DNA of 64,000 bases from Spirochaetia bacterium (GTDB lineage: Bacteria; Spirochaetota; Spirochaetia; CADAEX01), in contig JAFSOR010000017.1 in assembly GCA_017446885.1 (NCBI GenBank), forward strand, positions 1 to 64,000. Reading direction: 5' to 3'. The notes below the pieces were generated by a model. The model did no database searches. It saw nothing but the letters and a program-made list of their open reading frames with translations, and had not been told where the DNA came from. The translations under genes were made by a program, and so were the position numbers. Positions within the stretch are counted from its first letter, which is position 1. Every line of letters begins with the position of its first letter. Shown one piece after another: positions 1-64,000 of the stretch.

Positions 1-2
1 AT

Positions 3-698
3 TCCTTCGATGTGATGTCGACCGTTTGCCCGAGCCTTGCCAGGCGTTATGAGCGGTACTACCATTTCAAGCCCGATACTGTGCGCGTTGTCACAAACGC
101 CCCTGACTACGAGCCAGAACTGAGACCTCAGGATGTAGGGGACAGGATAAGGATAATACACCATGGACTGGCCTCTCCGCTGCGGAAGATTGAGAAGATG
201 ATAGATATAATGGCCTATCTGCCTGAGGACAAATATGAACTGTACTTCATGCTCATGAAGAGCGACAAGGCATATTATGACGAGATGGTCAGATATGCGT
301 CGAGGTACAGCAACATACATTTCCTTGAGCCGGTGCCATTCACGGAGATACCGTCTTTCACCAACCAATTTGATATAGGACTTTTGCTGCCGAACAATGA
401 CAATGTGAGCTATAAGTACTCTCTTCCAAACAAGTTCTTCGAGTTCGTGCAGGCAAGGCTCGCAATAGCAATAGGGGACAGCTATGAGATGAAGCAGTAT
501 GTGGAGAGGTATGATCTTGGGGTTGTGGCTAGGGAGAACTCGCCGGAGGCCATGGCAGCAGTGATAGAGAAGATGAGCAGGGAAGACATCATGATGTACA
601 AGCAGAATGCTCATAAGTATGCCAGGGAGCTGAGTGCTGAGACCAATATGAAGATACTGATGGAGATTGCCGAGGAGTTGCTTGGTAAAGCGTTTTAA
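3..698 (+). CDS. Glycosyltransferase, C-terminal part (5' end outside window)
   Basis: This is the C-terminal part of a GT-B glycosyltransferase. The reading frame is open from base 3 with no convincing start or ribosome site, so the gene begins before the window. The visible part has the look of the nucleotide-sugar binding half of family 4 transferases. An IIHHGL segment at the start of the Rossmann domain is followed by a KIEKMIDIM helix, and a GLLLPNNDN...SLPNKFFEFVQAR segment matches the usual place where an acidic/SxPxKxxE helix contacts the donor. The product is probably a cytoplasmic enzyme adding a sugar to a surface glycan, as its neighbours do. Donor and acceptor cannot be told. 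Base composition is close to the window average, unlike the AT-rich gene that follows three bases downstream. Confidence 0.8.
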   Translation, partial: SFDVMSTVCPSLARRYERYYHFKPDTVRVVTNAPDYEPELRPQDVGDRIRIIHHGLASPLRKIEKMIDIMAYLPEDKYELYFMLMKSDKAYYDEMVRYASRYSNIHFLEPVPFTEIPSFTNQFDIGLLLPNNDNVSYKYSLPNKFFEFVQARLAIAIGDSYEMKQYVERYDLGVVARENSPEAMAAVIEKMSREDIMMYKQNAHKYARELSAETNMKILMEIAEELLGKAF

Positions 699-701
699 TA
701 C

Positions 702-2027
702 ATGCGAATATTAATAATATCAGCATTTTTTCCTCCTTGTAATAATATTGCTTCATTACGTCCATATTCTTGGGCAAAATGGTGGTCTAAGGATGGGCAT
801 AAAGTAACTGTTATATCCAGTGATATCTATCAGGAACCAAAAAATTTACAGTTAGATTGTTCTGGTTTTAAGGTCATACAGACCCCATCTAATGTTCCTG
901 GGTTTTATAGAAAACTGACAGACATTGCTAAGGGAAAGAGAAAAAAAGAAATAGATAATAATTACAAGCTACAATCAAATGGTAAAAAATCTATTATAAG
1001 AAAGGTTTTGGATTGGTATGAGTATACTGGAATTTTTGGAATGCTCCGATATCCGGATTGGTACGATTGGTGGATAAATAAGGTAAAAAAACTGATTTCC
1101 CCATTTGATTATGATATGGTTATAACCACATCTGCTCCTTTTGGAGCACATAGGATAGGATATTATATAAAAAAGAGTAATCCTCTATGTACTTGGATAT
1201 GTGATTGGCGTGATTTATTGTCTGACAATCAGAATTATACCGGATTACCTATTTTTCACTGGTATGAACATCACTTGGAAAAGATGTTTGACAATACAGC
1301 TGATTGTGTTACCTCGGTTTCGGAAGAATTATGCAACATAATAAAAAAAAGAACTACTAAACCAGTTTATGTTATATATAATGGGTTTGATTCTGAATAT
1401 ATAGATACTATTATCCATCAAAAAGAAGATTTATTAAATACATTTACTATTGCATATACTGGAACAATATATAAAGGCAAACAGAATCCTTATGCGTTGT
1501 TTAAAGCAGTTTCAGAATTGAATAATGAAGGTAAAATAACCCCATTTGATCTTCAGTTGTTTTTTGCGGGAAAATGTGATTGTAAAGAATCGATAACACA
1601 ATTGAAAATAACAGAATATTATAACTATATGGGGTATATACCATACGAGGAGGCAATAAATCTTCAGCATAATAGTGATACGCTTTTATTTCTTGAGCCC
1701 ATCACAGGAGATTATAAAGGACTTCTTTCGGGTAAGATATTTGAATACCTTTATACTGCAAATGAGATCTGCAGTATAGGTAATGATCCAGAGAACAGCA
1801 CTAGAAAAGTGATAAAAGAATGTAATGCGGGGGTAGCCCTTGGTAATGATGTTCAAGCTATAAAACAGTATCTTTTGACTAGAATTGAACAGAAAAAACA
1901 GGGAATTCCATATAAAGCCAATAAAAACATGAATGAAATCATGAAGTATCATAGAAAAGCACAAGCGGAAAAAATATTAAGTTTGGTGAAAAATGAAGAA
2001 ATTAAGTATTCTAATACCCTGCTATAA
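702..2027 (+). CDS. Family 4-like glycosyltransferase, AT-rich
   Basis: A 441-residue putative GT-B glycosyltransferase. The N-terminus (RILIISAFFPPCNNIASLRP) is the typical first strand and loop of family 4 enzymes that begin with a PP..xASxR motif. A CDWRDLLSDN segment lies in the N-terminal domain, and AYTGTIYKGKQNP (about residue 250) starts the donor-binding domain. The enzyme should act in the cytoplasm on a lipid-linked glycan. The gene is strikingly AT-rich compared with both neighbours and uses many AUA and AAA codons, which suggests it was acquired separately. Its 3' end overlaps the start of the next gene by 35 bases. The substrate is unknown. Confidence 0.82.
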   Translation: MRILIISAFFPPCNNIASLRPYSWAKWWSKDGHKVTVISSDIYQEPKNLQLDCSGFKVIQTPSNVPGFYRKLTDIAKGKRKKEIDNNYKLQSNGKKSIIRKVLDWYEYTGIFGMLRYPDWYDWWINKVKKLISPFDYDMVITTSAPFGAHRIGYYIKKSNPLCTWICDWRDLLSDNQNYTGLPIFHWYEHHLEKMFDNTADCVTSVSEELCNIIKKRTTKPVYVIYNGFDSEYIDTIIHQKEDLLNTFTIAYTGTIYKGKQNPYALFKAVSELNNEGKITPFDLQLFFAGKCDCKESITQLKITEYYNYMGYIPYEEAINLQHNSDTLLFLEPITGDYKGLLSGKIFEYLYTANEICSIGNDPENSTRKVIKECNAGVALGNDVQAIKQYLLTRIEQKKQGIPYKANKNMNEIMKYHRKAQAEKILSLVKNEEIKYSNTLL

Positions 2028-2943
2028 TGAACAGGAAAATGTAGTTGCCATGAGCAATGCTGTGGTGGAAGAAGTTACTAAGAACCTTTCAAATTATGAT
2101 TATGAGCTGGTTTTTATAGACAACTGCTCTACGGATAATACCCGTCCATTGTTACGAGAAATATGCAAAAAGAATCCTAAGATTAAGGCTATTTTCAATG
2201 CCCGTAACTTCGGGCAGTTCAATTCTCCTTATCATGGAATGCTCCAGCTTGATGGGGATTGTATTATTACCCTATGCTGTGATTTCCAGGATCCTGTGGA
2301 ATTGATTCCAACATTTGTAAAAAAATGGGAAGAAGGGGCTAAGATAGTTGCTGGTATCAAAACCCATAGTGATGAAGATAAATTTGTTCGTTTTCTTAGA
2401 ACCTGCTATTATCGGATGGTTCAAAAGATGAGCCAGGTAGAGCAGATAGAACATTTCACGGGATTTGGTTTGTATGATAAGTCTTTCATCGAGGTGCTCA
2501 GAAACTTGAAAGATCCTACTCCTTTCTTACGTGGAATTGTTGCAGAGCTTGGATTTAAGCGCGTTGATGTTCCTTATCGTCAGGCAAAGCGCAAGGCTGG
2601 TAAAACACACAATAACTGGTACAGTCTATTTGATGCCGCAATGCTCAGTTTTACCAGCTATACAAAAGTGGGACTCCGTTTTGCTACTATAGGTGGATCA
2701 ATTGTTGCATTCCTAAGTTTTTTAGTTGCTATTGGTTATACTGTATATAAGTTTCTGCATTGGAAGGATTTCAATGCAGGTATAGCGCCTCTGGTAATAG
2801 GTGTATTCTTTCTGGGCGCTCTTCAGCTTTTTTTTATCGGCTTCTTGGGCGAGTATATCATGGCTATGAACAACCGTATTATGAACAGGCCGTTGGTGAT
2901 TGAGGAAGAAAGAATTAACTTCGAGGAAAAAGATGTCCATTAA
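1993..2943 (+). CDS. GtrB-like family 2 glycosyltransferase with two membrane helices
   Basis: A 316-residue GT-A transferase of the DPM1/GtrB/ArnC type, which transfers a sugar from a nucleotide donor to polyprenyl phosphate. The N-terminal LSILIPCYNEQENV, the acidic DNCSTDN and the CCDFQDP metal-binding region are all present. Two hydrophobic segments near residues 228-253 and 265-292 form the C-terminal membrane hairpin typical of GtrB. The following gene starts 11 bases before this stop, so they are translationally coupled. Its neighbours (aldolase, TPP enzyme, epimerase) suggest it may load an unusual sugar on the lipid carrier, but that is inference. Confidence 0.88.
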   Translation: MKKLSILIPCYNEQENVVAMSNAVVEEVTKNLSNYDYELVFIDNCSTDNTRPLLREICKKNPKIKAIFNARNFGQFNSPYHGMLQLDGDCIITLCCDFQDPVELIPTFVKKWEEGAKIVAGIKTHSDEDKFVRFLRTCYYRMVQKMSQVEQIEHFTGFGLYDKSFIEVLRNLKDPTPFLRGIVAELGFKRVDVPYRQAKRKAGKTHNNWYSLFDAAMLSFTSYTKVGLRFATIGGSIVAFLSFLVAIGYTVYKFLHWKDFNAGIAPLVIGVFFLGALQLFFIGFLGEYIMAMNNRIMNRPLVIEEERINFEEKDVH

Positions 2944-4543
2944 ACTGTTAGACTGTACACTTCGTGATGGAGCTTACATTGTAGAATCTATGTTCGGTAC
3001 TCCGGCCATCAAGGGAATTATCAAGCATATGCAGGATGCAAATGTGGATATCATTGAATGTGGCTGGCTTAAGGATAATCCGCATAAAGAGGGAAGCTCC
3101 TATTACCATGTACCATCTGATTTAGAACCATATCTTCTGGAGAAGAATCCCAACACCACCTACATCGTCATGATTGACTGGAACCGGTATAACACCGATA
3201 CCCTTCCCCCATATGATGGCAGGTCTTTAGATGCTATCCGGGTTGTGTTCCCTCATGGCAAGCAGAAAGAAGGCATCGAGGTGGGGAATAAAATAAAGGC
3301 AAAGGGATATAGAGTATTCTACCAGGCCGCAAATACATTGTCATACAGCAATGAAGATCTCATAAGCCTGGCACAGGATATGAACAAAGCCATGCCCGAA
3401 TCTCTGAGTGTAGTAGATACCTTTGGAGCTATGTATGACGAAGATCTTATCCGTATTTTTACTGTGCTGAACCAGAACCTTGATAAAAAAATCAGGCTGG
3501 GTTTCCATTCCCATAACAACCAGCAGCTCTCCTTTGCCCTTACTATCCAGTTTGTAGAAATGGCTCAGAAAGCTGGCCGCGATATTGTTGTAGATGCATC
3601 TCTATGTGGTATGGGGCGGGGTGCAGGAAATGCTACTACAGAGCTTTTGGTAAGCTATCTGAACCGCAAGCAGCATGCGAACTACGATCTGAACCTTGTC
3701 CTTGATGCCATAGATATGTATATGGGCTATTTTCAGGCCCATTATAAATGGGGTTATTCTACGCCATATTTTATTGCTGGTCTCTATTGCACCCATGTGA
3801 ACAATATAGCTTATCTGCTTAAAAACCACAGGACCAACGCCCAGGATATGAGGAATGTGATAGAATCCCTTGATCCTGCCGACCGGCTGAAATATGACTA
3901 CGATATCCTTGAGCAGAAGTTCTTGGAGAATCAGAGCCGGCTTGTGGATGACACAAGCACCCTTGCAATACTGCGACAGGAGTTCAAGGATAAGAAAGTG
4001 CTTCTTCTTGCTCCAGGTCGCTCGGTTGTAGAACAGATGAATAAAATCAACGGAGTTATTCAGAAGGAACATCCTGTTGTCATAGGAATTAATGCCTTTA
4101 TCACAGGTTATGCCTATGATTATGTCTTCTTTGTCAACTCTGCCCGGTATGAGTATGCAAAAGAAGTTCATTCTGATTTGTTTAATAAAACTAGAAAAAT
4201 AACTCTTTCCAGCATTAAATCGGAAGCTGGAAACGATGAATGCATAGTGAACTTTAACAATGTTATCAAGCGGGGCTGGGAACATTTTGACAATGCAGTT
4301 ATCTGCTGCCTGCGTCTGCTTGAAAAGCTGCAGGTCAAGGAAGTTATGCTTGCTGGTTTTGATGGCTTTAAGAATGTTTATAACGAAAGCTATGCCGATA
4401 CATCTTTACCATCTCTGAATCCAGAAAACAAGTGGGATGAACTTAATGAAGAGATTAAGGACATATTCTCTGATTTCAAGAAGTCAAACAGAAATATGAA
4501 TATTACATTTGTAACAGAGAGTTTATTCAATGAAAGTATCTGA
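2933..4543 (+). CDS. HMGL-like aldolase fused to a sialyltransferase-like (GT42/DUF115-type) domain
   Basis: A 536-residue protein. Residues 1 to about 300 are an HMG-CoA-lyase/DmpG-type TIM barrel: LLDCTLRDG (Arg11-Asp12) and the metal ligands His192 and His194 in GFHSHNN. Such enzymes join or split pyruvate-type units and aldehydes. Residues about 355-536 form a second domain starting KKVLLLAPGRSV and containing VIGINAF, DYVFFVNSARY, a DNAVICCLRLL helix and KEVMLAGFDGF. This order resembles family 42 sialyltransferases and DUF115 proteins, but I judge it by eye only. The ATG at 2933 is preferred because GAGGAAAA lies just upstream and the stop of the previous gene overlaps it. The next gene overlaps by 14 bases. 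It probably makes or transfers an unusual sugar acid. Confidence 0.8.
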   Translation: MSIKLLDCTLRDGAYIVESMFGTPAIKGIIKHMQDANVDIIECGWLKDNPHKEGSSYYHVPSDLEPYLLEKNPNTTYIVMIDWNRYNTDTLPPYDGRSLDAIRVVFPHGKQKEGIEVGNKIKAKGYRVFYQAANTLSYSNEDLISLAQDMNKAMPESLSVVDTFGAMYDEDLIRIFTVLNQNLDKKIRLGFHSHNNQQLSFALTIQFVEMAQKAGRDIVVDASLCGMGRGAGNATTELLVSYLNRKQHANYDLNLVLDAIDMYMGYFQAHYKWGYSTPYFIAGLYCTHVNNIAYLLKNHRTNAQDMRNVIESLDPADRLKYDYDILEQKFLENQSRLVDDTSTLAILRQEFKDKKVLLLAPGRSVVEQMNKINGVIQKEHPVVIGINAFITGYAYDYVFFVNSARYEYAKEVHSDLFNKTRKITLSSIKSEAGNDECIVNFNNVIKRGWEHFDNAVICCLRLLEKLQVKEVMLAGFDGFKNVYNESYADTSLPSLNPENKWDELNEEIKDIFSDFKKSNRNMNITFVTESLFNESI

Positions 4544-6302
4544 TTTAATTTTTGACTATGTTGCTTCCCTGGGAGTCAAACATGTATTTTATCTGCCTGG
4601 CGGCGGAGCAATGCATCTGGATGATTCCCTTGGGTATAATAAGAAACTGAAACCAATATGTATGCTTCATGAGCAGGCCTGTTCCATAGCTGCAGAGGCT
4701 TATGCCAGAATAAGCGGGAACTTTGGTGTATGTGTTGTGACCTCAGGGCCTGGTTCCACTAATGCAATTACTGGTCTTGTAGGTGCATGGCTTGATGGAA
4801 CCCCTGTCATCTTTATTTCCGGACAGGCAAAACGGGCCGATTTGGTCAACAATCAGAAAATACGGCAGTTTGGAATCCAGGAAGTAAACATTGTAGATAT
4901 AGTAAAATCTGTTACCAAATATGCGGTACAGATACAGGATCCGGAGATGATTCTGTATGAACTGGAGAAAGCAACTGCTATAGCAATGGATGGAAAGCCA
5001 GGTCCTGTATGGCTTGATGTTCCTTTAGATGTTCAAGCTTCGAAGGTTGAGAAAGAAAAATTAAGACATTGTTCAATTCCTTTCGATACCAATGAATGCA
5101 AAAATGCAGATGTGCTAGAAACAATTGCGCTTCTGAATAAAGCTAAAAGACCTTTGTTGCTTTTGGGGCATGGAATCCGTCAGGCTAATGCTGTCCCGGA
5201 GATGCAGAAGCTGATAAAAAAGCTTAATGTTCCTGTTATGACCACTTGGAATGGAGTGGATCTTATAGAAGATTCCAACCCCCTGTTCTTTGGGCGACCT
5301 GGTGCAGTAGGGCACAGGCATGCTAACTTTATACAGCAGAATGCAGATTTTGTCCTGACCATAGGTACCCGGCTTAACCTTTTATCCACAGGATATGATT
5401 TTGGCAGTTTCCTGCAGAAGGCCAAGCATGTAATGGTGGAAATAGATGCTAACGAGATGAAGAAATGCAGTGTTCATCCATATCTGGCGATTCACGCAGA
5501 TGCCAAGTCTTTCTTGGATAGAATGCTTGAAAGCAGTGACAAGATAAAAAAGAAAGAACGGAAAGAGTGGTGGGAATACTGCAAAGCCATGAAGAAAAGG
5601 TATCCGCTGTTCATCAAGGAGCAGATTCCGGCTGGTCAAGGGATTAATACCTATGATTTGGTCAATTCTATCACCGACAGAATGACCGGAAAGGATATTT
5701 TTCAGTTCACCAGTTCAGGAACTGGTGCTGACATCTCTATGTACTCTTTCCGGATAAAGAAGGGGCAACGGGCATTCCTGACCAAGGGACTTGCTTCCAT
5801 GGGCTTTGATATGTCTGCCTGCATAGGTTCCTGTCTTGCTGGAAAAGGCAGAAGAACAGTCTGTATAACTGGTGATGGTGGTTTTCTGATGAATGTCCAG
5901 GAACTGGCAACCTTGAAGAAGCTGAATCTGCCTATAAAGATATTCATCCTCTGCAACGAAGGTTATGGCATGATTTATAACTCCCAGGTGGGGAACTTCA
6001 ATCGCCTTGAGGGTTGTACTCCCGACAGCGGTCTTCCTATGCCGGACATCAAATCGGTGGTAAAGGGTTTCAAGGTCAAGTGTTTTGACCTCTCTGACAG
6101 CAGAAAGCTTGATAAAACAGTAGAGGATGTGCTCGGGTATGATGGCCCGGCCATATGCGCTGTCAAAGTCTATATCGGGCAGAAGATACTGCCTCGCCAA
6201 ACAAACTATATGAAGCCGGATGGCCAGATGGCTTCCCGGCCGCTGGAGGATATGTCTCCTCTGCTGGACCGGGATGAATTTGAGGCCAACTTACTGAAAT
6301 AG
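4530..6302 (+). CDS. Acetolactate synthase-like thiamine diphosphate enzyme
   Basis: A 590-residue protein of the IlvB/benzoylformate-decarboxylase superfamily. It has the usual three domains: a pyrimidine-binding domain with the catalytic glutamate (Glu48 in MLHEQACS), a central domain near residues 190-340, and the diphosphate-binding domain with GDGG at 448-451. Family members decarboxylate a 2-oxo acid and pass the activated fragment to an acceptor. No small regulatory IlvN subunit and no other branched-chain amino-acid gene is nearby. The gene is instead coupled to an aldolase before it and a sugar epimerase five bases after it. A role in making a branched or acyl-extended sugar, as YerE does for yersiniose, is more likely than valine synthesis, but the substrate is inferred. 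Confidence 0.88.
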   Translation: MKVSDLIFDYVASLGVKHVFYLPGGGAMHLDDSLGYNKKLKPICMLHEQACSIAAEAYARISGNFGVCVVTSGPGSTNAITGLVGAWLDGTPVIFISGQAKRADLVNNQKIRQFGIQEVNIVDIVKSVTKYAVQIQDPEMILYELEKATAIAMDGKPGPVWLDVPLDVQASKVEKEKLRHCSIPFDTNECKNADVLETIALLNKAKRPLLLLGHGIRQANAVPEMQKLIKKLNVPVMTTWNGVDLIEDSNPLFFGRPGAVGHRHANFIQQNADFVLTIGTRLNLLSTGYDFGSFLQKAKHVMVEIDANEMKKCSVHPYLAIHADAKSFLDRMLESSDKIKKKERKEWWEYCKAMKKRYPLFIKEQIPAGQGINTYDLVNSITDRMTGKDIFQFTSSGTGADISMYSFRIKKGQRAFLTKGLASMGFDMSACIGSCLAGKGRRTVCITGDGGFLMNVQELATLKKLNLPIKIFILCNEGYGMIYNSQVGNFNRLEGCTPDSGLPMPDIKSVVKGFKVKCFDLSDSRKLDKTVEDVLGYDGPAICAVKVYIGQKILPRQTNYMKPDGQMASRPLEDMSPLLDRDEFEANLLK

Positions 6303-6307
6303 TAATA

Positions 6308-7201
6308 ATGAGTTCATTGATCATAACTGGTGCTACCGGAATGATTGGCACTGCTGTCATCCGGGAAGCCATCAGACAGAATTGTAAAGTCACATGCATT
6401 GTCCATAAGGGATCAAAGAGAATAGGGAATATTCCTAAAAATCCTTTGGTTGCTGTTGTAGAGTGCAATATAGACGAATATGCATCCTTGGAGCTTGCCG
6501 GTAAATTTGATGCATTTATCCATCTGGCTTGGGCTAAAACATCAGTTGTAGGGCGGGATGATATAGATACACAGATAAGAAATATCCAATATACACTGGA
6601 TGCTGTCAGATTGGCTCATAGATGCGGTTGTTCTGTCTTTATAGGAGCTGGCAGCCAGGCTGAATATGGAGTAAGGTCTGTTCCACTGACTGGTGATCTG
6701 CCGGTTCAGCCGGAAAGTGGCTATGGAATTGCTAAGTTTACAGCTGGAAAACTGAGTGGTATGCTCTGTAAGCAACTGGGAATACGGTTTAATTGGATTA
6801 GGATTTTAAGTATTTATGGTAAAAATGATGGAGAAAACACTCTGATCAGCTATGTGATAAAGGAGTTGGCTGCTAAAAGAAGCCCAGAACTAACAAAATG
6901 TGAGCAGTTGTGGGATTATCTTAACTGCGAAGATGTGGCAAAAGCCTTCTTTGCCGTGCTTGAGAAAGGCGTAGATGGCAAAGTATATCCTCTGGGTTCT
7001 GGACAGGGCAGAAAGCTGTCTTCTTATGTAGAAGATATCCGGGATGTGATAGACCCAGGCATAGAGCTTAGTTTTGGAAAAAAAGAATATTATCCCCACC
7101 AACCCATGTATTTGGTGGCTGATATTTCTGAACTGACAGGAGATACAGGCTGGAAGCCGGAAGTTGAATTTAAAGATGGAATCAAGAATCTCATTAAATA
7201 A
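6308..7201 (+). CDS. NAD-dependent sugar epimerase/dehydratase (extended SDR)
   Basis: A 297-residue extended short-chain dehydrogenase. The nucleotide-binding GATGMIG lies at residues 8-14 and the catalytic YGIAK (Tyr139, Lys143) follows, with GAGSQAEYG supplying the usual serine region. Family members epimerise, dehydrate or reduce nucleotide-linked sugars. It begins five bases after the TPP enzyme, so the aldolase, TPP enzyme and this protein form a likely three-step route. Reduction of a keto-sugar after a two-carbon transfer would fit, but the sequence does not fix the reaction. The first residues of the following membrane protein overlap its 3' end. Confidence 0.87.
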   Translation: MSSLIITGATGMIGTAVIREAIRQNCKVTCIVHKGSKRIGNIPKNPLVAVVECNIDEYASLELAGKFDAFIHLAWAKTSVVGRDDIDTQIRNIQYTLDAVRLAHRCGCSVFIGAGSQAEYGVRSVPLTGDLPVQPESGYGIAKFTAGKLSGMLCKQLGIRFNWIRILSIYGKNDGENTLISYVIKELAAKRSPELTKCEQLWDYLNCEDVAKAFFAVLEKGVDGKVYPLGSGQGRKLSSYVEDIRDVIDPGIELSFGKKEYYPHQPMYLVADISELTGDTGWKPEVEFKDGIKNLIK

Positions 7202-8714
7202 AATTGTTTATATTTACCTGGCTCTGCCGGTCATTATCTTCATGCTTACCTGGATCCGTCCTTCAATCGGTATTTCTGCTGCCATGCTAGTTTGCTTTGC
7301 ATTGTTTTTTGCTATAAAAGGCATAGATCAAGCAAATAAAATAGTTTTATCACAAAAAGCTATCCTAATTACCATAGCAATAGCCTTTATTTGGTGCTTT
7401 TTTGCAGGGCAGGGTGGTTTCTGGTACCAGAGCACAGATCATGCTTTTAGAAATGCGGTATTTAGGGATTTGGTTTATCGCCCTTGGCCCGTGGTTTTTG
7501 AAGAACATGATGTACTTTTGAATTATTATGTAGGGTATTGGCTTGTTCCAGCATTGTTTGGAAAATTTTTTCATTTTATGACCCAGAGCACAGCTGGGGC
7601 ATGGTTGGTTGCCAAGGTAGCATTGCTATTGTGGTCTACCTTGAGTATAACCCTTTGTTTTCTTCTGCTTGCAAATGTGTTGCATTGTAATGATTCCAAA
7701 CGGTTCTTTTCTGCCGTTTTCCTTTTTATCTGTTTCAGTGGCCTTGATATTATTGGAATATATTTGCTAAATAAAAAAGCTGGACTACATCTTGAATGGT
7801 GGTGCCCCGGATATCAATACAGTGCTTTTACCGTATGTCTTTTTTGGGTCTATAATCAGGCAATTCCTGCTTGGATAGCCACTCTACTTCTGCTTGCTGA
7901 GCGTAAGATTGAGAATTTTGCTTTCTGTGGATTATGCATATTTATTTCCAGCCCAATTCCTCTTATAGGATTGTTTCCAATCTACGTGGTGGTTGGAATT
8001 CAGGAATTGATGAAATCCAAGGAAAAGCTTGTTGGGCTAAGAAAGATATTCTCTTTGCAGAATTTAATAGCATGTCTGATTATTTTCCCTATCTGTTTTA
8101 TTTATTTTAGCAATAACGCGGCAGTCAGCATGAAGGGTGTTCATGGTATAAATGCTCCTGGGATACAAACCGCATCTATACAGACCAATATTGCTGTAAC
8201 CTCACCCAAAATGACAAATGTTCCAAAGGCAGAACGCCCAGCGGTCAAATTTATTAAAGAAAGCATTAAAATGCTTATATTCTTTATGGTTGAATTCGGA
8301 ATATACTTGCTTTTGGTTCTGAAAAAGCAGAAAAAATCGCTGCTATTTTGGATTGTTGCATTGGAATTGATTGTTATTCCATTTATTCATATTGGAACCA
8401 GCCATGATTTCTGCATGCGGGCCTCAATTCCACCTCTTGTTGTCCTGATGACGATGGTTTTTGATGATTTTTATTATTCCTATGAAAAGAAAAATCTTAA
8501 GTTTACGCTATATTGCATAGTTCTGGCATTTGCAGTTTTGACCCCCGGAAAGGAATTCTACCGTGGAGTATTTGAAATCTATAAGCATAAACAATTTGAA
8601 GATAATAGGCTTATTTCTATAGAAAAAATGATTATTTCCAAACGCGTTCGTAATAATTTTATCTCTTATGATTATTCAGAGTCGCTTTTTTATAAATATT
8701 TAGCTAAAAAATAG
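7176..8714 (+). CDS. Polytopic membrane protein, possible GT-C glycosyltransferase
   Basis: A 512-residue integral membrane protein with about 10-12 hydrophobic segments. An extracytoplasmic loop after the third helix reads STDHAFRNAVFRDLV...RPWPV and ends in NYYVGYWLVPA. A (D/E)xxxH/R-rich first loop of this type is seen in GT-C transferases of the family 39/ArnT kind, which use lipid-linked sugars. No enzymatic motif is certain, and an oligosaccharide polymerase is possible. The ATG at 7176 is chosen over a TTG at 7164. It lies inside the 3' end of the epimerase gene. The gene is AT-rich like the next two. Confidence 0.7.
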   Translation: MESRISLNKIVYIYLALPVIIFMLTWIRPSIGISAAMLVCFALFFAIKGIDQANKIVLSQKAILITIAIAFIWCFFAGQGGFWYQSTDHAFRNAVFRDLVYRPWPVVFEEHDVLLNYYVGYWLVPALFGKFFHFMTQSTAGAWLVAKVALLLWSTLSITLCFLLLANVLHCNDSKRFFSAVFLFICFSGLDIIGIYLLNKKAGLHLEWWCPGYQYSAFTVCLFWVYNQAIPAWIATLLLLAERKIENFAFCGLCIFISSPIPLIGLFPIYVVVGIQELMKSKEKLVGLRKIFSLQNLIACLIIFPICFIYFSNNAAVSMKGVHGINAPGIQTASIQTNIAVTSPKMTNVPKAERPAVKFIKESIKMLIFFMVEFGIYLLLVLKKQKKSLLFWIVALELIVIPFIHIGTSHDFCMRASIPPLVVLMTMVFDDFYYSYEKKNLKFTLYCIVLAFAVLTPGKEFYRGVFEIYKHKQFEDNRLISIEKMIISKRVRNNFISYDYSESLFYKYLAKK

Positions 8715-8717
8715 CAG

Positions 8718-10163
8718 ATGAAGATTCCTTCTATAAAACAAAACATTGCACTTAATCTTTTTAGGACATTATTAAGTCTACTTTTCCCGGTAATCACTTT
8801 TCCATATGCATCTCGGATATTGTTGCCAGGGGGAATAGGGAGGGTTGCCTTTGCCCGTTCTTTTGTTGATTATTTTATTATTATTGCCACACTTGGTATT
8901 TCCACATATGGGATAAGGGAGACTGCAAAAGTTCGTGATAACAGGCAGGAGCTTTCAAAGATTTCCAGAGAAATAATAACCATTAACATGATTTCCACTG
9001 TTATTTCCTACCTGCTGCTTTTTACCGCCATGTTATGTATTCCTAAACTGGCTGACTATCGTTCCTTACTTATAGTCATAAGTGCCAAGATTTTATTCAC
9101 AGCTCTGGGGCTGGATTGGTTATATAGTGGGATGGAAGATTATAAATACATTACCACCAGAGCTGTTATTTTTCAGATTATAAGTGTAATTCTGCTTTTT
9201 GGTTTTGTTCACCGGCCCGAAGATTACCTTAAATATGCCTCTATTGCCGTGCTTTCCAATGTTGGATCCCACATTTGCAACTGGATTCACAGTAAAAAAT
9301 ATATTGATCTGTTCGTAAAGACAAAACTTGAACTTAAAAAACATCTGAAGCCTATCTTTATGATGTTTGCTTTGGTAGCAGTAACAAAAATATATGCGGT
9401 TCTTGATAAAACTATGCTCGGGTTTATCTGTAATGACTGGGAGGTGGGAATTTATACTGCAGCGGTAAAAATAAACAAAATAGTTCTTTCTCTGGTGGTT
9501 GCCGCCTGTACCGTTCTTTTACCAAGATTATCATATTATACTGAAAAAAACGAAACAAAAAAATTCAATGACTTGGCTTATAAAGGATTTGATGTACTGC
9601 TTTTGGTTTCTATTCCCAGTTGCATAGGACTTAGTCTTGTAAGTTATCATATTGTTATGTTGCTCAGTGGTGAGAATTATATTGCCGCAGTTCCTGTTAT
9701 GCGTATGATGAACCCTATAATTCTAATCATAGGTATAAGTAATTTTATTGGAATGCAGTTGTTCATGCCTCTGCGTAAGGAAAAATATACCCTCTTTTCT
9801 GTTATTTGCGGTGCCGTTGTCAATTTTTCAATGAACCTTGTTCTTATTCCTAAATATCAGTCTTTTGGGGCAGCTATTTCAACGCTATGTGCAGAAATGA
9901 TGGTAACTATTGTCCAGCTTTTTTTAGCCAGGGATATAATAAATTTAAGAGCTTTATTTAAGCCGTTTGCTATTTATATATTTAATGCTGCAGTAATGAG
10001 CATTCCTGTATTTATTATCATCAGACACATAGATAATTTATATTTAAGTTTTATTTTTGGGGTTATTTCTGGGGCTATTGTGTATGGATTATTACTACTG
10101 CTCCAAAAAAATAAGATCATGTTTGTAGGTATTAGAACAATAAGAGGTAAGCTTAAGTGGTAA
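8718..10163 (+). CDS. Oligosaccharide flippase (Wzx/MOP family)
   Basis: A 481-residue membrane protein with about 12-14 helices. The opening (KQNIALNLFRTLLSLLFPVITFPYASRILLPGGIGRVAFARSF, given here as a region at residues 7-50) is the classic start of the polysaccharide transporter PST/Wzx group. It should flip undecaprenyl-linked repeat units to the outer face of the inner membrane. It starts three bases after the preceding stop. Composition is AT-rich, as in its neighbours. A second flippase domain is encoded at 40813, so at least two different repeat units may be exported from this region. Confidence 0.9.
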   Translation: MKIPSIKQNIALNLFRTLLSLLFPVITFPYASRILLPGGIGRVAFARSFVDYFIIIATLGISTYGIRETAKVRDNRQELSKISREIITINMISTVISYLLLFTAMLCIPKLADYRSLLIVISAKILFTALGLDWLYSGMEDYKYITTRAVIFQIISVILLFGFVHRPEDYLKYASIAVLSNVGSHICNWIHSKKYIDLFVKTKLELKKHLKPIFMMFALVAVTKIYAVLDKTMLGFICNDWEVGIYTAAVKINKIVLSLVVAACTVLLPRLSYYTEKNETKKFNDLAYKGFDVLLLVSIPSCIGLSLVSYHIVMLLSGENYIAAVPVMRMMNPIILIIGISNFIGMQLFMPLRKEKYTLFSVICGAVVNFSMNLVLIPKYQSFGAAISTLCAEMMVTIVQLFLARDIINLRALFKPFAIYIFNAAVMSIPVFIIIRHIDNLYLSFIFGVISGAIVYGLLLLLQKNKIMFVGIRTIRGKLKW

Positions 10164-12013
10164 TACAGCCTATTCTTTTTCCATGTAAAAACCTCATAAA
10201 CGAAACGGAACTATTTTTTCGCGGAGAAGATTTTCAGAGTATCTCTGATAACGCAGTAACTATTCCCGAAGGAAAAGAATTATCTTTAGAAACTTATTTT
10301 AATGCTTTCTCTGTTGGCAAATGGTTGGAATATACTAATCTTGATAATTTGTCACTTCATTTAACAATTCAAGGTGAGATTGAAATAAATGTTTATCATG
10401 CGGTAGGGACAATTAACCCGGAGTTTATTGATAAGCGCCAGGAGTTCAGAACTAAAGACGAATTCATAGAGCTTATAAATAGTAAAGGATATTATGCCGA
10501 TCGGAATACTGTTGGTTATAAATTAGAAAGAGAAGATAAAGATTATGTAATTAGATTTAGTAATCTATTTAGAGATGGTATTGTATATGTATCCATAAAA
10601 GCTATGGAAAAATGTACTTTCTTCGGAGGATATTATTTCACAGATTTGGAAGAAACATCACTTAATCCAGTTAAGTTGGCTGTAGGTATTTGCACCTTTA
10701 AGAGAGAAGAAGCTGTATTAGGTAATGTGAATCGCATTCTTTCAGATATCATTAATAACCCCGATTCGCCCCTTGGAGATAATCTTGAAGTCTATATTGC
10801 AGATAATGGCCAGACCATTGATGTAAATCAATTTAATACTAAAAAAGTACATATTTTCCCAAACCCAAATCTAGGCGGTGCAGGCGGTTTTACCAGGACT
10901 ATGATAGAAGCTATGCTTTATGATAAAGCAAAGGCTTTTACTCATATAATTTTCATGGATGATGATATTCTGCTATATCCTCCTGTACTTGAAAGGGCAT
11001 ATTATCTTCTCAGAATACTGAAACGTAAATATCAAAAAGCAATTATTGGTGCCAGTATGTTTCTGAAAGAAATGCCATATCTACAGCAGAATTGCGGTTC
11101 TTTATCAAAGAATCGATTAGTTACACCAAGTGTTGCAAACCATCACTTCTTTGATATGCGAAGGCAGGATGCTGTTGCAGCAAATGAAGTAATTAATCCA
11201 ATAAATTATACTGGATGGTTCTTTACTTGTATTCCTTCTTCAATAATAAATGAAAATAATCTTCCAATGCCTCTTTTTATTCATAATGATGATGTAGAAT
11301 ACGGGATGCGCAATAACACAGGAGGGCTAATTCTTCTTAATGGCCTAGTTATATGGCACCCTGTAATAACAAACAAGGGTGCGCTGTGGATAATGTATTA
11401 TGAGAGAAGAAATCGCTTTGTTGTCTTATTTGTAAATTCTGTTATAAAAAAAGATTTAAAGAAGCACCTTGCGGCCTTGACAAAATATTGCATATTAAAA
11501 CTTATACGGTATGAATATCAAAGCGCAGAAATTACAATAAAAGCAATGGATGACTTTTTAAAAGGTTCAAATTATCTTATAAACTTAAATGCACTTCAAA
11601 AACATAGTGAACTTTTAAGAAATAAGAATAGTCTTTTTACTCTCGAGGAAGCCGGGTTTTCAGAAGAAGATATACCTAAAAAGAAATTATCCAGTTATAA
11701 AAAAGCAGTGTTTTTACAAATGATAGGTAACTTATTGCCAGTAAATAATATTGTTAAAATAGTAAATATTCATTTTTTTGATATTCCGTATAGGGCAAAA
11801 AAGATTTACATTTATAACCCTGAAGCAAAAGTTGGTTATTTACATGAAAGAAATATCAAAAAATTTTTTGCATTATTATATAAATTTTATAGGTTGAAAA
11901 GAGAAATAATAAAAAAACATAGTATACTTGTTAAAGATTGGACAAAAGGGCAAAAAATTCTGACAAGTCTCTCTTTCTGGGAGAAATATTTGGGGCTTGA
12001 ACATAAGGACTAA
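10157..12013 (+). CDS. GlfT2-like galactofuranosyltransferase family protein
   Basis: A 618-residue protein whose architecture matches the GlfT2 family. An N-terminal beta-sandwich (about residues 1-170) is followed by a GT-A domain opening LAVGICTFKREE, with a DDD motif at residues 268-270 in FMDDDILLYP, a later HNDDVEYG and a distal WHPV. GlfT2 enzymes build galactofuranose chains from UDP-Galf in the cytoplasm. No UDP-galactopyranose mutase gene is present in the window, so the donor is unproven. The GTG at 10157 overlaps the flippase stop and has AAGAGGT nine bases upstream. The gene is very AT-rich, especially in its last third. Confidence 0.83.
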   Translation: MVIQPILFPCKNLINETELFFRGEDFQSISDNAVTIPEGKELSLETYFNAFSVGKWLEYTNLDNLSLHLTIQGEIEINVYHAVGTINPEFIDKRQEFRTKDEFIELINSKGYYADRNTVGYKLEREDKDYVIRFSNLFRDGIVYVSIKAMEKCTFFGGYYFTDLEETSLNPVKLAVGICTFKREEAVLGNVNRILSDIINNPDSPLGDNLEVYIADNGQTIDVNQFNTKKVHIFPNPNLGGAGGFTRTMIEAMLYDKAKAFTHIIFMDDDILLYPPVLERAYYLLRILKRKYQKAIIGASMFLKEMPYLQQNCGSLSKNRLVTPSVANHHFFDMRRQDAVAANEVINPINYTGWFFTCIPSSIINENNLPMPLFIHNDDVEYGMRNNTGGLILLNGLVIWHPVITNKGALWIMYYERRNRFVVLFVNSVIKKDLKKHLAALTKYCILKLIRYEYQSAEITIKAMDDFLKGSNYLINLNALQKHSELLRNKNSLFTLEEAGFSEEDIPKKKLSSYKKAVFLQMIGNLLPVNNIVKIVNIHFFDIPYRAKKIYIYNPEAKVGYLHERNIKKFFALLYKFYRLKREIIKKHSILVKDWTKGQKILTSLSFWEKYLGLEHKD

Positions 12014-12016
12014 CAA

Positions 12017-12733
12017 ATGAATAATGTATTAATCTTCGCAGGTGGCGCAGGCCGCCGGATGAACAGCAGGTCTAAACCAAAACAGTTTCTTAAGCTGTAT
12101 GGCAAGGAGATAATTATCCATACCTTGGAGAATTTCCAGAATCATCCGGAGGTGGACAATATAGTTGTTGTATGCATCAAGGGTTGGATTGGCTACCTTC
12201 AGAAACTTCTGGCACAGTACGGCATGGATAAGGTGCACCTTATTGTTGCCGGAGGTAAAACAGGACAGGAGTCAATCTATAATGGCCTCTGTGCACTTTC
12301 TGACTTTGCCCCGGAAGATTCTATTGTCTTGGTACATGATGGAGTACGTCCATTTGTTACAGATACTCTTATTTCTGATTGCATTAAATCTGTGAAGAAA
12401 AATGGTTCTGCTATTACAGTTACACCAGCAATTGAAACTATAGTAGAGCTGGATGGTAAAAAGATTTCAGCTATAACTGACAGAAGCAAGTGCTATCATG
12501 CCAAGGCACCTCAGTGTTTCTATCTTGGAGAATTACTTGCTGCTCATATGAAGGCTATAAAGGATGGCAATACCAATATGATAGACTCTGCCTCCTTGAT
12601 GAAACATTATGGTCATGATCTTTTTGTTGTACCAGGAACAACAGATAACATAAAAATTACTACTCCTGCAGACTTCTATGCTTTCCGTGCATTATATGAT
12701 GCCAGAGAAAATCAGCAGATTTTTGGACTATGA
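12017..12733 (+). CDS. IspD/TarI-family cytidylyltransferase
   Basis: A 238-residue nucleotidyltransferase. It has the FAGGAGRRM...SKPKQFLKLYGKEI opening and the VHDGVRPFV and TPAIETIV segments of the IspD/TarI family. IspD makes CDP-methylerythritol for isoprenoids; TarI makes CDP-ribitol for teichoic acids. The context (an SDR overlapping by four bases, two TagF-like transferases and LicD) argues strongly for a CDP-polyol used in a surface polymer. The partner is an extended SDR rather than the usual TarJ, so the exact polyol is open. Composition returns to moderate GC here, ending the AT-rich segment. Confidence 0.85.
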   Translation: MNNVLIFAGGAGRRMNSRSKPKQFLKLYGKEIIIHTLENFQNHPEVDNIVVVCIKGWIGYLQKLLAQYGMDKVHLIVAGGKTGQESIYNGLCALSDFAPEDSIVLVHDGVRPFVTDTLISDCIKSVKKNGSAITVTPAIETIVELDGKKISAITDRSKCYHAKAPQCFYLGELLAAHMKAIKDGNTNMIDSASLMKHYGHDLFVVPGTTDNIKITTPADFYAFRALYDARENQQIFGL

Positions 12734-13776
12734 TAAACCCAATAGTTGAATCAGATATAAAAGAACTCATATTAAGAAAGAAATATTTTGAACCATTTAT
12801 CGGCTCTTCTGTGCTCATTACAGGAGCAACTGGCCTTCTTGGCTCTTTGATGGTAAAGTCGGTATCGCACTACGCTGGTACTGTCTATACATGCTGTAGA
12901 AGCAAGACAAAGTTTGAATCAGTTTTTGAGGGGTATAAAGCAGAAAATATATTTCCTATTTTTTCTGATATCACTGATTTGGATATATCCAAGCTGACAG
13001 TTGATTATATTATCCATGCGGCCAGCCCTACAGATTCCAAGTGTTTTGTCGAGAAGCCTGTGGATACTATCACTACAGCAGTAGAAGGAACCAATCATCT
13101 TCTTGCTCAGTGTATTGGAAAATCTCTTAAGGGCTTTATATATCTTAGTTCACTTGAGGTGTATGGTTTTTTTCCTGGTTGCACAGGAATTAAGAATGTG
13201 ACAGAGACAGATTATGGCTATCTTGAGCCAATGTCTATAAGATCCAGTTATTCTGAGAGCAAAAGGCTGGTAGAAACATTGAGTAAGGCATATCTGAGCC
13301 AATATGGTGTTCCTGTTAAGATTGCCAGGTTGTGCCAGACTTTCGGGGCGGGTGTCCGATATAATGACAATCGTGTTTTTGCTCAGTTTGCTCGGAGTGT
13401 CATAGAAGGAAAGGATATTGTTCTTAGAACAAAAGGAGAGACAGTCCGCAATTATTGTTATACAACCGATTCTATTGCAGGTATTCTGACTGTTTTGGCA
13501 TCTGGAACAGCAGGCGATGTCTACAATGTTGCAAACAAGGGCACAACAATTTCAATAGCAGATATGGCTGATCTCTTTTGTAAACTCTCTCCCGAAAACA
13601 GATCCAAGGTAATCTTTGACATAGCAGAAGATGCTGGAAAGCTTGGATATAACCCGACAGTTAAGTTGCAGCTTGATACCAGTAAACTTGAGAAACTGGG
13701 ATGGCGGCCAGAGATAGACCTTAATGATATGATTTGTCGTTTAGTTGAAGGTATGAAAAATGAGAAACTTGTTTGA
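12730..13776 (+). CDS. Extended SDR partner of the CDP-polyol cytidylyltransferase
   Basis: A 348-residue NAD(P)-dependent extended SDR. The VLITGATGLLGS Rossmann motif lies near residues 29-40, SSLEVYG gives the active-site serine region, and SYSESKRL holds the Tyr-xxx-Lys pair. Its ATG overlaps the cytidylyltransferase stop by four bases. It therefore probably acts on the same sugar or polyol, either making the polyol phosphate substrate or modifying the activated product. It is not the zinc alcohol dehydrogenase TarJ. Its end overlaps the first TagF-like gene by 17 bases. Confidence 0.85.
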   Translation: MINPIVESDIKELILRKKYFEPFIGSSVLITGATGLLGSLMVKSVSHYAGTVYTCCRSKTKFESVFEGYKAENIFPIFSDITDLDISKLTVDYIIHAASPTDSKCFVEKPVDTITTAVEGTNHLLAQCIGKSLKGFIYLSSLEVYGFFPGCTGIKNVTETDYGYLEPMSIRSSYSESKRLVETLSKAYLSQYGVPVKIARLCQTFGAGVRYNDNRVFAQFARSVIEGKDIVLRTKGETVRNYCYTTDSIAGILTVLASGTAGDVYNVANKGTTISIADMADLFCKLSPENRSKVIFDIAEDAGKLGYNPTVKLQLDTSKLEKLGWRPEIDLNDMICRLVEGMKNEKLV

Positions 13777-14938
13777 TGTTATAATTCGATATTATAGGTT
13801 TATTACTAAACGTATCATTCGTGTCCTTCTTCGTGTTTTCTATATTTTTCCTGTGGACGAGAAGAAAATAGTTTTCTCAACTTTTGGTGGCAAACGATAT
13901 TCCTGTAATCCTAAATATCTTTATTGTTACATCAAAGAGAAATTTGGCGATAAATATAAGTATATCTGGATTTTCCAAAATCCCAAGAAGCGGGAGCTGG
14001 TGCCGGGAGCTGTCTGTGCAATAAATAAACTGACAAAACTTTATGCCTTTCTTACCAGCAAATATATCATTTCCAACAATGATGTCTTCTGGTTCCTACC
14101 TTTACGAAAAAGCCAGATAGTGGTTCAGACTTGGCATGGAGGCGGAGCCTATAAGAAGGTTGGCTCTTTTGAGAACTGGAACAGAGTTTTCTTATATTGC
14201 CAGAAGAAGGTTGCAGAAGATATTTCTTACTACATTTCCTCAAGCCAGAAATTCACAGAAGTACAGTCCCCCTCCAAATTTGTTCCAAAAGAAAAATTCA
14301 TTAATACAGGAATGCCACGGAATGAGGTTTTCTTTTATCCTGACAGGATGACAGAATTTAAGAAGCGTGTAGTAGATTTTTATAATATTCCAACTGATAA
14401 GAAAATAGTGCTTTATGCGCCTACTTTCCGAGGAGAGCCAAGGGTTAAAGTGGTAAAGGAAAAATTGCAGTACGGATCCTTTAACTATAAGAAAACTATA
14501 GAGGATATAACGAAGCGATTTGGTGGGGAATGGGTTCTTCTTTATAGAGGGCACCATCTTGATTCTTCTGTCTCACGAGCTCTGCCAGATACAGTCATTA
14601 ATGCCTCAAAGTACGAGGATATGCAAGAATTGCTTTGTGCCTCTGATGTCCTTATAACCGATTTCTCTTCTACCATGTGGGATTTTGCCCTGACTAAAAG
14701 ACCATGTTTCCTGTATGCCCCAGACTTGCAGCAGTATATTGCAGACCGCGGTTTCTATACTGATCCATTCACCTGGCCGTTCCCTATGGCTCAGAGCGAT
14801 ATTGAACTTTCTGCCAACATCAAGGGCTTTGATCCGGCTGCTTACGAAAAAGCTGTTGAGAAGCATCTCTCTGACTTTGGATCTTATGAGAACAAGGATG
14901 CCTGTCAGAAAGTACTTGATGCTATTGGTATATGCTGA
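13760..14938 (+). CDS. CDP-glycerol/ribitol phosphotransferase-like protein (TagF family), first of tandem pair
   Basis: A 392-residue member of the TagB/TagF glycerophosphotransferase family. A hydrophobic N-terminal region (residues about 10-32) probably binds the membrane surface. The catalytic TWHGGGAYK contains His126, and DVLITDFSSTMWDFAL in the C-terminal half is the CDP-binding acidic/serine motif. Such enzymes polymerise glycerol- or ribitol-phosphate from CDP-polyols onto lipid-linked acceptors in the cytoplasm. The next gene is a close paralogue. With the cytidylyltransferase and LicD it forms a teichoic-acid-like block, unusual in a diderm but known in some capsules. Confidence 0.88.
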   Translation: MRNLFDVIIRYYRFITKRIIRVLLRVFYIFPVDEKKIVFSTFGGKRYSCNPKYLYCYIKEKFGDKYKYIWIFQNPKKRELVPGAVCAINKLTKLYAFLTSKYIISNNDVFWFLPLRKSQIVVQTWHGGGAYKKVGSFENWNRVFLYCQKKVAEDISYYISSSQKFTEVQSPSKFVPKEKFINTGMPRNEVFFYPDRMTEFKKRVVDFYNIPTDKKIVLYAPTFRGEPRVKVVKEKLQYGSFNYKKTIEDITKRFGGEWVLLYRGHHLDSSVSRALPDTVINASKYEDMQELLCASDVLITDFSSTMWDFALTKRPCFLYAPDLQQYIADRGFYTDPFTWPFPMAQSDIELSANIKGFDPAAYEKAVEKHLSDFGSYENKDACQKVLDAIGIC

Positions 14939-16083
14939 AGTTTTTATTTAAAATTGCAACTTGGCTTGCATTACATATCTTTTATATTCTTCCAGTCAAG
15001 GAAAACCAGATATTTTTCCGAGCTTTTCATGGGAAAAAATATGATTGCAATCCCAAGTATCTTTTCCTCTATATGCTGAAAAAATATGGGGATTCATATA
15101 CATACATATGGGAACTTGGAGATGCTGGTCAGGTGATTAATGGAGCCAGCAGTGTGCGGCGGCTCTCTATTAAGTCTTTTATGGCTATGATGACCAGCAA
15201 GTACATTGTCACCAACAACGATTTCATGTGGTGGATTCCCTTGCGTAGAAGCCAGGTGATGCTTGAAACCTGGCATGGTGGCGGTGCATATAAGAGGGTG
15301 GGTTTATATGAAAAATGGAGCCGCCTAATGCTTCTGGATCAAAAATGGAACGCCAGGCAGGTAACCTACTATATTTCATCAAGCCGTAAGTTCACAGAGG
15401 TACAGGCCCCTTCTAAGTGGGTGCCGGAAGAAAAGTTCATAAATACAGGAATGCCACGAAACGAGGTGTTCTTTTATCCTGAAAAAGTTACACAACTTAG
15501 GGAAAAGGTGTTTGCACACTTTGGTCTTAGGGCAGATTCTGATATCAAAATTGTGCTCTATGCACCCACATATCGTGGACTTACTGGATATAAAGGTAGC
15601 GGGAAAGATATTAAGATTACCCCCGATTACAAAGCGTTGCTTGAAGCACTGGGGCAAAAGTATGGTGGTCGATGGGTGCTTTTCTTCCGCAGCCATTACT
15701 TTGATTCTAGCTTGACTGAACAGTTGCCTGATTCTGTGGTGGATGCCACCAAATACGAGGATATGCAGGAACTGCTCTGTGCCGCCGATGTTCTTGTAAC
15801 TGACTTCTCATCCTCAATATGGGACTTCGGTTTGACAAAGAAGCCTTGCTTCTTGTTTGCTTCTGATTTACAGCAGTATATCGCAGACCGCGGATTCTAT
15901 ACTGACCCGTTCACCTGGCCTTTCCCAATGGCTCAGAATGATGGTGAGCTGTCGAGAAATATTTTAAGTTTTGATGAAACAACATATAAGAAGGCCGTAC
16001 AAAAACATCTTACAGATTTTGGCTCCTATGAGAACAAGGATGCCTGTGCTAAGGTGTGTCAGGCTATAGGAATAACCGGATAA
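14932..16083 (+). CDS. CDP-glycerol/ribitol phosphotransferase-like protein (TagF family), second of tandem pair
   Basis: A 383-residue paralogue of the preceding protein. The two share long near-identical stretches such as TEVQxPSKxVPxEKFINTG and a nearly identical C-terminal region with QQYIADRGFYTDPFTWPFPM. The catalytic histidine is His115 in TWHGGGAYK. The ATG overlaps the stop of the first copy (ATGCTGA). A tandem pair may divide priming and polymerising, as TagB and TagF do, or transfer two different polyols. The stop overlaps the start of the LicD gene (TAATG). Confidence 0.88.
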   Translation: MLKFLFKIATWLALHIFYILPVKENQIFFRAFHGKKYDCNPKYLFLYMLKKYGDSYTYIWELGDAGQVINGASSVRRLSIKSFMAMMTSKYIVTNNDFMWWIPLRRSQVMLETWHGGGAYKRVGLYEKWSRLMLLDQKWNARQVTYYISSSRKFTEVQAPSKWVPEEKFINTGMPRNEVFFYPEKVTQLREKVFAHFGLRADSDIKIVLYAPTYRGLTGYKGSGKDIKITPDYKALLEALGQKYGGRWVLFFRSHYFDSSLTEQLPDSVVDATKYEDMQELLCAADVLVTDFSSSIWDFGLTKKPCFLFASDLQQYIADRGFYTDPFTWPFPMAQNDGELSRNILSFDETTYKKAVQKHLTDFGSYENKDACAKVCQAIGITG

Positions 16084-16910
16084 TGTCTAAGACCCTTACT
16101 CCGAAAGAACTCCGCAAGGTACAACTCCTTGAACTCAAAGTGCTCAAGGAAATAAAGCGTATCTGCACAAAGCACGATATAAAGTACTTCCTTACCGGTG
16201 GTACTCTGATAGGGGCGGTGCGGCACAAGGGCTTTATCCCCTGGGATGATGATATCGATATTGCCATGATGCGGCCCGATTACGACCGTTTTCTGGAGAT
16301 TGCCCCCAAGGAGCTGGGATCTGAGTTTGAGCTTCTCTGTATTCAGCATGATCCTAAAATTGGTACTTTCTTCTCTAAAGTAGTACTTAACGGAACAACC
16401 TACCGGAACATCCAGCAGCCAGATAATGCAAAAAACTTCGGTTTTTTAGTGGACGTGCTGCCCTATGATACGATTTATGACAATAAACTTCTGGCAAAGC
16501 TTTACTTCTGCTGGCTGAACTTCTGTGTGGTGCTCTATTCCATGAAGAATGGGTATCATAACGGTACAACTAAGTTTAAGCGGTTTGTAGCAAAGGCTAT
16601 GAAGATCTGCTTCTTCTGGGTGCCCAAGGAATGGCTCCGGAAGACTATAATCAACTATCCATATCGGCTGAATAAAAAGAAAACCAATACAAAAGCCTAT
16701 CTTTCCGGACGTTATGGAATCCCCAGGGAGATGCGGAGTACCTATCTTTTCGGCGAGTATACAGAGCTGCCTTTTGAGGATGACACCTTCATGGTTCTGA
16801 AGGAATATCATGCTTTTTTAACCGAGCTTTTCGGCGATTATATGAAGCTGCCTCCTGTGGAGCAGCGGGTCACCCATCAGGTGGCCGAACTCGATTTTGG
16901 GAAATATTAA
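16083..16910 (+). CDS. LicD-family phosphotransferase
   Basis: A 275-residue LicD protein. LTGGTLIGAVRHKGFIPWDD (ending at residue 56) and the acidic cluster Asp55-Asp56-Asp57 and Asp59 are the signature of this nucleotidyltransferase-like fold. LicD proteins move phosphocholine, or in related systems other phospho-groups, from CDP donors onto surface sugars. No choline uptake or kinase gene is nearby, so the group transferred is unknown. The ATG at 16083 sits in a TAATG junction with the preceding gene and is preferred to an in-frame GTG at 16056. It ends one base into the following radical SAM gene. Confidence 0.9.
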   Translation: MSKTLTPKELRKVQLLELKVLKEIKRICTKHDIKYFLTGGTLIGAVRHKGFIPWDDDIDIAMMRPDYDRFLEIAPKELGSEFELLCIQHDPKIGTFFSKVVLNGTTYRNIQQPDNAKNFGFLVDVLPYDTIYDNKLLAKLYFCWLNFCVVLYSMKNGYHNGTTKFKRFVAKAMKICFFWVPKEWLRKTIINYPYRLNKKKTNTKAYLSGRYGIPREMRSTYLFGEYTELPFEDDTFMVLKEYHAFLTELFGDYMKLPPVEQRVTHQVAELDFGKY

Positions 16911-18373
16911 TGCACATAGTATTTATTAACCCGCCGTTCAAGGCGGAATATGGAAAATTTTCTAGGGAATCGCGTAGCCCGGCTATAACCAAGAGCGGAG
17001 CTCTCTACTATCCGCTGTGGCTTATCTACGCGGCGGCGTACTGCCAGAAGTATGGCCACAGGGTAGACTTTATCGACGCCCCTGCAAAGCCGCTGGATGA
17101 GTTTGAGACCCTTGAGCTGGTAGAGGAGAAGGTTGGTGGCGAGCAGGTGCTGTTTGTCCTTGACACCAGCACCCCGTCGATAAAGAGCGATGTAGCCTTT
17201 GGTGCCAAGCTTAAGAAAAAGTACCCCGATTCCTTTGCTGTTCTGGTTGGAACCCATCCTTCTGCCTGTGCAGAAGAGACTTTAGGCTACAGCGATGCAA
17301 TTGATGCAGTTGCGATAGGGGAGTTTGACTACACTATCAGGGAGCTGGCCGATGTCTTTGACAAAGGCACTCCCTTAGAAGATGTCCGGGGGCTATGCCT
17401 GCGGACCGAGGGCGGTTTGGTGCGGACTTCTCCAATGCCCCATATCACCGACATGGACGACATCCCCTTTGCAGCCCAGTTCATAAAAGAGAATCTGGAC
17501 GAGAAAGACTACTTCTTTGCAGCTGCAACCTATCCGGCTATACAGATATTCACTGGCAGGGGCTGCCCTTGCAGGTGTACTTTCTGCGTATACCCACAGG
17601 TGATGCACGGCCATCCTTTCCGGGCCCGGAGCCCAGAGAGCGTGGTGGAGGAGTTCCAGTACATTGCCGAGAACTTCCCCGATGTTAAGGAAGTTGTCAT
17701 TGAAGATGATACCTTTACCATAGATAAAGCACGGGTGCGGCGGATTTCTGAGCTTCTGATCGAGGCAGGGCTTCCTAAGCGGCTTAAGTGGCTGTGCAAT
17801 GCCCGGGCCAATACTTTGGATCTGGATACCATGCGCCTTATGAAGAAATCGGGGTGTCGCCTTATCATTCCAGGCTTTGAGAGCGGGAGCCAGAAGATTC
17901 TGGACAATATCAAGAAAGGTATCAAGCTTGAGCAGATATACGATTATGTAAAAAATGCCAAGAAGGCAGGACTCCTTATCCACGCATGCTACATGGTGGG
18001 TAACGATGGCGAGACCAAGGAAACCATGGAAGAGACCCTTCAGCTGGCCCTTAAGCTGAATACTGACACAGCCCAGTTCTTTCCCCTTATTCCATATCCG
18101 GGGACCGAGGCCTACGACCTAGCCCGAAAGAACGGCTGCCTGACCCTGGATTACGAGAACTATTGCAACGAGGATGGCACCCACAACACAGTACTGAATC
18201 TGCCGGGCCTCTCTGCTCAGGAGATGGTGGATTTCTGCAACTATGCCCGGAAGAAGTATTACCTTAGGGTGCGCTACTTCCTCCACCGCCTGTGGGTGGG
18301 GCTGCGCAACCCAGACGACCTAAAGAGGTCGATAAAAGCATTCGGCAAACTGAGGAAATACCTTTTCAAATAA
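16910..18373 (+). CDS. B12-binding-domain radical SAM protein
   Basis: A 487-residue protein with an N-terminal cobalamin-binding-like Rossmann domain (residues about 1-165; VFINPPF opening and a GTHPSA segment), then a radical SAM barrel with the CxxxCxxC cluster Cys219, Cys223 and Cys226 in GRGCPCRCTFC. Members of this class methylate unreactive carbons or rearrange carbon skeletons in lipids, cofactors and natural products. The cobalamin histidine motif DxHxxG is not obvious, so B12 use is uncertain. Its place between LicD and a glycosyltransferase suggests it modifies a surface polymer or its lipid, but the substrate cannot be read from the sequence. Confidence 0.87.
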   Translation: MHIVFINPPFKAEYGKFSRESRSPAITKSGALYYPLWLIYAAAYCQKYGHRVDFIDAPAKPLDEFETLELVEEKVGGEQVLFVLDTSTPSIKSDVAFGAKLKKKYPDSFAVLVGTHPSACAEETLGYSDAIDAVAIGEFDYTIRELADVFDKGTPLEDVRGLCLRTEGGLVRTSPMPHITDMDDIPFAAQFIKENLDEKDYFFAAATYPAIQIFTGRGCPCRCTFCVYPQVMHGHPFRARSPESVVEEFQYIAENFPDVKEVVIEDDTFTIDKARVRRISELLIEAGLPKRLKWLCNARANTLDLDTMRLMKKSGCRLIIPGFESGSQKILDNIKKGIKLEQIYDYVKNAKKAGLLIHACYMVGNDGETKETMEETLQLALKLNTDTAQFFPLIPYPGTEAYDLARKNGCLTLDYENYCNEDGTHNTVLNLPGLSAQEMVDFCNYARKKYYLRVRYFLHRLWVGLRNPDDLKRSIKAFGKLRKYLFK

Positions 18374-19122
18374 TGGCAAAAGTATCTATCATAATGCCAT
18401 GCCACAATGGGGCATCAACGCTCCCACAGGCGGTGGAGTCTGTCCTGGCTCAGTCTTATGCCGACTGGGAACTCCTTATTATAGATGACGCCTCCACCGA
18501 CAAAAGTGCTTCTGTTGCTGCCAGGTACTGCGGCCAGGACAGCCGGATAAAGCTGCTCCATACCACAGCATCTACAGGAAAGCCTGCCACTGCCCGGAAT
18601 GTGGGCATAGAAGCCGCCTCCGGCCGCTATATCGCTTTTTTGGACTGCGATGACCAGTGGCTCCCCGGCAAACTGGAGCACCAGCTGCCTCTGTTTGAGA
18701 AACCAGACTGCGCCGCCGTCTTTTCCTTTTACAAAAAGATGAATGCAGAGGGTAATGTGCGCCCAGCCGTGGTCACATCCCCGGCAGTGGTAGGCTTTGA
18801 CCAGCTCCTGGACGGCAACTGCATCGGAAACCTTACTGGCATATACGACACGGATAAAGTGGGCAAGGTATACCAGAAGGAGATCCACCACGAGGACTAC
18901 CTTATGTGGCTAAAGGTGCTGCAGAAGGGCTTTGTAGCCCGTAACACCGGCACCGTGGAGGCCTATTACCGCGAGAGTGGCACATCGGTCTCTGGCAGCA
19001 AGCTCAAAGCCCTGGCCTGGACCTGGGCTATCTACCGCCAGGAGCTTGGGCTGTCCTTTGGGTCATCGCTAGTGCATTTTTTTAGATATGCTGTGAGAGG
19101 AATACTTAAAAAAGTAAAGTAA
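18373..19122 (+). CDS. Family 2 glycosyltransferase
   Basis: A 249-residue GT-A glycosyltransferase. VSIIMPCHNGASTLPQAVES opens the fold, IIDDASTDKS gives the first acidic motif and FLDCDDQW the DxD-like metal site. The ATG at 18373 lies in a TAATG junction with the radical SAM gene and is chosen over upstream starts inside that gene. The last residues are hydrophobic and basic (HFFRYAVRGILKKVK), suggesting membrane contact. It closes the first run of overlapping genes. A 62-base gap holding the toxin-antitoxin control region follows. Confidence 0.88.
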   Translation: MAKVSIIMPCHNGASTLPQAVESVLAQSYADWELLIIDDASTDKSASVAARYCGQDSRIKLLHTTASTGKPATARNVGIEAASGRYIAFLDCDDQWLPGKLEHQLPLFEKPDCAAVFSFYKKMNAEGNVRPAVVTSPAVVGFDQLLDGNCIGNLTGIYDTDKVGKVYQKEIHHEDYLMWLKVLQKGFVARNTGTVEAYYRESGTSVSGSKLKALAWTWAIYRQELGLSFGSSLVHFFRYAVRGILKKVK

Positions 19123-19138
19123 ATTACAGTAATAATAC

Positions 19139-19173
19139 TTGTATTTTGCAGTATAAAATGGTACAAAATACAA
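19139..19173 (+). promoter_or_regulatory. Inverted repeat and putative operator of the toxin-antitoxin operon
   Basis: A perfect ten-base inverted repeat, TTGTATTTTG at 19139-19148 and CAAAATACAA at 19164-19173, is separated by 15 bases and lies 12 bases before the antitoxin start. The spacer holds TATAAAAT (19152-19159), a candidate -10 element. Palindromic operators that overlap the promoter and bind the antitoxin are standard for DinJ/YafQ and RelBE operons. A matching -35 at good spacing is not clear. Confidence 0.6.
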
Positions 19174-19184
19174 ATGGAGATACT

Positions 19185-19445
19185 ATGAGTACTATAACTT
19201 TTAAAGTAGATGATAAAGTGAAACTTCAGGCTCAGGACATTTTTGATCAGATAGGGCTTAGCTTTTCAGGGGCACTTGTTGTTTTTCTTAAATCATGCAT
19301 TATAAACAAGGGAATTCCTTTTGAATTGAAAGTTCCTGCAACTAAAGATATAGTCCTTGAGCGGATTGAAGAAGCAGAGCAGGAAGAGAATTTGAGCCCC
19401 AGATACAAAGATATGAAGGATTTGGTAGAAGCTCTGAATGCTTGA
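19185..19445 (+). CDS. DinJ/RelB-family antitoxin
   Basis: An 86-residue protein with a ribbon-helix-helix N-terminus: STITFKVDDKVKLQAQDIFDQIGLSFSGAL fits the DinJ family, in which the first strand contacts the operator and residues GLSFSGAL belong to the conserved G(L)(T/S)xSxA turn. The C-terminal half, rich in Glu, should wrap the toxin. The ATG at 19185 follows GGAG at 19176-19179. The gene overlaps the toxin start by eight bases, giving coupled translation, and is preceded by a palindromic operator. Confidence 0.9.
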   Translation: MSTITFKVDDKVKLQAQDIFDQIGLSFSGALVVFLKSCIINKGIPFELKVPATKDIVLERIEEAEQEENLSPRYKDMKDLVEALNA

Positions 19446-19713
19446 TATTCAGTTTCATAAATCATTTAAAAAAGATTATAACCTTATGCAGAAACGGGGC
19501 TATGATATGGCCTTGCTTCTTGAAGTTATAGATATCTTGCGACACGGTTTGCCCCTTCCGCCTAAAAACAGAGACCATGCTCTTGTTGGAGGGGAATATA
19601 AAGGATGCCGGGAATGCCATATCCAGCCAGATTGGCTTCTTGTATATAGGATTAAAGCAGATGTTCTTGTTCTAGAGCTTCTATATACAGGGACTCACAG
19701 CGATTTATTCTGA
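19438..19713 (+). CDS. YafQ-family mRNA interferase toxin
   Basis: A 91-residue RelE-superfamily toxin of the YafQ/mRNA-interferase type, expected to cut mRNA in the ribosomal A site. The functional core of YafQ is present: His47 in NRDHALVG, the CHIQPDWLL segment with His61 and Asp65, and His87 with the terminal Phe91 in GTHSDLF. The length equals that of E. coli YafQ. It is intact, so the module may be functional. The unit sits in the glycan locus with no link in function, and may stabilise this variable region. Confidence 0.92.
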   Translation: MLDIQFHKSFKKDYNLMQKRGYDMALLLEVIDILRHGLPLPPKNRDHALVGGEYKGCRECHIQPDWLLVYRIKADVLVLELLYTGTHSDLF

Positions 19714-19721
19714 TTCTTTAA

Positions 19722-22304
19722 GTGAACCCATTATATTTAATTTTCATATATCCAATAGAACTCCTCATTGAGCTGGTGTTCCAGCTTTCCTACGAGTTGT
19801 GGGACAGCCCTGGCATATCGCTTGCAGCGGTGAGCCTTGCGGTCAGCTTCCTCTCCCTGCCTCTGTACATAATTGCAGAGCGGTGGCAGCAGAAGGAGCG
19901 GGATATCCAGAAGGCATTCAAGCCTGAGATTGACGAGATAAAGGCTGTGTTCAAGGGGGATGAGCGGTATATGATCCTCTCCACCTTCTATCGGCAGAAC
20001 CATTACCATCCGGTGATGGCACTCCGCAGCTCCATAAGCCTGATGATTCAGGTGCCGTTCTTTATCGCCGCCTATGTGTTCCTGTCAAATCTGGAGCTTC
20101 TGCGTGGTCAGAGCCTGTGGTTCATTAAAGACCTGGGTGCACCCGACCAGCTGTTCAGCATCGGCGGCTTTCCTGTAAACATCCTCCCTATAGCCATGAC
20201 TGTGATTAACATCATAGCCAGTGCTGTATACGTAAAGGGTTTTGCTTTCAAGGAGAAGCTCCAGCTCTACGGTATGGCGGCCCTGTTCCTGGTGTTGCTC
20301 TACAATTCTCCGGCAGGGCTTGTCTTCTACTGGACGCTGAACAACGTTTTCTCTCTGTGCAAGAATATATGTTATAAGGTCAAATTTAAAAGGTCAGTGA
20401 CCTTAAAAAATGACCTTTTAAAAGTATACAACTTCTGTAAGCATCCTCTGGTGCCGCTTTATAGGCAGGACAGGCTGCGGTTTGGAATCTTTTTCTTGTG
20501 CTGCGCTGCCTTTCTCCTGCTGGTAGGGGCTGTTATTCCATCGTCCCTCATCTGCTCATCGGTGCAGGAGTTCTCTTATATAGAGCCTTTCAAGAGTCCT
20601 CTTGGCATACTCAAGTTCCCGTTCCTTCAGACTATGGGAATTGCAGTATGGATGGTGGCACTCTACTTCCTTTTCTCCAAAAAGACGCAGACTGTGTTCA
20701 CATTCCTCCTTTTGGCTGGAATTGCTGGCGGCCTTGTAAACACCTATGTTTTTGCAGGTGGATATGGTACGGTGCTGGCTCAGAACGGCCTTATCTTCGA
20801 GAACGGTCTTAAGATAAAGAACGAGCTGGCCAAGTTCCCCATCGATATTGCCACCGCTTTTGTAGTGATAAGTCTGGTTCTCTTTATCCTGGGCAAGGGC
20901 TGGCTTAAGGCGGTAAAGAATGTATGCGCTATCCTGGTGCTGGCTCTGCTTGCATTCTCGGTCTTCAATGTAGCAAAGATAAATAGCGAGTTCCACAGGC
21001 TTGAAACAATTGTGGCATCGAGTTCCAACCGGGGAAGCGATGAGACTGTAAAGCCTGTGTATCACTTCTCCCGGACAGGGAAGAATGTGGTTGTTATCAT
21101 GCTGGACCGGGGCATAAGCTCTTTTGTACCTTACATAATGAAAGAGCTGCCTTCAGTCAAGGAGAACTTCCGGGGTTTTGTCTGGTATCCAAATACGCTG
21201 GCTCCAGGGGATCACACTATCTTCTCTGCTCCAGCCATCTTCGGCGGGTATGACTATCTGCCCCAGGTCATGAATGGAAGGCGTGATCAGCTGCTTATAG
21301 ATAAGCACAACGAATCCCTGAAGGTGCTGCCTGCATATTTCCTGAACCAAGGTTATCAGGTTTCTGTCACCGACCCACCTATGGCCAACTACAGCTGGAC
21401 TCCCGATAACTCTATATTTCCCAAGGAGATTCATGCAGTTAATATAGGCGGCCGATACGACAAGCTGTGGCGTAAGGAGCATGGAATGGAGCTTTCGGGC
21501 TTTATTCTGTCAGACTTCATGAAGCGGGATTTCCTTTTCTTCGATTTCTTCCGTGTCTGCCCTGTGTCGCTTCGTGGAATCCTCTACGACCACGGTGGAT
21601 GGTGGAATTCTAATAAGGATAAAGCCAAGGATGAGAATTCCCTGGCTATAAAGTACTATTCGGCTCTAGACTACTTGTCTGGGCTCTCTGATGTAGTGGA
21701 GGGAGCTGGTTCCTACATGGCGCTGGACAATGACCTGCCCCACGAGCCTGCTTGGATGCAGTATCCCGATTACAAACTGCAGGCCAAGATTACAGACAGG
21801 GGCAAAAACCGCTTTGGAGCCGAGACTGTTTTTATTCACTACCACGCTAATGCCGCCACATTGCGGCTGCTGGGTCAGTGGTTTGCTTGGATGAGAGAAA
21901 ATGATGTCTACGACAACACCCGGATAGTTATAGCTTCTGACCACGGCCGGCATTTTAAGGGGGAGAATAAGACCCTGGAGACCGACTTTGACAAGAGCGA
22001 CCTGGCTGCTTGGAACGCTCTTCTGCTGTACAAGGACTTTGGAGCTGATGGCGAGATTGTCACCGATACTACCTTTATGACAGTTGCCGATGTCCCATAC
22101 CTGGCCACCCATGGAATTTCCGATAAACCTGTAAATCCTTTTACAGGGAATGCATTTGACATGGCCGGGAAAAAGGATGGTGTCACTGTGGTGACAGGTC
22201 TGGGCGAGGCCAGCGACCATGGCAAATACACTTTCAACTATACCGAGAAATATCGGGTAAAAGATAATATTTTCAAGGCTGCCAACTGGGAGAAGCTTAA
22301 ATGA
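19722..22304 (+). CDS. YidC-like membrane domain fused to a sulfatase/phosphoglycerol-transferase-type domain, copy 1
   Basis: An 860-residue fusion. Residues 1 to about 215 match YidC/Oxa1: a first helix with SFLSLPLY, a charged hairpin, LMIQVPFFIAAYVFLS, and the hallmark SPAGLVFYWTLNNVFSL. The groove arginine of YidC insertases is replaced by Ser42. Five or more hydrophobic segments follow (about 250-430). Residues about 450-860 form an alkaline-phosphatase-superfamily domain: VVVIMLDRG (Asp462), a GDHTIFSAPAIF segment with a candidate threonine nucleophile, and SDHGRHF (Asp740, His741) as metal ligands. LtaS and OpgB, which transfer phosphoglycerol, belong to this superfamily. The GTG start aligns with the start of copy 2 at 34051. 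It overlaps the next gene by four bases. Confidence 0.85.
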   Translation: MNPLYLIFIYPIELLIELVFQLSYELWDSPGISLAAVSLAVSFLSLPLYIIAERWQQKERDIQKAFKPEIDEIKAVFKGDERYMILSTFYRQNHYHPVMALRSSISLMIQVPFFIAAYVFLSNLELLRGQSLWFIKDLGAPDQLFSIGGFPVNILPIAMTVINIIASAVYVKGFAFKEKLQLYGMAALFLVLLYNSPAGLVFYWTLNNVFSLCKNICYKVKFKRSVTLKNDLLKVYNFCKHPLVPLYRQDRLRFGIFFLCCAAFLLLVGAVIPSSLICSSVQEFSYIEPFKSPLGILKFPFLQTMGIAVWMVALYFLFSKKTQTVFTFLLLAGIAGGLVNTYVFAGGYGTVLAQNGLIFENGLKIKNELAKFPIDIATAFVVISLVLFILGKGWLKAVKNVCAILVLALLAFSVFNVAKINSEFHRLETIVASSSNRGSDETVKPVYHFSRTGKNVVVIMLDRGISSFVPYIMKELPSVKENFRGFVWYPNTLAPGDHTIFSAPAIFGGYDYLPQVMNGRRDQLLIDKHNESLKVLPAYFLNQGYQVSVTDPPMANYSWTPDNSIFPKEIHAVNIGGRYDKLWRKEHGMELSGFILSDFMKRDFLFFDFFRVCPVSLRGILYDHGGWWNSNKDKAKDENSLAIKYYSALDYLSGLSDVVEGAGSYMALDNDLPHEPAWMQYPDYKLQAKITDRGKNRFGAETVFIHYHANAATLRLLGQWFAWMRENDVYDNTRIVIASDHGRHFKGENKTLETDFDKSDLAAWNALLLYKDFGADGEIVTDTTFMTVADVPYLATHGISDKPVNPFTGNAFDMAGKKDGVTVVTGLGEASDHGKYTFNYTEKYRVKDNIFKAANWEKLK
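20378..20424 (+). repeat. Intragenic palindromic repeat, GGTCA/TGACC type
   Basis: TTTAAAAGGTCA at 20385-20396 and its exact complement TGACCTTTTAAA at 20411-20422 flank a 14-base loop that holds a smaller AAGGTCA-type copy. The same 12-base arms occur at 49153-49206. The element is read in frame and falls in the linker just after the last YidC-type helix. Confidence 0.7.
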
Positions 22305-23527
22305 TGCTCTACATAGACCCAGGCACAGGCAGCATGCTCTTCTCTGTACTGATAAGCCTATTTGCCCTGGGTTATTTTGCGTTCCGTGGGGTTCTGATAA
22401 AGCTTCGGCTCCTCTTTGCCGGCAAAAAGGGTGCATCCAAGGGGAATCGGATTCCCTATGTAATCTACAACGAGGGCAGGCAGTACTGGACCACCTTCAA
22501 GCCGGTGGTGGAGGAGTTTGAGAAACGAGCCATTCCCTTGGTCTACTACACTTCTGCCCATGACGACCCGGTGTTTGACACAAAATGGCAGTTTGTAAAG
22601 CCTGAATTTATAGGCGAAGGCAACAAAGCCTATGCCCGCCTGAACCTGATGGAAGCAGATGTGTGCCTTATGACCACCCCGGGGCTTGATGTATTCCAGC
22701 TTAAGCGGTCAAAAGGGGTAAAGCACTACTGCCATGTGGTCCATATGATAAACGACGCCACCACCTACAAGCGGTATGGCCTTGACTATTTTGACTCTGT
22801 GCTCCTGGCCGGCGAATGGCAGGGGGATGATATACGGTACCTGGAGAAGCTCCGGGGACTGCCACCTAAGCGTCTGGTGACTGTGGGCTGCCCCTATCTG
22901 GATGTGCAGCAGGCACGCCTTGATGATGCCCTGAAACAAGTTCAGGGTGACAATTATACCGTGCTGGTCTCTCCATCATGGGGAGCAAGCGGCCTTTTAA
23001 GCCTGTACGGAGAAAAGTTGTTGGATCCTCTGGCGGCAACTTGCTGGAACATCATAGTGCGGCCGCATCCACAGTCCAAGGTTGTAGAGAAGGAGCTTAT
23101 TACCCGCCTGCAGGCTAAATATAATAAAAATAAAAATATAATATGGGATTTTGACCCTGATAATATTGTATCTATTTCAAAAGCTGATATAATGATTTCT
23201 GATTTTTCCAGCATCACACTGGACTTTGCATTCCTGCGTAACAAGCCTTTCCTGGCTGCTGTGGGCGATTTTGATGCAAGACCCTACGATGCCGAAAAAG
23301 TGCCTCATCCGCTGTGGCAGTTCCAAGTTCTTCCTAAGATAGGCAGGGAGCTTAAGGAATCAGACTTCAAGCAGATAGGGGAGATTATAAAAAATATTGC
23401 AGACGACCCTGCAGCATCCGAAAACCGGGCGTTGGCAAAGGCTAAGGCATGGCAGTATCAAGGCCAGGCTGGGGCTCGTATAGCCGACTATATGGTCAAG
23501 GTACAGCAGGAGGTCGCAGAAGGATAG
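22301..23527 (+). CDS. TagF-like protein with DPGTGS-type hydrophobic N-terminus, copy 1
   Basis: A 408-residue protein. The N-terminus (LYIDPGTGSMLFSVLISLFA) is a membrane helix preceded by a DPGTGS motif, and the rest is a CDP-glycerol-phosphotransferase-like GT-B fold with IIVRPHP and DIMISDFSSITLDFAF. It lacks a clear TWHG motif like that of the 13.8-16.0 kb pair, although WHxG-type residues may be replaced by the CHVVHMIND region. The ATG overlaps the stop of the YidC-sulfatase gene by four bases, and the same pairing recurs at 36987. The two proteins therefore very likely act together at the inner membrane. A CCCTGAA palindrome lies within it at 22929. Confidence 0.82.
   Translation: MMLYIDPGTGSMLFSVLISLFALGYFAFRGVLIKLRLLFAGKKGASKGNRIPYVIYNEGRQYWTTFKPVVEEFEKRAIPLVYYTSAHDDPVFDTKWQFVKPEFIGEGNKAYARLNLMEADVCLMTTPGLDVFQLKRSKGVKHYCHVVHMINDATTYKRYGLDYFDSVLLAGEWQGDDIRYLEKLRGLPPKRLVTVGCPYLDVQQARLDDALKQVQGDNYTVLVSPSWGASGLLSLYGEKLLDPLAATCWNIIVRPHPQSKVVEKELITRLQAKYNKNKNIIWDFDPDNIVSISKADIMISDFSSITLDFAFLRNKPFLAAVGDFDARPYDAEKVPHPLWQFQVLPKIGRELKESDFKQIGEIIKNIADDPAASENRALAKAKAWQYQGQAGARIADYMVKVQQEVAEG
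22929..22947 (+). repeat. CCCTGAA/TTCAGGG palindrome inside a coding sequence
   Basis: CCCTGAA and TTCAGGG flank ACAAG. It is read as part of ALKQVQGD. A closely similar palindrome lies at 61262-61282, read as ILKQVQDD in an unrelated gene. Repeats of this CCTGAAACAAGTTCAGG form are known dispersed REP-like sequences in several bacteria. Confidence 0.7.
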
Positions 23528-23533
23528 AATCTT

Positions 23534-24406
23534 ATGTTTGGACCCAACACCAATTTTGAAGACACCGTAAGTATCAATTGTTCACACCGGGATCAGAGCT
23601 TTTTCAAGCTTTTTGACCAAGTGAGGGAGCTTTTTGCCACCAAGTTCGGCCTTGAGGATTACGATATCCTCTTTATCCCAGGCAGCGCCACTGTAGGTGT
23701 GGAGGCCACCATGTTCTCCATGAAGTACCGCATAAAGATGGCTGGCTACGAGGGGGAGTTCAAGGAAAGGTGGAACCAGATGCTTCAGAATTATCCCAAA
23801 AAAGAAACCTATCCCGAGACAGAGATGTTCTGCCGCCTTGAGACCAGCATCTCTGCCCCTTTCGCCAAGGAAAACTGCATTGTTGACGCTGTAAGCGCAT
23901 TCCCATACTACGATGTGCCCAAAGGTACCAAGGTGCTATGCACCTGCCTTAACAAGCAGCTTGCCTCCTATGTAGGGCTTGCAGTTGTCTGTGTAAAAAA
24001 AGACCAGTGGGAGTACTGCGTGGACAGCGATGTCTACTCCTACCTTAACCTGCGGCGCTATAAGGATTATGCAGAGCATCATCAGACTCCTAACACATCG
24101 CCCACTTTCATCTACGAGCATTTCTGCCGGGTTCTTAAGAGCTTTGACCTAGAAGAGTTCCGCAGCCGGATAAACAAGGTGTCTGACCTTATATGCAGCG
24201 CAATTCCAGAGGAATACATTGTAGGCGAGAAACAGTGCCCGGTCATCACCATAAAGAAAGAGGCCTTTGCAAAAGACACAAGCATTGCCCGGAAGTTCGA
24301 CCTTTACGGCTATTGGACAGGAAAGCCTGACTACCAGATTTTCACATACACCTCTCCTGTGGAAGATTACGAGGAATTTGTAAGACAGTACCGCAGTTCA
24401 TGTTGA
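23534..24406 (+). CDS. Short fold-type I PLP-enzyme-like protein
   Basis: A 290-residue protein that resembles class V aminotransferases, perhaps the 2-aminoethylphosphonate transaminase branch. ILFIPGSATVGVEATMFS (about residues 45-62) matches the glycine-rich phosphate-binding turn, and CLNKQLASYVGLAVVCV places a candidate PLP lysine at Lys141. It is much shorter than the usual 360-400 residues: parts of the large domain and the N-terminus are reduced. It may make an amino-bearing group for the surface polymer or may have lost catalysis. It starts six bases after the TagF-like gene and overlaps the following permease gene by seven bases. Confidence 0.6.
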   Translation: MFGPNTNFEDTVSINCSHRDQSFFKLFDQVRELFATKFGLEDYDILFIPGSATVGVEATMFSMKYRIKMAGYEGEFKERWNQMLQNYPKKETYPETEMFCRLETSISAPFAKENCIVDAVSAFPYYDVPKGTKVLCTCLNKQLASYVGLAVVCVKKDQWEYCVDSDVYSYLNLRRYKDYAEHHQTPNTSPTFIYEHFCRVLKSFDLEEFRSRINKVSDLICSAIPEEYIVGEKQCPVITIKKEAFAKDTSIARKFDLYGYWTGKPDYQIFTYTSPVEDYEEFVRQYRSSC

Positions 24407-25857
24407 TTTTAAAGATTGCGTTCAGAAATATTTGCCGCAACACCCGAAAGACCATACTTTTAGGCACCTTGATAGCTCTGGGTATGGCTTTCCTGTTTTT
24501 TGCCAACGCTGTGTTCGAGAGTGCAGACCAGGGTGTGCGTACCTCATTTGTGGGCAGCCTTACCGGCGATGTAGTCATGGCATCGGAGTCCGAGACGCCG
24601 TTCAGCCTTTTTGGCAACGAGATTCCTGTTATAGACGACTATGAGGTTATCCCATCAATCCCGGGCTATGCCGATATATCTGAATCCCTTGATTCCCTTT
24701 CCTATACCCAGGCCTATACCCCTGTGGTTTCTGGGGCGGCCGGTGTCGAGATAGGGGACTACCGGGGCACATCGGCAGTGTTCGGCATAGTGCCAGAAAG
24801 CTACTTTGATGTATGCGGCGATATAGAGATTGTCTCCGGTAATCCTGCCGACATAGCAGATGGAGGTATATTCCTGTGCCAGATGGTAAAGGATGATGCC
24901 GAGAAAAAGCTGGGCCGGCCTCTCGAAGTTGGGGATGAGATAAAACTTAGCCTCTACTCGGACGGCAGCTTTAAAATCCGCAAAGGAAAGTATGCCGGCT
25001 GCCACAGCTACATAAACCAGACACCACCTTTTGATGCCATAATTCTGGCCGACCCGACTATAGTTCGTGGTCTTATAGATTATACTGCCGGCAACTTGGT
25101 TGCTTCTGATAAAAATAACTCAGAAGAGCCCACCGCTATCGATGATTTTGACTTTGACACCCTTTTCTCCGAGGCCGAGGATTCAGAGAAATCGGCTGAA
25201 GAAGAGTTCTCGCTGGACAAGCTAGAGTCGATTCTGGCCGACACCACCGAGCGCGATGCCCTGGCTCAGGTCTCATCATCGGCCTGGAGCTTTGTCCTTT
25301 TTAAAGCCACAGAAGGGGATGAGAATGCTCTTAAGAAGGAGCTTTCTGCCCTTTCAAAGGAAAACCATTGGAATGTGGAGATAAAAAGCTGGCGCAAGGG
25401 GGCTGGCTTAAACGCCCAGATGGTTTTTGCACTCAAGGCTGCCTTTGATGTTGGTATACTTTTTATAATCATAGGGGCAGTGCTTGTTATAGTGAATGCA
25501 TTGGTAATATCTGTCCTTGAGCGCAGCTACGAGATAGGCACCATGCGGGGCATAGGGGCAGGAAAGCCTTTTATAAGCGCCCTTTTTATAGCCGAATCCA
25601 TGATGCTTACCCTTACCGCCGCCACTGTTGGAATAATAATAGGAATCATAGCCTCTGCAATTTTTGCAGGCGGCATACCGCTCCATAACAATCTGCTTAT
25701 AACTATGTTCGGCGGCGATGTGCTCCGTCCTGTGGTCACATTCAAGAATATTGCGCTCCATTTTGCAGGGGCTGCCCTGGTGGGTGCCCTGTCGTGGATT
25801 TACCCTGTATCGCTGGCTGTAAAGATTCAGCCTGTCATGATAATGGGGAGGGGTTAG
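24400..25857 (+). CDS. FtsX-family ABC permease (LolC/E or MacB-like), first subunit
   Basis: A 485-residue permease. One N-terminal helix (residues about 15-37), a large periplasmic domain and three C-terminal helices with an ERSYEIGTMRGIGAG segment form the LolCE/MacB topology. Such permeases use ATP to push envelope substrates, often lipoproteins, out of the inner membrane. The periplasmic domain carries an unusual acidic insertion around residues 240-285, with DDFDFDTLF at 248-256, similar to one in the barrel protein at 27921. The gene starts the operon of permeases, LolA-like protein and barrel; the ATPase is convergent at 29155. Confidence 0.88.
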   Translation: MLILKIAFRNICRNTRKTILLGTLIALGMAFLFFANAVFESADQGVRTSFVGSLTGDVVMASESETPFSLFGNEIPVIDDYEVIPSIPGYADISESLDSLSYTQAYTPVVSGAAGVEIGDYRGTSAVFGIVPESYFDVCGDIEIVSGNPADIADGGIFLCQMVKDDAEKKLGRPLEVGDEIKLSLYSDGSFKIRKGKYAGCHSYINQTPPFDAIILADPTIVRGLIDYTAGNLVASDKNNSEEPTAIDDFDFDTLFSEAEDSEKSAEEEFSLDKLESILADTTERDALAQVSSSAWSFVLFKATEGDENALKKELSALSKENHWNVEIKSWRKGAGLNAQMVFALKAAFDVGILFIIIGAVLVIVNALVISVLERSYEIGTMRGIGAGKPFISALFIAESMMLTLTAATVGIIIGIIASAIFAGGIPLHNNLLITMFGGDVLRPVVTFKNIALHFAGAALVGALSWIYPVSLAVKIQPVMIMGRG

Positions 25858-25859
25858 CC

Positions 25860-27149
25860 ATGTTCCTGTTTGCTGTCCGTAACCTTTTCCTTCAGCGGAA
25901 ACGCTATGCCCTTATGGCACTGGCTGTGGCTGTGGGCTTTATGCTTATTACAGTGCTCACAGGCCTTTCTTACGGTGCCCTTGAGACTATAAAGACCAAG
26001 GCTGCCCGTTATTTCTCGGGTCATATCATAGTTTACGGCTTTGAGAACACCGGTATGTCCATACCCGACTCCAAAAGCTATGTGAATATCATAAACCGTT
26101 CAAAGCTTCCGCTGCGTACTGTATCTCCGCGGTCGGTCTATTACGGCAAAGAGGTGCGGCTTTTCTTCGGTGGCAACTATATAAGGCTGCTCCGGGTTAT
26201 AGGGGCCGACTTTGAGACCGAGGGAAAGGAGCTTTCAAAGCTTCCGTTTATAGAAGGGGGCATAGAAGGGCTTTCTGGGCCCGACGGCAAGAATGGCATA
26301 ATAATAAGCACCGAGGCTTCGCGCCTTTTGGGTGCCCGCCTTGGCGATGATGTCATTATCTATGTTAAGACCATAGAAGGGCAGTACAACACCGAGAATA
26401 TGATAGTCAAGGGCATCTTCGACGAGACCAATATATTCGGCTATGCCGCCTATATGAACAGGGAAGAGCTTAACATTATCATGGACCAACCCCAGGACTG
26501 GGCAACCGAGATTGCAGTATATGCAAAGGAAGGGAGCAATATCCCCCTTATAACCGAGCGTCTTAGGCTTGAGTTTGCCAAGACCAAGGATGTTTTCCCC
26601 ACTATCAATACCCGTCACGATTTCAGCGAATACCGCTCTGGCAACAGGGGCAATGACAAGGAAGTGGTTGCCGTAATGTCTGTGAATGCCCAGCTTGAGC
26701 AGCTTAAAAGCCTTCTGGATGCCTTCCTGCTGTGCACCTACTTTGTCCTTTTTATATTCCTTGTCATTGTCATGATAGGAATTTTGAACACCTACCGTGT
26801 CATTGTCTACGAGCGTACCCGGGAGATAGGCACTATGCGGGCTATCGGCATGCAGGCATCCGATGTCAAGCTGATATTCCTTTACGAGGCGGCGGCTCTG
26901 GCGGTGATAGCTTCTGCCATCGGTTTTGGCCTGGGGCTTGTAACCTTCCATTTCGTTGGACTGTTTAATTTAAGTAAGGTTACTGCGGCTGGAATGTTTA
27001 CCGAGAACGGCAGGCTGCAGTACTTTATCGGGTTCCGTTCTGTGGCTTTGAACCTGTTTTTTATGATGGTGGCAGTTATAGCTGCTGCCTACAGACCGGC
27101 AAAGAAAGCATCTTTGATGCCGCCGGCCGATGCCCTTAGAAAGGATTGA
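25860..27149 (+). CDS. FtsX-family ABC permease (LolC/E or MacB-like), second subunit
   Basis: A 429-residue permease with the same layout as the previous one: an N-terminal helix (residues about 16-38), a periplasmic MacB-type domain and three C-terminal helices. YERTREIGTMRAIGMQ is the coupling motif facing the ATPase. The ATG at 25860 is two bases after the previous stop and is preferred to upstream starts inside the preceding gene. Two non-identical FtsX subunits with a separate ATPase match the LolCDE plan rather than the single-chain MacB plan. It ends three bases before the LolA-like gene. Confidence 0.9.
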   Translation: MFLFAVRNLFLQRKRYALMALAVAVGFMLITVLTGLSYGALETIKTKAARYFSGHIIVYGFENTGMSIPDSKSYVNIINRSKLPLRTVSPRSVYYGKEVRLFFGGNYIRLLRVIGADFETEGKELSKLPFIEGGIEGLSGPDGKNGIIISTEASRLLGARLGDDVIIYVKTIEGQYNTENMIVKGIFDETNIFGYAAYMNREELNIIMDQPQDWATEIAVYAKEGSNIPLITERLRLEFAKTKDVFPTINTRHDFSEYRSGNRGNDKEVVAVMSVNAQLEQLKSLLDAFLLCTYFVLFIFLVIVMIGILNTYRVIVYERTREIGTMRAIGMQASDVKLIFLYEAAALAVIASAIGFGLGLVTFHFVGLFNLSKVTAAGMFTENGRLQYFIGFRSVALNLFFMMVAVIAAAYRPAKKASLMPPADALRKD

Positions 27150-27152
27150 TGT

Positions 27153-27920
27153 ATGAAAAAAATAATTGCTTTCTTGCTTTTTGTATGTGTGATCTGTTCT
27201 GCTTTTGCAGATCCTGACTATGTAAAGATGCTCAAAGAGGTTGATGACCTTGTCACCTTCAAGGGGACAGACCTTTCTGCAGAATACACTATTGTAAAGC
27301 GGGATCCGGACGGCTCTTCCTCCACCACTGTGGCAGCCATGTTCCGCCGTGACAGCGAGGACAAGTTTGTAGTTCTGGTCCTTCAGCCTGTATCTGACAA
27401 AGGAAAGGGCTATCTTAAGCAGGGTAACAACCTGTGGCTCTACGACCCGATAGGCAAAGGCTTTACATTCACCAGCGCCAAGGAGCGGTTCCAGAACTCA
27501 AGCTTCCGAGTGTCGGATTTCACCGGCTCAAACTATGCCGGAAACTATAAGATCAAATCTGTAAAGCAGGAGAAGCTGGGCAAGTTCAACTGCACAGTCT
27601 TTGACCTTGAGGCAACTACCAAAAGTGTCTCCTTCCCAAAGGTCAAGATCTGGGTGTCCGAGGACAACCTGGTGCGCAAGCTCGAGGACTACAGCCTGTC
27701 GGGGCAGCTTATGCGTACATCGGCCTTCCCAAGCTACCAGAAGGTGGCAACCCGCTGGGTTCCTGCAAAAATCATAATCCAGGATCATCTGGTGTTCCGC
27801 AAGGTGGGCGACAAGGTTGAATACGAGCGGACCACTGTTGATATAAAAAATCCATCCCTTAACAAACAGCCCGATTCCCTGTATACTAAGGAATATCTTG
27901 AAAGGGTGAACACTAAATAA
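27153..27920 (+). CDS. LolA-like outer-membrane lipoprotein-sorting protein
   Basis: A 255-residue exported protein. A signal peptide (KKIIAFLLFVCVICSAFA, cleavage near residue 19) leads into a LolA/LolB-type half-barrel. It carries MFRRDSEDKFVVLVLQPVSDKGKGYL and NNLWLYDPIGKGFTFTSA, both characteristic of the outer membrane lipoprotein-sorting protein family found beside FtsX permeases. It lacks a lipobox cysteine, so it is probably soluble in the periplasm. It should carry a lipid or lipoprotein from the permeases to the barrel encoded next. Confidence 0.88.
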   Translation: MKKIIAFLLFVCVICSAFADPDYVKMLKEVDDLVTFKGTDLSAEYTIVKRDPDGSSSTTVAAMFRRDSEDKFVVLVLQPVSDKGKGYLKQGNNLWLYDPIGKGFTFTSAKERFQNSSFRVSDFTGSNYAGNYKIKSVKQEKLGKFNCTVFDLEATTKSVSFPKVKIWVSEDNLVRKLEDYSLSGQLMRTSAFPSYQKVATRWVPAKIIIQDHLVFRKVGDKVEYERTTVDIKNPSLNKQPDSLYTKEYLERVNTK

Positions 27921-29153
27921 GTGCAATTTGAGAAAAAGCGTCTGACATTTTTCGTTTTTCTGTCTCTGATTCTGTTTTGCCAGCTGATTTGTCTGCCCGA
28001 GGCAGTTCTGGCCGCCGAGTTTGAAATTTCCAGGGACAACGAGGATCTGGAGGCAGAGGATACCCCCTACGAAGATGACTTTGACTCTATATTTGATGAC
28101 CCTGCCGAAGATATTGTGGTTGAGCAGCCGGCAGATATAGACTACAGGAATCAGTTTGAGGAAAGCAAGAAGATAGTTGTAAGCGGCGACTTTGTAATCC
28201 GTGCCGGCGGTGGTTTCGGCTGGACCGATGAGCCTTTTGACGGATATCCTGAGAAAGTAGCAGGTGCCTATTCCAAGGCTACAATCTCCTTTGATGCCCG
28301 GCCTGACCCCACTATACGTATTTTTGGAAAGCTTAAGACCGAGATGGATTCCGACAACGGCAGTGATGTATGGTCCCGCTTGGATTTTGACGAGCTTTAC
28401 TGCGATTACAACTGGCTTGACAAATCTTTTTTCCGCCTGGGTAAATTCTATATGACCTGGGGACAGGGAAGGCTTTTCCGCCCTGCAAACTTTATGGAAG
28501 ACTGCGAAGATGGCACATCGTTCCGCATGACTATGCCCAATGTCCTTGATGGAGTAACGCTTGTCTCGCTTTATAAAAGGTATCCTGGAAGCCCCAACGA
28601 CGGAAAGCTTCATAAAGGCGATGTCTCGCTTGCAGGCCATGCAGACAAGACTCTGGGACCTATAAATTTCTCTGCCGCCATGCTCTATAACCAGATGGAC
28701 GGCCAGCGTTATTCCGGTTCTGTAAAGACTGTCATCCTGGGTACCGACCTGTTTGCCGACTATGTCCTTAACCGCTCTGACGAAGGCGATATAACACACG
28801 AGGCCTTGGCCGGCTTCTACCATGAGTGGGAGAATATTAAATTCTACGGTGAATACTACTACGACGGCCGTATCGAGGACGATGTTGACCACTGCGTAGG
28901 TCTTGCCACCGATTTTGACAACCTGTTCGGTTCCCCTGTGGGCATGGGTTTCAAGTGGCTCCATTCTGTTACCGACAATGCCGGCCAGTTTATAGGCGGC
29001 TTTTCTATATCGCCATGGAAACATGTCAAGATACGCATGGCAATTCCTTGGCAGTATGGCGACAAAGAGCTGGACAAGGACTTCTACGAGGAATTCCCTA
29101 TCAACAGCAAGCTTGCCTTTACCCTGTTTGTTGAGCTTTCTGCCGGATTCTGA
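27921..29153 (+). CDS. Outer-membrane beta-barrel protein of the Lol-like operon
   Basis: A 410-residue exported protein. A signal peptide (about residues 8-32, ending VLAA) precedes an acidic linker with EDDFDSIF at 51-58, then repeated amphipathic strands ending in aromatic residues and a final LAFTLFVELSAGF typical of a barrel C-terminus. The protein resembles the DUF1302-type or porin-like barrels found with FtsX/LolA operons. The GTG at 27921 directly follows the TAA of the LolA-like gene. It ends one base before the convergent ATPase gene stop. It could be the outer-membrane receptor or exit of this transport system. Confidence 0.8.
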   Translation: MQFEKKRLTFFVFLSLILFCQLICLPEAVLAAEFEISRDNEDLEAEDTPYEDDFDSIFDDPAEDIVVEQPADIDYRNQFEESKKIVVSGDFVIRAGGGFGWTDEPFDGYPEKVAGAYSKATISFDARPDPTIRIFGKLKTEMDSDNGSDVWSRLDFDELYCDYNWLDKSFFRLGKFYMTWGQGRLFRPANFMEDCEDGTSFRMTMPNVLDGVTLVSLYKRYPGSPNDGKLHKGDVSLAGHADKTLGPINFSAAMLYNQMDGQRYSGSVKTVILGTDLFADYVLNRSDEGDITHEALAGFYHEWENIKFYGEYYYDGRIEDDVDHCVGLATDFDNLFGSPVGMGFKWLHSVTDNAGQFIGGFSISPWKHVKIRMAIPWQYGDKELDKDFYEEFPINSKLAFTLFVELSAGF

Positions 29154-29154
29154 T

Positions 29155-29865
29155 TTATTGGTTGGCGTGCTGCCTGAAGTCTTCTGCCACAAGGCCATCC
29201 TTTAACCGAATCACATGGTCTGCAATAGAGAAGATGTTGTGGTCGTGGGTGGAGAAGATGAATGTAGTTTTAAGCTCTTTGTTAATCTTCTTCATAAGAG
29301 CTATGATATCTTCGCCTGTCTTTGAGTCTAAGTTTGCAGTAGGCTCGTCTGCCAGCACCACCTTGGGCTTGGTTGCCAGGGCCCGTGCTATAGCTACCCG
29401 CTGCCGCTGACCGCCCGAAAGCTCAGCTGGCTTGTGGGTTTTCCAGCGTGCTAAGCCCACAGCTTCAATCAGCGAATCAATGTATTCCTTGTGCTCCTGC
29501 TTTTCTTGGGCTGTGAACTTGTTTTTTCCTATAAGGAAAGGGAACTCGATGTTCTCGTACACATTGAGCACCGGCAGCAGGTTGAATGACTGGAATATAA
29601 AGCCTATGACATCGTGGCGCAGGTTAGTGATCTCCCTGTCCGAAAGACCCGATGTCTCCTGTCCGTTTATTATAACCTTGCCCTGGGTGGGGACATCGAT
29701 GCAGCCTATCATGTTGAGTATGGTGGATTTGCCGCTGCCGGAGGGACCTATTATGGAGACAAAGTCTCCTTCGTCAATGCTGAACGAAACCCCTTTTATG
29801 GCTGGCACCAGGGTCTTTCCAAGGTGATACGACTTTCTTACATTCTCCAGTTGTATAATTGGCAT
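29155..29865 (-). CDS. LolD/MacB-type ABC transporter ATPase
   Basis: A 236-residue ATPase. Walker A is GPSGSGKST (Lys46), the signature is LSGGQRQRVAIARAL, and Walker B is VVLADEPTANLD followed by the D-loop and a switch histidine in FIFSTHDHNIF. The size and motifs match LolD, the partner of FtsX permeases. It is encoded on the opposite strand, meeting the barrel gene tail to tail with one base between the stops. The ATG at 29865 is chosen because MPIIQLENVRKSY is the usual LolD start; a consensus promoter lies just upstream. Confidence 0.93.
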   Translation of the reverse strand: MPIIQLENVRKSYHLGKTLVPAIKGVSFSIDEGDFVSIIGPSGSGKSTILNMIGCIDVPTQGKVIINGQETSGLSDREITNLRHDVIGFIFQSFNLLPVLNVYENIEFPFLIGKNKFTAQEKQEHKEYIDSLIEAVGLARWKTHKPAELSGGQRQRVAIARALATKPKVVLADEPTANLDSKTGEDIIALMKKINKELKTTFIFSTHDHNIFSIADHVIRLKDGLVAEDFRQHANQ

Positions 29866-29886
29866 AAAAACCTGCTTTACTTGTTT

Positions 29887-29916
29887 ATTATAGCAGGATT
29901 TATTATATTTTAGCAA
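29887..29916 (-). promoter_or_regulatory. Putative promoter of the ATPase gene
   Basis: On the minus strand TTGCTA (29916-29911) and a perfect TATAAT (29892-29887) are separated by 18 bases, placing a start of transcription about 15 bases before the ATG at 29865. An inverted repeat, CCTGCT at 29871-29876 and AGCAGG at 29892-29897, overlaps the -10 element and could be an operator. No equally good promoter is seen for the divergent gene at 29926. Confidence 0.55.
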
Positions 29917-29925
29917 GGTAAAGAT

Positions 29926-31041
29926 TTGAACAGAAAAAAAGATATTCCATCCCTGCTTATCACATGCCTCTTCTTCTATCGGATTCTCATGGCTTTTGTA
30001 GCCAAGTTTGTAATTGCAAAGCTAACTATATTGGCTGATATAGGTACTTTTATGTATGGGCTTCCTTATGAGGAGTACGGACTTTTGCCGATGCTGTACC
30101 AGAAGTTCGGGCTTATGATGTTCCTTAAGAAGGATGTCCTTGGGGTTGTCATAATAAGCTCAATCCATTTTATATGTCATTTCGAGATATTGACATTCTG
30201 TGTCTGCTCTGCCATTGCCTATATTGGGATACGGCGGTTTCTTTTGGCAGCTAAAAGCGATTCCAAGGCATATATTTTACTTATTCTTTTATGCTATTCC
30301 CCCTCATTCAACATCTGGTCTTCCATAGGCGGAAAGGAGTGCCTGGTGGTGTTTGGCATGGGAATTCTGTGTGCTGAGCTTATAAAACTTTACAATAGAG
30401 AGCCCTTTAAGCCCGATATTCTGTTCTTTGTAGCTCTTTATCTTGTGATGGTGCTTAAAAAGCCCTATATTCCTTTTGTCCTTGTGACTTTCGGGTATGT
30501 TATATTCAGGCGCTGTGTCGATGTCCCATATAAATGGGATGTTGCTATCCTTGTCGGACTTATGGCCGCTGTAGCGGTGGGGATGTATCTGTCCCGGTAT
30601 CAGCTGGATGACTATGCTTTCTATGCTCAGCAGGTTCCAAGGGTCTCGGCCCGTTCCACCAGGGATCATCTGTTTATGGAACAATTTGATTTTTTCCGCA
30701 AGCTGCCATATCTTATGCCTTTGGCTTTCTGGGGACCTACCTGGGCTGAATGCAGCACATCGCCACTTCATCTGTTCTCTTTTATAGAAAGTGGTGTTAT
30801 AATAATTACAGCAATTATCATGCTCTGGGGATTCCCTGTGGCTCTGATCCGGCAGTTCAGACACTATTACCAGTGGTTCCTGCTGGGTTGTAACTCGGTG
30901 TTCCTTCTGTTGTTTGTACAGTATGGGCAGGGTATTATAAATCCAGGGGCAGGAATACGGTACAGGACCAACATTTACCTGCCGGTTATTGCATTTGTGT
31001 ATATTTTTTCCTATCTGAAGGAGAGAAGGATTGAGGAATAA
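29926..31041 (+). CDS. Polytopic membrane protein, possible O-antigen-type polymerase
   Basis: A 371-residue integral membrane protein with about eight to ten hydrophobic segments and no signature motif I can name. FNIWSSIGGKECLVVFGMGIL in the middle resembles the conserved helix of Wzy/EpsG-type polymerases, where an Arg/Lys follows a small-residue-rich turn. A periplasmic loop near residues 235-260 is rich in charged residues. The TTG at 29926 follows AAGGTAAAG. The next gene, an initiating sugar-phosphate transferase, overlaps by 11 bases, which supports a polymerase or export role in glycan assembly. Confidence 0.6.
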   Translation: MNRKKDIPSLLITCLFFYRILMAFVAKFVIAKLTILADIGTFMYGLPYEEYGLLPMLYQKFGLMMFLKKDVLGVVIISSIHFICHFEILTFCVCSAIAYIGIRRFLLAAKSDSKAYILLILLCYSPSFNIWSSIGGKECLVVFGMGILCAELIKLYNREPFKPDILFFVALYLVMVLKKPYIPFVLVTFGYVIFRRCVDVPYKWDVAILVGLMAAVAVGMYLSRYQLDDYAFYAQQVPRVSARSTRDHLFMEQFDFFRKLPYLMPLAFWGPTWAECSTSPLHLFSFIESGVIIITAIIMLWGFPVALIRQFRHYYQWFLLGCNSVFLLLFVQYGQGIINPGAGIRYRTNIYLPVIAFVYIFSYLKERRIEE

Positions 31042-32275
31042 GATAGACGGTTCAATGATAAAGGCGCTCTTGTGGATTATTGTGGGAGCCTTTGTCACTC
31101 TGTTCATCTGCAATTTTCTGGTCTATCATGATTTATTCTTCTGGAAGTACTACTACAGGCGTACTTTCCTGTTCCTTACCACCATGGCTTTCCTTACAGC
31201 AGGGACTGCATCGCTCAGAATAAAGCGGTTCTCTTTCAGGGAGCAGCTTAGCATAGCCATCTTTGTCATCACCATGGTCATGGCATTGCTTCTTTCCTTT
31301 ATCACTATCGGAAGAACCTATTATTCCAGAAAATATCTTATCATCTTCTATTTCTTTACTGTGTTCTGGCTTGGACTGGGGCTTTACCTTTACCGCAATC
31401 CACGTACCCTGTTTTATCTGATATGTCCTATAGGGCTGGGCTTTAAGCTGGCAGAGCATGGAAGCCGCCGCTGGGAGATGCTGCGGTATCCAGAGCTGCA
31501 TAAGAAGTGCGACGGCATAATCATAGACTACCATGAGCAGATACCGCCCGAGTGGATGCGGTTTATTGCCTATGTAAGCCTTCAGAATATTCCTATTTAC
31601 CACGCTGCCGCAGTGTACGAGAAAGTGACAGGGCGGATTTCTCTGCACCATCTTTCAAGCGGTATTGTGTCGGGCTTCAAGCTGCCACGTGTCTATTCTG
31701 CCATCAAACATTTTGCAGAATGCTGTGCAATTATACTGTTATCGCCGATTATTCTGGTTCTATGCCTCTTTGCATTCATAATCATAAAGCTCAATTCCAA
31801 AGGCTCAGCCTTCTTTATCCAGGAGCGTATAGGCAAGGGTGGCAAACCTTTCAAAATGTACAAGTTCAGGACTATGATAACCGAGTCGGAGGCTCAGGGG
31901 GCAAAGTTCACAGCAACCCATGACAACAGGATTATTCCTATGGGGCGTTTCCTGCGGAAATTCCGTATCGACGAGCTGCCTCAGCTTATCAATGTCCTTA
32001 AGGGAGATATGAGCATAATAGGCCCCCGGCCGGAGCAGGTGGGATTTGCCAAGGAGTTTGAGAAGGAGATTCCTTTCTACGCATACCGGCATCTTGCCCC
32101 TCCGGGAATAACTGGCTGGGCACAGGTGGTGCAGGGCTATGCCGCTGGGGTTGCAGAGACCGAGGAAAAGCTCTCTTACGACCTTTACTATATCAAGTAC
32201 ATGGGCTTCTGGCTCGATGCCTTGATTGCAGTTAAGACACTTAAGACTATCCTTACCGGGTTCGGTTCAAAATAG
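31031..32275 (+). CDS. Initiating polyprenyl-phosphate sugar-phosphate transferase
   Basis: A 414-residue WbaP/WcaJ-type enzyme that starts a glycan by moving a sugar phosphate from UDP-sugar to the lipid carrier. About four N-terminal helices are followed by a soluble region, a re-entrant helix near residues 230-255, and the catalytic domain. That domain has KMYKFRTM, FRIDELPQLINVLKGDMSI, GPRPE and PPGITGWAQV, all signatures of the family. The TTG at 31031, preceded by GGAGAGAAGG, is preferred to the ATG at 31055. It lies directly before UDP-glucose dehydrogenase. Confidence 0.93.
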   Translation: MRNKIDGSMIKALLWIIVGAFVTLFICNFLVYHDLFFWKYYYRRTFLFLTTMAFLTAGTASLRIKRFSFREQLSIAIFVITMVMALLLSFITIGRTYYSRKYLIIFYFFTVFWLGLGLYLYRNPRTLFYLICPIGLGFKLAEHGSRRWEMLRYPELHKKCDGIIIDYHEQIPPEWMRFIAYVSLQNIPIYHAAAVYEKVTGRISLHHLSSGIVSGFKLPRVYSAIKHFAECCAIILLSPIILVLCLFAFIIIKLNSKGSAFFIQERIGKGGKPFKMYKFRTMITESEAQGAKFTATHDNRIIPMGRFLRKFRIDELPQLINVLKGDMSIIGPRPEQVGFAKEFEKEIPFYAYRHLAPPGITGWAQVVQGYAAGVAETEEKLSYDLYYIKYMGFWLDALIAVKTLKTILTGFGSK

Positions 32276-32283
32276 GAGATTGA

Positions 32284-33588
32284 ATGAAGATATCTGTCAT
32301 TGGAACAGGATATGTCGGGCTGGTTTCCGGCGCCTGCTTTGCAGAGTTCGGCTGGGATGTCACCTGCATAGATAAGAGCACAGAGCGGATCGAGGCCCTT
32401 AAGCAGGGAAAGATTCCCATATATGAGCCAGGGCTTGATGACCTGGTGCTGCGTAATGTCAAGGCGGGGCGTCTTAACTTCTCGCTTGAGTATGCACCCT
32501 ATGTGGAGGATTCCGATGCAGTGTTCATAGCTGTGGGAACCCCATCCCGCAGGGGCGACGGCCACGCCGACCTGACCTATGTCTATGCCGCTGCCGAGGA
32601 GATTGCATCACACCTTTCTGGCTATACCGTGGTGGTGGACAAGAGCACTGTGCCGGTGGGAACAGCCCGCGAAGTTGCTGCTATTATACACAAATCTAAC
32701 CCAAGTGCCGACTTTGATATTGCCTCTAACCCCGAGTTCCTGCGGGAAGGCTCTGCCATAAACGACTTTATGCGGCCCGACCGAGTGGTTATAGGGGCAG
32801 AGAGCGATAAGGCAAAGGCTGTGCTCAAAGAGCTGTACCGCCCTCTGTACCTTCTGGAAACTCCTATGGTTATCACAACCCTGGAGACTGCCGAGCTTAT
32901 AAAATATGCCAGCAACGCATTCCTGGCTGCCAAGATTTCTTTTATAAACGAGATTTCTGCCCTGTGCGAGAAGACCGGGGCCGATATAAAGGATATCTCC
33001 AAGGGAATGGGGCTTGATAAGCGTATCGGAAGCAAGTTCCTCCATGCAGGGCCCGGCTACGGCGGCTCCTGCTTCCCCAAGGATGTTTCTGCTCTTATCA
33101 GAATTTTCCATGATAACAATCTTGAGCCCCATATTCTGGAGGCTGTCACCGAGGTGAACCATAACCAGAAGATGAGACTGGCTTATCGGGTCATAAATTT
33201 ATTAGGTCAGAACTTGACCCAAAAAACTATAGCCGTCCTGGGACTTACCTTCAAGCCCGAGACTGACGACATGCGGGAAGCTCCTGCCCTGGTCATACTG
33301 CCTGAGCTAATAAAGGCAGGTGCCCATATCAAAGCCTGTGATCCCCAGGGGGTACGGGAAGCTAAAAAGCTTCTTCCCGAATCTGTGGAATATCTGGACA
33401 GCCCATACGAGGCAGCCAAAGATGCAGATGCAGTGATAATCCTGACAGAATGGAACCAGTTCCGGGCCTTGGATCTGGATAAGCTTAAGAAGCAGATGCG
33501 TGGAACCCTTTTTGCCGATTTCAGGAATATCTATGACCGCAGCCTGGTCGAAAAGGCTGGCTTTACTTATATCGCTGTAGGGCGGTAA
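32284..33588 (+). CDS. ugd: UDP-glucose 6-dehydrogenase
   Basis: A 434-residue enzyme that oxidises UDP-glucose to UDP-glucuronate with two NAD. The N-terminal GTGYVGLVSG binds NAD, and the catalytic Cys263 lies in GPGYGGSCFPKD. LGLTFKPETDDMREAPA is the start of the C-terminal UDP-binding domain. The length is that of the family. A GGGTCA-type repeat (33183-33228) is read in frame as part of the linker before this domain. UDP-glucuronate can be turned to UDP-galacturonate by the epimerase at 44074. AGGAG lies just before the ATG. Confidence 0.95.
   Translation: MKISVIGTGYVGLVSGACFAEFGWDVTCIDKSTERIEALKQGKIPIYEPGLDDLVLRNVKAGRLNFSLEYAPYVEDSDAVFIAVGTPSRRGDGHADLTYVYAAAEEIASHLSGYTVVVDKSTVPVGTAREVAAIIHKSNPSADFDIASNPEFLREGSAINDFMRPDRVVIGAESDKAKAVLKELYRPLYLLETPMVITTLETAELIKYASNAFLAAKISFINEISALCEKTGADIKDISKGMGLDKRIGSKFLHAGPGYGGSCFPKDVSALIRIFHDNNLEPHILEAVTEVNHNQKMRLAYRVINLLGQNLTQKTIAVLGLTFKPETDDMREAPALVILPELIKAGAHIKACDPQGVREAKKLLPESVEYLDSPYEAAKDADAVIILTEWNQFRALDLDKLKKQMRGTLFADFRNIYDRSLVEKAGFTYIAVGR
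33183..33228 (+). repeat. Intragenic GGGTCA/TGACC repeat in ugd
   Basis: It starts with TTATCGGGTCA (33183-33193), an 11-base word also found at 36936, 43127, 49140 and 49167. It ends with TGACCCAAAAAACT (33215-33228), a 14-base word repeated at 36960-36973. It is read in frame and lies in a poorly conserved linker of the dehydrogenase. Confidence 0.7.
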
Positions 33589-33603
33589 GTGGAGGAAAGC
33601 AGA

Positions 33604-34047
33604 ATGAAATTCGACAGATGCGTTGTAAACGGTGTCTTTGATCTATTCCATGTGGGGCATGTGCGGCTCTTGAAGCGGGCTAAGGATATGTTCAAAGAGG
33701 TGATTGTTGCCATCGACTCCGACGAGCTGGTTAAGCAGGAGAAGCGCCAGCCTATATTCTCCCAGGAAGAGAGGCTTGAGATTATAAAGGCCTGCCGCTA
33801 TGTGGACGATGCCCTGATTGTGGACCGCAGCTGGGGCCCCCATGCCCACGAAGAATCTGCCGTGAATGATTTTATGGATAAATATAAGATAGATGCAGCC
33901 TTTGTGGCAGCCGACGATCTTGAGTATGTCAAATACTGGTTCGGTCACCTCTATGACCAGCACAGGATTGTTATAGTGCCACGTACCCAGGGTATTTCCA
34001 CCACCCAGGTTATAAAGATTGTTAACGGAGATGTTGTCAATCCGTAA
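33604..34047 (+). CDS. TagD-like glycerol-3-phosphate cytidylyltransferase
   Basis: A 147-residue nucleotidyltransferase of the TagD/GCT type, making CDP-glycerol from CTP and glycerol 3-phosphate. The HVGH motif in FDLFHVGHVRLL and the RTQGISTT motif in the C-terminal half are the two CTP-binding signatures; the family usually has RTxGISTT. It is slightly longer than B. subtilis TagD. The ATG at 33604 has GGAGGAAAG upstream and is preferred to the GTG at 33589. It sits directly before the second YidC-sulfatase/TagF-like module and could supply its CDP-glycerol. A different phospho-alcohol is possible. Confidence 0.88.
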   Translation: MKFDRCVVNGVFDLFHVGHVRLLKRAKDMFKEVIVAIDSDELVKQEKRQPIFSQEERLEIIKACRYVDDALIVDRSWGPHAHEESAVNDFMDKYKIDAAFVAADDLEYVKYWFGHLYDQHRIVIVPRTQGISTTQVIKIVNGDVVNP

Positions 34048-34050
34048 GTG

Positions 34051-36990
34051 ATGAACATAATATATCTTCTCATCATAAAGCCGATAGAGACAGTGCTTGG
34101 CTTTCTGTTCGGCACATATGTGCGCCTGACCGGTAGCTACGGCCTTTCCATCATACTCCTCTCCTTAAGCGTCACCATAATAATGTTCCCGCTGTTCTAC
34201 ATCGCCGAGGTGTGGAAGCGTAAGGAGCAGGAGGTGGAGAAGCGGATGAAGAAGCGCCTGGCCTACATAAAGAAGTACTACACCGGCCAGAAGCGGTACT
34301 GCATGATAAAGGCGACCCACTGCCTTGAGGGCTACACTGCGGCAAGCTCCTTCCGCACCTCCTTCGGGCTGTTGATACAGATACCGTTCTTCTTCGCGGC
34401 CTATCATCTTTTGAGCCACTACAAGCCATACAGGGGAGTAAGCTGGCTGTTCATAAAAGATTTTGCTTTGCCTGACGGGCTCCTGTGGGGGCTCAACCTG
34501 CTCCCTATAGCCATGACTGTGATAAACATAGTGTCGTCCAGCATCTACATGAGGGGAAGCCGGGCCAAGGATATAGTGGAGCTCTATGTGATGGCAGGTG
34601 TGTTCCTGCTTCTTTTATATGCAAGTCCGGCGGCGCTGGTGCTCTACTGGACCATGAACAACGTGTTCTCGGTAGGAAAGAGCCTTATATTCCTCAGGTT
34701 GTTCCCTCACGAGAAATATGTGCCGGATCCCGAGGACAAGAGCTTCAAGGATTATGTGCAGGGTTTCAGGGATGCGGTCAGCCCATGTCTGACACCAGCT
34801 TTTTATATTTTTGCTCTGGTAGCCACCTTCTTTGCATTCCAGTGCTGGCAGATTATTTTTAATAAGGAAACCTTTGAGAGGTTGTTCCTGGCTACCTCGG
34901 CCCTAACTTTTGTAGCTGTTGTTGCAGCCTTTGTGATGTGGCTGCGCCGGCTCAAGACTGGCAGGAGACAGGGGCTGACAAGTTCCTGGCGCTTCTTGCT
35001 GCAGCTTTCTTTCTTCGGAGCCTGTTATATGGCCTTTGCCGCCTGGGGCTTCTATGGGAAAATGATCCATGCCGAGGGAGGACTTCTCCGTAAGCTGGTG
35101 CTGGTTTCCACTATTATTGCTGATATCCTGCTCTATATTTCGGCCTGCTACATAATGGAGCGGCGCGACAAGTCCGCTCTGTCCAGCATTCAGCAACAGA
35201 CATCCTCTGTGGCCAAACCGGCCGATCTTCTGGCTCTGTATCGTTGGGCGACATCCTTCCTGGTGCTGTTTGTAACGCTGATCTCGCCGGTTCTTGTGTT
35301 CCTGTCATCCCCAGCCGAGACAGGAATTTCCCTTGGATACCTGCTTCTCTCCAACTTGCCTGTTGCAGCTGTACTTCTGCTTGTGGCATTTGTGATATGG
35401 AAGCTGGTGCAGAACAGGCAGGGCCTTGTCCTGGTCTCTGTGGCAGCGGTTCTTGTCCTGGTGCTGTATCAGTACATTCTACCCAACAACTTCGGCGAGC
35501 TGGATAAGACAATCTTGGGTAATGCAGACCAGCTTAAGAAGATTCCTGCTTTTTTCTACTGCCTGGATGTTGTTATTCTGTGCGCCTCTGGCATTGCCTC
35601 CGGAGTGATTGTGCGGAAGTATCCGGTCCAGTGCAGGACCTGTATTGCGGTTGTATTAATATGTCTTTGCAGCTTTGCCGGAGTAAAGAGCATAAAATAT
35701 GCATTATCTGAGAAGCCCATTGCAGTTATGGCCGGTGACAGCGTCGAACTGCCTGCCGACAATGACCTTATAAACGGCTATTCCAGTTCAGGAAAGAATG
35801 TGGTTCTTATAGTCGCCGATATGTTCTCTGGCGGTTATATGGAGCGGATTCTGGCCGAATGTCCCGAGTACAGGGAAAAGCTTTCAGGCTTTACCTGGAA
35901 GCGCAATATGCTGGCAGCCGCCACCGAGACAGCCACCTCCATGCCCTCCATCTTTGCCGGCGAGGAGTACCTGCCTTTGGCTATGAATTCTATGCCGGGC
36001 AGCGGCGATGCGAAGGTGAACAATGCTGCCTCCACCCTGTTCCGGCAGGCCGAGAAGCAGGACTACAAAGTGGCTGTTGTAAACGGCAGTGCATCCTATC
36101 TGGATGGTGCAACTCTGGAGGGGACCGCCAATTCCGAGCTGGAGCCATACGAGCGTTATTGGGAGAAGGTGCGCTCCATCAAATCAGATTCCGAGAGGAA
36201 GGTGAACCAGCCCCATCTTTTTGCTATGCTTACTCTCTTCCAGGGTTCTCCTTACTTCCTTAAACCTGTCATCTACAACGACGGCGGCTGGCTTATTTTC
36301 TCCCGGGTTGCCCTGTTCTGGTATGTCCGCTCCCATGTCTTTAATGAGTATTCTTTCTTGGATCTGTTGCCGGAGATTTCGAACAACCATAGCCAGCAGA
36401 ACACCTTTAAATATTTCCATTCCTGCTTTACCCATATTCCTTATGGAATAGGCGCGGACGGCAATCTTGTGGATTTCAACAGCCAGTACCCCGACGAGGT
36501 TCATAAAAGCTTTATCTTCGGAGAGAGCGCCTACTATAGTGCCAAGAAGTTCATCGCTCTTATAGTGGCATATACTGACTGGCTCAAGGCAAACGGGCTG
36601 TATGACAACACGACTATAATCCTGGTATCTGACCATGGGAACGACTATTCAGAGAATAACCCTCTTATCCCCGACGGGATAGAGAGTGTCCTTCCAAGAA
36701 ACACCTTCAACCGGCTTAACTCCCTGTTCATGGTAAAACCTGCCGGGGCAGCCGGCCCGATCAAGGTGGATGACACCTTTGCCAGCAACGGCGATATCCA
36801 TGCTGCACTTCAGACGGCATTGGGATTGCAGCCATCGTATGCCGGCAGCAATGTGCATGTGGGGGTAAGCCCAAGGGCCGACTTTGTCAGCTCCCGCTCC
36901 AACTTCCGCACCGACGGAGTTGCCAATTATACAATTTATCGGGTCACTGACCCAATAACTGACCCAAAAAACTGGCAGGTGACTAAATGA
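34051..36990 (+). CDS. YidC-like membrane domain fused to a sulfatase/phosphoglycerol-transferase-type domain, copy 2
   Basis: A 979-residue paralogue of the 19722 protein. The YidC-type region (residues 1 to about 210) has LLIQIPFFFAAYHLLS and SPAALVLYWTMNNVFSVGK; the groove arginine position is Thr42. A longer set of about ten hydrophobic segments (about 240-555) follows. The C-terminal alkaline-phosphatase-superfamily domain has VVLIVADMFSGG (Asp590), TATSMPSIFAGEEYLPLAMN with a candidate threonine nucleophile, and ILVSDHGNDYS (Asp861, His862). ATG 34051 is chosen because it aligns with the start of copy 1; a GTG lies one codon upstream. It overlaps the TagF-like gene by four bases. It probably acts at the outer face of the inner membrane. 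Confidence 0.85.
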   Translation: MNIIYLLIIKPIETVLGFLFGTYVRLTGSYGLSIILLSLSVTIIMFPLFYIAEVWKRKEQEVEKRMKKRLAYIKKYYTGQKRYCMIKATHCLEGYTAASSFRTSFGLLIQIPFFFAAYHLLSHYKPYRGVSWLFIKDFALPDGLLWGLNLLPIAMTVINIVSSSIYMRGSRAKDIVELYVMAGVFLLLLYASPAALVLYWTMNNVFSVGKSLIFLRLFPHEKYVPDPEDKSFKDYVQGFRDAVSPCLTPAFYIFALVATFFAFQCWQIIFNKETFERLFLATSALTFVAVVAAFVMWLRRLKTGRRQGLTSSWRFLLQLSFFGACYMAFAAWGFYGKMIHAEGGLLRKLVLVSTIIADILLYISACYIMERRDKSALSSIQQQTSSVAKPADLLALYRWATSFLVLFVTLISPVLVFLSSPAETGISLGYLLLSNLPVAAVLLLVAFVIWKLVQNRQGLVLVSVAAVLVLVLYQYILPNNFGELDKTILGNADQLKKIPAFFYCLDVVILCASGIASGVIVRKYPVQCRTCIAVVLICLCSFAGVKSIKYALSEKPIAVMAGDSVELPADNDLINGYSSSGKNVVLIVADMFSGGYMERILAECPEYREKLSGFTWKRNMLAAATETATSMPSIFAGEEYLPLAMNSMPGSGDAKVNNAASTLFRQAEKQDYKVAVVNGSASYLDGATLEGTANSELEPYERYWEKVRSIKSDSERKVNQPHLFAMLTLFQGSPYFLKPVIYNDGGWLIFSRVALFWYVRSHVFNEYSFLDLLPEISNNHSQQNTFKYFHSCFTHIPYGIGADGNLVDFNSQYPDEVHKSFIFGESAYYSAKKFIALIVAYTDWLKANGLYDNTTIILVSDHGNDYSENNPLIPDGIESVLPRNTFNRLNSLFMVKPAGAAGPIKVDDTFASNGDIHAALQTALGLQPSYAGSNVHVGVSPRADFVSSRSNFRTDGVANYTIYRVTDPITDPKNWQVTK
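36936..36973 (+). repeat. Intragenic GGGTCA/TGACCC repeat at the 3' end of the YidC-sulfatase gene
   Basis: TTATCGGGTCA (36936-36946) is followed by TGACCC (36949-36954) and TGACCCAAAAAACT (36960-36973). The repeat supplies most of the last residues (TIYRVTDPITDPKNW), a segment that differs from the corresponding tail of the 19722 paralogue. Confidence 0.7.
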
Positions 36991-38210
36991 TGCCGCTTTT
37001 ATACCTTGACCCGGGTACAGGAAGCCTCCTTCTTTACGCTATAGTAGGTATCACCACAACAGTGCTCTTTGCCCTCAGGGGGTTCTGGTATTCGCTCCGG
37101 AGCAAGGTCTTTATGGGGAAGAAAGGGGCAGTCAAGGAGATGCCAGACCTTGTGTTCCAGTCCGAGGGGGGCAAGTACTGGCAGGTGTTCCAGCCTGTGC
37201 TGAAGGCCCTGGACAAGTATGACATTAAATATGGGTTTGTCACCTCCGACAGGAATGACCCGGTGTTTACATCCGGCCTTAAGAATGTGGTTGCTGTGTG
37301 CCCCGGCAAGGAGCTTATGACCCTTTCATACATGAATAGGATCAAGGCGAAGATAGTGGTATCCACCACACCTCAGCTTGATGTCTATATGCTCAAGAGG
37401 TCAAAGCATGTTGGTAAATATGTGCATTTGTTCCATGCCCCTGCTGACATAGGCATGTACGAGATGTATGCCTTTGATAACTACGACACCCTGCTGTGCA
37501 CCGGTTCTTATCAGAAGGAGGCCATCCGCAGCATAGAGAAGAATAGGCACGAGAAGGCCAAGGAGCTTCTTGATACCGGCTGCACCTATTACGATTATAT
37601 GCAGGAGGAGCTTAAGAAGCTGTCCCAGAAGCCTGATGAGGGTCTGACTGTATTGTATGCCCCGGCTTGGGGCGAGCGGAGTTCTGTGGTCAAATATGGC
37701 ACAGCTGTCATCGACGCTTTGGCTGAAGCAGGTATCCGTGTCATCTTCCGGCCCCATCCGCAGATGTATGTTTCGGACAAGGAGACAATTGCAGCAGTGG
37801 AGGCCAAGATAAAGGGCAACAGCCTGATTGAGCTGGATCGTAACCGCACAGCGGCCGCCAGCATGGTCAGAAGCCATGCTATGGTCACCGATATATCCGG
37901 CGTCATCTTCGATTACGCACTTCTCTTCGAGAAGCCTATCTTCCTGGTGAACGCCGAATATAACCTCGGTGGCTACGATGTCATCGACATCGACGGCGGC
38001 CGGGTGTGGGACCTGGACAAAAGCAGGGAGATAACCCGCATCATCAAGCCCGAGGAGATTCAGAGTCTGGCATCAATAGTTAAGGCGGAGATGGGCAATG
38101 CAGACCTTTACAGGGATAAGATACGCAAGATTAAAACTGAAGAAATATATAACTTCGGACATACCGGAGAGGTTGCCGCAGCCCAGCTGGTGGAGATGCT
38201 AAGTAAATGA
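36987..38210 (+). CDS. TagF-like protein with DPGTGS-type hydrophobic N-terminus, copy 2
   Basis: A 407-residue paralogue of the 22301 protein. LLYLDPGTGSLLLYAIVGIT forms the membrane helix and shared motif. The GT-B region contains VIFRPHPQMYV and HAMVTDISGVIFDYAL, the place where TagF proteins have a TDFSSxxxD motif, here with Ile for Phe and Gly for Ser. HAMVTDISG therefore departs from the catalytic consensus more than in copy 1. The ATG overlaps the YidC-sulfatase stop (ATGA), and its own stop overlaps the YfhO gene by four bases. Function is probably linked to the phosphoglycerol-type chemistry of its partner. Confidence 0.82.
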   Translation: MMPLLYLDPGTGSLLLYAIVGITTTVLFALRGFWYSLRSKVFMGKKGAVKEMPDLVFQSEGGKYWQVFQPVLKALDKYDIKYGFVTSDRNDPVFTSGLKNVVAVCPGKELMTLSYMNRIKAKIVVSTTPQLDVYMLKRSKHVGKYVHLFHAPADIGMYEMYAFDNYDTLLCTGSYQKEAIRSIEKNRHEKAKELLDTGCTYYDYMQEELKKLSQKPDEGLTVLYAPAWGERSSVVKYGTAVIDALAEAGIRVIFRPHPQMYVSDKETIAAVEAKIKGNSLIELDRNRTAAASMVRSHAMVTDISGVIFDYALLFEKPIFLVNAEYNLGGYDVIDIDGGRVWDLDKSREITRIIKPEEIQSLASIVKAEMGNADLYRDKIRKIKTEEIYNFGHTGEVAAAQLVEMLSK

Positions 38211-40816
38211 TTTTAAGGCCAAAGTCAAAATATATTGCATTCACATTCCTGTTCCTTGTTTTCGCATTCCTTGTCTACTGCAGCTATATCTTCACCGGGC
38301 GTACATTTGTAAAAGGGACCGAGGACGGACTGCGCCAGCATCTTGTAGCCCTAACATATTATGGGAACTTCCTGAGAACCCTTTTATCCGGTTCTGTGAT
38401 CCAATGGGATTTCAATATAGGGGAGGGGAACGATGTCTTCCAGACCTTGAGCTATTATGTAATAGGCGATCCTTTTACCCTGCTTGCCGTCCTGTTCCCA
38501 GCGAAGTATATGTATGTCTGCTATACTTTGATATCGCTCCTTAAGCTATACTGTGCAGGCCTTGCCTTTATCTTCATGTGCCGGCGTTTCAAGGTTGAGT
38601 CCGAAATAGGAACCCTTGTGGCCACCCTTTCCTATTGTTTTTCTGCCTGGGCATTTATTCACAGCACCCGGCATCTCTATTTCATCAACCCTATGATTTA
38701 TATGCCTCTTATAGTTGTGGGTATCGACAGGCTGCTCCAGGAGAAGAAGCCTGTTCTTTTTACTGCCGCAGTTGCAGTTGCAGGGGTGAGCAATCTCTAT
38801 TTCTTTTATATGATTGCGCTCCTTACAGCAATCTATGTCCTTGCGCTGCTGATATATGACCACGGTAAGGATTATGCCGCTATCTTTCGGGATCTTCTGA
38901 CAATCGCAGCTTATGCTGTTGTGGGGACCCTTATGGCCATGGTCATGATCCTTCCTGTCCTCTATTTCTTCTTTACCGATTCCAGGGCGGGATTCCATGC
39001 TTTCAAACTTTTCTTCCCACCGGAAGTATATCTTAAGCTACCCATAATGTTCTTTGCTCCCGAGGGAAGCGGTTATGCCAGCTGGATGGGGCTCTCTGCT
39101 GTTGTTTTCATGGGTGCGGTTTCCCTTTTCCTTGCAAAGGGAAACAGGCTTCTTAAGATACTGGCTGTTATATCTGTTGTATTCTTTCTGTTCCCCTTTT
39201 TCGGGCAGATGCTCAACGGGTTTTTCTATCCTTCCCACCGCTGGTGCTGGGCTTTTATCCTGCTGTGCTGCTATGTGCTTGCCAAACAGTGGGGCATCCT
39301 TGTCCATCTGGACTGCAGGGCATGGCTCTTTGCCGGCAGCCTGGTGACCCTCTATTTTATCCTATTTCATCTTGTTTATCCCAAGGATTATCATAGGATC
39401 ATCACTTTCGTTTATTGCCTGTTCTTCTTTGTCATCTGGTTTTTCTTCTGGAAGACACAGAATTATGGAGTACGGCAGGCTGTCCTGATCTTTTTCGCCC
39501 TTGCTACAATAGTTCTGAATGCAAACTACCGGTTCTACAGCTGCGGCTGGCTTAAGACCTGCTATCCTCCCGAAAGGCTTGACGTGCTGTTTGATAATGA
39601 GATAATCCCGATAAAAGAGGTGGACAATTCCGGGTTCTTCAGGTTTTCCGGCGACAACCTCACCTTTAATGCCAATATGCTGAATGGCCTCTCTTCCCCA
39701 CAGTACTACTGGTCTATGACAAACCGCAGCATCGCTGAATACCGCAGGTCCTTGGGGCGGGATGACAATCTTGGATACCACCGGTACTGCGATTATGACA
39801 GCCGATCTATCCTTGAGTCCCTGGCCTGTGTAAAATACTACTGCACGAAAGATCCGGCTAAGGTTCCATATGGGTTTGAGCCTACATCAAAGAACAATCT
39901 CTATAAGAACAATAACGCTCTTCCTTTCGGGTATACCTATGATTCCTATATAACAAGAGCAGATTTTGAGAAGTTCCCCGAAATAAAAAAGCAGCAGATT
40001 CTGCTTGACAGTATTGTTCTGGAGTCTGACTTGGATTTTCCTAAGAAAGCAGGTTTCCGTTTTAACGACAGAAATATAGAGTACAAGATTGAGGCCGATG
40101 ACGGCATTTCCGTGGAAAAGAACCGGTTTGTTGTAAACAGGGAGAATGCAGGCCTTAAGCTTAAGTTCCATGGGGAAAAAGATGCCGAGACATATCTTTA
40201 CCTTAAAGGGATAGATTTTGAGGGAAAGAGCAGCTATCATCGATATCAGTACAGCTACTACCGGGTTCCGGTATATGTGGTTAAGCAGGATGGAAAGAAA
40301 CGGGAGTTTGAGTACTGTCTGCCCCGGGAAGCATATTATGTGGATCTCCATACCTTTGTCCTGAATCTGGGCTATTCAAAGGAATCCCCCAAAGAGATTA
40401 CCCTGATCTTTGATAAGAAGGGAATCTATTCCTTCGATGAGATTGCTGTTGTCTGCCAGGCTTTTGAAGGTTATCAAGCCCAGATAGAGAATCTTAAAAA
40501 GAATTCCTGGACCGATGTTCATTTTGGCACTAATAAAGTCTCCGGAACTGTTGATTTCTCTGCCGACAAATTACTTCTGATATCAATTCCTTATGGTAAG
40601 GGATGGAGTGCTTATATAGATGGCAGGAAGACAGAGCTGCTCCAGGGAAATATAATGAACCTTGCCCTTCCAGTAGAAAAGGGCAGGCACGAGATTGAGC
40701 TGATATATGAAACCCCATTGCTTAAGACAGGGTTCTGTATATCGATTACGACAATTCTTTTATTTACTGTCTTTATACTGATAAAGCGAAGAAAAGAGGG
40801 GCGTAAAGCGGCGTGA
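38207..40816 (+). CDS. YfhO-family membrane protein
   Basis: An 869-residue YfhO protein. The N-terminal half has about 11-12 helices and the first extracytoplasmic loop DGLRQHLVALTYYGNFLR, with a DxxxQ(H)-type motif typical of the family. WDFNIGEGNDVFQTLSYYVIGDPF follows. A long soluble beta-rich domain (about residues 430-840) ends in a helix at the C-terminus. YfhO proteins are GT-C-like and are linked to glycosylation of lipoteichoic acid or other envelope polymers from polyprenyl-phosphate sugars. The GtrA/GtrB pair at 49.8-51.1 kb could supply such a donor. Confidence 0.88.
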   Translation: MILRPKSKYIAFTFLFLVFAFLVYCSYIFTGRTFVKGTEDGLRQHLVALTYYGNFLRTLLSGSVIQWDFNIGEGNDVFQTLSYYVIGDPFTLLAVLFPAKYMYVCYTLISLLKLYCAGLAFIFMCRRFKVESEIGTLVATLSYCFSAWAFIHSTRHLYFINPMIYMPLIVVGIDRLLQEKKPVLFTAAVAVAGVSNLYFFYMIALLTAIYVLALLIYDHGKDYAAIFRDLLTIAAYAVVGTLMAMVMILPVLYFFFTDSRAGFHAFKLFFPPEVYLKLPIMFFAPEGSGYASWMGLSAVVFMGAVSLFLAKGNRLLKILAVISVVFFLFPFFGQMLNGFFYPSHRWCWAFILLCCYVLAKQWGILVHLDCRAWLFAGSLVTLYFILFHLVYPKDYHRIITFVYCLFFFVIWFFFWKTQNYGVRQAVLIFFALATIVLNANYRFYSCGWLKTCYPPERLDVLFDNEIIPIKEVDNSGFFRFSGDNLTFNANMLNGLSSPQYYWSMTNRSIAEYRRSLGRDDNLGYHRYCDYDSRSILESLACVKYYCTKDPAKVPYGFEPTSKNNLYKNNNALPFGYTYDSYITRADFEKFPEIKKQQILLDSIVLESDLDFPKKAGFRFNDRNIEYKIEADDGISVEKNRFVVNRENAGLKLKFHGEKDAETYLYLKGIDFEGKSSYHRYQYSYYRVPVYVVKQDGKKREFEYCLPREAYYVDLHTFVLNLGYSKESPKEITLIFDKKGIYSFDEIAVVCQAFEGYQAQIENLKKNSWTDVHFGTNKVSGTVDFSADKLLLISIPYGKGWSAYIDGRKTELLQGNIMNLALPVEKGRHEIELIYETPLLKTGFCISITTILLFTVFILIKRRKEGRKAA

Positions 40817-43071
40817 TTTCTATAGGTAAAGCCTCGGTCATAAACGGGGCTGCCAAATATTCCACAGTCATATTGAACATCCTTTTCACTGCGGTGCTGG
40901 CCCGAATCCTCTCTCCGGAGGATTACGGCATAGTGGCCATAACTGCTGTGTTTACTGTCTTCTTCGGCCTTTTCGCCGATGTGGGGCTGGGGGCAGGGGT
41001 AATCCAGAACCAGAAGCTGACCAAGGAAAATATTGACGAGATTTTCTCCTTCAACACTTTCCTGGCTATAGTGCTGGCGCTCCTTTTCTGTCTGGTTGCC
41101 GGTCCTATCGCTTCCTTCTATGGTATCCCGGTCTTAAAGCCTATCTGCTGTCTCCTTTCCATAGCTCTCTTCTTCAACACCATGAACAGCATCCCGAATG
41201 CAGTGCTGATGAAACAGCAGAAGTTCATGCTGGTGGGGATGCGGACCATTTTTGTATGCCTTTTCACCGGTATTATCACCATCATCCTGGCATTCTGCGG
41301 TCTTAAGTACTATGCCCTGGTGCTCCAGGCTATTATCTCGGCGTTCCTTATCTTTGTATGGAACATGGTCTCCACAAAACTCCGGTTTACCCTAAAGATA
41401 CACAGGGAGAGCTTTGCTGGGATCAAGAGCTATTCCTTCTGGCAGTTCTGCGACAAGTTTGTGAACTATTTCTCCCGGAACACCGACCACTTCCTTATAG
41501 GCAAGTTCCTGGGACAGGTGCCGCTGGGCTACTACGACAAGTCCTATAAGCTCATGCTTTATCCGGTGCAGAACTTCACCCATGTGATCTCTCCTGTGAT
41601 GCACCCTATACTGGCTGTCCATCAGGAAGACCGGGACTTTATCTACCGCAAATACCTTCAGGTGATGAAAGTTCTTTCCCTCTTCGGCATCTATATCACG
41701 GTGCTATGCTTCTTCTGCAGCAGGGAGGCTGTACTTATAGTCTTTGGAAAGAACTGGACCGAGTCTGTCTCCTGCTTCCAGATATTGAGCCTTGCGATCT
41801 GGGCCCAGATGACCACATCAAGCACAGGCGCCATCTTCCAGAGCATAGGGGAGACCCGGAAGATGTTTGTCGCCACATTCCTTGCTTCGGTTGTAATGGT
41901 TATCTTTACCTTGGCAGGTCTTGAGATCGGAACTCTGGAGGCTCTTTCCTTCGCAGTTGCCATTGCATTCAATATAAGCTTTGTCCTTAACTACTATGTG
42001 CTGATGCGGTACGGCTTCCACAAACCTTTCCTTGATCTTGTCAAATATCTGCTGCCCGACCTTGTCATTTGCGGCGGTATCTTTATTGTGATGGCGCTTC
42101 TGCCGGTTCATATCGGGAACCTTTTTCTGAGTGCAGTGGTAAAAGGCGCCGTTATGACATTCCTCTTTATTCTGGGGATGTGGGCTACAGGGCAGAAAGC
42201 GCTTCTTAGATATGCTTACCGCAAGGTGATTGGCCGTATTATCTGCAGATACAAGGCGAAAAAGCTGAGGAATATGACGATAAAGAAGCCGCTGCAGTGC
42301 AGAGAGGGGAAAAGGCGTGTCATTGTTTCCCTTACCAGCTTCCCGGCCCGGTTTGATACTCTGGATATCTGCATAAAGAGCCTGTTTGCCCAGAGCGTAA
42401 AGCCTGACAAGATAGTGCTCTATCTGGGAAAAGAGTGCGATGATGCGGTGCTCCCCGGACGGCTTACAGAACTTGAGAAGTACGGCCTTGAGATAAAGAG
42501 GGGTTATGCCGATATCCGGCCTCATAAGAAATACTTTTTCGCAATGCAGGAGTATCCCGAGGATATCATCATTACAGTGGACGATGACCTGATGTATGAC
42601 AGGAACATGATAAAGAGCCTGCTGGAGTCCTATAAGGACAACCCGAATGCAGTCTCGGCCCGGCGGGTTCACAGGATCACCAGCTCAGGGGGCGACCTTG
42701 AGCCCTATGATTCCTTTGACAAGTGCTGGACAAAGACAACCGAGCCATCCCATATACTCCTCTCCACCAACGGTGCCGGCACACTGTTCCCGCCGGGTTC
42801 TCTGCCGGAGGAGGCCTTTGATATCGACACAATCAAGAAGCTGTGTCTGGATGCGGACGACATCTGGATCAAGTTCATGCTTATCAAGAAAGGTGTTCCT
42901 GTGGTGTGGGTAAAATCACATCAGAGCATGCCCCCCGAGATTCCGGGGACCCAGAAAGTGGCCCTCTACTATTCGAACACAGATAAGGACAACAGCAACA
43001 ACGACAGGTGCATACAGGCTATGGAGGAGCATTTTAATATCCACCTGGCCGACTACAGCTACAGAAGATGA
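40813..43071 (+). CDS. Wzx-type flippase fused to a glycosyltransferase domain
   Basis: A 752-residue fusion. Residues 1 to about 475 form a polysaccharide flippase with about 14 helices: the opening ISIGKASVINGAAKYSTVILN and FFGLFADVGLGAGVIQN are typical of WzxC-like members. A basic linker leads to a soluble domain (about 495-752) that starts RRVIVSLTSFPARFDTLDI and contains IIITVDDDLMYD. This is a glycosyltransferase-type domain with a DDD motif that is normally a separate protein. The fusion would put sugar addition next to flipping. The GTG at 40813 overlaps the YfhO stop by four bases. No frameshift separates the two parts. Confidence 0.88.
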   Translation: MISIGKASVINGAAKYSTVILNILFTAVLARILSPEDYGIVAITAVFTVFFGLFADVGLGAGVIQNQKLTKENIDEIFSFNTFLAIVLALLFCLVAGPIASFYGIPVLKPICCLLSIALFFNTMNSIPNAVLMKQQKFMLVGMRTIFVCLFTGIITIILAFCGLKYYALVLQAIISAFLIFVWNMVSTKLRFTLKIHRESFAGIKSYSFWQFCDKFVNYFSRNTDHFLIGKFLGQVPLGYYDKSYKLMLYPVQNFTHVISPVMHPILAVHQEDRDFIYRKYLQVMKVLSLFGIYITVLCFFCSREAVLIVFGKNWTESVSCFQILSLAIWAQMTTSSTGAIFQSIGETRKMFVATFLASVVMVIFTLAGLEIGTLEALSFAVAIAFNISFVLNYYVLMRYGFHKPFLDLVKYLLPDLVICGGIFIVMALLPVHIGNLFLSAVVKGAVMTFLFILGMWATGQKALLRYAYRKVIGRIICRYKAKKLRNMTIKKPLQCREGKRRVIVSLTSFPARFDTLDICIKSLFAQSVKPDKIVLYLGKECDDAVLPGRLTELEKYGLEIKRGYADIRPHKKYFFAMQEYPEDIIITVDDDLMYDRNMIKSLLESYKDNPNAVSARRVHRITSSGGDLEPYDSFDKCWTKTTEPSHILLSTNGAGTLFPPGSLPEEAFDIDTIKKLCLDADDIWIKFMLIKKGVPVVWVKSHQSMPPEIPGTQKVALYYSNTDKDNSNNDRCIQAMEEHFNIHLADYSYRR

Positions 43072-44048
43072 AGAAGATATTACGGCTTTGTAAAAAGAGA
43101 TTCCTTGATATAATTTATTGGGTCAATTATCGGGTCATGACCCAAAAAGGACGTGACCCGATAAACAAACTTCCACCGGGTAAATATTTCCGCCTTGATA
43201 TCCCAACCTACGACGGGTCGGGGCAGGCGGTACATCCTTCCCTGCTGGTGCAGGATGATGGGAAACAGGAGGGACATCCCCGTTTTATATTGGCTTTCAC
43301 CCCTTATACCGACACCGACGACAGGGTGGAAAACCCCTCTATAGTGGTATCGGACGACGGCATAATCTTTAAGGAGGAGCGGGCTGGCCTCAACCCATTG
43401 GTGCAGGCCCCTGAGAAGGACCACAACGATGACCCCGATCTGTTCTTTGCAGGCGGCAAGTATGGCATCCTGTATCTTGAGACCATGCGTCCAGAGAAAC
43501 AGAGCCTTGTCCTTCTGGAAAGCACAGACCGCCTCCATTGGGATAAGCAGGTTATCCACCAGGAGGCACTTGACCAGGGTTCTGGCTGTTTTATGCTCTC
43601 TCCAAAGTACATAGAAAAGGACGGTTTTTCCTATCTGTTCTATGTGAACCGGGATGCCGAGGCTGGCTACCGGATTGAGTATGTTACAGGAAAGGATATC
43701 TATTCCATGGACTTTGAGCGCCGGAATGTGGTGAGTGTGTCCGGGCTCAAGGGGCTGCCCTGGCATTTGGATATTCTGCAGGATGGCAACAACTACTGCA
43801 TGCTCCTCACCACTGCTTCGGATGCCGAGAAGGAAACCCGCTACACCCTGCGAATCGCCAAGAGCCGGGATCTGGTTAACTGGAGCATGGAGCAGGGCTT
43901 TGCCCTGAGGGACTGCTACCGCTCCTCCGGCTTTATAAGGGATGGGTTGATGTATCTGTATGTCTCCAAGATTTTTCTCCCTGCATGGCGCAGGAAGAGA
44001 TGGAAGATACTCCTCTACAAAGCAGAGATACCAGGAAGTTGGAAATAA
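43068..44048 (+). CDS. Five-bladed beta-propeller protein, GH43/GH32-like, no signal peptide
   Basis: A 326-residue protein that looks like the five-bladed propeller of glycoside hydrolase families 43, 32 and 68: repeated SIVVSDDGIIFK, NDDPDLFFAGGKYGILYLET and SFLFY/FSYLFYVN blades, with acidic residues at each blade start. No signal peptide or membrane helix is seen, so it should be cytoplasmic, like the transferases around it. A propeller with transferase or phosphorylase action on a lipid-linked glycan is possible. A GGGTCA-type repeat is read in frame near residues 18-35. It starts four bases before the stop of the flippase fusion. Confidence 0.68.
   Translation: MKKILRLCKKRFLDIIYWVNYRVMTQKGRDPINKLPPGKYFRLDIPTYDGSGQAVHPSLLVQDDGKQEGHPRFILAFTPYTDTDDRVENPSIVVSDDGIIFKEERAGLNPLVQAPEKDHNDDPDLFFAGGKYGILYLETMRPEKQSLVLLESTDRLHWDKQVIHQEALDQGSGCFMLSPKYIEKDGFSYLFYVNRDAEAGYRIEYVTGKDIYSMDFERRNVVSVSGLKGLPWHLDILQDGNNYCMLLTTASDAEKETRYTLRIAKSRDLVNWSMEQGFALRDCYRSSGFIRDGLMYLYVSKIFLPAWRRKRWKILLYKAEIPGSWK
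43117..43164 (+). repeat. Intragenic palindromic GGGTCA/TGACCC repeat
   Basis: TTATCGGGTCA (43127-43137) and its exact complement TGACCCGATAA (43154-43164) enclose TGACCC (43138-43143), which itself pairs with TTGGGTCA just upstream. The repeat encodes an N-terminal stretch between the first helix and the start of the propeller. Confidence 0.72.
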
Positions 44049-44073
44049 TAAGAAAAAAAGGTATATTAAAAGT

Positions 44074-45045
44074 ATGAAAGTGCTTGTCACCGGTGCGGCC
44101 GGATTTATAGGATACCATCTCTGCAGGAAGCTGTATGAAAGCGGCCATGATATTGTGGGCATCGACTCCATGAACGCCTACTATGATGTAGCCCTTAAGG
44201 AGATGCGCTTGGCAGAGCTTGATAAGCTGGGCAGCCGTTTCCAGTTCAAGAAGCTGGATATCTGCGACAGGGGAGCCCTGTTTGCCCTTCTGAAGGAGGG
44301 GCAGTTTGATGCAGTTTGCAACCTGGCAGCTCAGGCCGGAGTACGGTATTCAATACAGAACCCTTACACCTATGTGGAGAACAATGTAGCAGGTTTTCTC
44401 AATATCCTTGAAGGATGTGTCCAGAACCATGTTCCATATCTGGTGTATGCCTCAAGCTCAAGTGTATATGGCAGGTCCGGGAAGCAGCCTTTTGCCGAAT
44501 CCGACCGTGTGGACAATCCCGTAAGTTTATATGCTGCAACTAAAAAGGCGGACGAGCTTATGGCACACGTCTATTCCCAGATGTACAGTCTTACAACTGT
44601 GGGACTCCGGTTCTTCACTGTATATGGCCCCTACGGCCGCCCCGACATGGCCTACTTCAAGTTTGCAGGCCGGATAGATCTGGGCGAGGAGATAGAGGTC
44701 TACAACAATGGCCATATGAAGCGGGATTTCACCTATATTGATGATGTGACTGCCGGAATTGAGAAGGTGCTGACTTCATCCTATTCTGATAAACCTAAGT
44801 ACCGTATCTATAACATCGGCAGGGGAAAGCCCGAGAATCTGATGGATTTTATACACTTGATAGAGAAGGGGCTTGGCAAGAAGGCTGTCCTCAAACTGAT
44901 GAGCCTACAGAAGGGGGATGTGCTTGAGACCTTTGCCGACATCTCTGCTCTTAAGAATGACTTCGGATATGAGCCTAAAACCGACCTTGAGGAAGGAATG
45001 GCCAAGTTCCTGACATGGTTCAAGGAGTGTTACTCCCAAAGATGA
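44074..45045 (+). CDS. UDP-glucuronate 4-epimerase
   Basis: A 323-residue extended SDR. VLVTGAAGFIGYHLCRKL binds NAD; GIDSMNAYYDVALKEMRLAEL closely follows the sequence pattern of CapI-type UDP-glucuronate epimerases. YASSSSVYG and the active Tyr-xxx-Lys in LYAATKKADEL complete the site. It would convert UDP-glucuronate from the dehydrogenase at 32284 to UDP-galacturonate. The ATG at 44074 is the usual start of the family and is preferred to upstream codons in the previous gene; AAAGG lies 12 bases before it. Length is normal. Confidence 0.9.
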   Translation: MKVLVTGAAGFIGYHLCRKLYESGHDIVGIDSMNAYYDVALKEMRLAELDKLGSRFQFKKLDICDRGALFALLKEGQFDAVCNLAAQAGVRYSIQNPYTYVENNVAGFLNILEGCVQNHVPYLVYASSSSVYGRSGKQPFAESDRVDNPVSLYAATKKADELMAHVYSQMYSLTTVGLRFFTVYGPYGRPDMAYFKFAGRIDLGEEIEVYNNGHMKRDFTYIDDVTAGIEKVLTSSYSDKPKYRIYNIGRGKPENLMDFIHLIEKGLGKKAVLKLMSLQKGDVLETFADISALKNDFGYEPKTDLEEGMAKFLTWFKECYSQR

Positions 45046-46556
45046 AAAAAACCTGGATTAAAGTTTTTATCCTTATTGCTGCTGTTCTGGTGTTCCGCAG
45101 TGTCATCTTCCCTGCTGTCTCTTGGAAGGCAGACGAGTTCTTCTACCTTACAGGAGCCCGGGAAATCAATGCTGGTCGAGTTTTGTACACTGATTTTGCA
45201 GATGTTAAGCCGGTAGGCATTTTCTATATCTATGCTCTGGCTGACAAGCTGGGCGGCGGCAACCTGAGATGCGACCTGTTTATTCTGCGTATATTTTCTG
45301 TCTCTGCCGTTTTTCTTATATCCCTTATGCTCTGGTACATAGGGCGCACCCTGTACAATGAGAGGACCGGGTATTTCGCGGCGCTCCTTTTCACAGCCTA
45401 TTCCACCTGTGTCCGGGGCAGCGAGGTTCTGGCCGCCAACACCGAGCTTTTCTCTGTTCTTTTTATGACAGCCAGCATCTGCTTCTTCTGTCGTGGTAGG
45501 TTCAGGTTTGGGTATGTGGACCTGCTTTCTGCCGCCTTCTCCCTGTCGCTGGCTTTTCTGGTCAACCCCAGATGTGGAATTGTGGTGCTGGCTTATGTGG
45601 TTTTCCTCTTTCTCTTCTCTGAAGACAAGACAGGAGCATTCTTAAAGACCTTGGCCTCTGCTGCCGTATTCCTTCTGCCTGTTGGAATTATAATACTATA
45701 TTACTGGCATATCGGACATCTTGATGACTACTTGAACTGGCAGTTTGTATTCACCAAGTATTACGCCGGAGCTTACAGCCTTTTCATGCGTATATTCCGT
45801 GGGGTGCTGGTATACCGGTTCTTTGCCGGGCTTCTGCCCCTGCTGTTCTTCGTAGGATATTTGTTCTTCCCTCTCAGAAAAGAAAGGTTCAACAAGCCGG
45901 CTCTTTTCTTTCTTATTCTTTTGGCAGTTCTGTGGCTGTCGGCTTTCTCCGGTGGAAAGCATGTGGAACGCTACTATTTCCCGCTGTTCATCCCGCTGAC
46001 ACTCCTGGCTGGTGCTGGGCTTGAGGCTTTCTTGCAGAACTACAGACAGACTGCTATCAGGTTTCTCCTAGTCTTCATGCTCGTGTCTCCGCCAATCATA
46101 TATCTGCATATGAACATCATCTCCTTATGGCTGAACAAGTATCCCAAGACCTACCAGGCATATATGGCCGACAAACAGTCTGTAATTGACTATGTGGTCT
46201 CTAATACCGATAAGGATGACCGGCTTTTGGTGTGGGATTTTGGCGACCTGTTCTACTGTGCCACCGACCGGTTTATGGCAACTCCTATCTTTGACCCGTC
46301 GGGCCATCTCTTGGCAGGGAAATATCTGAATACCGAGGAGCGGGTTGACCAGTTCTATGGCCTTTTCTTCTACCATTTGGAAAAGACTCCTCCGGCAGTG
46401 GTCATAGACAGCACTAAATTCTTTGATACCGAAGGGAGCGATATAAACAAGTACATGGTTCCTTATCTGGACCGGTTCCGCAATTATATTCTTGACAACT
46501 ACGAGCCTGTGGAGATAGAGAGCCGCTACAATGTCTACAAGAGAAAAAATGGATAA
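45042..46556 (+). CDS. GT-C membrane glycosyltransferase, family 39/ArnT-like
   Basis: A 504-residue protein with about 11 helices. After the first helix comes the periplasmic loop WKADEFFYLTGAREINAGRVLYTDFADVKP, with the acidic DE motif and the conserved (D/E)xKPP-like end that mark ArnT/PMT-type enzymes. These use a polyprenyl-phosphate sugar to modify a periplasmic acceptor. The soluble C-terminal part has LLVWDFGDLFYCATDR. The ATG overlaps the epimerase stop (GATGA). The sugar donor might be supplied by the GtrB-like enzymes in this region. Confidence 0.82.
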   Translation: MKKTWIKVFILIAAVLVFRSVIFPAVSWKADEFFYLTGAREINAGRVLYTDFADVKPVGIFYIYALADKLGGGNLRCDLFILRIFSVSAVFLISLMLWYIGRTLYNERTGYFAALLFTAYSTCVRGSEVLAANTELFSVLFMTASICFFCRGRFRFGYVDLLSAAFSLSLAFLVNPRCGIVVLAYVVFLFLFSEDKTGAFLKTLASAAVFLLPVGIIILYYWHIGHLDDYLNWQFVFTKYYAGAYSLFMRIFRGVLVYRFFAGLLPLLFFVGYLFFPLRKERFNKPALFFLILLAVLWLSAFSGGKHVERYYFPLFIPLTLLAGAGLEAFLQNYRQTAIRFLLVFMLVSPPIIYLHMNIISLWLNKYPKTYQAYMADKQSVIDYVVSNTDKDDRLLVWDFGDLFYCATDRFMATPIFDPSGHLLAGKYLNTEERVDQFYGLFFYHLEKTPPAVVIDSTKFFDTEGSDINKYMVPYLDRFRNYILDNYEPVEIESRYNVYKRKNG

Positions 46557-47502
46557 ACACGAAGTTTCAGTAGTCATAACTACATATAAGCGTCCTGATA
46601 AGCTGGGGCGTGCAATCAGGAGCGTGCTGAATCAGACCCTCAAGGATTGGGAGCTGATAATTGTTGATGACAATAATGCCGACAGCCCTTTCAGGCAGGA
46701 GACCGAAGCCTTTATGGCAGACTATCTTGCTGACAGCCGCATCCGCTATATAAAACACGAGAAAAACTCAGGGGCACCGGAAGCCAGGAATACTGGTATA
46801 AAGGCGGCGGTGGGAACATACATAGCTTTCTTGGATGACGACGATGAGTTTGAGTCCACCAAGCTTGAAAGGCAGCTGGCTCTGTTCAAGAGTTCGGACC
46901 TTAAGAACCTGGGCGTTGTCTACTGCAAGAACCGCTATCTGGACGAGACCGGCACAGTACTCCGTTACAGCGTGGCCAAGGTGAGGGGCGATGTATTCAA
47001 GTATCATATGGTGCGGAATGTGGGAATAACCTCCACGCTTATGATAAAAAAGAGTGCCATTGAAAAGGCAGGCTATTTTCATAATATAGTGTGTGCCCAG
47101 GAGTATGAGCTTCTGCTCCGTATCTTTGCGCTGGGCTATACTGCCGACCTTGTGGATGATTTCCTTACAAATGTCTATATCCATGACGGCGAGCGGATAA
47201 CTACCAGCAAAAAGGTGATCCAGGGCAGATTGCATATATTCGAGGTTAAGAAGGGCTATTTTGACAGGCTTACCCCTAAGGAGCAGAAGCTGGTGGAGCA
47301 TTATCACTGGCTTACCATGTTCCGGGAAAGTGTTCTGGTCAAAGAATATAAAGAAGCGCGCAAGTACTGGAAAAAGGCTGTAGCAACCAAGCCTCAGGAT
47401 CCGCTTAACTATATAGAAGGACTCTCTCTGGTTGTTCCAGTGTCGGCAGTGAACAACATAAAATCATGGCTGCACCACATTAAAAACAGGTTGGGAAAAT
47501 GA
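46549..47502 (+). CDS. Family 2 glycosyltransferase
   Basis: A 317-residue GT-A enzyme. VSVVITTYKRPDKLGRAIRS opens the fold, IIVDDNNADSPF gives the first acidic site, and FLDDDDEFESTKLERQL is the DxD region. The later segment HMVRNVGITSTLMIKKSAI and ICAQEY-like CAQEYELLLR fit the acceptor side. The ATG at 46549 overlaps the previous stop; an in-frame ATG at 46531 is also possible. It works in the cytoplasm on a growing glycan. The sugar is unknown. Confidence 0.9.
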   Translation: MDKHEVSVVITTYKRPDKLGRAIRSVLNQTLKDWELIIVDDNNADSPFRQETEAFMADYLADSRIRYIKHEKNSGAPEARNTGIKAAVGTYIAFLDDDDEFESTKLERQLALFKSSDLKNLGVVYCKNRYLDETGTVLRYSVAKVRGDVFKYHMVRNVGITSTLMIKKSAIEKAGYFHNIVCAQEYELLLRIFALGYTADLVDDFLTNVYIHDGERITTSKKVIQGRLHIFEVKKGYFDRLTPKEQKLVEHYHWLTMFRESVLVKEYKEARKYWKKAVATKPQDPLNYIEGLSLVVPVSAVNNIKSWLHHIKNRLGK

Positions 47503-48665
47503 AGCATATAATTCTAGATGCCTTGGCAGTGGAGAACAGCAAGACAGGCGTTGGGCAGTATGTGCAGGAGCTTTTGGAAGAGCTTCTGGAACAGGCTCCC
47601 AAGGATATGTTCTTCTCTGTCATGCTGCATCCGTCCCTTGATATGAAGCATCCTTTGGTGAAGTTTGTAAGCAAGCAGAAGAATGCCGAGATCATGTGGT
47701 TCGACATTCCTGCCATCGGACTTAAGCGGGATATAAAGTTCTTCCTTAAGCGGAGTAAACTGAAGTGCGACCTTTTCCATTGCCTCTACTCAAACCATCC
47801 CCTCTTTTTCAAAGGTGCTCAGATGGTGACCATACACGACCTTAAGTATGTGCTCCACCCCGAGTACATGGGTTCCAAGGGAAAACTTAAGTCCATATAC
47901 CTTAAGAATTTAATGCGCCATGCCGCAAAGCATTGCAAGAAGCTTATAACTGTGTCTGAATCCACCAGGAGCGACCTTTTAAAAGTGTTCCCCCATATGC
48001 CGGCTCTGGCTGAGCGGACTAAGGTAGTCTACGAGGCTGCCACTGTGAGCATGAAGGAGAACAGGGGGATCAAGGAGCGTTTCCAGCTTGATAAGCCCTA
48101 CTTCCTCTACTTGGGAGAGCTTAGACCCCACAAGAATGTGGGCCGGGTGATTGAGGCGTTTATACGGTTCAAGGCTGACCTGTGTCAGCCTGACGGAGCA
48201 CAATGTCAGCCTGACGAATGTCAGGCCCTGACAGATGTCAGGCTTATCGTGGCAGGAAAGCCGCACAAGAGCTTTGTCATACCATTGGGGGCAAAGCGCG
48301 GTGACATAATATTCACAGGCTATGTAAAGGATGACGATGCCTACACACTCTATTCCAATGCGCTGGCCTACTGCCTGCCGTCGCTCTACGAGGGATTTGG
48401 GCTGCCGATTCTTGAGGCCATGAAGTGCGGCTGCCCTGTAATCACCTCCGATTTCTCATCTACTGCCGAGGTATCCGGGGATGCCGCCCTTCTGGTGGAC
48501 CCGCTCTCGGTGGAGGCAATTGCCGGGGCAATGGCCAGAATCTACAGTGATGAGGCATTCCGGAAGGAGCTTATAACCAAGGGCTATGCACGGGAGAAAG
48601 AGTTCTCATGGGCAAAGGCTGCCGAAGAGACCCTGGCGATATATAAGGAGATTCTTGACAAGTGA
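47499..48665 (+). CDS. Family 4 glycosyltransferase
   Basis: A 388-residue GT-B enzyme of the mannosyltransferase-like group. DALAVENSKTGVGQYVQELL starts the N-terminal domain; FLYLGELRPHKNVGRVIEAF opens the donor domain, and LPSLYEGFGLPILEAMKCG contains the EGFGLxxxE motif for the nucleotide sugar. A strange run between these, residues about 227-245, is rich in Cys-Gln-Pro-Asp and comes from GTCAG repeats at 48183-48242. This run interrupts the usual spacing before LIVAGKP. The gene overlaps its neighbours by four bases on each side. Confidence 0.9.
   Translation: MKHIILDALAVENSKTGVGQYVQELLEELLEQAPKDMFFSVMLHPSLDMKHPLVKFVSKQKNAEIMWFDIPAIGLKRDIKFFLKRSKLKCDLFHCLYSNHPLFFKGAQMVTIHDLKYVLHPEYMGSKGKLKSIYLKNLMRHAAKHCKKLITVSESTRSDLLKVFPHMPALAERTKVVYEAATVSMKENRGIKERFQLDKPYFLYLGELRPHKNVGRVIEAFIRFKADLCQPDGAQCQPDECQALTDVRLIVAGKPHKSFVIPLGAKRGDIIFTGYVKDDDAYTLYSNALAYCLPSLYEGFGLPILEAMKCGCPVITSDFSSTAEVSGDAALLVDPLSVEAIAGAMARIYSDEAFRKELITKGYAREKEFSWAKAAEETLAIYKEILDK
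48183..48242 (+). repeat. Cluster of GTCAG/CTGAC palindromes inside a glycosyltransferase gene
   Basis: TGTCAGCCTGACG occurs at 48183-48195 and again, 21 bases on, at 48204-48216. TGTCAGGCCCTGACA, a perfect palindrome, is at 48219-48233 and TGTCAGG at 48236-48242. The 21-base spacing keeps the reading frame, giving repeated CQPD residues. Confidence 0.75.
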
Positions 48666-49783
48666 AACGGGTAGTAATCTCCTCAAACACAGCATGGACT
48701 ATCTTTAACCACCGTGCCGGGCTTATAAAAACGCTCCAGGATGCCGGGTACGAGGTGCACACCGTTGCCCCCGAATCCAACTTTACCGATATCCAGAACC
48801 CGGGCACAGTATTCCATCCGGTAAAGAATCTGGAGCGGAAGGGGAAGAACCCCTTTTCCGACCTTTTCCTTATAAGGGAATACTATAAAATTTATAAGGC
48901 AATACAGCCCCAGGCTGTGTTTGGCTATACCATCAAGGCCAACATATACAGCGCCATAGCCTGCCGCCTGGCCCGCATACCCATAGTGTGCACCGTGAAT
49001 GGGTTGGGCACTGCCTTCGACAACCCCAAAGGGTTTACGTACAAGGTAGTAAAACAGCTTTACAAGTTTGCATTCAGAAAGGCGAAGGCAGTGGTGTTCC
49101 AGAACACCGAGGACCGGGTTTTCTTCGAGGAGCAGGGGATTATCGGGTCAAATTTAAAAGGTCAAATTATCGGGTCAGTTAATGGGTCAGGTGTTGACCT
49201 TTTAAAATTTAAGTCAGCCCCGGTCCCGGCCCAGCCCGTGTTTATGCTTATCTCCCGCATGCTTAAAAACAAAGGTGTGCCTGAGTTTATAGAGGCCAGC
49301 CGCCGCATAAAGCGCACCCACCCCGATGCAGAGTTTATCCTGCTGGGGCCAGCCGACAGCGACAATCCCATGGGCGTTCCACTGTCCGAGCTTGAGGCTC
49401 TGGACAGGGCAGCCGGGGCATACTACGCTGGGGCGGCCAAGGATGTGCGGCCTTATCTTGAAAAGTGCTCCTGCATGGTGCTTCCCACATACTATAAGGA
49501 AGGGGTGCCCAAGATTCTTATCGAGGCCCTGGCAATGGGGCGCCCCATAATTACCACCGACACCCCCGGCTGCCGCGAGACTGTGATTCCCGGCGGCAAC
49601 GGCTGGTTTGTGGAAGCTCGGTCAGCAGATTCGCTGTGCAGTGCGATGGAGGCTTTCTTGGCGCTTAGCCGGGATGAGCAGGCCGCGATGGGGTTAAGGA
49701 GCCGCCAGCTGGCAGAAGATAAGTTTGACGAGAAAAAAGTTATAGCCGCATACATGGAGATTCTGCAGCATATCTATGATTAA
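48662..49783 (+). CDS. Family 4 glycosyltransferase, PglA/CapM-like
   Basis: A 373-residue GT-B enzyme. VVISSNTAWTIFNHRAGLIK is the N-terminal pattern of the PglA/WbpX/CapM group, which add GalNAc or related sugars. YTIKANIYSAIACRLARIP, GLGTAFDN, NGSGVDLLKF and PTYYKEGVPKILIEALAMGRP, with the GVPxxxxEA donor motif, all fit. The GTG at 48662 overlaps the previous stop (GTGA). A GGTCA-type repeat at 49140-49206 lies just before and within the GSGVD motif. The gene overlaps the GtrA gene by eight bases. Confidence 0.92.
   Translation: MKRVVISSNTAWTIFNHRAGLIKTLQDAGYEVHTVAPESNFTDIQNPGTVFHPVKNLERKGKNPFSDLFLIREYYKIYKAIQPQAVFGYTIKANIYSAIACRLARIPIVCTVNGLGTAFDNPKGFTYKVVKQLYKFAFRKAKAVVFQNTEDRVFFEEQGIIGSNLKGQIIGSVNGSGVDLLKFKSAPVPAQPVFMLISRMLKNKGVPEFIEASRRIKRTHPDAEFILLGPADSDNPMGVPLSELEALDRAAGAYYAGAAKDVRPYLEKCSCMVLPTYYKEGVPKILIEALAMGRPIITTDTPGCRETVIPGGNGWFVEARSADSLCSAMEAFLALSRDEQAAMGLRSRQLAEDKFDEKKVIAAYMEILQHIYD
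49140..49206 (+). repeat. Intragenic GGTCA/TGACC repeat with two TTATCGGGTCA copies
   Basis: TTATCGGGTCA occurs at 49140-49150 and 49167-49177. Around the second copy, TTTAAAAGGTCA (49153-49164) pairs with TGACCTTTTAAA (49195-49206), the same 12-base arms as in the gene at 19722. A 19-base stretch here (49146-49164) is identical to 20378-20396. Confidence 0.75.
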
Positions 49784-50183
49784 GAAAGTATTCTCCTTTA
49801 TAGTTTGGGGACTTGCCACCACTGCATTGAACGTAGGCTTTTTCCTGCTTTTCCGGCATCTGGGCGTGCCCCTTACATCAGCAGTCATAATTGCCTGGTT
49901 CCTGTCTGTAACTTTCTCCTATTTTGCCAACAAGAAGATGGTGTTTCAAGATAGGACATCTGGCTTTGGTGCGATAATAAAAAGTATGTTGTTGTTCTAT
50001 GGTTCCCGTGCTTTTTCCGGCCTTATGGATGTAGTTCTTATGAATGTGTTTGTAAAAATACTGGGCTGGGACGAGCTGGTTTCCAAGCTTATAAACGAGG
50101 TGCTGGTTAGTACTTTCAACTTTTTATTCTGTTTTTTAGTTGTGTTCAGAAAGAAAAAACCGGAGGAAAACAATAATGGATAA
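49776..50183 (+). CDS. GtrA-family membrane protein
   Basis: A 135-residue GtrA protein with four helices: FIVWGLATTALNVGFFLLF, SAVIIAWFLSVTFSYFANKK, a third near residues 65-90 and a last one with STFNFLFCFLVVF. ANKKMVF and NFLFxxxxVF are the conserved features. GtrA proteins are thought to flip polyprenyl-phosphate-linked glucose or similar sugars. The GtrB-like enzyme follows with an eight-base overlap, so they form a functional pair. A second GtrA is at 62424. Confidence 0.9.
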   Translation: MIKKVFSFIVWGLATTALNVGFFLLFRHLGVPLTSAVIIAWFLSVTFSYFANKKMVFQDRTSGFGAIIKSMLLFYGSRAFSGLMDVVLMNVFVKILGWDELVSKLINEVLVSTFNFLFCFLVVFRKKKPEENNNG

Positions 50184-51096
50184 AATATCCTTAGTAGTTC
50201 CCTGTTTTAACGAGCAGGACAATATTTTCCCATTCTATGAGGCTGTACTGAATGTGTTTCAAGAGATTTCTGCCGCCACTTTTGAGCTTGTGTTCGTGGA
50301 TGACGGCTCTTCGGATGAAACATTTTCCAGAATAGCAGAGCTTAATAATAAAGATGAGCGGGTAAGATGCATCTCATTCTCCCGCAACTTTGGAAAAGAG
50401 GCAGCCCTTTTTGCTGGAATCCGCAGTGTGACAGGGGATTGCACCGTGGTCCTTGATGCCGATCTTCAGCATCCGCCAGAGCTTATAAAAAAGATGTATT
50501 CCCTCTGGAAAGATGGGTATCAGGTGGTAGAAGGAATCAAGGAGAGCCGTGGTAAGGAGAGCAAAATCCATGGCATTTTCACCAGAATCTTTTACCGTAT
50601 GATAAGCCATGCAGTAAAGATTGATATGGCCAATTCCAGCGACTATAAGCTTTTGGACAAGGCAGTGACCACAGAGCTTGCAAAGCTTTCGGAGAGAAAC
50701 ACATTCTTCAGGGCTCTTTCATTCTGGGTGGGGTTTAAGAAGACATCGGTCTACTACGAGGTGGCAGACAGGGTCTCTGGCCGCTCCAAATGGTCTACAA
50801 AGTCGCTTATGAAGTATGCCATAAAGAACATGGTATGCTTCAGCTACACACCATTGCACATAATAAGCGTTGTAGGTTTCATATTTGTACTGATTGCTCT
50901 GGGCATAGGGATTGATGCTCTCTGTTCATTTATCCGGAACAGCTCTGCAAGCGGTTTCCCAACCATCGTATTCCTTATGCTCATCGGCTTTGGTGGCTGT
51001 CTTATAAGCCTTGGAATAATAGGTATCTACATAGCCCAGATTTACGACGAAGTAAAAAAACGGCCTCAGTACATAATCGGGAAAAGAATTGGATAA
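50176..51096 (+). CDS. GtrB-like polyprenyl-phosphate glycosyltransferase
   Basis: A 306-residue GT-A enzyme with two C-terminal helices. SLVVPCFNEQDNIFPFYEAV, VDDGSSDET, the DADLQHPPEL metal site and RNTFFRAL...VGFKK are GtrB signatures. Helices lie at about residues 232-258 and 267-293. It charges undecaprenyl phosphate with a sugar that GtrA then flips for a periplasmic transferase such as YfhO or the GT-C at 45042. The ATG at 50176 has CGGAGG upstream. Confidence 0.93.
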   Translation: MDKISLVVPCFNEQDNIFPFYEAVLNVFQEISAATFELVFVDDGSSDETFSRIAELNNKDERVRCISFSRNFGKEAALFAGIRSVTGDCTVVLDADLQHPPELIKKMYSLWKDGYQVVEGIKESRGKESKIHGIFTRIFYRMISHAVKIDMANSSDYKLLDKAVTTELAKLSERNTFFRALSFWVGFKKTSVYYEVADRVSGRSKWSTKSLMKYAIKNMVCFSYTPLHIISVVGFIFVLIALGIGIDALCSFIRNSSASGFPTIVFLMLIGFGGCLISLGIIGIYIAQIYDEVKKRPQYIIGKRIG

Positions 51097-51991
51097 AACT
51101 GTTTTCGATTTCCATGCCGACGATTATGCCGTCTCTATTTCTGCAAGTCAGGATATTATAAAGCTGGCGGGAAATGGAATTATAAACAGCATAAGCATAT
51201 TGCCCAACATGAGTGCTTTTGACCAAGCAGCTTCCATGCTCGAGGGGCTTTCGCCGCAGGTCAAGAAAAGTGTGCACCTTAATTTTATGGAAGGGCGAAG
51301 TTGTCTGCCCAAAGGGACTGTTCCCGACCTAGTGGATAATGACAGCTGTTTTAAGGTCAGCTGGGGAAGCCTTCTCCTGGCCAGCTTCAATCCTATAAAA
51401 CGTGGAAGAATCAAGAGGCAGCTTGCAGACGAGATTGTGGCACAGGTGGAAAAGTGCATTGCAGCCGGCCTTGTGGAACCGGGAGCACTGCGTCTTGATA
51501 GCCATCAGCATACTCATATGATCCCCTTGGTCAGGGATGCTCTATTTGATGCCATAGAGAGGATAGAAAGGCAGGGGAGAAAGGTTGTCTTTGTGCGAAA
51601 CACCCAGGATCCTCTTTCCATCTACTTTGGAACCAAGGGGGGCTTAAAAGAGTTTTCTTTTGCCAATATGCTTAAATGCCTTATCCTGAACTGGTTTTCC
51701 ATCGCGCTAAGACGACGGCTTAAAGAGAGGAATCTGCCCATAGGCTATCTCTGCGGCGTTTTCTACAGCGGTCATATGGATGATGAGCGGCTTAAAAAGG
51801 TGCTGCCTGCATTTGAGAAGCTTGCAATAAAAAAGAAGTGCAAAGTCGAGGTTCTTTTCCATCCAGGAAGTGTGAAAAAAGAAGAAATTACACCAGAATT
51901 CAACAAACCGGGATTTGTTAATTTCCATCTTTCCAAAAATCGCTATATAGAGTTTAATACCCTCTGTAATCTGTCAGGAGTCAGAGTATGA
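51089..51991 (+). CDS. ChbG/HpnK-family carbohydrate deacetylase
   Basis: A 300-residue YdjC-type deacetylase, which removes an acetyl group from N-acetylated sugars. FHADDYAVS (His9, Asp11, Asp12) and the LRLDSHQHTHMIPLVRDAL segment (two metal-binding histidines) match the family; VEVLFHPGS is the third conserved block. The TTG at 51089 overlaps the GtrB gene by eight bases and is preceded by GGGAAAAGAA. Its likely target is an N-acetylhexosamine in the lipid-linked glycan. The stop overlaps the barrel gene by four bases. Confidence 0.9.
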   Translation: MDKTVFDFHADDYAVSISASQDIIKLAGNGIINSISILPNMSAFDQAASMLEGLSPQVKKSVHLNFMEGRSCLPKGTVPDLVDNDSCFKVSWGSLLLASFNPIKRGRIKRQLADEIVAQVEKCIAAGLVEPGALRLDSHQHTHMIPLVRDALFDAIERIERQGRKVVFVRNTQDPLSIYFGTKGGLKEFSFANMLKCLILNWFSIALRRRLKERNLPIGYLCGVFYSGHMDDERLKKVLPAFEKLAIKKKCKVEVLFHPGSVKKEEITPEFNKPGFVNFHLSKNRYIEFNTLCNLSGVRV

Positions 51992-52998
51992 AAAAATTAT
52001 TGTTTTTAATCTTAATATTTCTTCCATGCTGTCTTTTCGCGCAGTTCACCATAAAGCCAGAGTTTGAGCTTTCCTCCAACGACGAGATGGCCAAAGAAGA
52101 CTTCTATAATCTCCACGGTACATTGCGGTTCAAATTCATGCCTACCGACGACATAGAGCTGGTGTTCAAGCCGGAGCTGGACAAGTACGAGGTGGATATA
52201 GATGAGATTTCTGCAAAATATACCTTCTTGGAGAATCATTCCCTAAAGGGTGGTAAATTCGAGAATGTTCTAACTTTAGATGATTATCTTGGCGGTTTTG
52301 ATCGCCCCTTTGCAAGGAGAAACCTTATTACCAGGGAAATAAAGGATCAGGGCTATGTAAGCCATGCTATCGGCGGTAAATACGAGTACAAGGATGAGAC
52401 CAAGGATGGCTTTGGCGGGTTTGCCCATGTAATCTACATACCATCTCAGTTTGAGCCTCAGCTTAACTGCGGTTTCTATTGGCAGGATACAAGAGAAGAA
52501 TTCTTGGTCGGGCTTTTTGCCTCCTATTATCCATTCATAAACCACGAGAATTGGGGAACCGAGCACTGTAAGTCGCACCGGGACAACTTTATAGGCGACC
52601 TGGTCTATTCTGATTACAGACATAAGATTATTTATGGCGCAGAGCTTACACTTGGCTCAAATCTGGTGAATCCTGTAGGGCATATCAATTACGATCCCGA
52701 CACCGATTATCCGGCTTTTGCTGGAGCCGACCTTCATTGCGGTATAAAGCTGGATATAACAGACTATATCCAATGGCTTCCATTGCTCCGGGGAACTATG
52801 CTTATCCCTGAGATTTCCGAAGCTAAGTGCAACGAGTTCGAGGTGCTCTTTGGCAACCAGTTCACTTATAAAGAACATGTTAAGCTCCACATTGACACTG
52901 GCCTGGGCATTGTGACCAAGTACGACACCTATGGAGATGACGACCTTAAGACCAAGTTTGACTGGAGGTGGGCTGTTTCCCTTGTCATCAAAGGCTAA
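51988..52998 (+). CDS. Outer-membrane beta-barrel protein paired with CotH, copy 1
   Basis: A 336-residue exported protein. The signal peptide (KKLLFLILIFLPCCLFA) should be cut near residue 19, giving a mature start QFTIKPEFELSS. The rest alternates polar and hydrophobic residues in strand-length pieces, with many Tyr and Phe, and ends WRWAVSLVIKG, fitting a 12- to 16-stranded porin-like barrel. It resembles the protein at 54122 in length and layout. The CotH lipoprotein gene begins within its last codons, a pairing repeated at 54122/55132. It may be a channel or a substrate of the kinase; I see no named family. Confidence 0.72.
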   Translation: MKKLLFLILIFLPCCLFAQFTIKPEFELSSNDEMAKEDFYNLHGTLRFKFMPTDDIELVFKPELDKYEVDIDEISAKYTFLENHSLKGGKFENVLTLDDYLGGFDRPFARRNLITREIKDQGYVSHAIGGKYEYKDETKDGFGGFAHVIYIPSQFEPQLNCGFYWQDTREEFLVGLFASYYPFINHENWGTEHCKSHRDNFIGDLVYSDYRHKIIYGAELTLGSNLVNPVGHINYDPDTDYPAFAGADLHCGIKLDITDYIQWLPLLRGTMLIPEISEAKCNEFEVLFGNQFTYKEHVKLHIDTGLGIVTKYDTYGDDDLKTKFDWRWAVSLVIKG

Positions 52999-54109
52999 GC
53001 TGATTCTGGCTCTATTTACAGTATGTTTACTCATATCCTGCGGCGAGTTCGGGGGATTTTCCGAATTCTCCAAAGCCGATACCGGCAGCATAACCAAGGT
53101 AGAGGCCTACTTTACAGACGAAAACCTGGCTAAGTTCTACGACAGCGTTTCCCAGCCCGAGGAAGATTATGCTCAGTGTACTGTAACAATGAGCGGAGAT
53201 AAAAAGACATATCAGGGGTGGATGAAGGTAAGGGGTTACACTTCCAGGGGCGAGCCAAAGAAAAACTTTACACTTCAAATAAAAGTTGGTAATGAAAAAG
53301 CTAAATATGCCCTTATGCATGAGGCTGGCACTTGGTTCAAGAACCGTATAGTCATGTATGCCTATGATAACTTCCGTTATAAAGGAGATTCCTTGATTGC
53401 GGCACCTGACACCAAACCTATAGCTCTTTTTGTAAATGATAATTATCTGGGTTACTATGTCAGGGTGGATATGTATGAAGAATCTCAGCTGAATAGCTAT
53501 AAAAAGGGTAGTTTATCTGAGCTTTTCAAGGTATTCTTAAAAGGATATGATGCCGACCCTCTATATGGAAATACAGAAAAAAAGTTCCCAAAGGATAAGG
53601 ATTTCTCAACTATAGAGCTTCTTCTGACAAACCTTAATCGGATGAGCAATGAGGACTGGATTGCCTGGGTTGAAAAATACATCGATGTGGATGACTTTAT
53701 CCGATATATGGTTATACATAACTTTTTCGGGGTGGAGGACACAGAAGTCCAGAACTTCTATATCTATAACTATGGCAAGCTGGTATTCCTGCCTTGGGAT
53801 AACGAGCTGGGGATGAAGCTGGAATACGACTGTTTTATGGGAAATAACAAGCTTACCAAGCGGATTCTGGCAGTACCTTCGGTAAAGGCAGCCTATATCC
53901 AGGCTATGAAGGATTTTGTAACAGATACCGATTTCCTGGCTGAGCTTAAAGCAAAAGTGAACGAATGGTATGATGAATCGTACCTTGCAATAAAAAATGA
54001 CCCAATATATTACTATACTATAGAGGATGCCCGTAAGTGCCGGGATGCTATACTCAACTTTATTGATAAACGCGGAAACAGCAACGCTTATAAAAAGCAT
54101 TTCCAATAA
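52982..54109 (+). CDS. CotH-kinase family lipoprotein 1
   Basis: A 375-residue lipoprotein of the CotH family, which phosphorylates surface proteins by an atypical kinase fold. The lipobox LLISC gives a mature CGEF start, shared with the next three paralogues. The kinase part has MKVRGYTSRGEPKKNFTLQI, NRIVMYAYDNF, NDNYLGYYVRVDMYEE, and VFLPWDNELGM with the metal-binding PWDxE. The start is a TTG at 52982, with GGAGG 13 bases upstream, overlapping the barrel gene by 17 bases. An ATG at 52931 would give a long pre-signal extension. It is the most diverged of the four. Confidence 0.83.
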   Translation: MSSKAKLILALFTVCLLISCGEFGGFSEFSKADTGSITKVEAYFTDENLAKFYDSVSQPEEDYAQCTVTMSGDKKTYQGWMKVRGYTSRGEPKKNFTLQIKVGNEKAKYALMHEAGTWFKNRIVMYAYDNFRYKGDSLIAAPDTKPIALFVNDNYLGYYVRVDMYEESQLNSYKKGSLSELFKVFLKGYDADPLYGNTEKKFPKDKDFSTIELLLTNLNRMSNEDWIAWVEKYIDVDDFIRYMVIHNFFGVEDTEVQNFYIYNYGKLVFLPWDNELGMKLEYDCFMGNNKLTKRILAVPSVKAAYIQAMKDFVTDTDFLAELKAKVNEWYDESYLAIKNDPIYYYTIEDARKCRDAILNFIDKRGNSNAYKKHFQ

Positions 54110-54121
54110 CAGGAGATATGA

Positions 54122-55147
54122 ATGAAGAAATTTTTTATCATTGTGGCATTAGTACTGCTTATTGCCGGAACCGCATTCTGCAAGCCCAAGGATTATTTTT
54201 CCTTAGATGCACAGGCCGAGTTCAAGCTGGACGATTCCGACATAACTGGCGGCAAGTACTATGTGGGTTTTCAGCTGGAAGGGGAGCTTGAGGCAAAACT
54301 CCGTTTTACCGACAGCCTTTCTGCTACTCTTGCCATCGAAATAGACCGCAAGGATGTGGATCCAGAGGAGGTTTCTGTATTCTACTGGATAGACGAGTTC
54401 CAGAGCATAAAGGGTGGTCTTTTCGACTCAAGCCTTACCCTTAACGATTTTCTTAAAAAGAAAAGCGAGCTTTTCTTTTACGATTCTCCAGGTGTAAAGT
54501 ACATAAAGGATTCTGGATTCACCAACATAGATACAGGTGTTGAGTATTCAAACCGCCATATTTTCGGGAACAAGACCCAGCTGGATGCCGCATTTTTCTT
54601 CAATTCTGGACATAATGAGTGCCAGTTCTTCCTCACTGGCTACTACAACTTCACAGAAGGTCTTGACTTCATCGCATTCACTGTATCCTATCTTCCTTAT
54701 GTTGTGCACAATGTGGCATTCGGCGGTTCTTCCGATGAATATAATTATAATAATTTCATCTTTGACCTGAAGTATTACCATAACATAGACCGCATAGTAT
54801 GGGCTTGCGAGGCAAATATAGGTACTAACTTGATAGACCCAGTGGGATATCTCCACTTCCCGGGCAAGGATGACAGCTGGTTTGCCTCTGCTGATGTGGC
54901 TTTGGGTTATAACTTCCATCTTTCTAATTTTGTCTACACCCCTGCACTTCGGGCGGGCATCCTGTGCCCCGACATCAAGTACATGGACGAGAACCGTAGG
55001 CTTGAACTTATGCTTGGAAACTGGTTCCATGGTAAATATGTGTTTGTCCATTTGGACGGCGGAATCAGGTTTGATACTTATAAGAGCGGCAGTCTTAGAA
55101 CTAAAGTAGAACCTATCTGGGGAATCAATTTTTGCGTAAAATCCTAA
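54122..55147 (+). CDS. Outer-membrane beta-barrel protein paired with CotH, copy 2
   Basis: A 341-residue exported protein with signal peptide KKFFIIVALVLLIAGTAFC, probable cleavage near residue 20, then alternating strands ending WGINFCVKS. It is related to the 51988 protein: both have YFSLDAQAEFKL or FELSSND-type first strands, a GGxFxxxLTLxDxL motif (KGGLFDSSLTLNDFL here; KGGKFENVLTLDDYL there) and NxxDPVGxxHF. AGGAG lies before the ATG. The next CotH gene starts inside its last codons. Confidence 0.72.
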   Translation: MKKFFIIVALVLLIAGTAFCKPKDYFSLDAQAEFKLDDSDITGGKYYVGFQLEGELEAKLRFTDSLSATLAIEIDRKDVDPEEVSVFYWIDEFQSIKGGLFDSSLTLNDFLKKKSELFFYDSPGVKYIKDSGFTNIDTGVEYSNRHIFGNKTQLDAAFFFNSGHNECQFFLTGYYNFTEGLDFIAFTVSYLPYVVHNVAFGGSSDEYNYNNFIFDLKYYHNIDRIVWACEANIGTNLIDPVGYLHFPGKDDSWFASADVALGYNFHLSNFVYTPALRAGILCPDIKYMDENRRLELMLGNWFHGKYVFVHLDGGIRFDTYKSGSLRTKVEPIWGINFCVKS

Positions 55148-56229
55148 GGGTATCTCTCCTCTGTCTGATTATTCTACTTTTCCTGACCTCCTGTGGTGAG
55201 TTCACAACCAAGGATGATGACCCGGCTGTCGGAGAGATCGAAAAGGTGCAAATTTATATGCACCAGGATGAGCTGCAAGGATTATATAACTCAATGGCAG
55301 AAAACTTTTATACACCCTGCATTTTAAAAAAAGATAAATGGAGGGGAGATGCTGTCATAAAGATTCGGGGAAACACATCAAGGAGAGAATATAAAAAATC
55401 TTTTGGTCTTAAAATAGACAAGAATAAATATATGTTAGAAAGAGGAGAGGAGAACGGCGGGCTATATAATCGGATAGTTATGCGTGCATATCAGCTGGCA
55501 GGAGTTCCCGCCTGTAGTATTGAGTCTGTGGGGTTGTTTTTAAATGACTCGTATCTTGGTTGTTATAATTTCATAACCTATTATCGTGAAAATATATTGA
55601 AAGGTGAATTGTACAAATGCCGCTTTCACGATTCTGAGCTGATGGTGAACAATCATCCTCTACGGGACAAAAGCAAGAAAGAATACCCCGATGATGGGGA
55701 TTTCTCGAGCCTGGAACTCTTGATAATAGCGGCCACCAAATATTCAGATTCAGACTGGAGACAATTTGTGAAAAAAAATGTGGACATAGAGGAGATTGCC
55801 TCCTACATGGTGGTTCATGATTTTTTTACCGTGGTTGACACTCGCGGTGCAAATTTCTATATCAACTATTGCGGAAAGTATCGTCTTATTCCTTGGGACA
55901 ATGAACGCTGTATGCTTAAGAACAGTTCAGCCTTTACTTTGTGCGATGATAATAAGCTTATAAGGCAGCTTGCCGCTGTGCCTGAGGTAAAAGAGGCATA
56001 TAACCGTAGGATGCAGGAACTGTTCACAGGCAGCGGTGCTACATGCATTCTGGATCAGCTCCAGAGCGAAGCAGCTGTCATGTTTGATGACCTGGCAACA
56101 GCTATGGAGAACGATCCAAAGTATTGCACATCTAAAAGTGATTTTATGAAAATAAAAGGCTATGTGCTGAACTACTTGGATAAAGATACAGGTCGTGCCG
56201 CCGAAGGAGATAAGCTGGTGCTTCACTGA
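55132..56229 (+). CDS. CotH-kinase family lipoprotein 2
   Basis: A 365-residue lipoprotein with lipobox FLTSC and mature CGEF start. VIKIRGNTSRREYKKSFGLKI, YMLERGEENGGLYNRIVMRA, LNDSYLGCYNFITYY and YRLIPWDNERCML are the CotH kinase blocks. It shares long identical pieces with CotH 3 (KYMLERGEENGGLYNRI) and with CotH 3 and 4 in the C-terminal tail, showing recent duplication. The TTG at 55132 overlaps the barrel stop by 16 bases, as in the first pair. Expected place: periplasmic face of a membrane. Confidence 0.87.
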   Translation: MRKILRVSLLCLIILLFLTSCGEFTTKDDDPAVGEIEKVQIYMHQDELQGLYNSMAENFYTPCILKKDKWRGDAVIKIRGNTSRREYKKSFGLKIDKNKYMLERGEENGGLYNRIVMRAYQLAGVPACSIESVGLFLNDSYLGCYNFITYYRENILKGELYKCRFHDSELMVNNHPLRDKSKKEYPDDGDFSSLELLIIAATKYSDSDWRQFVKKNVDIEEIASYMVVHDFFTVVDTRGANFYINYCGKYRLIPWDNERCMLKNSSAFTLCDDNKLIRQLAAVPEVKEAYNRRMQELFTGSGATCILDQLQSEAAVMFDDLATAMENDPKYCTSKSDFMKIKGYVLNYLDKDTGRAAEGDKLVLH

Positions 56230-56230
56230 T

Positions 56231-57341
56231 ATGAAAATCACTCTTCTGCGCCATATCCCTAAACCGGTCCTCCTCCTTTGTGTCTTAGCTTTTGTTGTCA
56301 GCTGCGGCGAGTTCACCACTAAGGATGATAAGGTAGATACTGGGAAAATTAAAAAAATAGAGGTCTTTTTATCTGATGAAAATCTGAGGTGTTTTTACAG
56401 TACTATGACCTTGGATACACAAGTTTCCTGCTCTGTCATTTTTGATGAATGGCATGGCGATGGAACAATAAAGGTTAGGGGCGATACATCTCGCATGTAC
56501 CCTAAAAAATCTTTTACCCTTAAAATCGATGGCAAAAAGTATATGCTGGAGCGTGGTGAGGAAAACGGGGGGCTATACAATCGTATTGCGATGCGTGCTT
56601 ACCAGTTGGCTGGTGTAACCGCCTGTGATACCGAATCAGTAGGGCTTTTCCTTAACGACGAATATTTAGGCTGCTATAACCTTATCACCTATTATGATGA
56701 GGATGAGATGGGTGGAGAGCTTTATAAATGCTATTTTGTTGAATATGATCATATGGAGAACAATCATCCGATTTATTCTCTTTCAGAGAAGAAGTTTCCA
56801 GATGATGATAATTTTATGAATATGAGCAATCTTCTTGCCGCATTAACTACTTTTTCAGATGAGAAGTGGCGGCAATTCGTACTTGAAAATGTTGATCTGG
56901 AAAAAATGGCTTCATATCTTGTGGTACATGATTTTCTTACTGTCAAGGACACATCATGTTCAAATTATTATTTATATTATAATGGCAAATATAAGCTTGT
57001 TCCCTGGGATCATGAACAATGTCTTTTGAAGGACAGAAGTAAATACCACCTATGTGATGACAATCAGCTTATAAGGCGGCTTGTAGCTGTGCCAGAGCTT
57101 AAAGCTGCATACAACAACAAGATGCAGAAATTATTCAAAGGGGGGGGGGACAGAATGTATTCTGAATCGGCTTCAGACCGAGGCCGCTGCCATGTTTGAC
57201 AACCTGGCCACCGCTATGGAAAGCGACCCTGAATATGCCACATCCCGCCAGGATTTCATGAAGATAAAGGCCTATGTCTTGAAATATCTTGATAAAAATA
57301 CAGGTCGTGCTGCCGAGGGAGATAAGCTGGTATTACATTGA
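56231..57341 (+). pseudogene. CotH-kinase family lipoprotein 3, frame broken at a ten-G tract (possibly phase-variable)
   Basis: As read, the protein stops at 57199 after 322 residues. With nine instead of ten G at 57140-57149 it continues to 57341, giving 369 residues. The restored tail (GGGTECILNRLQTEAAAMFD, then ...DKNTGRAAEGDKLVLH) matches CotH 2. The lipobox VVSC and CGEF mature start, GTIKVRGDTSRMYPKKSFTL, LNDEYLGCYNLITYYDED and YKLVPWDHEQCLL (Glu replaced by His in PWDHE) are CotH features. Only the last 60 or so residues are lost, after the catalytic motifs. Homopolymer slippage in the cell or a sequencing indel would both explain this. Confidence 0.85.
57140..57149 (+). repeat. Ten-base poly-G tract, candidate contingency site
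   Basis: Ten consecutive G within the CotH 3 gene. The in-frame count for the full protein is nine. It is by far the longest G run I see in the window. Poly-G tracts of this length vary by slippage in Treponema pallidum and Campylobacter surface genes. Confidence 0.8.
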
Positions 57342-57343
57342 GT

Positions 57344-58441
57344 ATGAGAAAATCTTTTTCCCTTATAATCCGACTGGCTCTTATTTGCTGTGTTTTTGCC
57401 AGCCTTACTGGCTGTGGCGAATTTGTCGGCTCAAATGATGACGAGGTAAGCATCGGCAAAGCACAGAAGCTGGAACTATTTCTCTCAGACGACAATATGC
57501 TGCGGCTCTACAGTTCGGTATCTACCAATGAATCCTTCTCCTGCTCTGTAATCTATGAGTCCTGGCGTGGCGAAGGAAAGATAAAAGTGCGGGGTTACAC
57601 CTCCAGGATGCACCCTAAAAAATCTTTCCAGCTTAAAGTTGATGGTAAAAAATATGTGCTGGAGCGGGGCGACGGAGTTGCCGGTATAAGCAACCGTATT
57701 GCTATGCGGGCTCATCAGCTGGCAGGGCTCCCTGCCTGCGACACCGAGACTATCGGCCTATTCCTGAATGATGAATATCTGGGCTGCTATAACCTTATCA
57801 CCTATTATGACGAGGATATCCTTGGGGGTGAGCTCTATAAATCCTATTTTGAGGATTATGACAATATGGAAAACAATCATCCCCTTCGTTCTCTGTCTGA
57901 AAAGAAGTTTCCCGAGGATGACAATTTCTCCAACCTGGAGAACCTGCTGGCCGCTGTCACCACTTTCTCCGATGCCAAGTGGGAGCAGTTTGTGCGGGAT
58001 AATGTGGATGTGGAGAAAGTGGCATCATATCTGGCAGTGCACGACTTCCTGCTGGTCAACGATACATTCAGAACTAATCTGTACATTGCATATAATAAAA
58101 AATTTTATCTTTTACCCTGGGACAACGAGTCCTGTATAGGTTATAATGAGAGTACATATAAAATAGGAGGAGACAATCAGCTGACCAAAAGGTTGGTTGC
58201 TGTCCCAGAGATAAAAGCAACTTATAACCGGCGGATGAAAGAGCTCTTCATGGATGACGGCATCCTTTCAACCCTTAAGACTGATGCAGAAAAAATGTTT
58301 GAGAGTGCCGGTACTGCCATGAAGAATGACCCGAACTATAAAGACGGGTATGGAAAATATCTGAAGGAGAAGGAAAGGTTTTTGAAATTTCTGTCCCCCA
58401 GCGGAAGAGTTTCCCGCCTGACTGATCCAGTTTTGAAATAG
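57344..58441 (+). CDS. CotH-kinase family lipoprotein 4
   Basis: A 365-residue lipoprotein with lipobox LTGC and mature CGEF start. KIKVRGYTSRMHPKKSFQLK, NRIAMRAHQLAGLPACDTE, LNDEYLGCYNLITYYDED and FYLLPWDNESCIG are the kinase blocks; ASYLAVHDFL is shared with CotH 2 and 3 but the last 80 residues differ from theirs. The ATG at 57344 lies two bases after the restored CotH 3 stop. It is followed by the DUF4956 gene with eight bases between, supporting a functional link. Confidence 0.88.
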   Translation: MRKSFSLIIRLALICCVFASLTGCGEFVGSNDDEVSIGKAQKLELFLSDDNMLRLYSSVSTNESFSCSVIYESWRGEGKIKVRGYTSRMHPKKSFQLKVDGKKYVLERGDGVAGISNRIAMRAHQLAGLPACDTETIGLFLNDEYLGCYNLITYYDEDILGGELYKSYFEDYDNMENNHPLRSLSEKKFPEDDNFSNLENLLAAVTTFSDAKWEQFVRDNVDVEKVASYLAVHDFLLVNDTFRTNLYIAYNKKFYLLPWDNESCIGYNESTYKIGGDNQLTKRLVAVPEIKATYNRRMKELFMDDGILSTLKTDAEKMFESAGTAMKNDPNYKDGYGKYLKEKERFLKFLSPSGRVSRLTDPVLK

Positions 58442-58449
58442 GAGTGAAT

Positions 58450-59124
58450 ATGGAAGTTGAAACTTTTCCTACAATAATTTTTTTGAACTGTCTTAAAGGC
58501 CTTGGACTTGCGGCGCTTCATAACTTCTGGCTTGCAGAAGTCTATAAGATTATGAACAAGTCCAAGCAGAACAACTATGTGATGATGCAGTCCATGGTGT
58601 TCATATCTGTGATTCTGGCTGGGGCTATGATGGTTATAGGCAACAACCTGGCTGTAGCATTCGGTCTTGTGGGCGCAGTATCCATAGTCAGGTTCAGGAT
58701 GAATGTTGGCAGCATAATGGATATGTCCTTCATCTTCCTTTCCATCGTGATTGGTATGGCCTGCGGTCTGGGCTTCTACTTCATTGCCACCATAATCGCG
58801 GTGTTCACCGGTGTTCTTATGCTGTGCATCCATTTCTCAAGCTTTGGAAAGAAGTTTTTCAGGAACAGTATTGAGCTGGAGATAACTATAGAGTTCCCGC
58901 GGGCTTTGCTGGAAAATATGTCTGACAGGGACGAGATAATGCGCTCCATAAGTGAGTCTGATGATCAGGAGATGACATTCCTTGAGTACAAGAGCAAGGC
59001 CGATTCCATAGAGGTCTGTTTCCGTGCAGTCTGGAAAGATATGACCCACGTGCAGAGACTTGAGAAGATTCTTAAAGAGAAGTTCCCCGGCGAAGCTATC
59101 TCAATAAAGGCTGTCAGAATTTAG
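58450..59124 (+). CDS. DUF4956-family membrane protein
   Basis: A 224-residue protein with about four helices in residues 1-125 and a cytoplasmic C-terminal domain of about 95 residues. AVAFGLVGAVSIVRFR is the core motif of DUF4956. Proteins of this family often sit in operons with CotH kinases and VTC-type polyphosphate polymerases; here the four CotH genes are present but no VTC gene. The ATG at 58450 has AGGAG seven bases upstream and is preferred to the GTG at 58444. Its 3' end overlaps the convergent YgjV gene by 11 bases. The function is unknown. Confidence 0.85.
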   Translation: MEVETFPTIIFLNCLKGLGLAALHNFWLAEVYKIMNKSKQNNYVMMQSMVFISVILAGAMMVIGNNLAVAFGLVGAVSIVRFRMNVGSIMDMSFIFLSIVIGMACGLGFYFIATIIAVFTGVLMLCIHFSSFGKKFFRNSIELEITIEFPRALLENMSDRDEIMRSISESDDQEMTFLEYKSKADSIEVCFRAVWKDMTHVQRLEKILKEKFPGEAISIKAVRI

Positions 59125-59608
59125 CTCTTATAATTCCTACTGCGCATGTGATCATCGAGGTGAAATCCACTGCTATTCCCACATAGTTCTGCAAACGGGC
59201 ATCGTATATCAGGAACATAAGCTGCATAACTGCTAAAATCACTTTGAGCAGCACTACATTTTCCGAATCCAGATACCAGGTGAAAAGGCACATTGCCATT
59301 ACCGGCAGCCAGCCATAAAGCCCTTCGGCTCCCAGCGCAGCATACAATCCCACCTGTGCTGCGATAAAAATCAGTTTCCACTTAAGCGTATATTTCCACC
59401 GGATGCACACAACATTCCGGACTATAGCCACCATGTCCACGATAAAGCCGGAGATTCCGCCCAGAATCAGCATTCCGACACCCATGAAGACTTCCTGGAG
59501 GATCTGGGCTATGAGGATATTCCGTTTTGTCCTTATAAGTCCCAGGGACACTAGAATCACTGCCCCCAGGAAGAAAACTCCGTTTCCTAAAACTATTCTA
59601 GCAGCCAT
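59114..59608 (-). CDS. YgjV-family inner-membrane protein
   Basis: A 164-residue protein with about six short helices: GVFFLGAVILVSLG, LQEVFMGVGMLILGG, IAAQVGLYAALGA and others. The length, the RNVVCIRWK region after the second helix pair and the overall pattern match the YgjV/Imp family of bacterial inner-membrane proteins, whose function is unknown. It is encoded opposite to the glycan cluster and lies six bases downstream of the threonine synthase stop, so these two form a small operon. Confidence 0.75.
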   Translation of the reverse strand: MAARIVLGNGVFFLGAVILVSLGLIRTKRNILIAQILQEVFMGVGMLILGGISGFIVDMVAIVRNVVCIRWKYTLKWKLIFIAAQVGLYAALGAEGLYGWLPVMAMCLFTWYLDSENVVLLKVILAVMQLMFLIYDARLQNYVGIAVDFTSMITCAVGIIRAKF

Positions 59609-59614
59609 GTGCCT

Positions 59615-60919
59615 TTAAAAGGTCTTCTTAAGGTAGTCCTTAAGAGCTTCGGCTGTATTCTCCACAACCACAGAGTGCTTCTCAAGCTTAAGGAGCCGCT
59701 CCAGGTTAGGGGGCAGAGCAGGGCGGCTGCCTGTAGCCTCTTCCACCACCTCTAGGAACTTGCCCGGGTGTGCAGTTGAGAGGGAGATTATAGCTGTATC
59801 TTTTGGCTGATACTTTTCCTTGTACCTGCACGATGCCACATAGCCTACTGCTGTGTGCGGATCTATGAACTTCTTCTTCTCTGCATAGAAGTCCTTGATA
59901 GCCTGCAGGGTATCTTCGTTGGATACCCAGGCTCCCTTTATCAGGGCTCCCATCTTCTTGTAATCATCGTCAAAAATGTATCTAAGCCGCTCGAAGTTGC
60001 TCGGGTCGCCTACGTCCATGGCGTTGGAGTAGGTCTTGAAGCTTGGGTGCGGCTCGTACTTGCCCGACTCCAGGTACATCGGTACCTCGTTGTTCAGGTT
60101 TGTTGCTGCGATAAACTCCTTTACAGGCATTCCCCAGCACCAGTCAAGCACTCCGGCTGTAAGGTTTCCGAAGTTTCCGCTAGGCACGCAGAATACGATG
60201 TTCTTGTACTTTGCCTTGAGCTGGTTATAGGCATACATATAGTAGAAGGACTGTGGGAACAATCTTCCCAGGTTGATTGAGTTTGCCGATGTCAGCGGCA
60301 GATACTGCATATCAAGGCTGGTAAAGATTTGTTTTACCATACGCTGGCAGTCGTCGAATGAGCCTTTTACCTCCAGGGCCCTTACGTTCTTGCCCAGTGT
60401 GGTAAGCTGCTTTTCCTGCAGAGGGCTTACACGGCCGGAGGGGTATAGAATGACAACATCGATGTTCTTTTTCTCAAAGAAGGCCTGTGCAACTGCGCTC
60501 CCGGTGTCGCCCGATGTGGCGGTGAGTATGATGGCTCTGCGGTTTTCGGACTGAAGGAATTCTTCCATGGATGCTGCCAGGAAGCAGGCTCCGAAGTCCT
60601 TGAATGCCGATGATGGGCCGTGGAAAAGCTCTTCGATATAGATGTCATTTCCGGTATCCACAATCTCGGGCTTGAAGTAATAGGCCCGGTTGATGATCCG
60701 CGCTGCAGTCTCTTTGTCCATCTCGTCCTTGAGTATGGCGGCAGTGAGCTCTATTGCAGACTCGTTGAATGGTGTGTCGGCTGTCATTTCTGCATAAAGG
60801 GCAGAAAGGTCCGGTGTGGAATCGGGTACGAAAAGGCCGCCTTCCGGGGAAAGACCCTGGAAAACAGCTTCCTTGAATGTTACAACTCTATTTTTGTCTC
60901 TTGTGCTTATGAATTTCAT
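59615..60919 (-). CDS. thrC: Threonine synthase
   Basis: A 434-residue PLP enzyme that makes threonine from phosphohomoserine. MKFISTRDKNRVVTFKEAVFQ-type opening with SPEGGLFVP is the thrC signature, the PLP lysine is Lys107 in GPSSAFKDFG, and LTATSGDTGSAVAQAF and CVPSGNFGNLTAG complete the cofactor site. The length agrees with the long bacterial type. The ATG at 60919 is the usual family start. A 66-base divergent intergenic region separates it from the next gene; no clear consensus promoter stands out there. Confidence 0.95.
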   Translation of the reverse strand: MKFISTRDKNRVVTFKEAVFQGLSPEGGLFVPDSTPDLSALYAEMTADTPFNESAIELTAAILKDEMDKETAARIINRAYYFKPEIVDTGNDIYIEELFHGPSSAFKDFGACFLAASMEEFLQSENRRAIILTATSGDTGSAVAQAFFEKKNIDVVILYPSGRVSPLQEKQLTTLGKNVRALEVKGSFDDCQRMVKQIFTSLDMQYLPLTSANSINLGRLFPQSFYYMYAYNQLKAKYKNIVFCVPSGNFGNLTAGVLDWCWGMPVKEFIAATNLNNEVPMYLESGKYEPHPSFKTYSNAMDVGDPSNFERLRYIFDDDYKKMGALIKGAWVSNEDTLQAIKDFYAEKKKFIDPHTAVGYVASCRYKEKYQPKDTAIISLSTAHPGKFLEVVEEATGSRPALPPNLERLLKLEKHSVVVENTAEALKDYLKKTF

Positions 60920-60985
60920 AATTTCATAATATATCAAGTTTTGTGTTTTTACTATACATTTTCTTGAAAGAACGTTAAAATTATA

Positions 60986-61708
60986 ATGATGAATAAGATT
61001 CCAGAAATCAGCAGAGCCCGTGGCTACTATGTTTACACCGCAAACGGAAAGCGCTACCTTGATATGGCGCTGGAAGGGGGGCGGTTAATTATGGGGCACA
61101 GGCAGAAGGGCTACGCCCTGGCAATGAAGAATGCCATAGACAAAGGTATTCTAAGCTGTTATCCATCGCCTTATGCTGGACGTCTTAAGAAGGCTGTTAA
61201 GGAGCTTTTGGGAAAGGAGTGCTTTGTATACCTGTTAAGTAGCGAAGAGCGGGCAAGAGAGATCCTGAAACAAGTTCAGGATGACGCCTCAGTTCAGACC
61301 CTACTGCTTCCAGTCCCAGCTGCCTTTGCGCCCGGGGTTGTGGTTTCAGGCAGCGAGCTCTCTTTGGAAGATGAGTCTGTTTCGCCGGTGATTCTTGCAG
61401 GTGCGGTGCGTGCAGTCTATAACCTGATAGCTTTTAAGAAAGAGGCCGATTACTCTGGCTGGGAAAAGGGAGGCAAAGCCGATTCTTGCAAGAGCCTTAC
61501 AGAAGCCTGTGGGGACAGGTGGGAAGTGGAGCTTCCGTACATCTTTCCACTCTTTGAGCCTGACAAATACGGAGCTGTGTGGAATGCCTCCTTTGAGGCA
61601 GGGATCATGCTTTCACCCGATTACGACAAGCCTTCTGTCTTGCCCCCATATGATGAGCTTGCAGAAGGAATGCGGAAAAAGGTGCTGAAATTACTGGCAG
61701 AATGCTAA
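60986..61708 (+). CDS. Class III aminotransferase-like remnant without the PLP domain
   Basis: A 240-residue protein whose ends look like a class III aminotransferase. The start (RARGYYVYTANGKRYLDMAL ... GHRQKG) matches the N-terminal small domain of glutamate-semialdehyde or acetylornithine aminotransferases. The last 50 residues (FEAGIMLSPDYDKPSVLPPY ... ELAEGMRKKVLKLL) match their C-terminal small domain. The large domain with the PLP lysine is missing. The middle contains a CCTGAA palindrome (61262-61282). It is therefore either a decayed gene or a small protein with another role. The reading frame is intact and the start ATGATG is good. Confidence 0.6.
   Translation: MMNKIPEISRARGYYVYTANGKRYLDMALEGGRLIMGHRQKGYALAMKNAIDKGILSCYPSPYAGRLKKAVKELLGKECFVYLLSSEERAREILKQVQDDASVQTLLLPVPAAFAPGVVVSGSELSLEDESVSPVILAGAVRAVYNLIAFKKEADYSGWEKGGKADSCKSLTEACGDRWEVELPYIFPLFEPDKYGAVWNASFEAGIMLSPDYDKPSVLPPYDELAEGMRKKVLKLLAEC
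61262..61282 (+). repeat. ATCCTGAA/TTCAGGAT palindrome inside a coding sequence
   Basis: Eight-base arms (61262-61269 and 61275-61282) around ACAAG, read in frame as ILKQVQDD. A near-identical palindrome is at 22929-22947. Confidence 0.75.
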
Positions 61709-61719
61709 AATAAGGATAT

Positions 61720-62442
61720 ATGAACGATATGAAATTGCTGGTAATAATTCCAACCTACAACGAGATTGAAAATATTAGAAAACTGCTGCCGGAGGTTTTC
61801 GCTGTAATTCCAGGGAATGCAGGAATTCTGGTTGTTGATGACAGTTCCCCCGATGGAACAGCTGCTGCAGTAAAAGAGATGCAGAGCCAGTATCCAGAGC
61901 AGCTTTTTATACTGGAGCGGAGTGGAAAACAGGGTCTTGCAACAGCCTATATAACCGGGTTCAAGTGGGGCATGGAGCATGGCTTTGATGTGCTGTGCGA
62001 GATGGATGCCGATTTTTCCCATAAGCCTGAGTACCTGCTTGAACTTTACGAAGCAATCCAGAGCTATGATGTTGCGATTGGATCACGCAATATCAAGGGG
62101 GGCAGCGTGGAGAACTGGTCGTTCCTGCGGAACCTTATCTCTAAGGGTGGCTCTTTGTATTCCAGAATTGTGCTGGGGGTTAAGGTTAAGGATCTTACTG
62201 GTGGCTACAACATGTGGCGAAAGGAAGCGCTTGATAAGATAGGGCTTGACTCCATAATCTCCAGAGGCTACAGCTTCCAGATAGAGATGAAGGCTAAGGC
62301 CGAGAAAAGGGGTTGCTCCATAAAGGAGATTCCTATAGTGTTTCCCGACAGGGTTTATGGGCAGTCAAAGATGAGCCAGGGGATTTTCCTTGAGGCTCTG
62401 GCAAATGTCTGGAAGGTTAGGAAGTGTTTAAAAAATTCTTAA
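61720..62442 (+). CDS. Polyprenol-phosphate mannosyltransferase-like enzyme (DPM1 family)
   Basis: A 240-residue GT-A enzyme without membrane helices. LLVIIPTYNEIENIRKLLPE, VVDDSSPDGT, CEMDADFSHKPEYL and GSRNIKGGSVENWSFLR are the signatures of dolichol/polyprenol monophosphomannose synthases. It probably loads mannose or a similar sugar on the lipid carrier. It overlaps the GtrA gene by 19 bases, giving a donor-loading and flipping pair parallel to the one at 49776-51096. TAAGGA lies before the ATG. Confidence 0.93.
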   Translation: MNDMKLLVIIPTYNEIENIRKLLPEVFAVIPGNAGILVVDDSSPDGTAAAVKEMQSQYPEQLFILERSGKQGLATAYITGFKWGMEHGFDVLCEMDADFSHKPEYLLELYEAIQSYDVAIGSRNIKGGSVENWSFLRNLISKGGSLYSRIVLGVKVKDLTGGYNMWRKEALDKIGLDSIISRGYSFQIEMKAKAEKRGCSIKEIPIVFPDRVYGQSKMSQGIFLEALANVWKVRKCLKNS

Positions 62443-62813
62443 AGTTCGGAATAACTGGCGGGCTGGGTACTGTGACCAACCTGGTGCTCTTTTTTATCTT
62501 TGCAGATAAGATGAATATGCCGCCAACACCGGTGAGCATGGCCTGTTTCATTATCGCAGGAACTCAGAACTATCTTATAAACCATCTGTGGACATTCAAA
62601 GCCCAGAGCAGGGGAACCAGTCCGTCGTTCACCCTCTGGGGCAAGTTCATGGCATCTTCTCTGTGCGGATTGGCAATTAATATTGCGGTGCTGAACCTGC
62701 TGCTCTATTTCCTCACCTGGCCATATGCGACTATCCCGCAGGCCTTGGGTATACTTGCCGGAATGGGTGTGAATTTTCTATTTTCTAATTTCTTTGTGTT
62801 CAGAAAACGTTAA
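62424..62813 (+). CDS. GtrA-family membrane protein
   Basis: A 129-residue protein with four helices, opening FKKFLKFGITGGLGTVTNLV and ending VNFLFSNFFVFRKR, both typical of GtrA. NYLINHLWTFK is the conserved loop after helix two. It is coupled to the DPM1-like enzyme and probably flips its product. The GTG at 62424 has a good GGAAGGTTAGG upstream. It ends two bases before the convergent P-ATPase gene stop. Confidence 0.92.
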   Translation: MFKKFLKFGITGGLGTVTNLVLFFIFADKMNMPPTPVSMACFIIAGTQNYLINHLWTFKAQSRGTSPSFTLWGKFMASSLCGLAINIAVLNLLLYFLTWPYATIPQALGILAGMGVNFLFSNFFVFRKR

Positions 62814-62815
62814 AT

Positions 62816-64000
62816 TTACTGAATGCTGACTACCTTGTAGCCTTTATCCTCGACTGCCTTCTTGATTACTGCATTGTCCACATCGCCCGAAAGGGAGAGG
62901 ATTGCAGTTCCCGCCTTGTGGCTTACCTCGGCAGAAGTCACGTTTCCCAAAGCTTCCAGAGTATTCTTTACATTTGCCTCGCAGTGTGGGCACATCATTC
63001 CTTCAATCTTTACTGTTTTTTTCATATTTTTTCTCCTATTTATTTTCTCTTTATCCTGTCCCTTGGGTCTGAAAAGATTCAGCCGCAGGGCGTTCATGCA
63101 AACGGTAAAACTGGACAGGCTCATAGCAGCGGCCCCAATCATGGGGTTCATCTTCCAGCCTAAAAGCCCTGCTGCCAGAGGTATGCAGATAAGGTTGTAG
63201 AAGAATGCCCAGAACAGGTTCTCGTGGATATTCCGCAATGTCCTGCGGCTTAATTCCACAGCGGTGGCCACATCGGACAATGTGCTGTTAACCAGGACTA
63301 TGTCGGCACTGTCCACAGCCACATCTGCACCGGCTCCGATAGCTATTCCTATATCTGCCCGGGTCAGGGCCGGAGCATCATTTATCCCGTCTCCAACCAT
63401 AGCCACTTTCCCATCTTCCTGAAGCTTCCTTATTGCTGCCTCTTTCCCATCCGGCAGCACCCCTGCAATCACATCGTCAACTCCAACCTGACTTCCGATA
63501 GCCTTTGCTGTCCCTGCGTTGTCGCCGGTCAGCATCACCACCTTGAGCCCCATATCCTGCATCCTCCGGATTGCCTCCGGGGAATCTGGTTTTATCACAT
63601 CTGCCACAGCTATAATGCCCAGCAGCCTGCCTTCCTCCTCGAAGAACAGCGGCGTCTTGCCTACCTTGGCCAGCGCCTCCCCCGCCTGAGTCATCGTCTT
63701 GCCAGCCCATGCGCTGTCCTGTGCTGCCAGCACATCCACCGGTGCCAGAGTGCTTATATAAGCGCCGCTGCCACCGTGGGCTTTCTTGCCATCAATCAGG
63801 GCAGTGACGCCGGCACCCGACAGGGCGCTGAAACCCGATGTCGACGGCATCCCTGCTCCCTGGGAGAGCGCTTCGGCCACAATGGCCTTGGCCAGCGGGT
63901 GCTCGCTCTTTGCCTCCAGGGCGTAAGCCTTTTCAAGGAGCTCGCCCGAGGTCACACCCACGGCCGGGATTATATCTGTAACCCGAGGTTCGCCGCGTGT
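62816..64000 (-). CDS. Heavy-metal (copper-type) P-type ATPase with C-terminal HMA domain, N-terminal part outside window
   Basis: The C-terminal part of a P1B ATPase; the reading frame is open to the window end (TRGEPRVTD...), so the start lies outside. Visible are the nucleotide-binding domain with SEHPLAKAI, the TGD motif in VVMLTGDNAG, GDGINDAPAL, and the last two helices ending MSLSSFTVCMNALRLNLFR with the conserved MxxSS and N residues of copper pumps. After a short basic linker it continues into a heavy-metal-binding domain with MMCPHCEANV (CxxC). That domain looks like a CopZ chaperone joined in frame at the C-terminus, since HMA domains are usually N-terminal. Confidence 0.9.
   Translation of the reverse strand, partial: TRGEPRVTDIIPAVGVTSGELLEKAYALEAKSEHPLAKAIVAEALSQGAGMPSTSGFSALSGAGVTALIDGKKAHGGSGAYISTLAPVDVLAAQDSAWAGKTMTQAGEALAKVGKTPLFFEEEGRLLGIIAVADVIKPDSPEAIRRMQDMGLKVVMLTGDNAGTAKAIGSQVGVDDVIAGVLPDGKEAAIRKLQEDGKVAMVGDGINDAPALTRADIGIAIGAGADVAVDSADIVLVNSTLSDVATAVELSRRTLRNIHENLFWAFFYNLICIPLAAGLLGWKMNPMIGAAAMSLSSFTVCMNALRLNLFRPKGQDKEKINRRKNMKKTVKIEGMMCPHCEANVKNTLEALGNVTSAEVSHKAGTAILSLSGDVDNAVIKKAVEDKGYKVVSIQ

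Follow-up and report, generated by a model that had tools for sequence, protein, structure and literature searches.

Three adjacent genes of a Spirochaetia bacterium probably form the section of a C-branched deoxysugar pathway in which the branch is made, and the product of this pathway is likely a 4-C-branched 3,6-dideoxy sugar of the erwiniose or yersiniose kind. They encode an aldolase with a fused C-terminal tail, a ThDP-dependent (TPP) enzyme and an extended SDR, and they lie in a window, by which we mean the whole stretch of DNA analyzed, of 64,000 nucleotides. The features to which we refer are the following.

1993..2943, + strand: PgfS/ArnC-type polyprenyl-phosphate glycosyltransferase (NCBIfam PgfS 167 bits and PRK10714 120 bits, both below cut-off)
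2933..3952, + strand: HMGL/DmpG-like (3dxi-type) metal-dependent aldolase domain with a helical DmpG-like extension (residues 1-340)
3965..4543, + strand: C-terminal tail of the aldolase with a predicted GT42/DUF115 fold (CstII, Maf, MptE; residues 345-536 and the stop codon)
4530..6302, + strand: predicted YerE/JanthE-like ThDP-dependent lyase (590 aa), placed by its best PDB match, JanthE 8rph, and by a tree
6308..7201, + strand: extended SDR, a ketoreductase or epimerase (297 aa; Pfam Epimerase 2.8e-32)
7164..8714, + strand: multi-spanning membrane protein (about 8 hydrophobic segments, without a Pfam match)

The three genes make up a tight operon. Aldolase and tail are encoded by one ORF on the + strand (2933-4543, 536 aa), which overlaps the TPP ORF by 14 bases, and a gap of only 5 bases separates the latter from the SDR gene. 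These ORF positions, and the presence of a DmpG/HMGL-type aldolase, a TPP enzyme and an extended SDR, had been proposed in the initial annotation and are borne out by the ORFs and by Pfam. Directly upstream, the PgfS/ArnC-type gene overlaps the aldolase gene by 11 bases; its product is a candidate for the enzyme that carries the sugar, and the membrane protein encoded at 7164..8714 is possibly a GT-C-like transferase. The cassette is surrounded by a surface-polymer cluster with flippase, GlfT2-like, IspD-like, TagF-like and LicD genes, and the contig starts inside this cluster, 11 bases ahead of a truncated glycosyltransferase gene. The window begins at the first position of this contig, number 13 of a 1.75 Mb genome.

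The ThDP-dependent enzyme and its aldolase partner

The TPP enzyme contains the N, M and C domains of TPP enzymes in Pfam (1e-28 to 1e-34), with HEQ at residues 47-49 providing the catalytic Glu and GDG at 448-450 as the ThDP/Mg motif. Its best PDB match is JanthE (8rph, E 1.8e-112, versus 1.1e-71 for acetolactate synthase), with which it has a C-terminal extension in common, and in a tree JanthE is nested in a clade of aldolase-linked TPP enzymes, with the IlvB proteins outside. Judged by its sequence, the enzyme is of the YerE/JanthE kind, in keeping with the comparison to yersiniose synthesis in the initial annotation, and not an acetolactate synthase; JanthE itself has CDG where the predicted lyase has the canonical GDG. 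It is scarcely credible that the enzyme serves branched-chain amino acid synthesis as an ordinary acetolactate synthase and came to lie in a polysaccharide cluster by chance. The NCBIfam model acolac_lg does score 345 bits on it, yet this is below the 538-bit cut-off, and the AHAS-specific active-site residues Phe F109 and Arg R276 are replaced by I116 and L285. The genome's own IlvB retains both residues and is encoded separately on contig 19, adjacent to an ACT-type small (regulatory)-subunit ORF. In addition, the sugar-gene neighborhood of the TPP enzyme is conserved.

The aldolase domain was recognized by the Pfam HMGL-like model (5.4e-19), which fits best in the second half of the barrel, and its closest solved structure is the uncharacterized PDB entry 3dxi (E 4.9e-26). 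Its predicted model (mean pLDDT 93) was matched by Foldseek to 3dxi and to DmpG-type aldolases with a probability of 1.00 over about 350 columns; TIM barrel, RDG motif, metal-binding histidines and helical extension are all in common. The metal-site residues R11-D12, H192 and H194 are invariant across 74 homologues and align with R17-D18, H200 and H202 of DmpG. In contrast, the catalytic base His21 of DmpG corresponds to Tyr15 in the aldolase, and each of the 74 homologues has a Tyr or a Phe there, so that the aldol chemistry may depart from that of DmpG in detail. The curated DmpG families TIGR03217 and PRK08195 reached 78 and 90 bits, below their cut-offs of 286 and 229, and PF07836, the DmpG communication domain, was uninformative, as it matched nothing in the genome or in the control genomes. 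The aldolase also differs from DmpG in that no DmpF partner was recognized among the neighboring genes examined here, and from both DmpG and 3dxi in its extra tail. The SDR carries the conserved motifs GxxGxxG and Y139xxxK143.

Two gene contexts of the tail-bearing aldolase

Tail-bearing aldolases were found at 80 loci in one scan, in Lachnospiraceae and other Clostridia, Bacillus, Paenibacillus, Helicobacter, Fusobacterium, Treponema, Bacteroidales, Gastranaerophilales and one archaeon; a search of viral contigs for relatives found none. One locus, L113 from Treponema sp. RGIG756, matches a genome of the window's class with 100% identity over 4.8 kb, which places the window in the class Spirochaetia, in another family than that Treponema. 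After further genomes and plasmids had been added, 92 loci fell into a CMP type (48), defined by a KdsB- or NeuA-like cytidylyltransferase and often accompanied by a HAD phosphatase, and a TPP type (35), while 3 loci were of both types and 6 of neither. The fused aldolase thus also occurs in modules that resemble those for CMP-ulosonates (KdsB/KdsC, NeuA), whereas the window has TPP and SDR partners in place of the cytidylyltransferase and phosphatase. Stricter criteria, applied to tail-bearing loci only, left 31 loci of the TPP type and 50 of the CMP type.

Genes for CDP-4-keto-3,6-dideoxyglucose accompany the cassette in relatives. At least one of RfbF, RfbG and RfbH is encoded in the stretch in 23 of the 31 TPP-type loci versus one of the 50 CMP-type loci (P 1.7e-12, a value that ignores shared ancestry between types that differ in phylogeny). 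SDR orthologues (18/31 versus 0/50) and the PgfS/ArnC transferase (13/31 versus 0/50) likewise track the TPP context. Rfb genes and cassette occur together in the nearest relatives, for example in locus L040, the aldolase of which is 65% identical, and in L044 all three Rfb proteins were identified at equivalog level. No RfbF, RfbG or RfbH scored above cut-off in the assembly of the window itself, which may be because the contig begins inside the cluster; with these genes upstream or nearby in relatives, a piece lost at the truncated contig start is a plausible explanation. The 8 of 31 TPP-type loci that have no Rfb gene in the available stretch suggest that other acceptors may exist.

Sampling from the side of the TPP enzyme, in 29 YerE-like loci from a single spirochaete family, revealed an aldolase nearby in 17, of which 15 bear the tail. 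The remaining 12 loci are without a clear aldolase, indicating that this enzyme class is not always in need of one. Aldolase and TPP genes are adjacent in most relatives of the window's clade. This pairing with a dedicated tail-bearing aldolase, seen here and in many loci of Bacillota and spirochaetes, sets the lyase apart from YerE, ErwE and JanthE, the known lyases of yersiniose and erwiniose type that it otherwise resembles.

Fold and possible role of the fused tail

The initial annotation had likened the tail to GT42/DUF115 proteins on the basis of its motif order, and fold prediction had been set beforehand as the test of this likeness. The motifs are indeed present, at residues 360-365 (APGRSV), 385-389 (GINAF), 453-456 (DNAV) and 469-477 (KEVMLAGFD), and are conserved in homologues. 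An AF2 model of residues 345-536 alone (pLDDT 94.6, pTM 0.92) was aligned by VIA-align to the Maf glycosyltransferase 5mu5 (Z 12.7), to CstII 1ro8 (Z 12.3, rmsd 3.2, 170 aligned residues) and to MjHPPK 8sd5, of the MptE/DUF115 kind (Z 11.7). SteA, mammalian sialyltransferases and thiamine pyrophosphokinases also scored well above the next rows (Z 5.0). The GT42 match derives from VIA-align; Foldseek by itself returned SteA as the only convincing match, and a weak one. According to the predicted structure, the tail (approximately residues 345-536) has the GT42/DUF115 fold.

Sequence families do not capture this likeness in the window's own tail, which is covered by no Pfam family. Pfam CST-I matched one of 50 tails (E 0.08) and PF01973 eight of 50 (best E 4.1e-6), the window's tail being among neither, and a search with PF06002 across the class gave a single weak match under the cut-off. 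Nevertheless, P361, G362, N387, R405, S426, G475, D477, G478, Y487 and T528 reach at least 92% conservation in each of the two context groups (74 homologues), which argues that the tail motifs are not due to chance. N31, N51 and Y162 of CstII appear to have conserved counterparts in N387, N402 and Y487, in a residue mapping that provides moderate evidence, as it combines motif order with a colinear hhalign alignment of 10.5% probability ending at CstII residue 163. For this comparison the CstII sequence was taken from the PDB (1ro7). CstII H188 is the general base of that enzyme (PMC4202792). At its position, placed by eye, the tail region has no conserved His.

Unlike CstII, Maf and the MptE-type HPPK, the tail is constantly fused to an aldolase. 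It never occurs as a separate gene among full ORFs, the single exception being a 125-aa fragment, while one locus of the same gene set, L052, encodes an aldolase without it. Aldolase and tail retain the same residues whichever of the two types they belong to: none of the positions conserved within both the CMP and the TPP group distinguishes one from the other. This would suit a function in the aldolase step itself. Cytidine-activated sugars are made in either context, suggesting a cytidine nucleotide as the ligand. The tail, which keeps counterparts of nucleotide-contact residues, most likely binds such a nucleotide (a CMP- or CDP-sugar) and thereby regulates or serves the aldolase instead of transferring a sugar. 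Feedback control by a C-terminal domain, as known from isopropylmalate synthases, is one option.

The initial annotation had suggested that the tail acts as a glycosyltransferase on the finished sugar. The nearest folds of the tail, which include CstII and the Maf glycosyltransferase, and the retained counterparts of the three CstII residues speak for such an activity, which we nonetheless regard as improbable. The GT42 His is missing, and a final transferase would be expected to differ between donors, whereas the tail residues do not. Moreover, the tail-less aldolase of L052 argues that the tail is unnecessary for the sugar chemistry, and a separate PgfS/ArnC transferase accompanies the TPP context.

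A broader reading, which we advance tentatively, is that the fused protein is a new kind of bifunctional synthase, the sialyltransferase/DUF115-fold domain of which performs or gates a step that cannot be separated from the aldol reaction. It would feed both CMP-activated ulosonates and branched sugars that arise by ThDP-dependent decarboxylation of the ulosonate and its attachment to a CDP-keto-sugar. We also take seriously, while holding it to be somewhat short of probable, that the protein is a general ulosonate synthase. It would make the same 3-deoxy-2-ulosonate (or its phosphate) in both contexts, to be CMP-activated in one and to act as branch donor in the other, with the tail as an essential catalytic or feedback domain. 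This would agree with the 48 of 92 loci that pair the fusion with a cytidylyltransferase and lack a TPP gene, with the absence of any residue that tells the contexts apart, and with a HAD phosphatase at most 3 genes away in 33 of 50 CMP-type loci, KdsC/KDN-9-phosphatase-like ones included. It agrees less well with the TPP type, in which such a phosphatase is nearby in only 9 of 31 loci and, in the window, not adjacent at all; a different acceptor aldehyde may therefore be used there. A general ulosonate synthase overlaps with the branched-sugar pathway proposed here and does not exclude it.

Proposed pathway and its meaning

The unit that YerE attaches to CDP-3,6-dideoxy-4-ketoglucose derives from pyruvate, and ErwE builds erwiniose on the same kind of acceptor, CDP-4-keto-3,6-dideoxyglucose, from 4-hydroxy-2-oxo acids and not from pyruvate (PMC12247030). 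An aldolase beside an ErwE-like enzyme would explain where such a donor originates. We propose that the aldolase condenses an enolizable 2-oxo acid, probably pyruvate, with an aldehyde to a 4-hydroxy-2-oxo acid. The ThDP enzyme would then decarboxylate this acid and transfer the acyl anion to the C4 ketone of CDP-4-keto-3,6-dideoxy-D-glucose supplied by RfbF-RfbG-RfbH, after which the SDR would reduce the new branch ketone. Finally, the PgfS/ArnC-type transferase would probably pass the sugar to a polyprenyl carrier, from which it would enter a surface polymer. This scheme is built on gene content, fold, family placement and co-occurrence; its substrates, the order of its reactions, the transfer step and the role of the tail are inferred.

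The donor could instead be plain pyruvate, as for YerE, giving a yersiniose-like two-carbon branch, with the aldolase serving another sugar of the same polymer. The YerE-like loci without a clear aldolase are compatible with this, but we consider it unlikely given the overlap of the aldolase and TPP genes here, their adjacency in relatives and the use of hydroxylated donors by ErwE. As for the branched sugar envisaged in the initial annotation, the YerE-like enzyme and RfbFGH in relatives support the pathway itself, while the presence of a dedicated aldolase favors a longer hydroxylated branch over its two-carbon one.

Lyase and CDP-sugar route both belong to kinds already known. In the literature within reach we found no paper linking an HMGL-type aldolase to YerE-like clusters, and no description of a dedicated aldolase with a fused tail or of its double use. 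A GT42/DUF115-fold domain that no curated family detects above threshold here is common to two sugar pathways that otherwise differ. The conserved aldolase pairing bears on the physiological donor acids and products of YerE-like enzymes: in dozens of bacteria from gut and rumen it points to the source of the hydroxylated donor, by which the structure of the sugar would become predictable.

Surface-polymer genes of the window

Two proteins of the window pair an N-terminal YidC-like (60KD_IMP) match with a C-terminal sulfatase/LtaS-like match, an unusual fusion in a spirochaete teichoic-acid-like cluster. Both adjoin TagF- and cytidylyltransferase-like genes, and the window's surface-polymer cluster encodes a B12-binding radical SAM protein.

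19722-22304, YidC-like/LtaS-like protein
34048-36990, YidC-like/LtaS-like protein
16910-18373, B12-binding radical SAM protein

Aldolase loci in other genomes

A tail-bearing aldolase occurs at full length on a Methanomassiliicoccaceae archaeon MAG contig (L121). The TPP enzyme closest to that of the window (79% identical) is encoded at L184, where further genes separate it from the aldolase, and L052 holds a tail-less cassette.

L121:9989-11581, tail-bearing aldolase
L184:12474-14590, SIS-domain protein and NTP-transferase/APH-kinase fusion, between aldolase and TPP genes
L052:5003-7148, tail-less cassette neighboured by a separate cytidylyltransferase-like gene and by a protein with a phosphoribosyltransferase domain

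At L050, L053, L067, L068 and L070 the aldolase and TPP genes are joined by split transketolase N/C genes; in Desulfobaculum (L008) such split genes are found alongside RfbH and a tail-less aldolase.

Cyclising phospholyase in TPP-type loci

An AroB-related cyclising phospholyase is present in the TPP-type loci L044, L062, L078, L113, L116 and L137.

L044:9896-10948, AroB-related cyclising phospholyase (TIGR04425, 466 bits)

The presence of this enzyme gives a hint of caryose-like branched sugars with a carbocycle.

Follow-up and report, generated by a model that had tools for sequence, protein, structure and literature searches.

A pair of overlapping genes lies on contig JAFSOR010000017.1 from a Spirochaetia bacterium (GCA_017446885.1), in the 64,000-nucleotide stretch analysed here (the window). 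An earlier note on this DNA described a fusion protein followed by a TagF-like protein with a DPGTGS motif, which we call DPG. Both open reading frames were confirmed, and their domains were assigned with Pfam and AlphaFold (AF2). In the AlphaFold model of the fusion (pLDDT 92.1, pTM 0.87), a 5-TM YidC-like domain is followed by another bundle of five TM helices and then, outside the cytoplasm, by an alkaline-phosphatase-superfamily (AP) domain (Table 1).

Table 1. Positions of the two gene pairs, their domains and neighbouring genes in the window
Feature	Position	Strand	Basis or remark
Copy 1 fusion ORF	19722-22304	+	860 aa, GTG start
YidC/Oxa1-like 5-TM core with cytoplasmic C1 hairpin, residues 1-219	19722..20378	+	Pfam, AF2, Foldseek
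Second 5-TM bundle, LtaS/EptA-type, residues 250-434	20469..21023	+	AF2 helices
AP domain, residues 447-860	21060..22304	+	Foldseek, invariant residues
AP catalytic D462	21105-21107	+	Invariant in 78 fusions
AP nucleophile T499	21216-21218	+	Invariant in 78 fusions
AP H674	21741-21743	+	Invariant in 78 fusions
AP D740-H741	21939-21944	+	Invariant in 78 fusions
Copy 1 partner ORF (DPG): DPGTGS helix and GT-B TagF-like glycerophosphotransferase	22301-23527	+	408 aa; overlaps fusion ORF by ATGA (4 bases); Pfam, AF2, fold match
Two FtsX-type permeases, Lol-like ABC exporter	24400..27149	+	Downstream of copy 1; FtsX 57.7 bits for first
LolA-like periplasmic carrier	27153..27920	+	PF17131 125.5 bits
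TagD-like, glycerol-3-phosphate cytidylyltransferase-like gene	33589..34047	+	CTP_transf_like 82.9 bits; directly before copy 2
Copy 2 YidC-like, TM and AP fusion	34048..36990	+	980 aa; 60KD_IMP 78.4 bits, Sulfatase 36.5 bits
Copy 2 DPG, DPGTGS TagF-like	36987..38210	+	4-base overlap; Glyphos_transf 41.5 bits

Domains of the fusion and its partner

Pfam 60KD_IMP matches the copy 1 fusion at residues 33-217 (75.8 bits; cut-off 35), and the model places the helices of this part at residues 2-219. Foldseek aligned it with B. halodurans YidC (3wo6/3wo7) over 219 columns (rmsd 3.3, TMt 0.68-0.71), which bears out the YidC fold first proposed from the sequence. The profile scores of both copies and the model of copy 1 agree with a YidC/Oxa1 5-TM core carrying a cytoplasmic C1 hairpin. 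Neither window fusion reached the curated YidC family TIGR03592 (70.9 and 79.9 bits; cut-off 84.3).

The YidC-like clade of the system is separate from spirochaete housekeeping YidC (tree support 100/100), and a housekeeping YidC is present separately in all six congeners and in the Lachnospiraceae tested. The genome itself gave no 60KD_IMP match beyond the fusions in an assembly that is 94% complete, and the missing housekeeping yidC is probably a gap in that assembly. Replacement of the housekeeping YidC by the fusions is rejected because all six congeners carry a housekeeping YidC.

The groove basic residue is absent in 83/83 spirochaete-type sequences (fusions and stand-alone relatives) and present in 30/30 spirochaete housekeeping YidCs. 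As a control, only one of ten Lachnospiraceae housekeeping YidCs has it; a groove Lys is kept in all eight proteins in which YidC is fused to GT-B. The suggestion of a retired insertase is thus borne out only in part, by the spirochaete-type loss but not by the control or the GT-B fusions, and reading loss of the groove Arg/Lys as the mark of a dead insertase is weakened by the Lachnospiraceae control. One clade has lost the residue and the other has kept it, so groove chemistry does not point one way. A domain that still works as an insertase or chaperone, reserved for its partner enzyme or for some other protein of the envelope, would explain the retained fold and C1 hairpin as well as the Lys of the GT-B fusions. 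We consider this very unlikely given the separate housekeeping YidCs and the missed TIGR03592 cut-off, and we know of no precedent for an insertase that serves a single substrate and is covalently fused to a lipid enzyme.

The helices of the second bundle span residues 250-279, 294-317, 320-342, 371-391 and 395-434 in the AF2 model. The AP domain is placed outside the cytoplasm because the YidC C-terminus is cytoplasmic and five further helices follow; this is the LtaS/EptA/OpgB-type order. The metal ligands named in the earlier note (D462, D740 and H741) proved correct. It had overlooked the nucleophile T499 and H674, which are invariant in the same 78 fusions. All 14 separate AP proteins have the same set, with D/E at 462 and then T-H-D-H, and it includes the metal and nucleophile residues of the LtaS/EptA/OpgB type (D/E, T, D, H).

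Foldseek matched the copy 1 AP domain to LtaS, MCR-1 and PbgA/YejM, with PbgA/YejM at the top by E-value; to our knowledge PbgA/YejM is not an enzyme, a point against the machine proposed below. The nucleophile motif aligns with E. coli EptA SCGTATAVSVPCMF. Pfam Sulfatase scored 19.6 bits on copy 1 (residues 715-751), below the cut-off of 25, and exceeded it on copy 2. No NCBIfam AP family matched the fusions of either copy, so that a curated AP-transferase family was not found for them.

The AP sequence profile also matches sulfatases and phosphonate monoester hydrolases, as would be expected if the domain were a hydrolase, of phosphodiesterase or sulfatase-like kind, trimming glycans at the surface. 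The Cys/Ser formylglycine precursor of sulfatases is absent, with Thr at position 499 in all aligned sequences (78/78 fusions and 14/14 separate AP proteins), and a true type I sulfatase is rejected on account of this nucleophile. The Thr, the alignment with the motif of a transferase, the tethering by five TM helices and the adjoining donor-synthesis genes (see below) make a trimming hydrolase improbable, the least favoured of the readings weighed here.

Both window DPGs are TagF-like, with Glyphos_transf scores of 31.3 and 41.5 bits (cut-off 22.1) and a GT-B fold. The AF2 model of copy 1 DPG (pLDDT 91.3) has a single N-terminal helix (residues 7-41) followed by GT-B; its best fold match is TagF with CDP-glycerol (3l7k), and it was also matched to Cps3D and TarL. 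Residues H148, RPHPQ 254-258, D301 and S303 are invariant in 50 sequences. No NCBIfam TarB/TarF/TarL equivalog matched either window DPG; a TagF-like gene elsewhere in the window (13760-14938) matches the TarF model at 1.8e-47, which does not reach the cut-off of that model. The DPGTGS motif follows a signal-like hydrophobic stretch in 11 DPG proteins and is therefore predicted to lie outside.

A second paralogous pair (34048-38210), missed by the earlier note, lies in the same window. Copy 2 shares 43% and 24% identity with copy 1 in its two halves, the two DPGs are 31% identical, and the copy 2 fusion is conserved in congeners. The preceding TagD-like gene (TIGR01518 75 bits, below the cut-off of 165) is kept beside the system in congeners and in locus L040, and is likely the source of CDP-glycerol. 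The Lol-like exporter set downstream of copy 1 is also found near fusions in loci L039, L100 and L119, and a LolA_like gene adjoins fusions in L100 and L119. The LolA-like carrier is a possible route of the system's product to the outer membrane. Elsewhere the window holds more full-length TagF-like genes, as well as genes for polysaccharide flippases.

Distribution, gene arrangements and donor genes

Hundreds of loci carry the fusion; they lie in Treponema, probable Brachyspira and other spirochaetes, and in Lachnospiraceae/Clostridia, among them some Clostridia of the gut. An assembly artefact, raised in the earlier note as a way in which the fusion could fail, is rejected: full-length fusions occur in many independent assemblies, including closed or isolate genomes (T. 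putidum NZ_CP009228, T. bryantii, Butyrivibrio). Separate-gene versions of the modules, which the earlier note would have taken as the sign of such an artefact, exist as well. What stands of that note's overall interpretation is the union of a YidC fold with an LtaS/EptA-like AP enzyme, and its functional link to a TagF-like partner. A system confined to diderms does not stand, being carried also by Butyrivibrio, other Lachnospiraceae and Clostridia. Nor is the YidC part needed as a membrane anchor, since a 5-TM bundle belongs to the AP half itself and the two also occur together as a protein of their own (bundle without the YidC part in loci L040, L124, L167 and L202-L205).

A genome search, proposed earlier to learn how often the TagF-like gene follows such chains, showed the pairing to be near-obligate. 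Among 296 phylogenetically related spirochaete genomes, 65 carry the fusion and DPG, three the fusion only, one DPG only and 227 neither. Twelve of 250 Lachnospiraceae carry both and one the fusion only. DPG lies within 5 kb of 32 of the 39 well-flanked fusions, always on the same strand, and within 100 bp of 24. The other seven have no nearby DPG, and some fusions have no nearby donor gene.

The modules occur in three arrangements: the YidC-AP fusion with DPG; YidC, DPG and AP as separate genes (loci L145 and L146, also L040 and L124); and YidC fused to GT-B with TM-AP separate (eight Lachnospiraceae genomes, with TM-AP nearby in five). These arrangements tie the YidC module to the inner enzyme as well as the outer one, and a role for it in lipid entry, as the earlier note offered, fits them. 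The fold was apparently recruited twice into the system; a single origin of all system-linked YidC folds is rejected at p-AU 0.02, with long branches as a caveat.

PEP mutase, phosphonopyruvate decarboxylase and AEP aminotransferase genes, all above curated cut-offs, lie beside the system, as do choline-kinase and nucleotidyltransferase genes. The separate-gene loci L145 and L146 adjoin Ppm, Ppd and PntC-like genes. Ppm is enriched in system-bearing spirochaetes (24/36, Fisher 2.7e-9), with p-values that overstate independence for related genomes and glycan-island loci. The neighbours code for the synthesis of CMP-aminoethylphosphonate, CDP-choline/ethanolamine-type or CDP-glycerol donors. The earlier proposal of phosphoglycerol transfer thus holds insofar as surface transfer of that type is most likely here, but the donor is probably wider.

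In a further reading the system has a polymer-making role: GT-B would extend a lipid-linked primer in the cell into a polymer derived from CDP-X, and YidC-AP would export or ligate it when finished. DPG is nearest in fold to the polymerase TagF and was matched to Cps3D and TarL, and the additional TagF-like and flippase genes in the window would suit such a pathway. The YidC groove is small for a polymer, however, the window already has dedicated flippases, and monomer headgroup donors such as AEP and choline usually serve as decorations. We regard this role as quite unlikely.

A proposed headgroup-transfer machine

Drawing on the directly established folds, invariant catalytic residues, near-obligate pairing, alternative fusions and donor-gene neighbours, we tentatively favour a transmembrane machine in which GT-B loads a lipid, the YidC fold scrambles it and AP transfers the headgroup to a surface glycan. 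A cytidylyltransferase would activate a polar headgroup X, here most likely glycerol phosphate and elsewhere aminoethylphosphonate or choline/ethanolamine-type phosphates. DPG, anchored at the inner face by its DPGTGS helix, would transfer X-phosph(on)ate from CMP/CDP-X onto a membrane lipid. The YidC-like domain would then offer the X-lipid headgroup a hydrophilic groove across the bilayer. Outside, T499 would attack the headgroup to form a covalent Thr intermediate, and AP would hand X-phosph(on)ate on to a glycan or glycolipid of the surface, in the manner of LtaS and EptA. We infer three of these elements: that GT-B loads a lipid, that the YidC fold scrambles it and what finally accepts the headgroup. 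Against lipid loading, the usual acceptors of TagF-family enzymes are glycan or teichoic rather than simple lipids; against a scramblase role, LtaS and EptA use bulk PG/PE without a dedicated scramblase.

An ordinary LtaS/OpgB/EptA-type transferase could likewise draw on bulk phosphatidylglycerol or phosphatidylethanolamine, with the YidC fold as an assembly or dimerisation scaffold and DPG acting on its own polymer. The AP fold and catalytic residues resemble those of LtaS/MCR-1, the AP half comes with a 5-TM bundle, and LtaS and EptA work without a partner. This account is unlikely: it leaves unexplained the near-obligate pairing with a DPGTGS GT-B protein, the second recruitment of the YidC fold onto GT-B and the adjoining CMP-AEP and choline-kinase donor genes.

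Lipid scrambling in vitro by way of the insertion groove has been shown for E. coli YidC and relatives, but the authors of that work could not demonstrate physiological relevance, insertion being essential and scramblases redundant (PMC10491306). In the present system a non-housekeeping gene carries the YidC fold, joined to lipid/glycan enzymes, which makes physiological scrambling directly testable by deletion. A broader claim, which we hold to be possible but doubtful, is that the YidC/Oxa1 fold was taken at least twice independently from protein insertion into a dedicated lipid scramblase of an envelope-tailoring machine, with GT-B loading and a fused or adjacent AP spending the lipid outside. 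If true, this would be a natural case with insertase-fold scrambling as the physiological function, and would supply the late steps that are missing from bacterial surface tailoring with phosphonyl, choline and glycerol-phosphate groups. For the YidC fold, carrying small phosphate groups (glycerol phosphate, for example) through the membrane would be a novel function.

Teichoic-acid-like surface glycolipids have been reported in treponemes, and the system is a candidate for making them. We found no structural paper on a treponemal LTA-like glycolipid, and no published description of a YidC-AP/DPGTGS system, in the open-access literature.

Comparison with known systems

Like LtaS, EptA-MCR and OpgB, the fusion has a 5-TM bundle followed by an extracytoplasmic AP domain with the D/E-T-D-H catalytic set. 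It differs in the YidC-fold domain in front, the near-obligate DPGTGS TagF-like partner and a distant AP sequence (12-14% identity in fold matches). With YidC/Oxa1 insertases it shares the 5-TM core, the C1 hairpin, a 60KD_IMP score above cut-off and a conserved YW..N motif region; the system domain is instead covalently joined to a lipid/glycan enzyme, and the spirochaete-type clade has lost the groove basic residue. DPG resembles the CDP-glycerol (or ribitol) polymerases TagF, TarL and Cps3D in its GT-B fold, conserved His and ISDFSS-type motif, but is shorter, has the DPGTGS N-terminal membrane helix, is only weakly similar in sequence and partners an AP enzyme.

The donor genes of the Pnt pathway (Ppm-Ppd-PntC; PMC6697681) lie directly beside the system in L145, L146, L203 and other loci, and T. 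denticola Tde1415 has the same nucleotidyltransferase and AEP-aminotransferase architecture (PMC6697681). That paper names LicD-like phosphotransferases and glycosyltransferases in Pnt neighbourhoods, calls the later steps enigmatic and makes no mention of a sulfatase or YidC protein (PMC6697681). The system is a candidate for those steps after CMP-aminoethylphosphonate in surface phosphonate tailoring.

The proposed order of events resembles that of three-component tailoring systems. In Gtr and Arn, a lipid is loaded inside, flipped and its cargo transferred outside. Both they and the present system have an inner loading enzyme, a middle membrane module and an outer transferase. Here, however, all three parts come from unrelated families, and the middle part is a YidC fold rather than a GtrA/EmrE-type flippase.

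Fold and active sites of the fusion

The copy 1 gene encodes a YidC-like domain fused to an extracytoplasmic alkaline-phosphatase-superfamily domain (YidC-AP), and an ATGA overlap joins it to the gene for its partner, DPG, which combines a DPGTGS membrane helix with a TagF-like GT-B domain. An AlphaFold model of the fusion built with 78 homologues (mean pLDDT 92.1, pTM 0.87) places the YidC core in helices 2–219, followed by a short linker, five membrane helices (250–434) and the AP domain (447–860). Foldseek matched the N-terminus to Bacillus halodurans YidC (219 columns, rmsd 3.3, TMt 0.68–0.71), in agreement with the YidC fold that the earlier note had read from the sequence, and matched the AP half to PbgA, MCR-1 and LtaS. 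The topology is self-consistent: with the C-terminal end of the YidC core in the cytoplasm, the five helices that follow lead to an AP domain outside. The DPG model (pLDDT 91.3) has a single N-terminal helix starting at DPGTGS and then a GT-B fold, for which TagF with CDP-glycerol is the nearest match.

Seven residues are invariant in 78 fusions (D462, T499, H674, D740, H741, K771 and D790), among them the three metal ligands named beforehand, Asp462, Asp740 and His741. The T499 motif aligns with the nucleophile motif of Escherichia coli EptA, and five core AP residues are kept in 14 separate-gene AP proteins, the first being D or E. Judged by these residues, the AP domain is an intact Thr-dependent enzyme of the LtaS/EptA type; an active site of this type rules out a sulfatase. 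In 50 DPG sequences, the DPG-GS motif, H148, RPHPQ, D301 and S303 are invariant.

The earlier note had suggested that the YidC fold may be a retired insertase serving as membrane anchor or lipid entry. The anchor role falls away because the AP half brings its own five-helix bundle, making the YidC part dispensable for that purpose. Among spirochaetes, retirement at first seemed to be favored by the basic groove residue, present in 0 of 83 spirochaete-type fusions and stand-alone relatives versus 30 of 30 spirochaete housekeeping YidCs (the ordinary separate insertase genes). However, most Lachnospiraceae housekeeping YidCs also lack this residue while YidC-GT-B fusions retain it, a control that undercuts the argument, and so loss of insertase activity is not claimed. 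No housekeeping YidC was found in the window's own assembly, versus one in each of six congeners; this is probably an assembly gap.

Distribution and gene arrangements

A scan of the whole collection matched more than 580 loci. In the 77 kept loci, from which taxonomic spread was read, fusions occur in Treponema (T. bryantii, T. brennaborense and the complete T. putidum genome), Sphaerochaetaceae and other Spirochaetales, and also in Butyrivibrio, Lachnospiraceae, Oscillospiraceae and other Clostridia. Of 296 Spirochaetota genomes, the fusion or YidC-like part is present in 68, DPG in 66 and both in 65; those with one alone are fragmented or incomplete assemblies. In the family of the Butyrivibrio locus (250 genomes), DPG accompanies 12 of 13 fusions, and no genome has a DPGTGS protein without the fusion. 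Kinship of genomes inflates co-occurrence p-values; nonetheless, the pairing repeats in two phyla. Of 39 fusions with adequate flanks, 32 have a same-strand DPG no more than 5 kb away (24 of them within 100 bp), and seven have none nearby; some genomes have several fusion copies per DPG.

Besides the window-type arrangement (fusion plus DPG), the YidC-like, DPG and membrane-bundled AP (TM-AP) proteins can be three adjacent separate genes, as in other spirochaete families (L145, L146), at L040/L041 and in T. putidum, whose second set (L124) is of this kind. In a third arrangement, found in eight Lachnospiraceae genomes, YidC is fused to GT-B (633–681 aa) and TM-AP is separate. All eight proteins match YidC and GT-B profiles, 60KD_IMP and Glyphos_transf are both above cut-off in the two tested, and TM-AP genes are nearby in five. 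YidC-GT-B loci of Lachnospiraceae (L167, L168, L185–L191, L193, L200–L206) often adjoin separate TM-AP genes and phosphonate or other cytidylyltransferase genes. At L204, a 93-aa YIDPATTS protein is encoded between the AP and YidC-GT-B genes, so the DPGTGS module can also be its own gene. Small DPGTGS proteins of unrelated spirochaetes adjoin other TM-AP genes, and the DPGTGS helix seems to accompany membrane AP enzymes in general. In loci L156–L162, the gene for a DPGTGS/DPGSGS membrane protein of 64–118 aa precedes one whose ~465-aa product has SFRDPxGF at its N-terminus and, in L157, weakly matches a methyltransferase; TM-AP comes next in L157 and L158.

A tree sets the spirochaete-type YidCs, whether fused or separate, apart from housekeeping YidC as one clade (support 100/100), and constraining the YidC-GT-B and YidC-AP clades together was rejected (p-AU 0.02). 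The YidC fold is thus attached to the outer enzyme (AP) in one case and to the inner one (GT-B) in another, and its apparent recruitment twice into a single pathway argues that it has its own function there.

Genomic neighborhood

The window lies within a large surface-glycan island, which also carries flippases, glycosyltransferases and a UDP-glucose-dehydrogenase-like gene. The tandem TagF-like, IspD/TarI-like and LicD genes form a teichoic-acid-like module distinct from the system, here in a diderm organism. A YfhO-type membrane protein gene overlaps the downstream end of the copy 2 pair.

Features of the window
Positions	Feature	Details
12017-12733	IspD/TarI-like gene	
13760-16083	Two tandem full-length TagF-like genes	
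16056-16910	LicD gene	
19722-22304	Copy 1 fusion	860 aa; Pfam 60KD_IMP (YidC core) at residues 33-217, 75.8 bits; weak Sulfatase match
22301-23527	Copy 1 DPG	408 aa; Pfam Glyphos_transf match
23534-24406	Short aminotransferase-like gene	290 aa; between partner gene and exporter
24400-29916	Lol-like exporter	Two FtsX permeases, ABC ATPase, LolA-like carrier; also a ~410-aa protein
	TagD-like cytidylyltransferase gene	Directly upstream of copy 2 pair (34048-38210)
34048-36990	Copy 2 fusion, diverged	Paralogous to copy 1
36987-38210	Copy 2 DPGTGS partner	Paralogous to copy 1 partner
40813-43071	Polysacc_synt_3 flippase fused to glycosyltransferase-2-like C-terminal domain	One 752-aa chain

The best NCBIfam match of the aminotransferase-like product is aminoethylphosphonate (AEP) aminotransferase, far under cut-off; the gene is kept in congeners, though these have no PEP mutase match. 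The ~410-aa protein encoded with the exporter has no Pfam match and looks like an outer-membrane protein; it recurs together with the exporter next to fusions in several lineages. A Lol-like ABC exporter and LolA-like carrier share the gene run with fusions in the window genus, L039, L100 and L119. The exporter is a possible export route, and the system may there make a lipid-anchored glycan that is delivered to the outer membrane.

Cytidylyltransferase genes for differing headgroups adjoin the system. They include a CMP-AEP set (PEP mutase, phosphonopyruvate decarboxylase and a nucleotidyltransferase-AEP aminotransferase, core enzymes above NCBIfam cut-offs); a nucleotidyltransferase with a CobD-like PLP domain; a TagD-like gene (window genus, L040); and a nucleotidyltransferase with choline/ethanolamine kinase in what is probably Brachyspira (L152, L153; genomes of 2.5–3.4 Mb). 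Spirochaetes that bear the system are enriched in PEP mutase (24 of 36; Fisher 2.7e-9, inflated by kinship), and in about a dozen of them the coordinates place it no more than 5 kb from DPG. Phospholipids carry these headgroups, a good fit for an LtaS/EptA-class AP enzyme.

Proposed pathway

From the gene content, a polar headgroup X would be activated by CTP. GT-B, given its TagF homology, would move X-phosph(on)ate onto an acceptor that we infer to be a membrane lipid. The YidC fold, placed between the two enzymes, may then act as a scramblase allowing the loaded lipid to change leaflet, by analogy with the lipid scrambling reported for E. coli YidC and other Oxa1 proteins (PMC10491306). Finally, the AP enzyme, its active site being intact, would hand X-phosph(on)ate via T499 to a surface glycan. 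No open-access paper found by full-text search describes YidC-sulfatase or YidC-glycerophosphotransferase proteins. The component families are known; what is undescribed, as far as we can tell, is that they are covalently combined, that the three modules form a near-obligate set and that a YidC fold is used in it.
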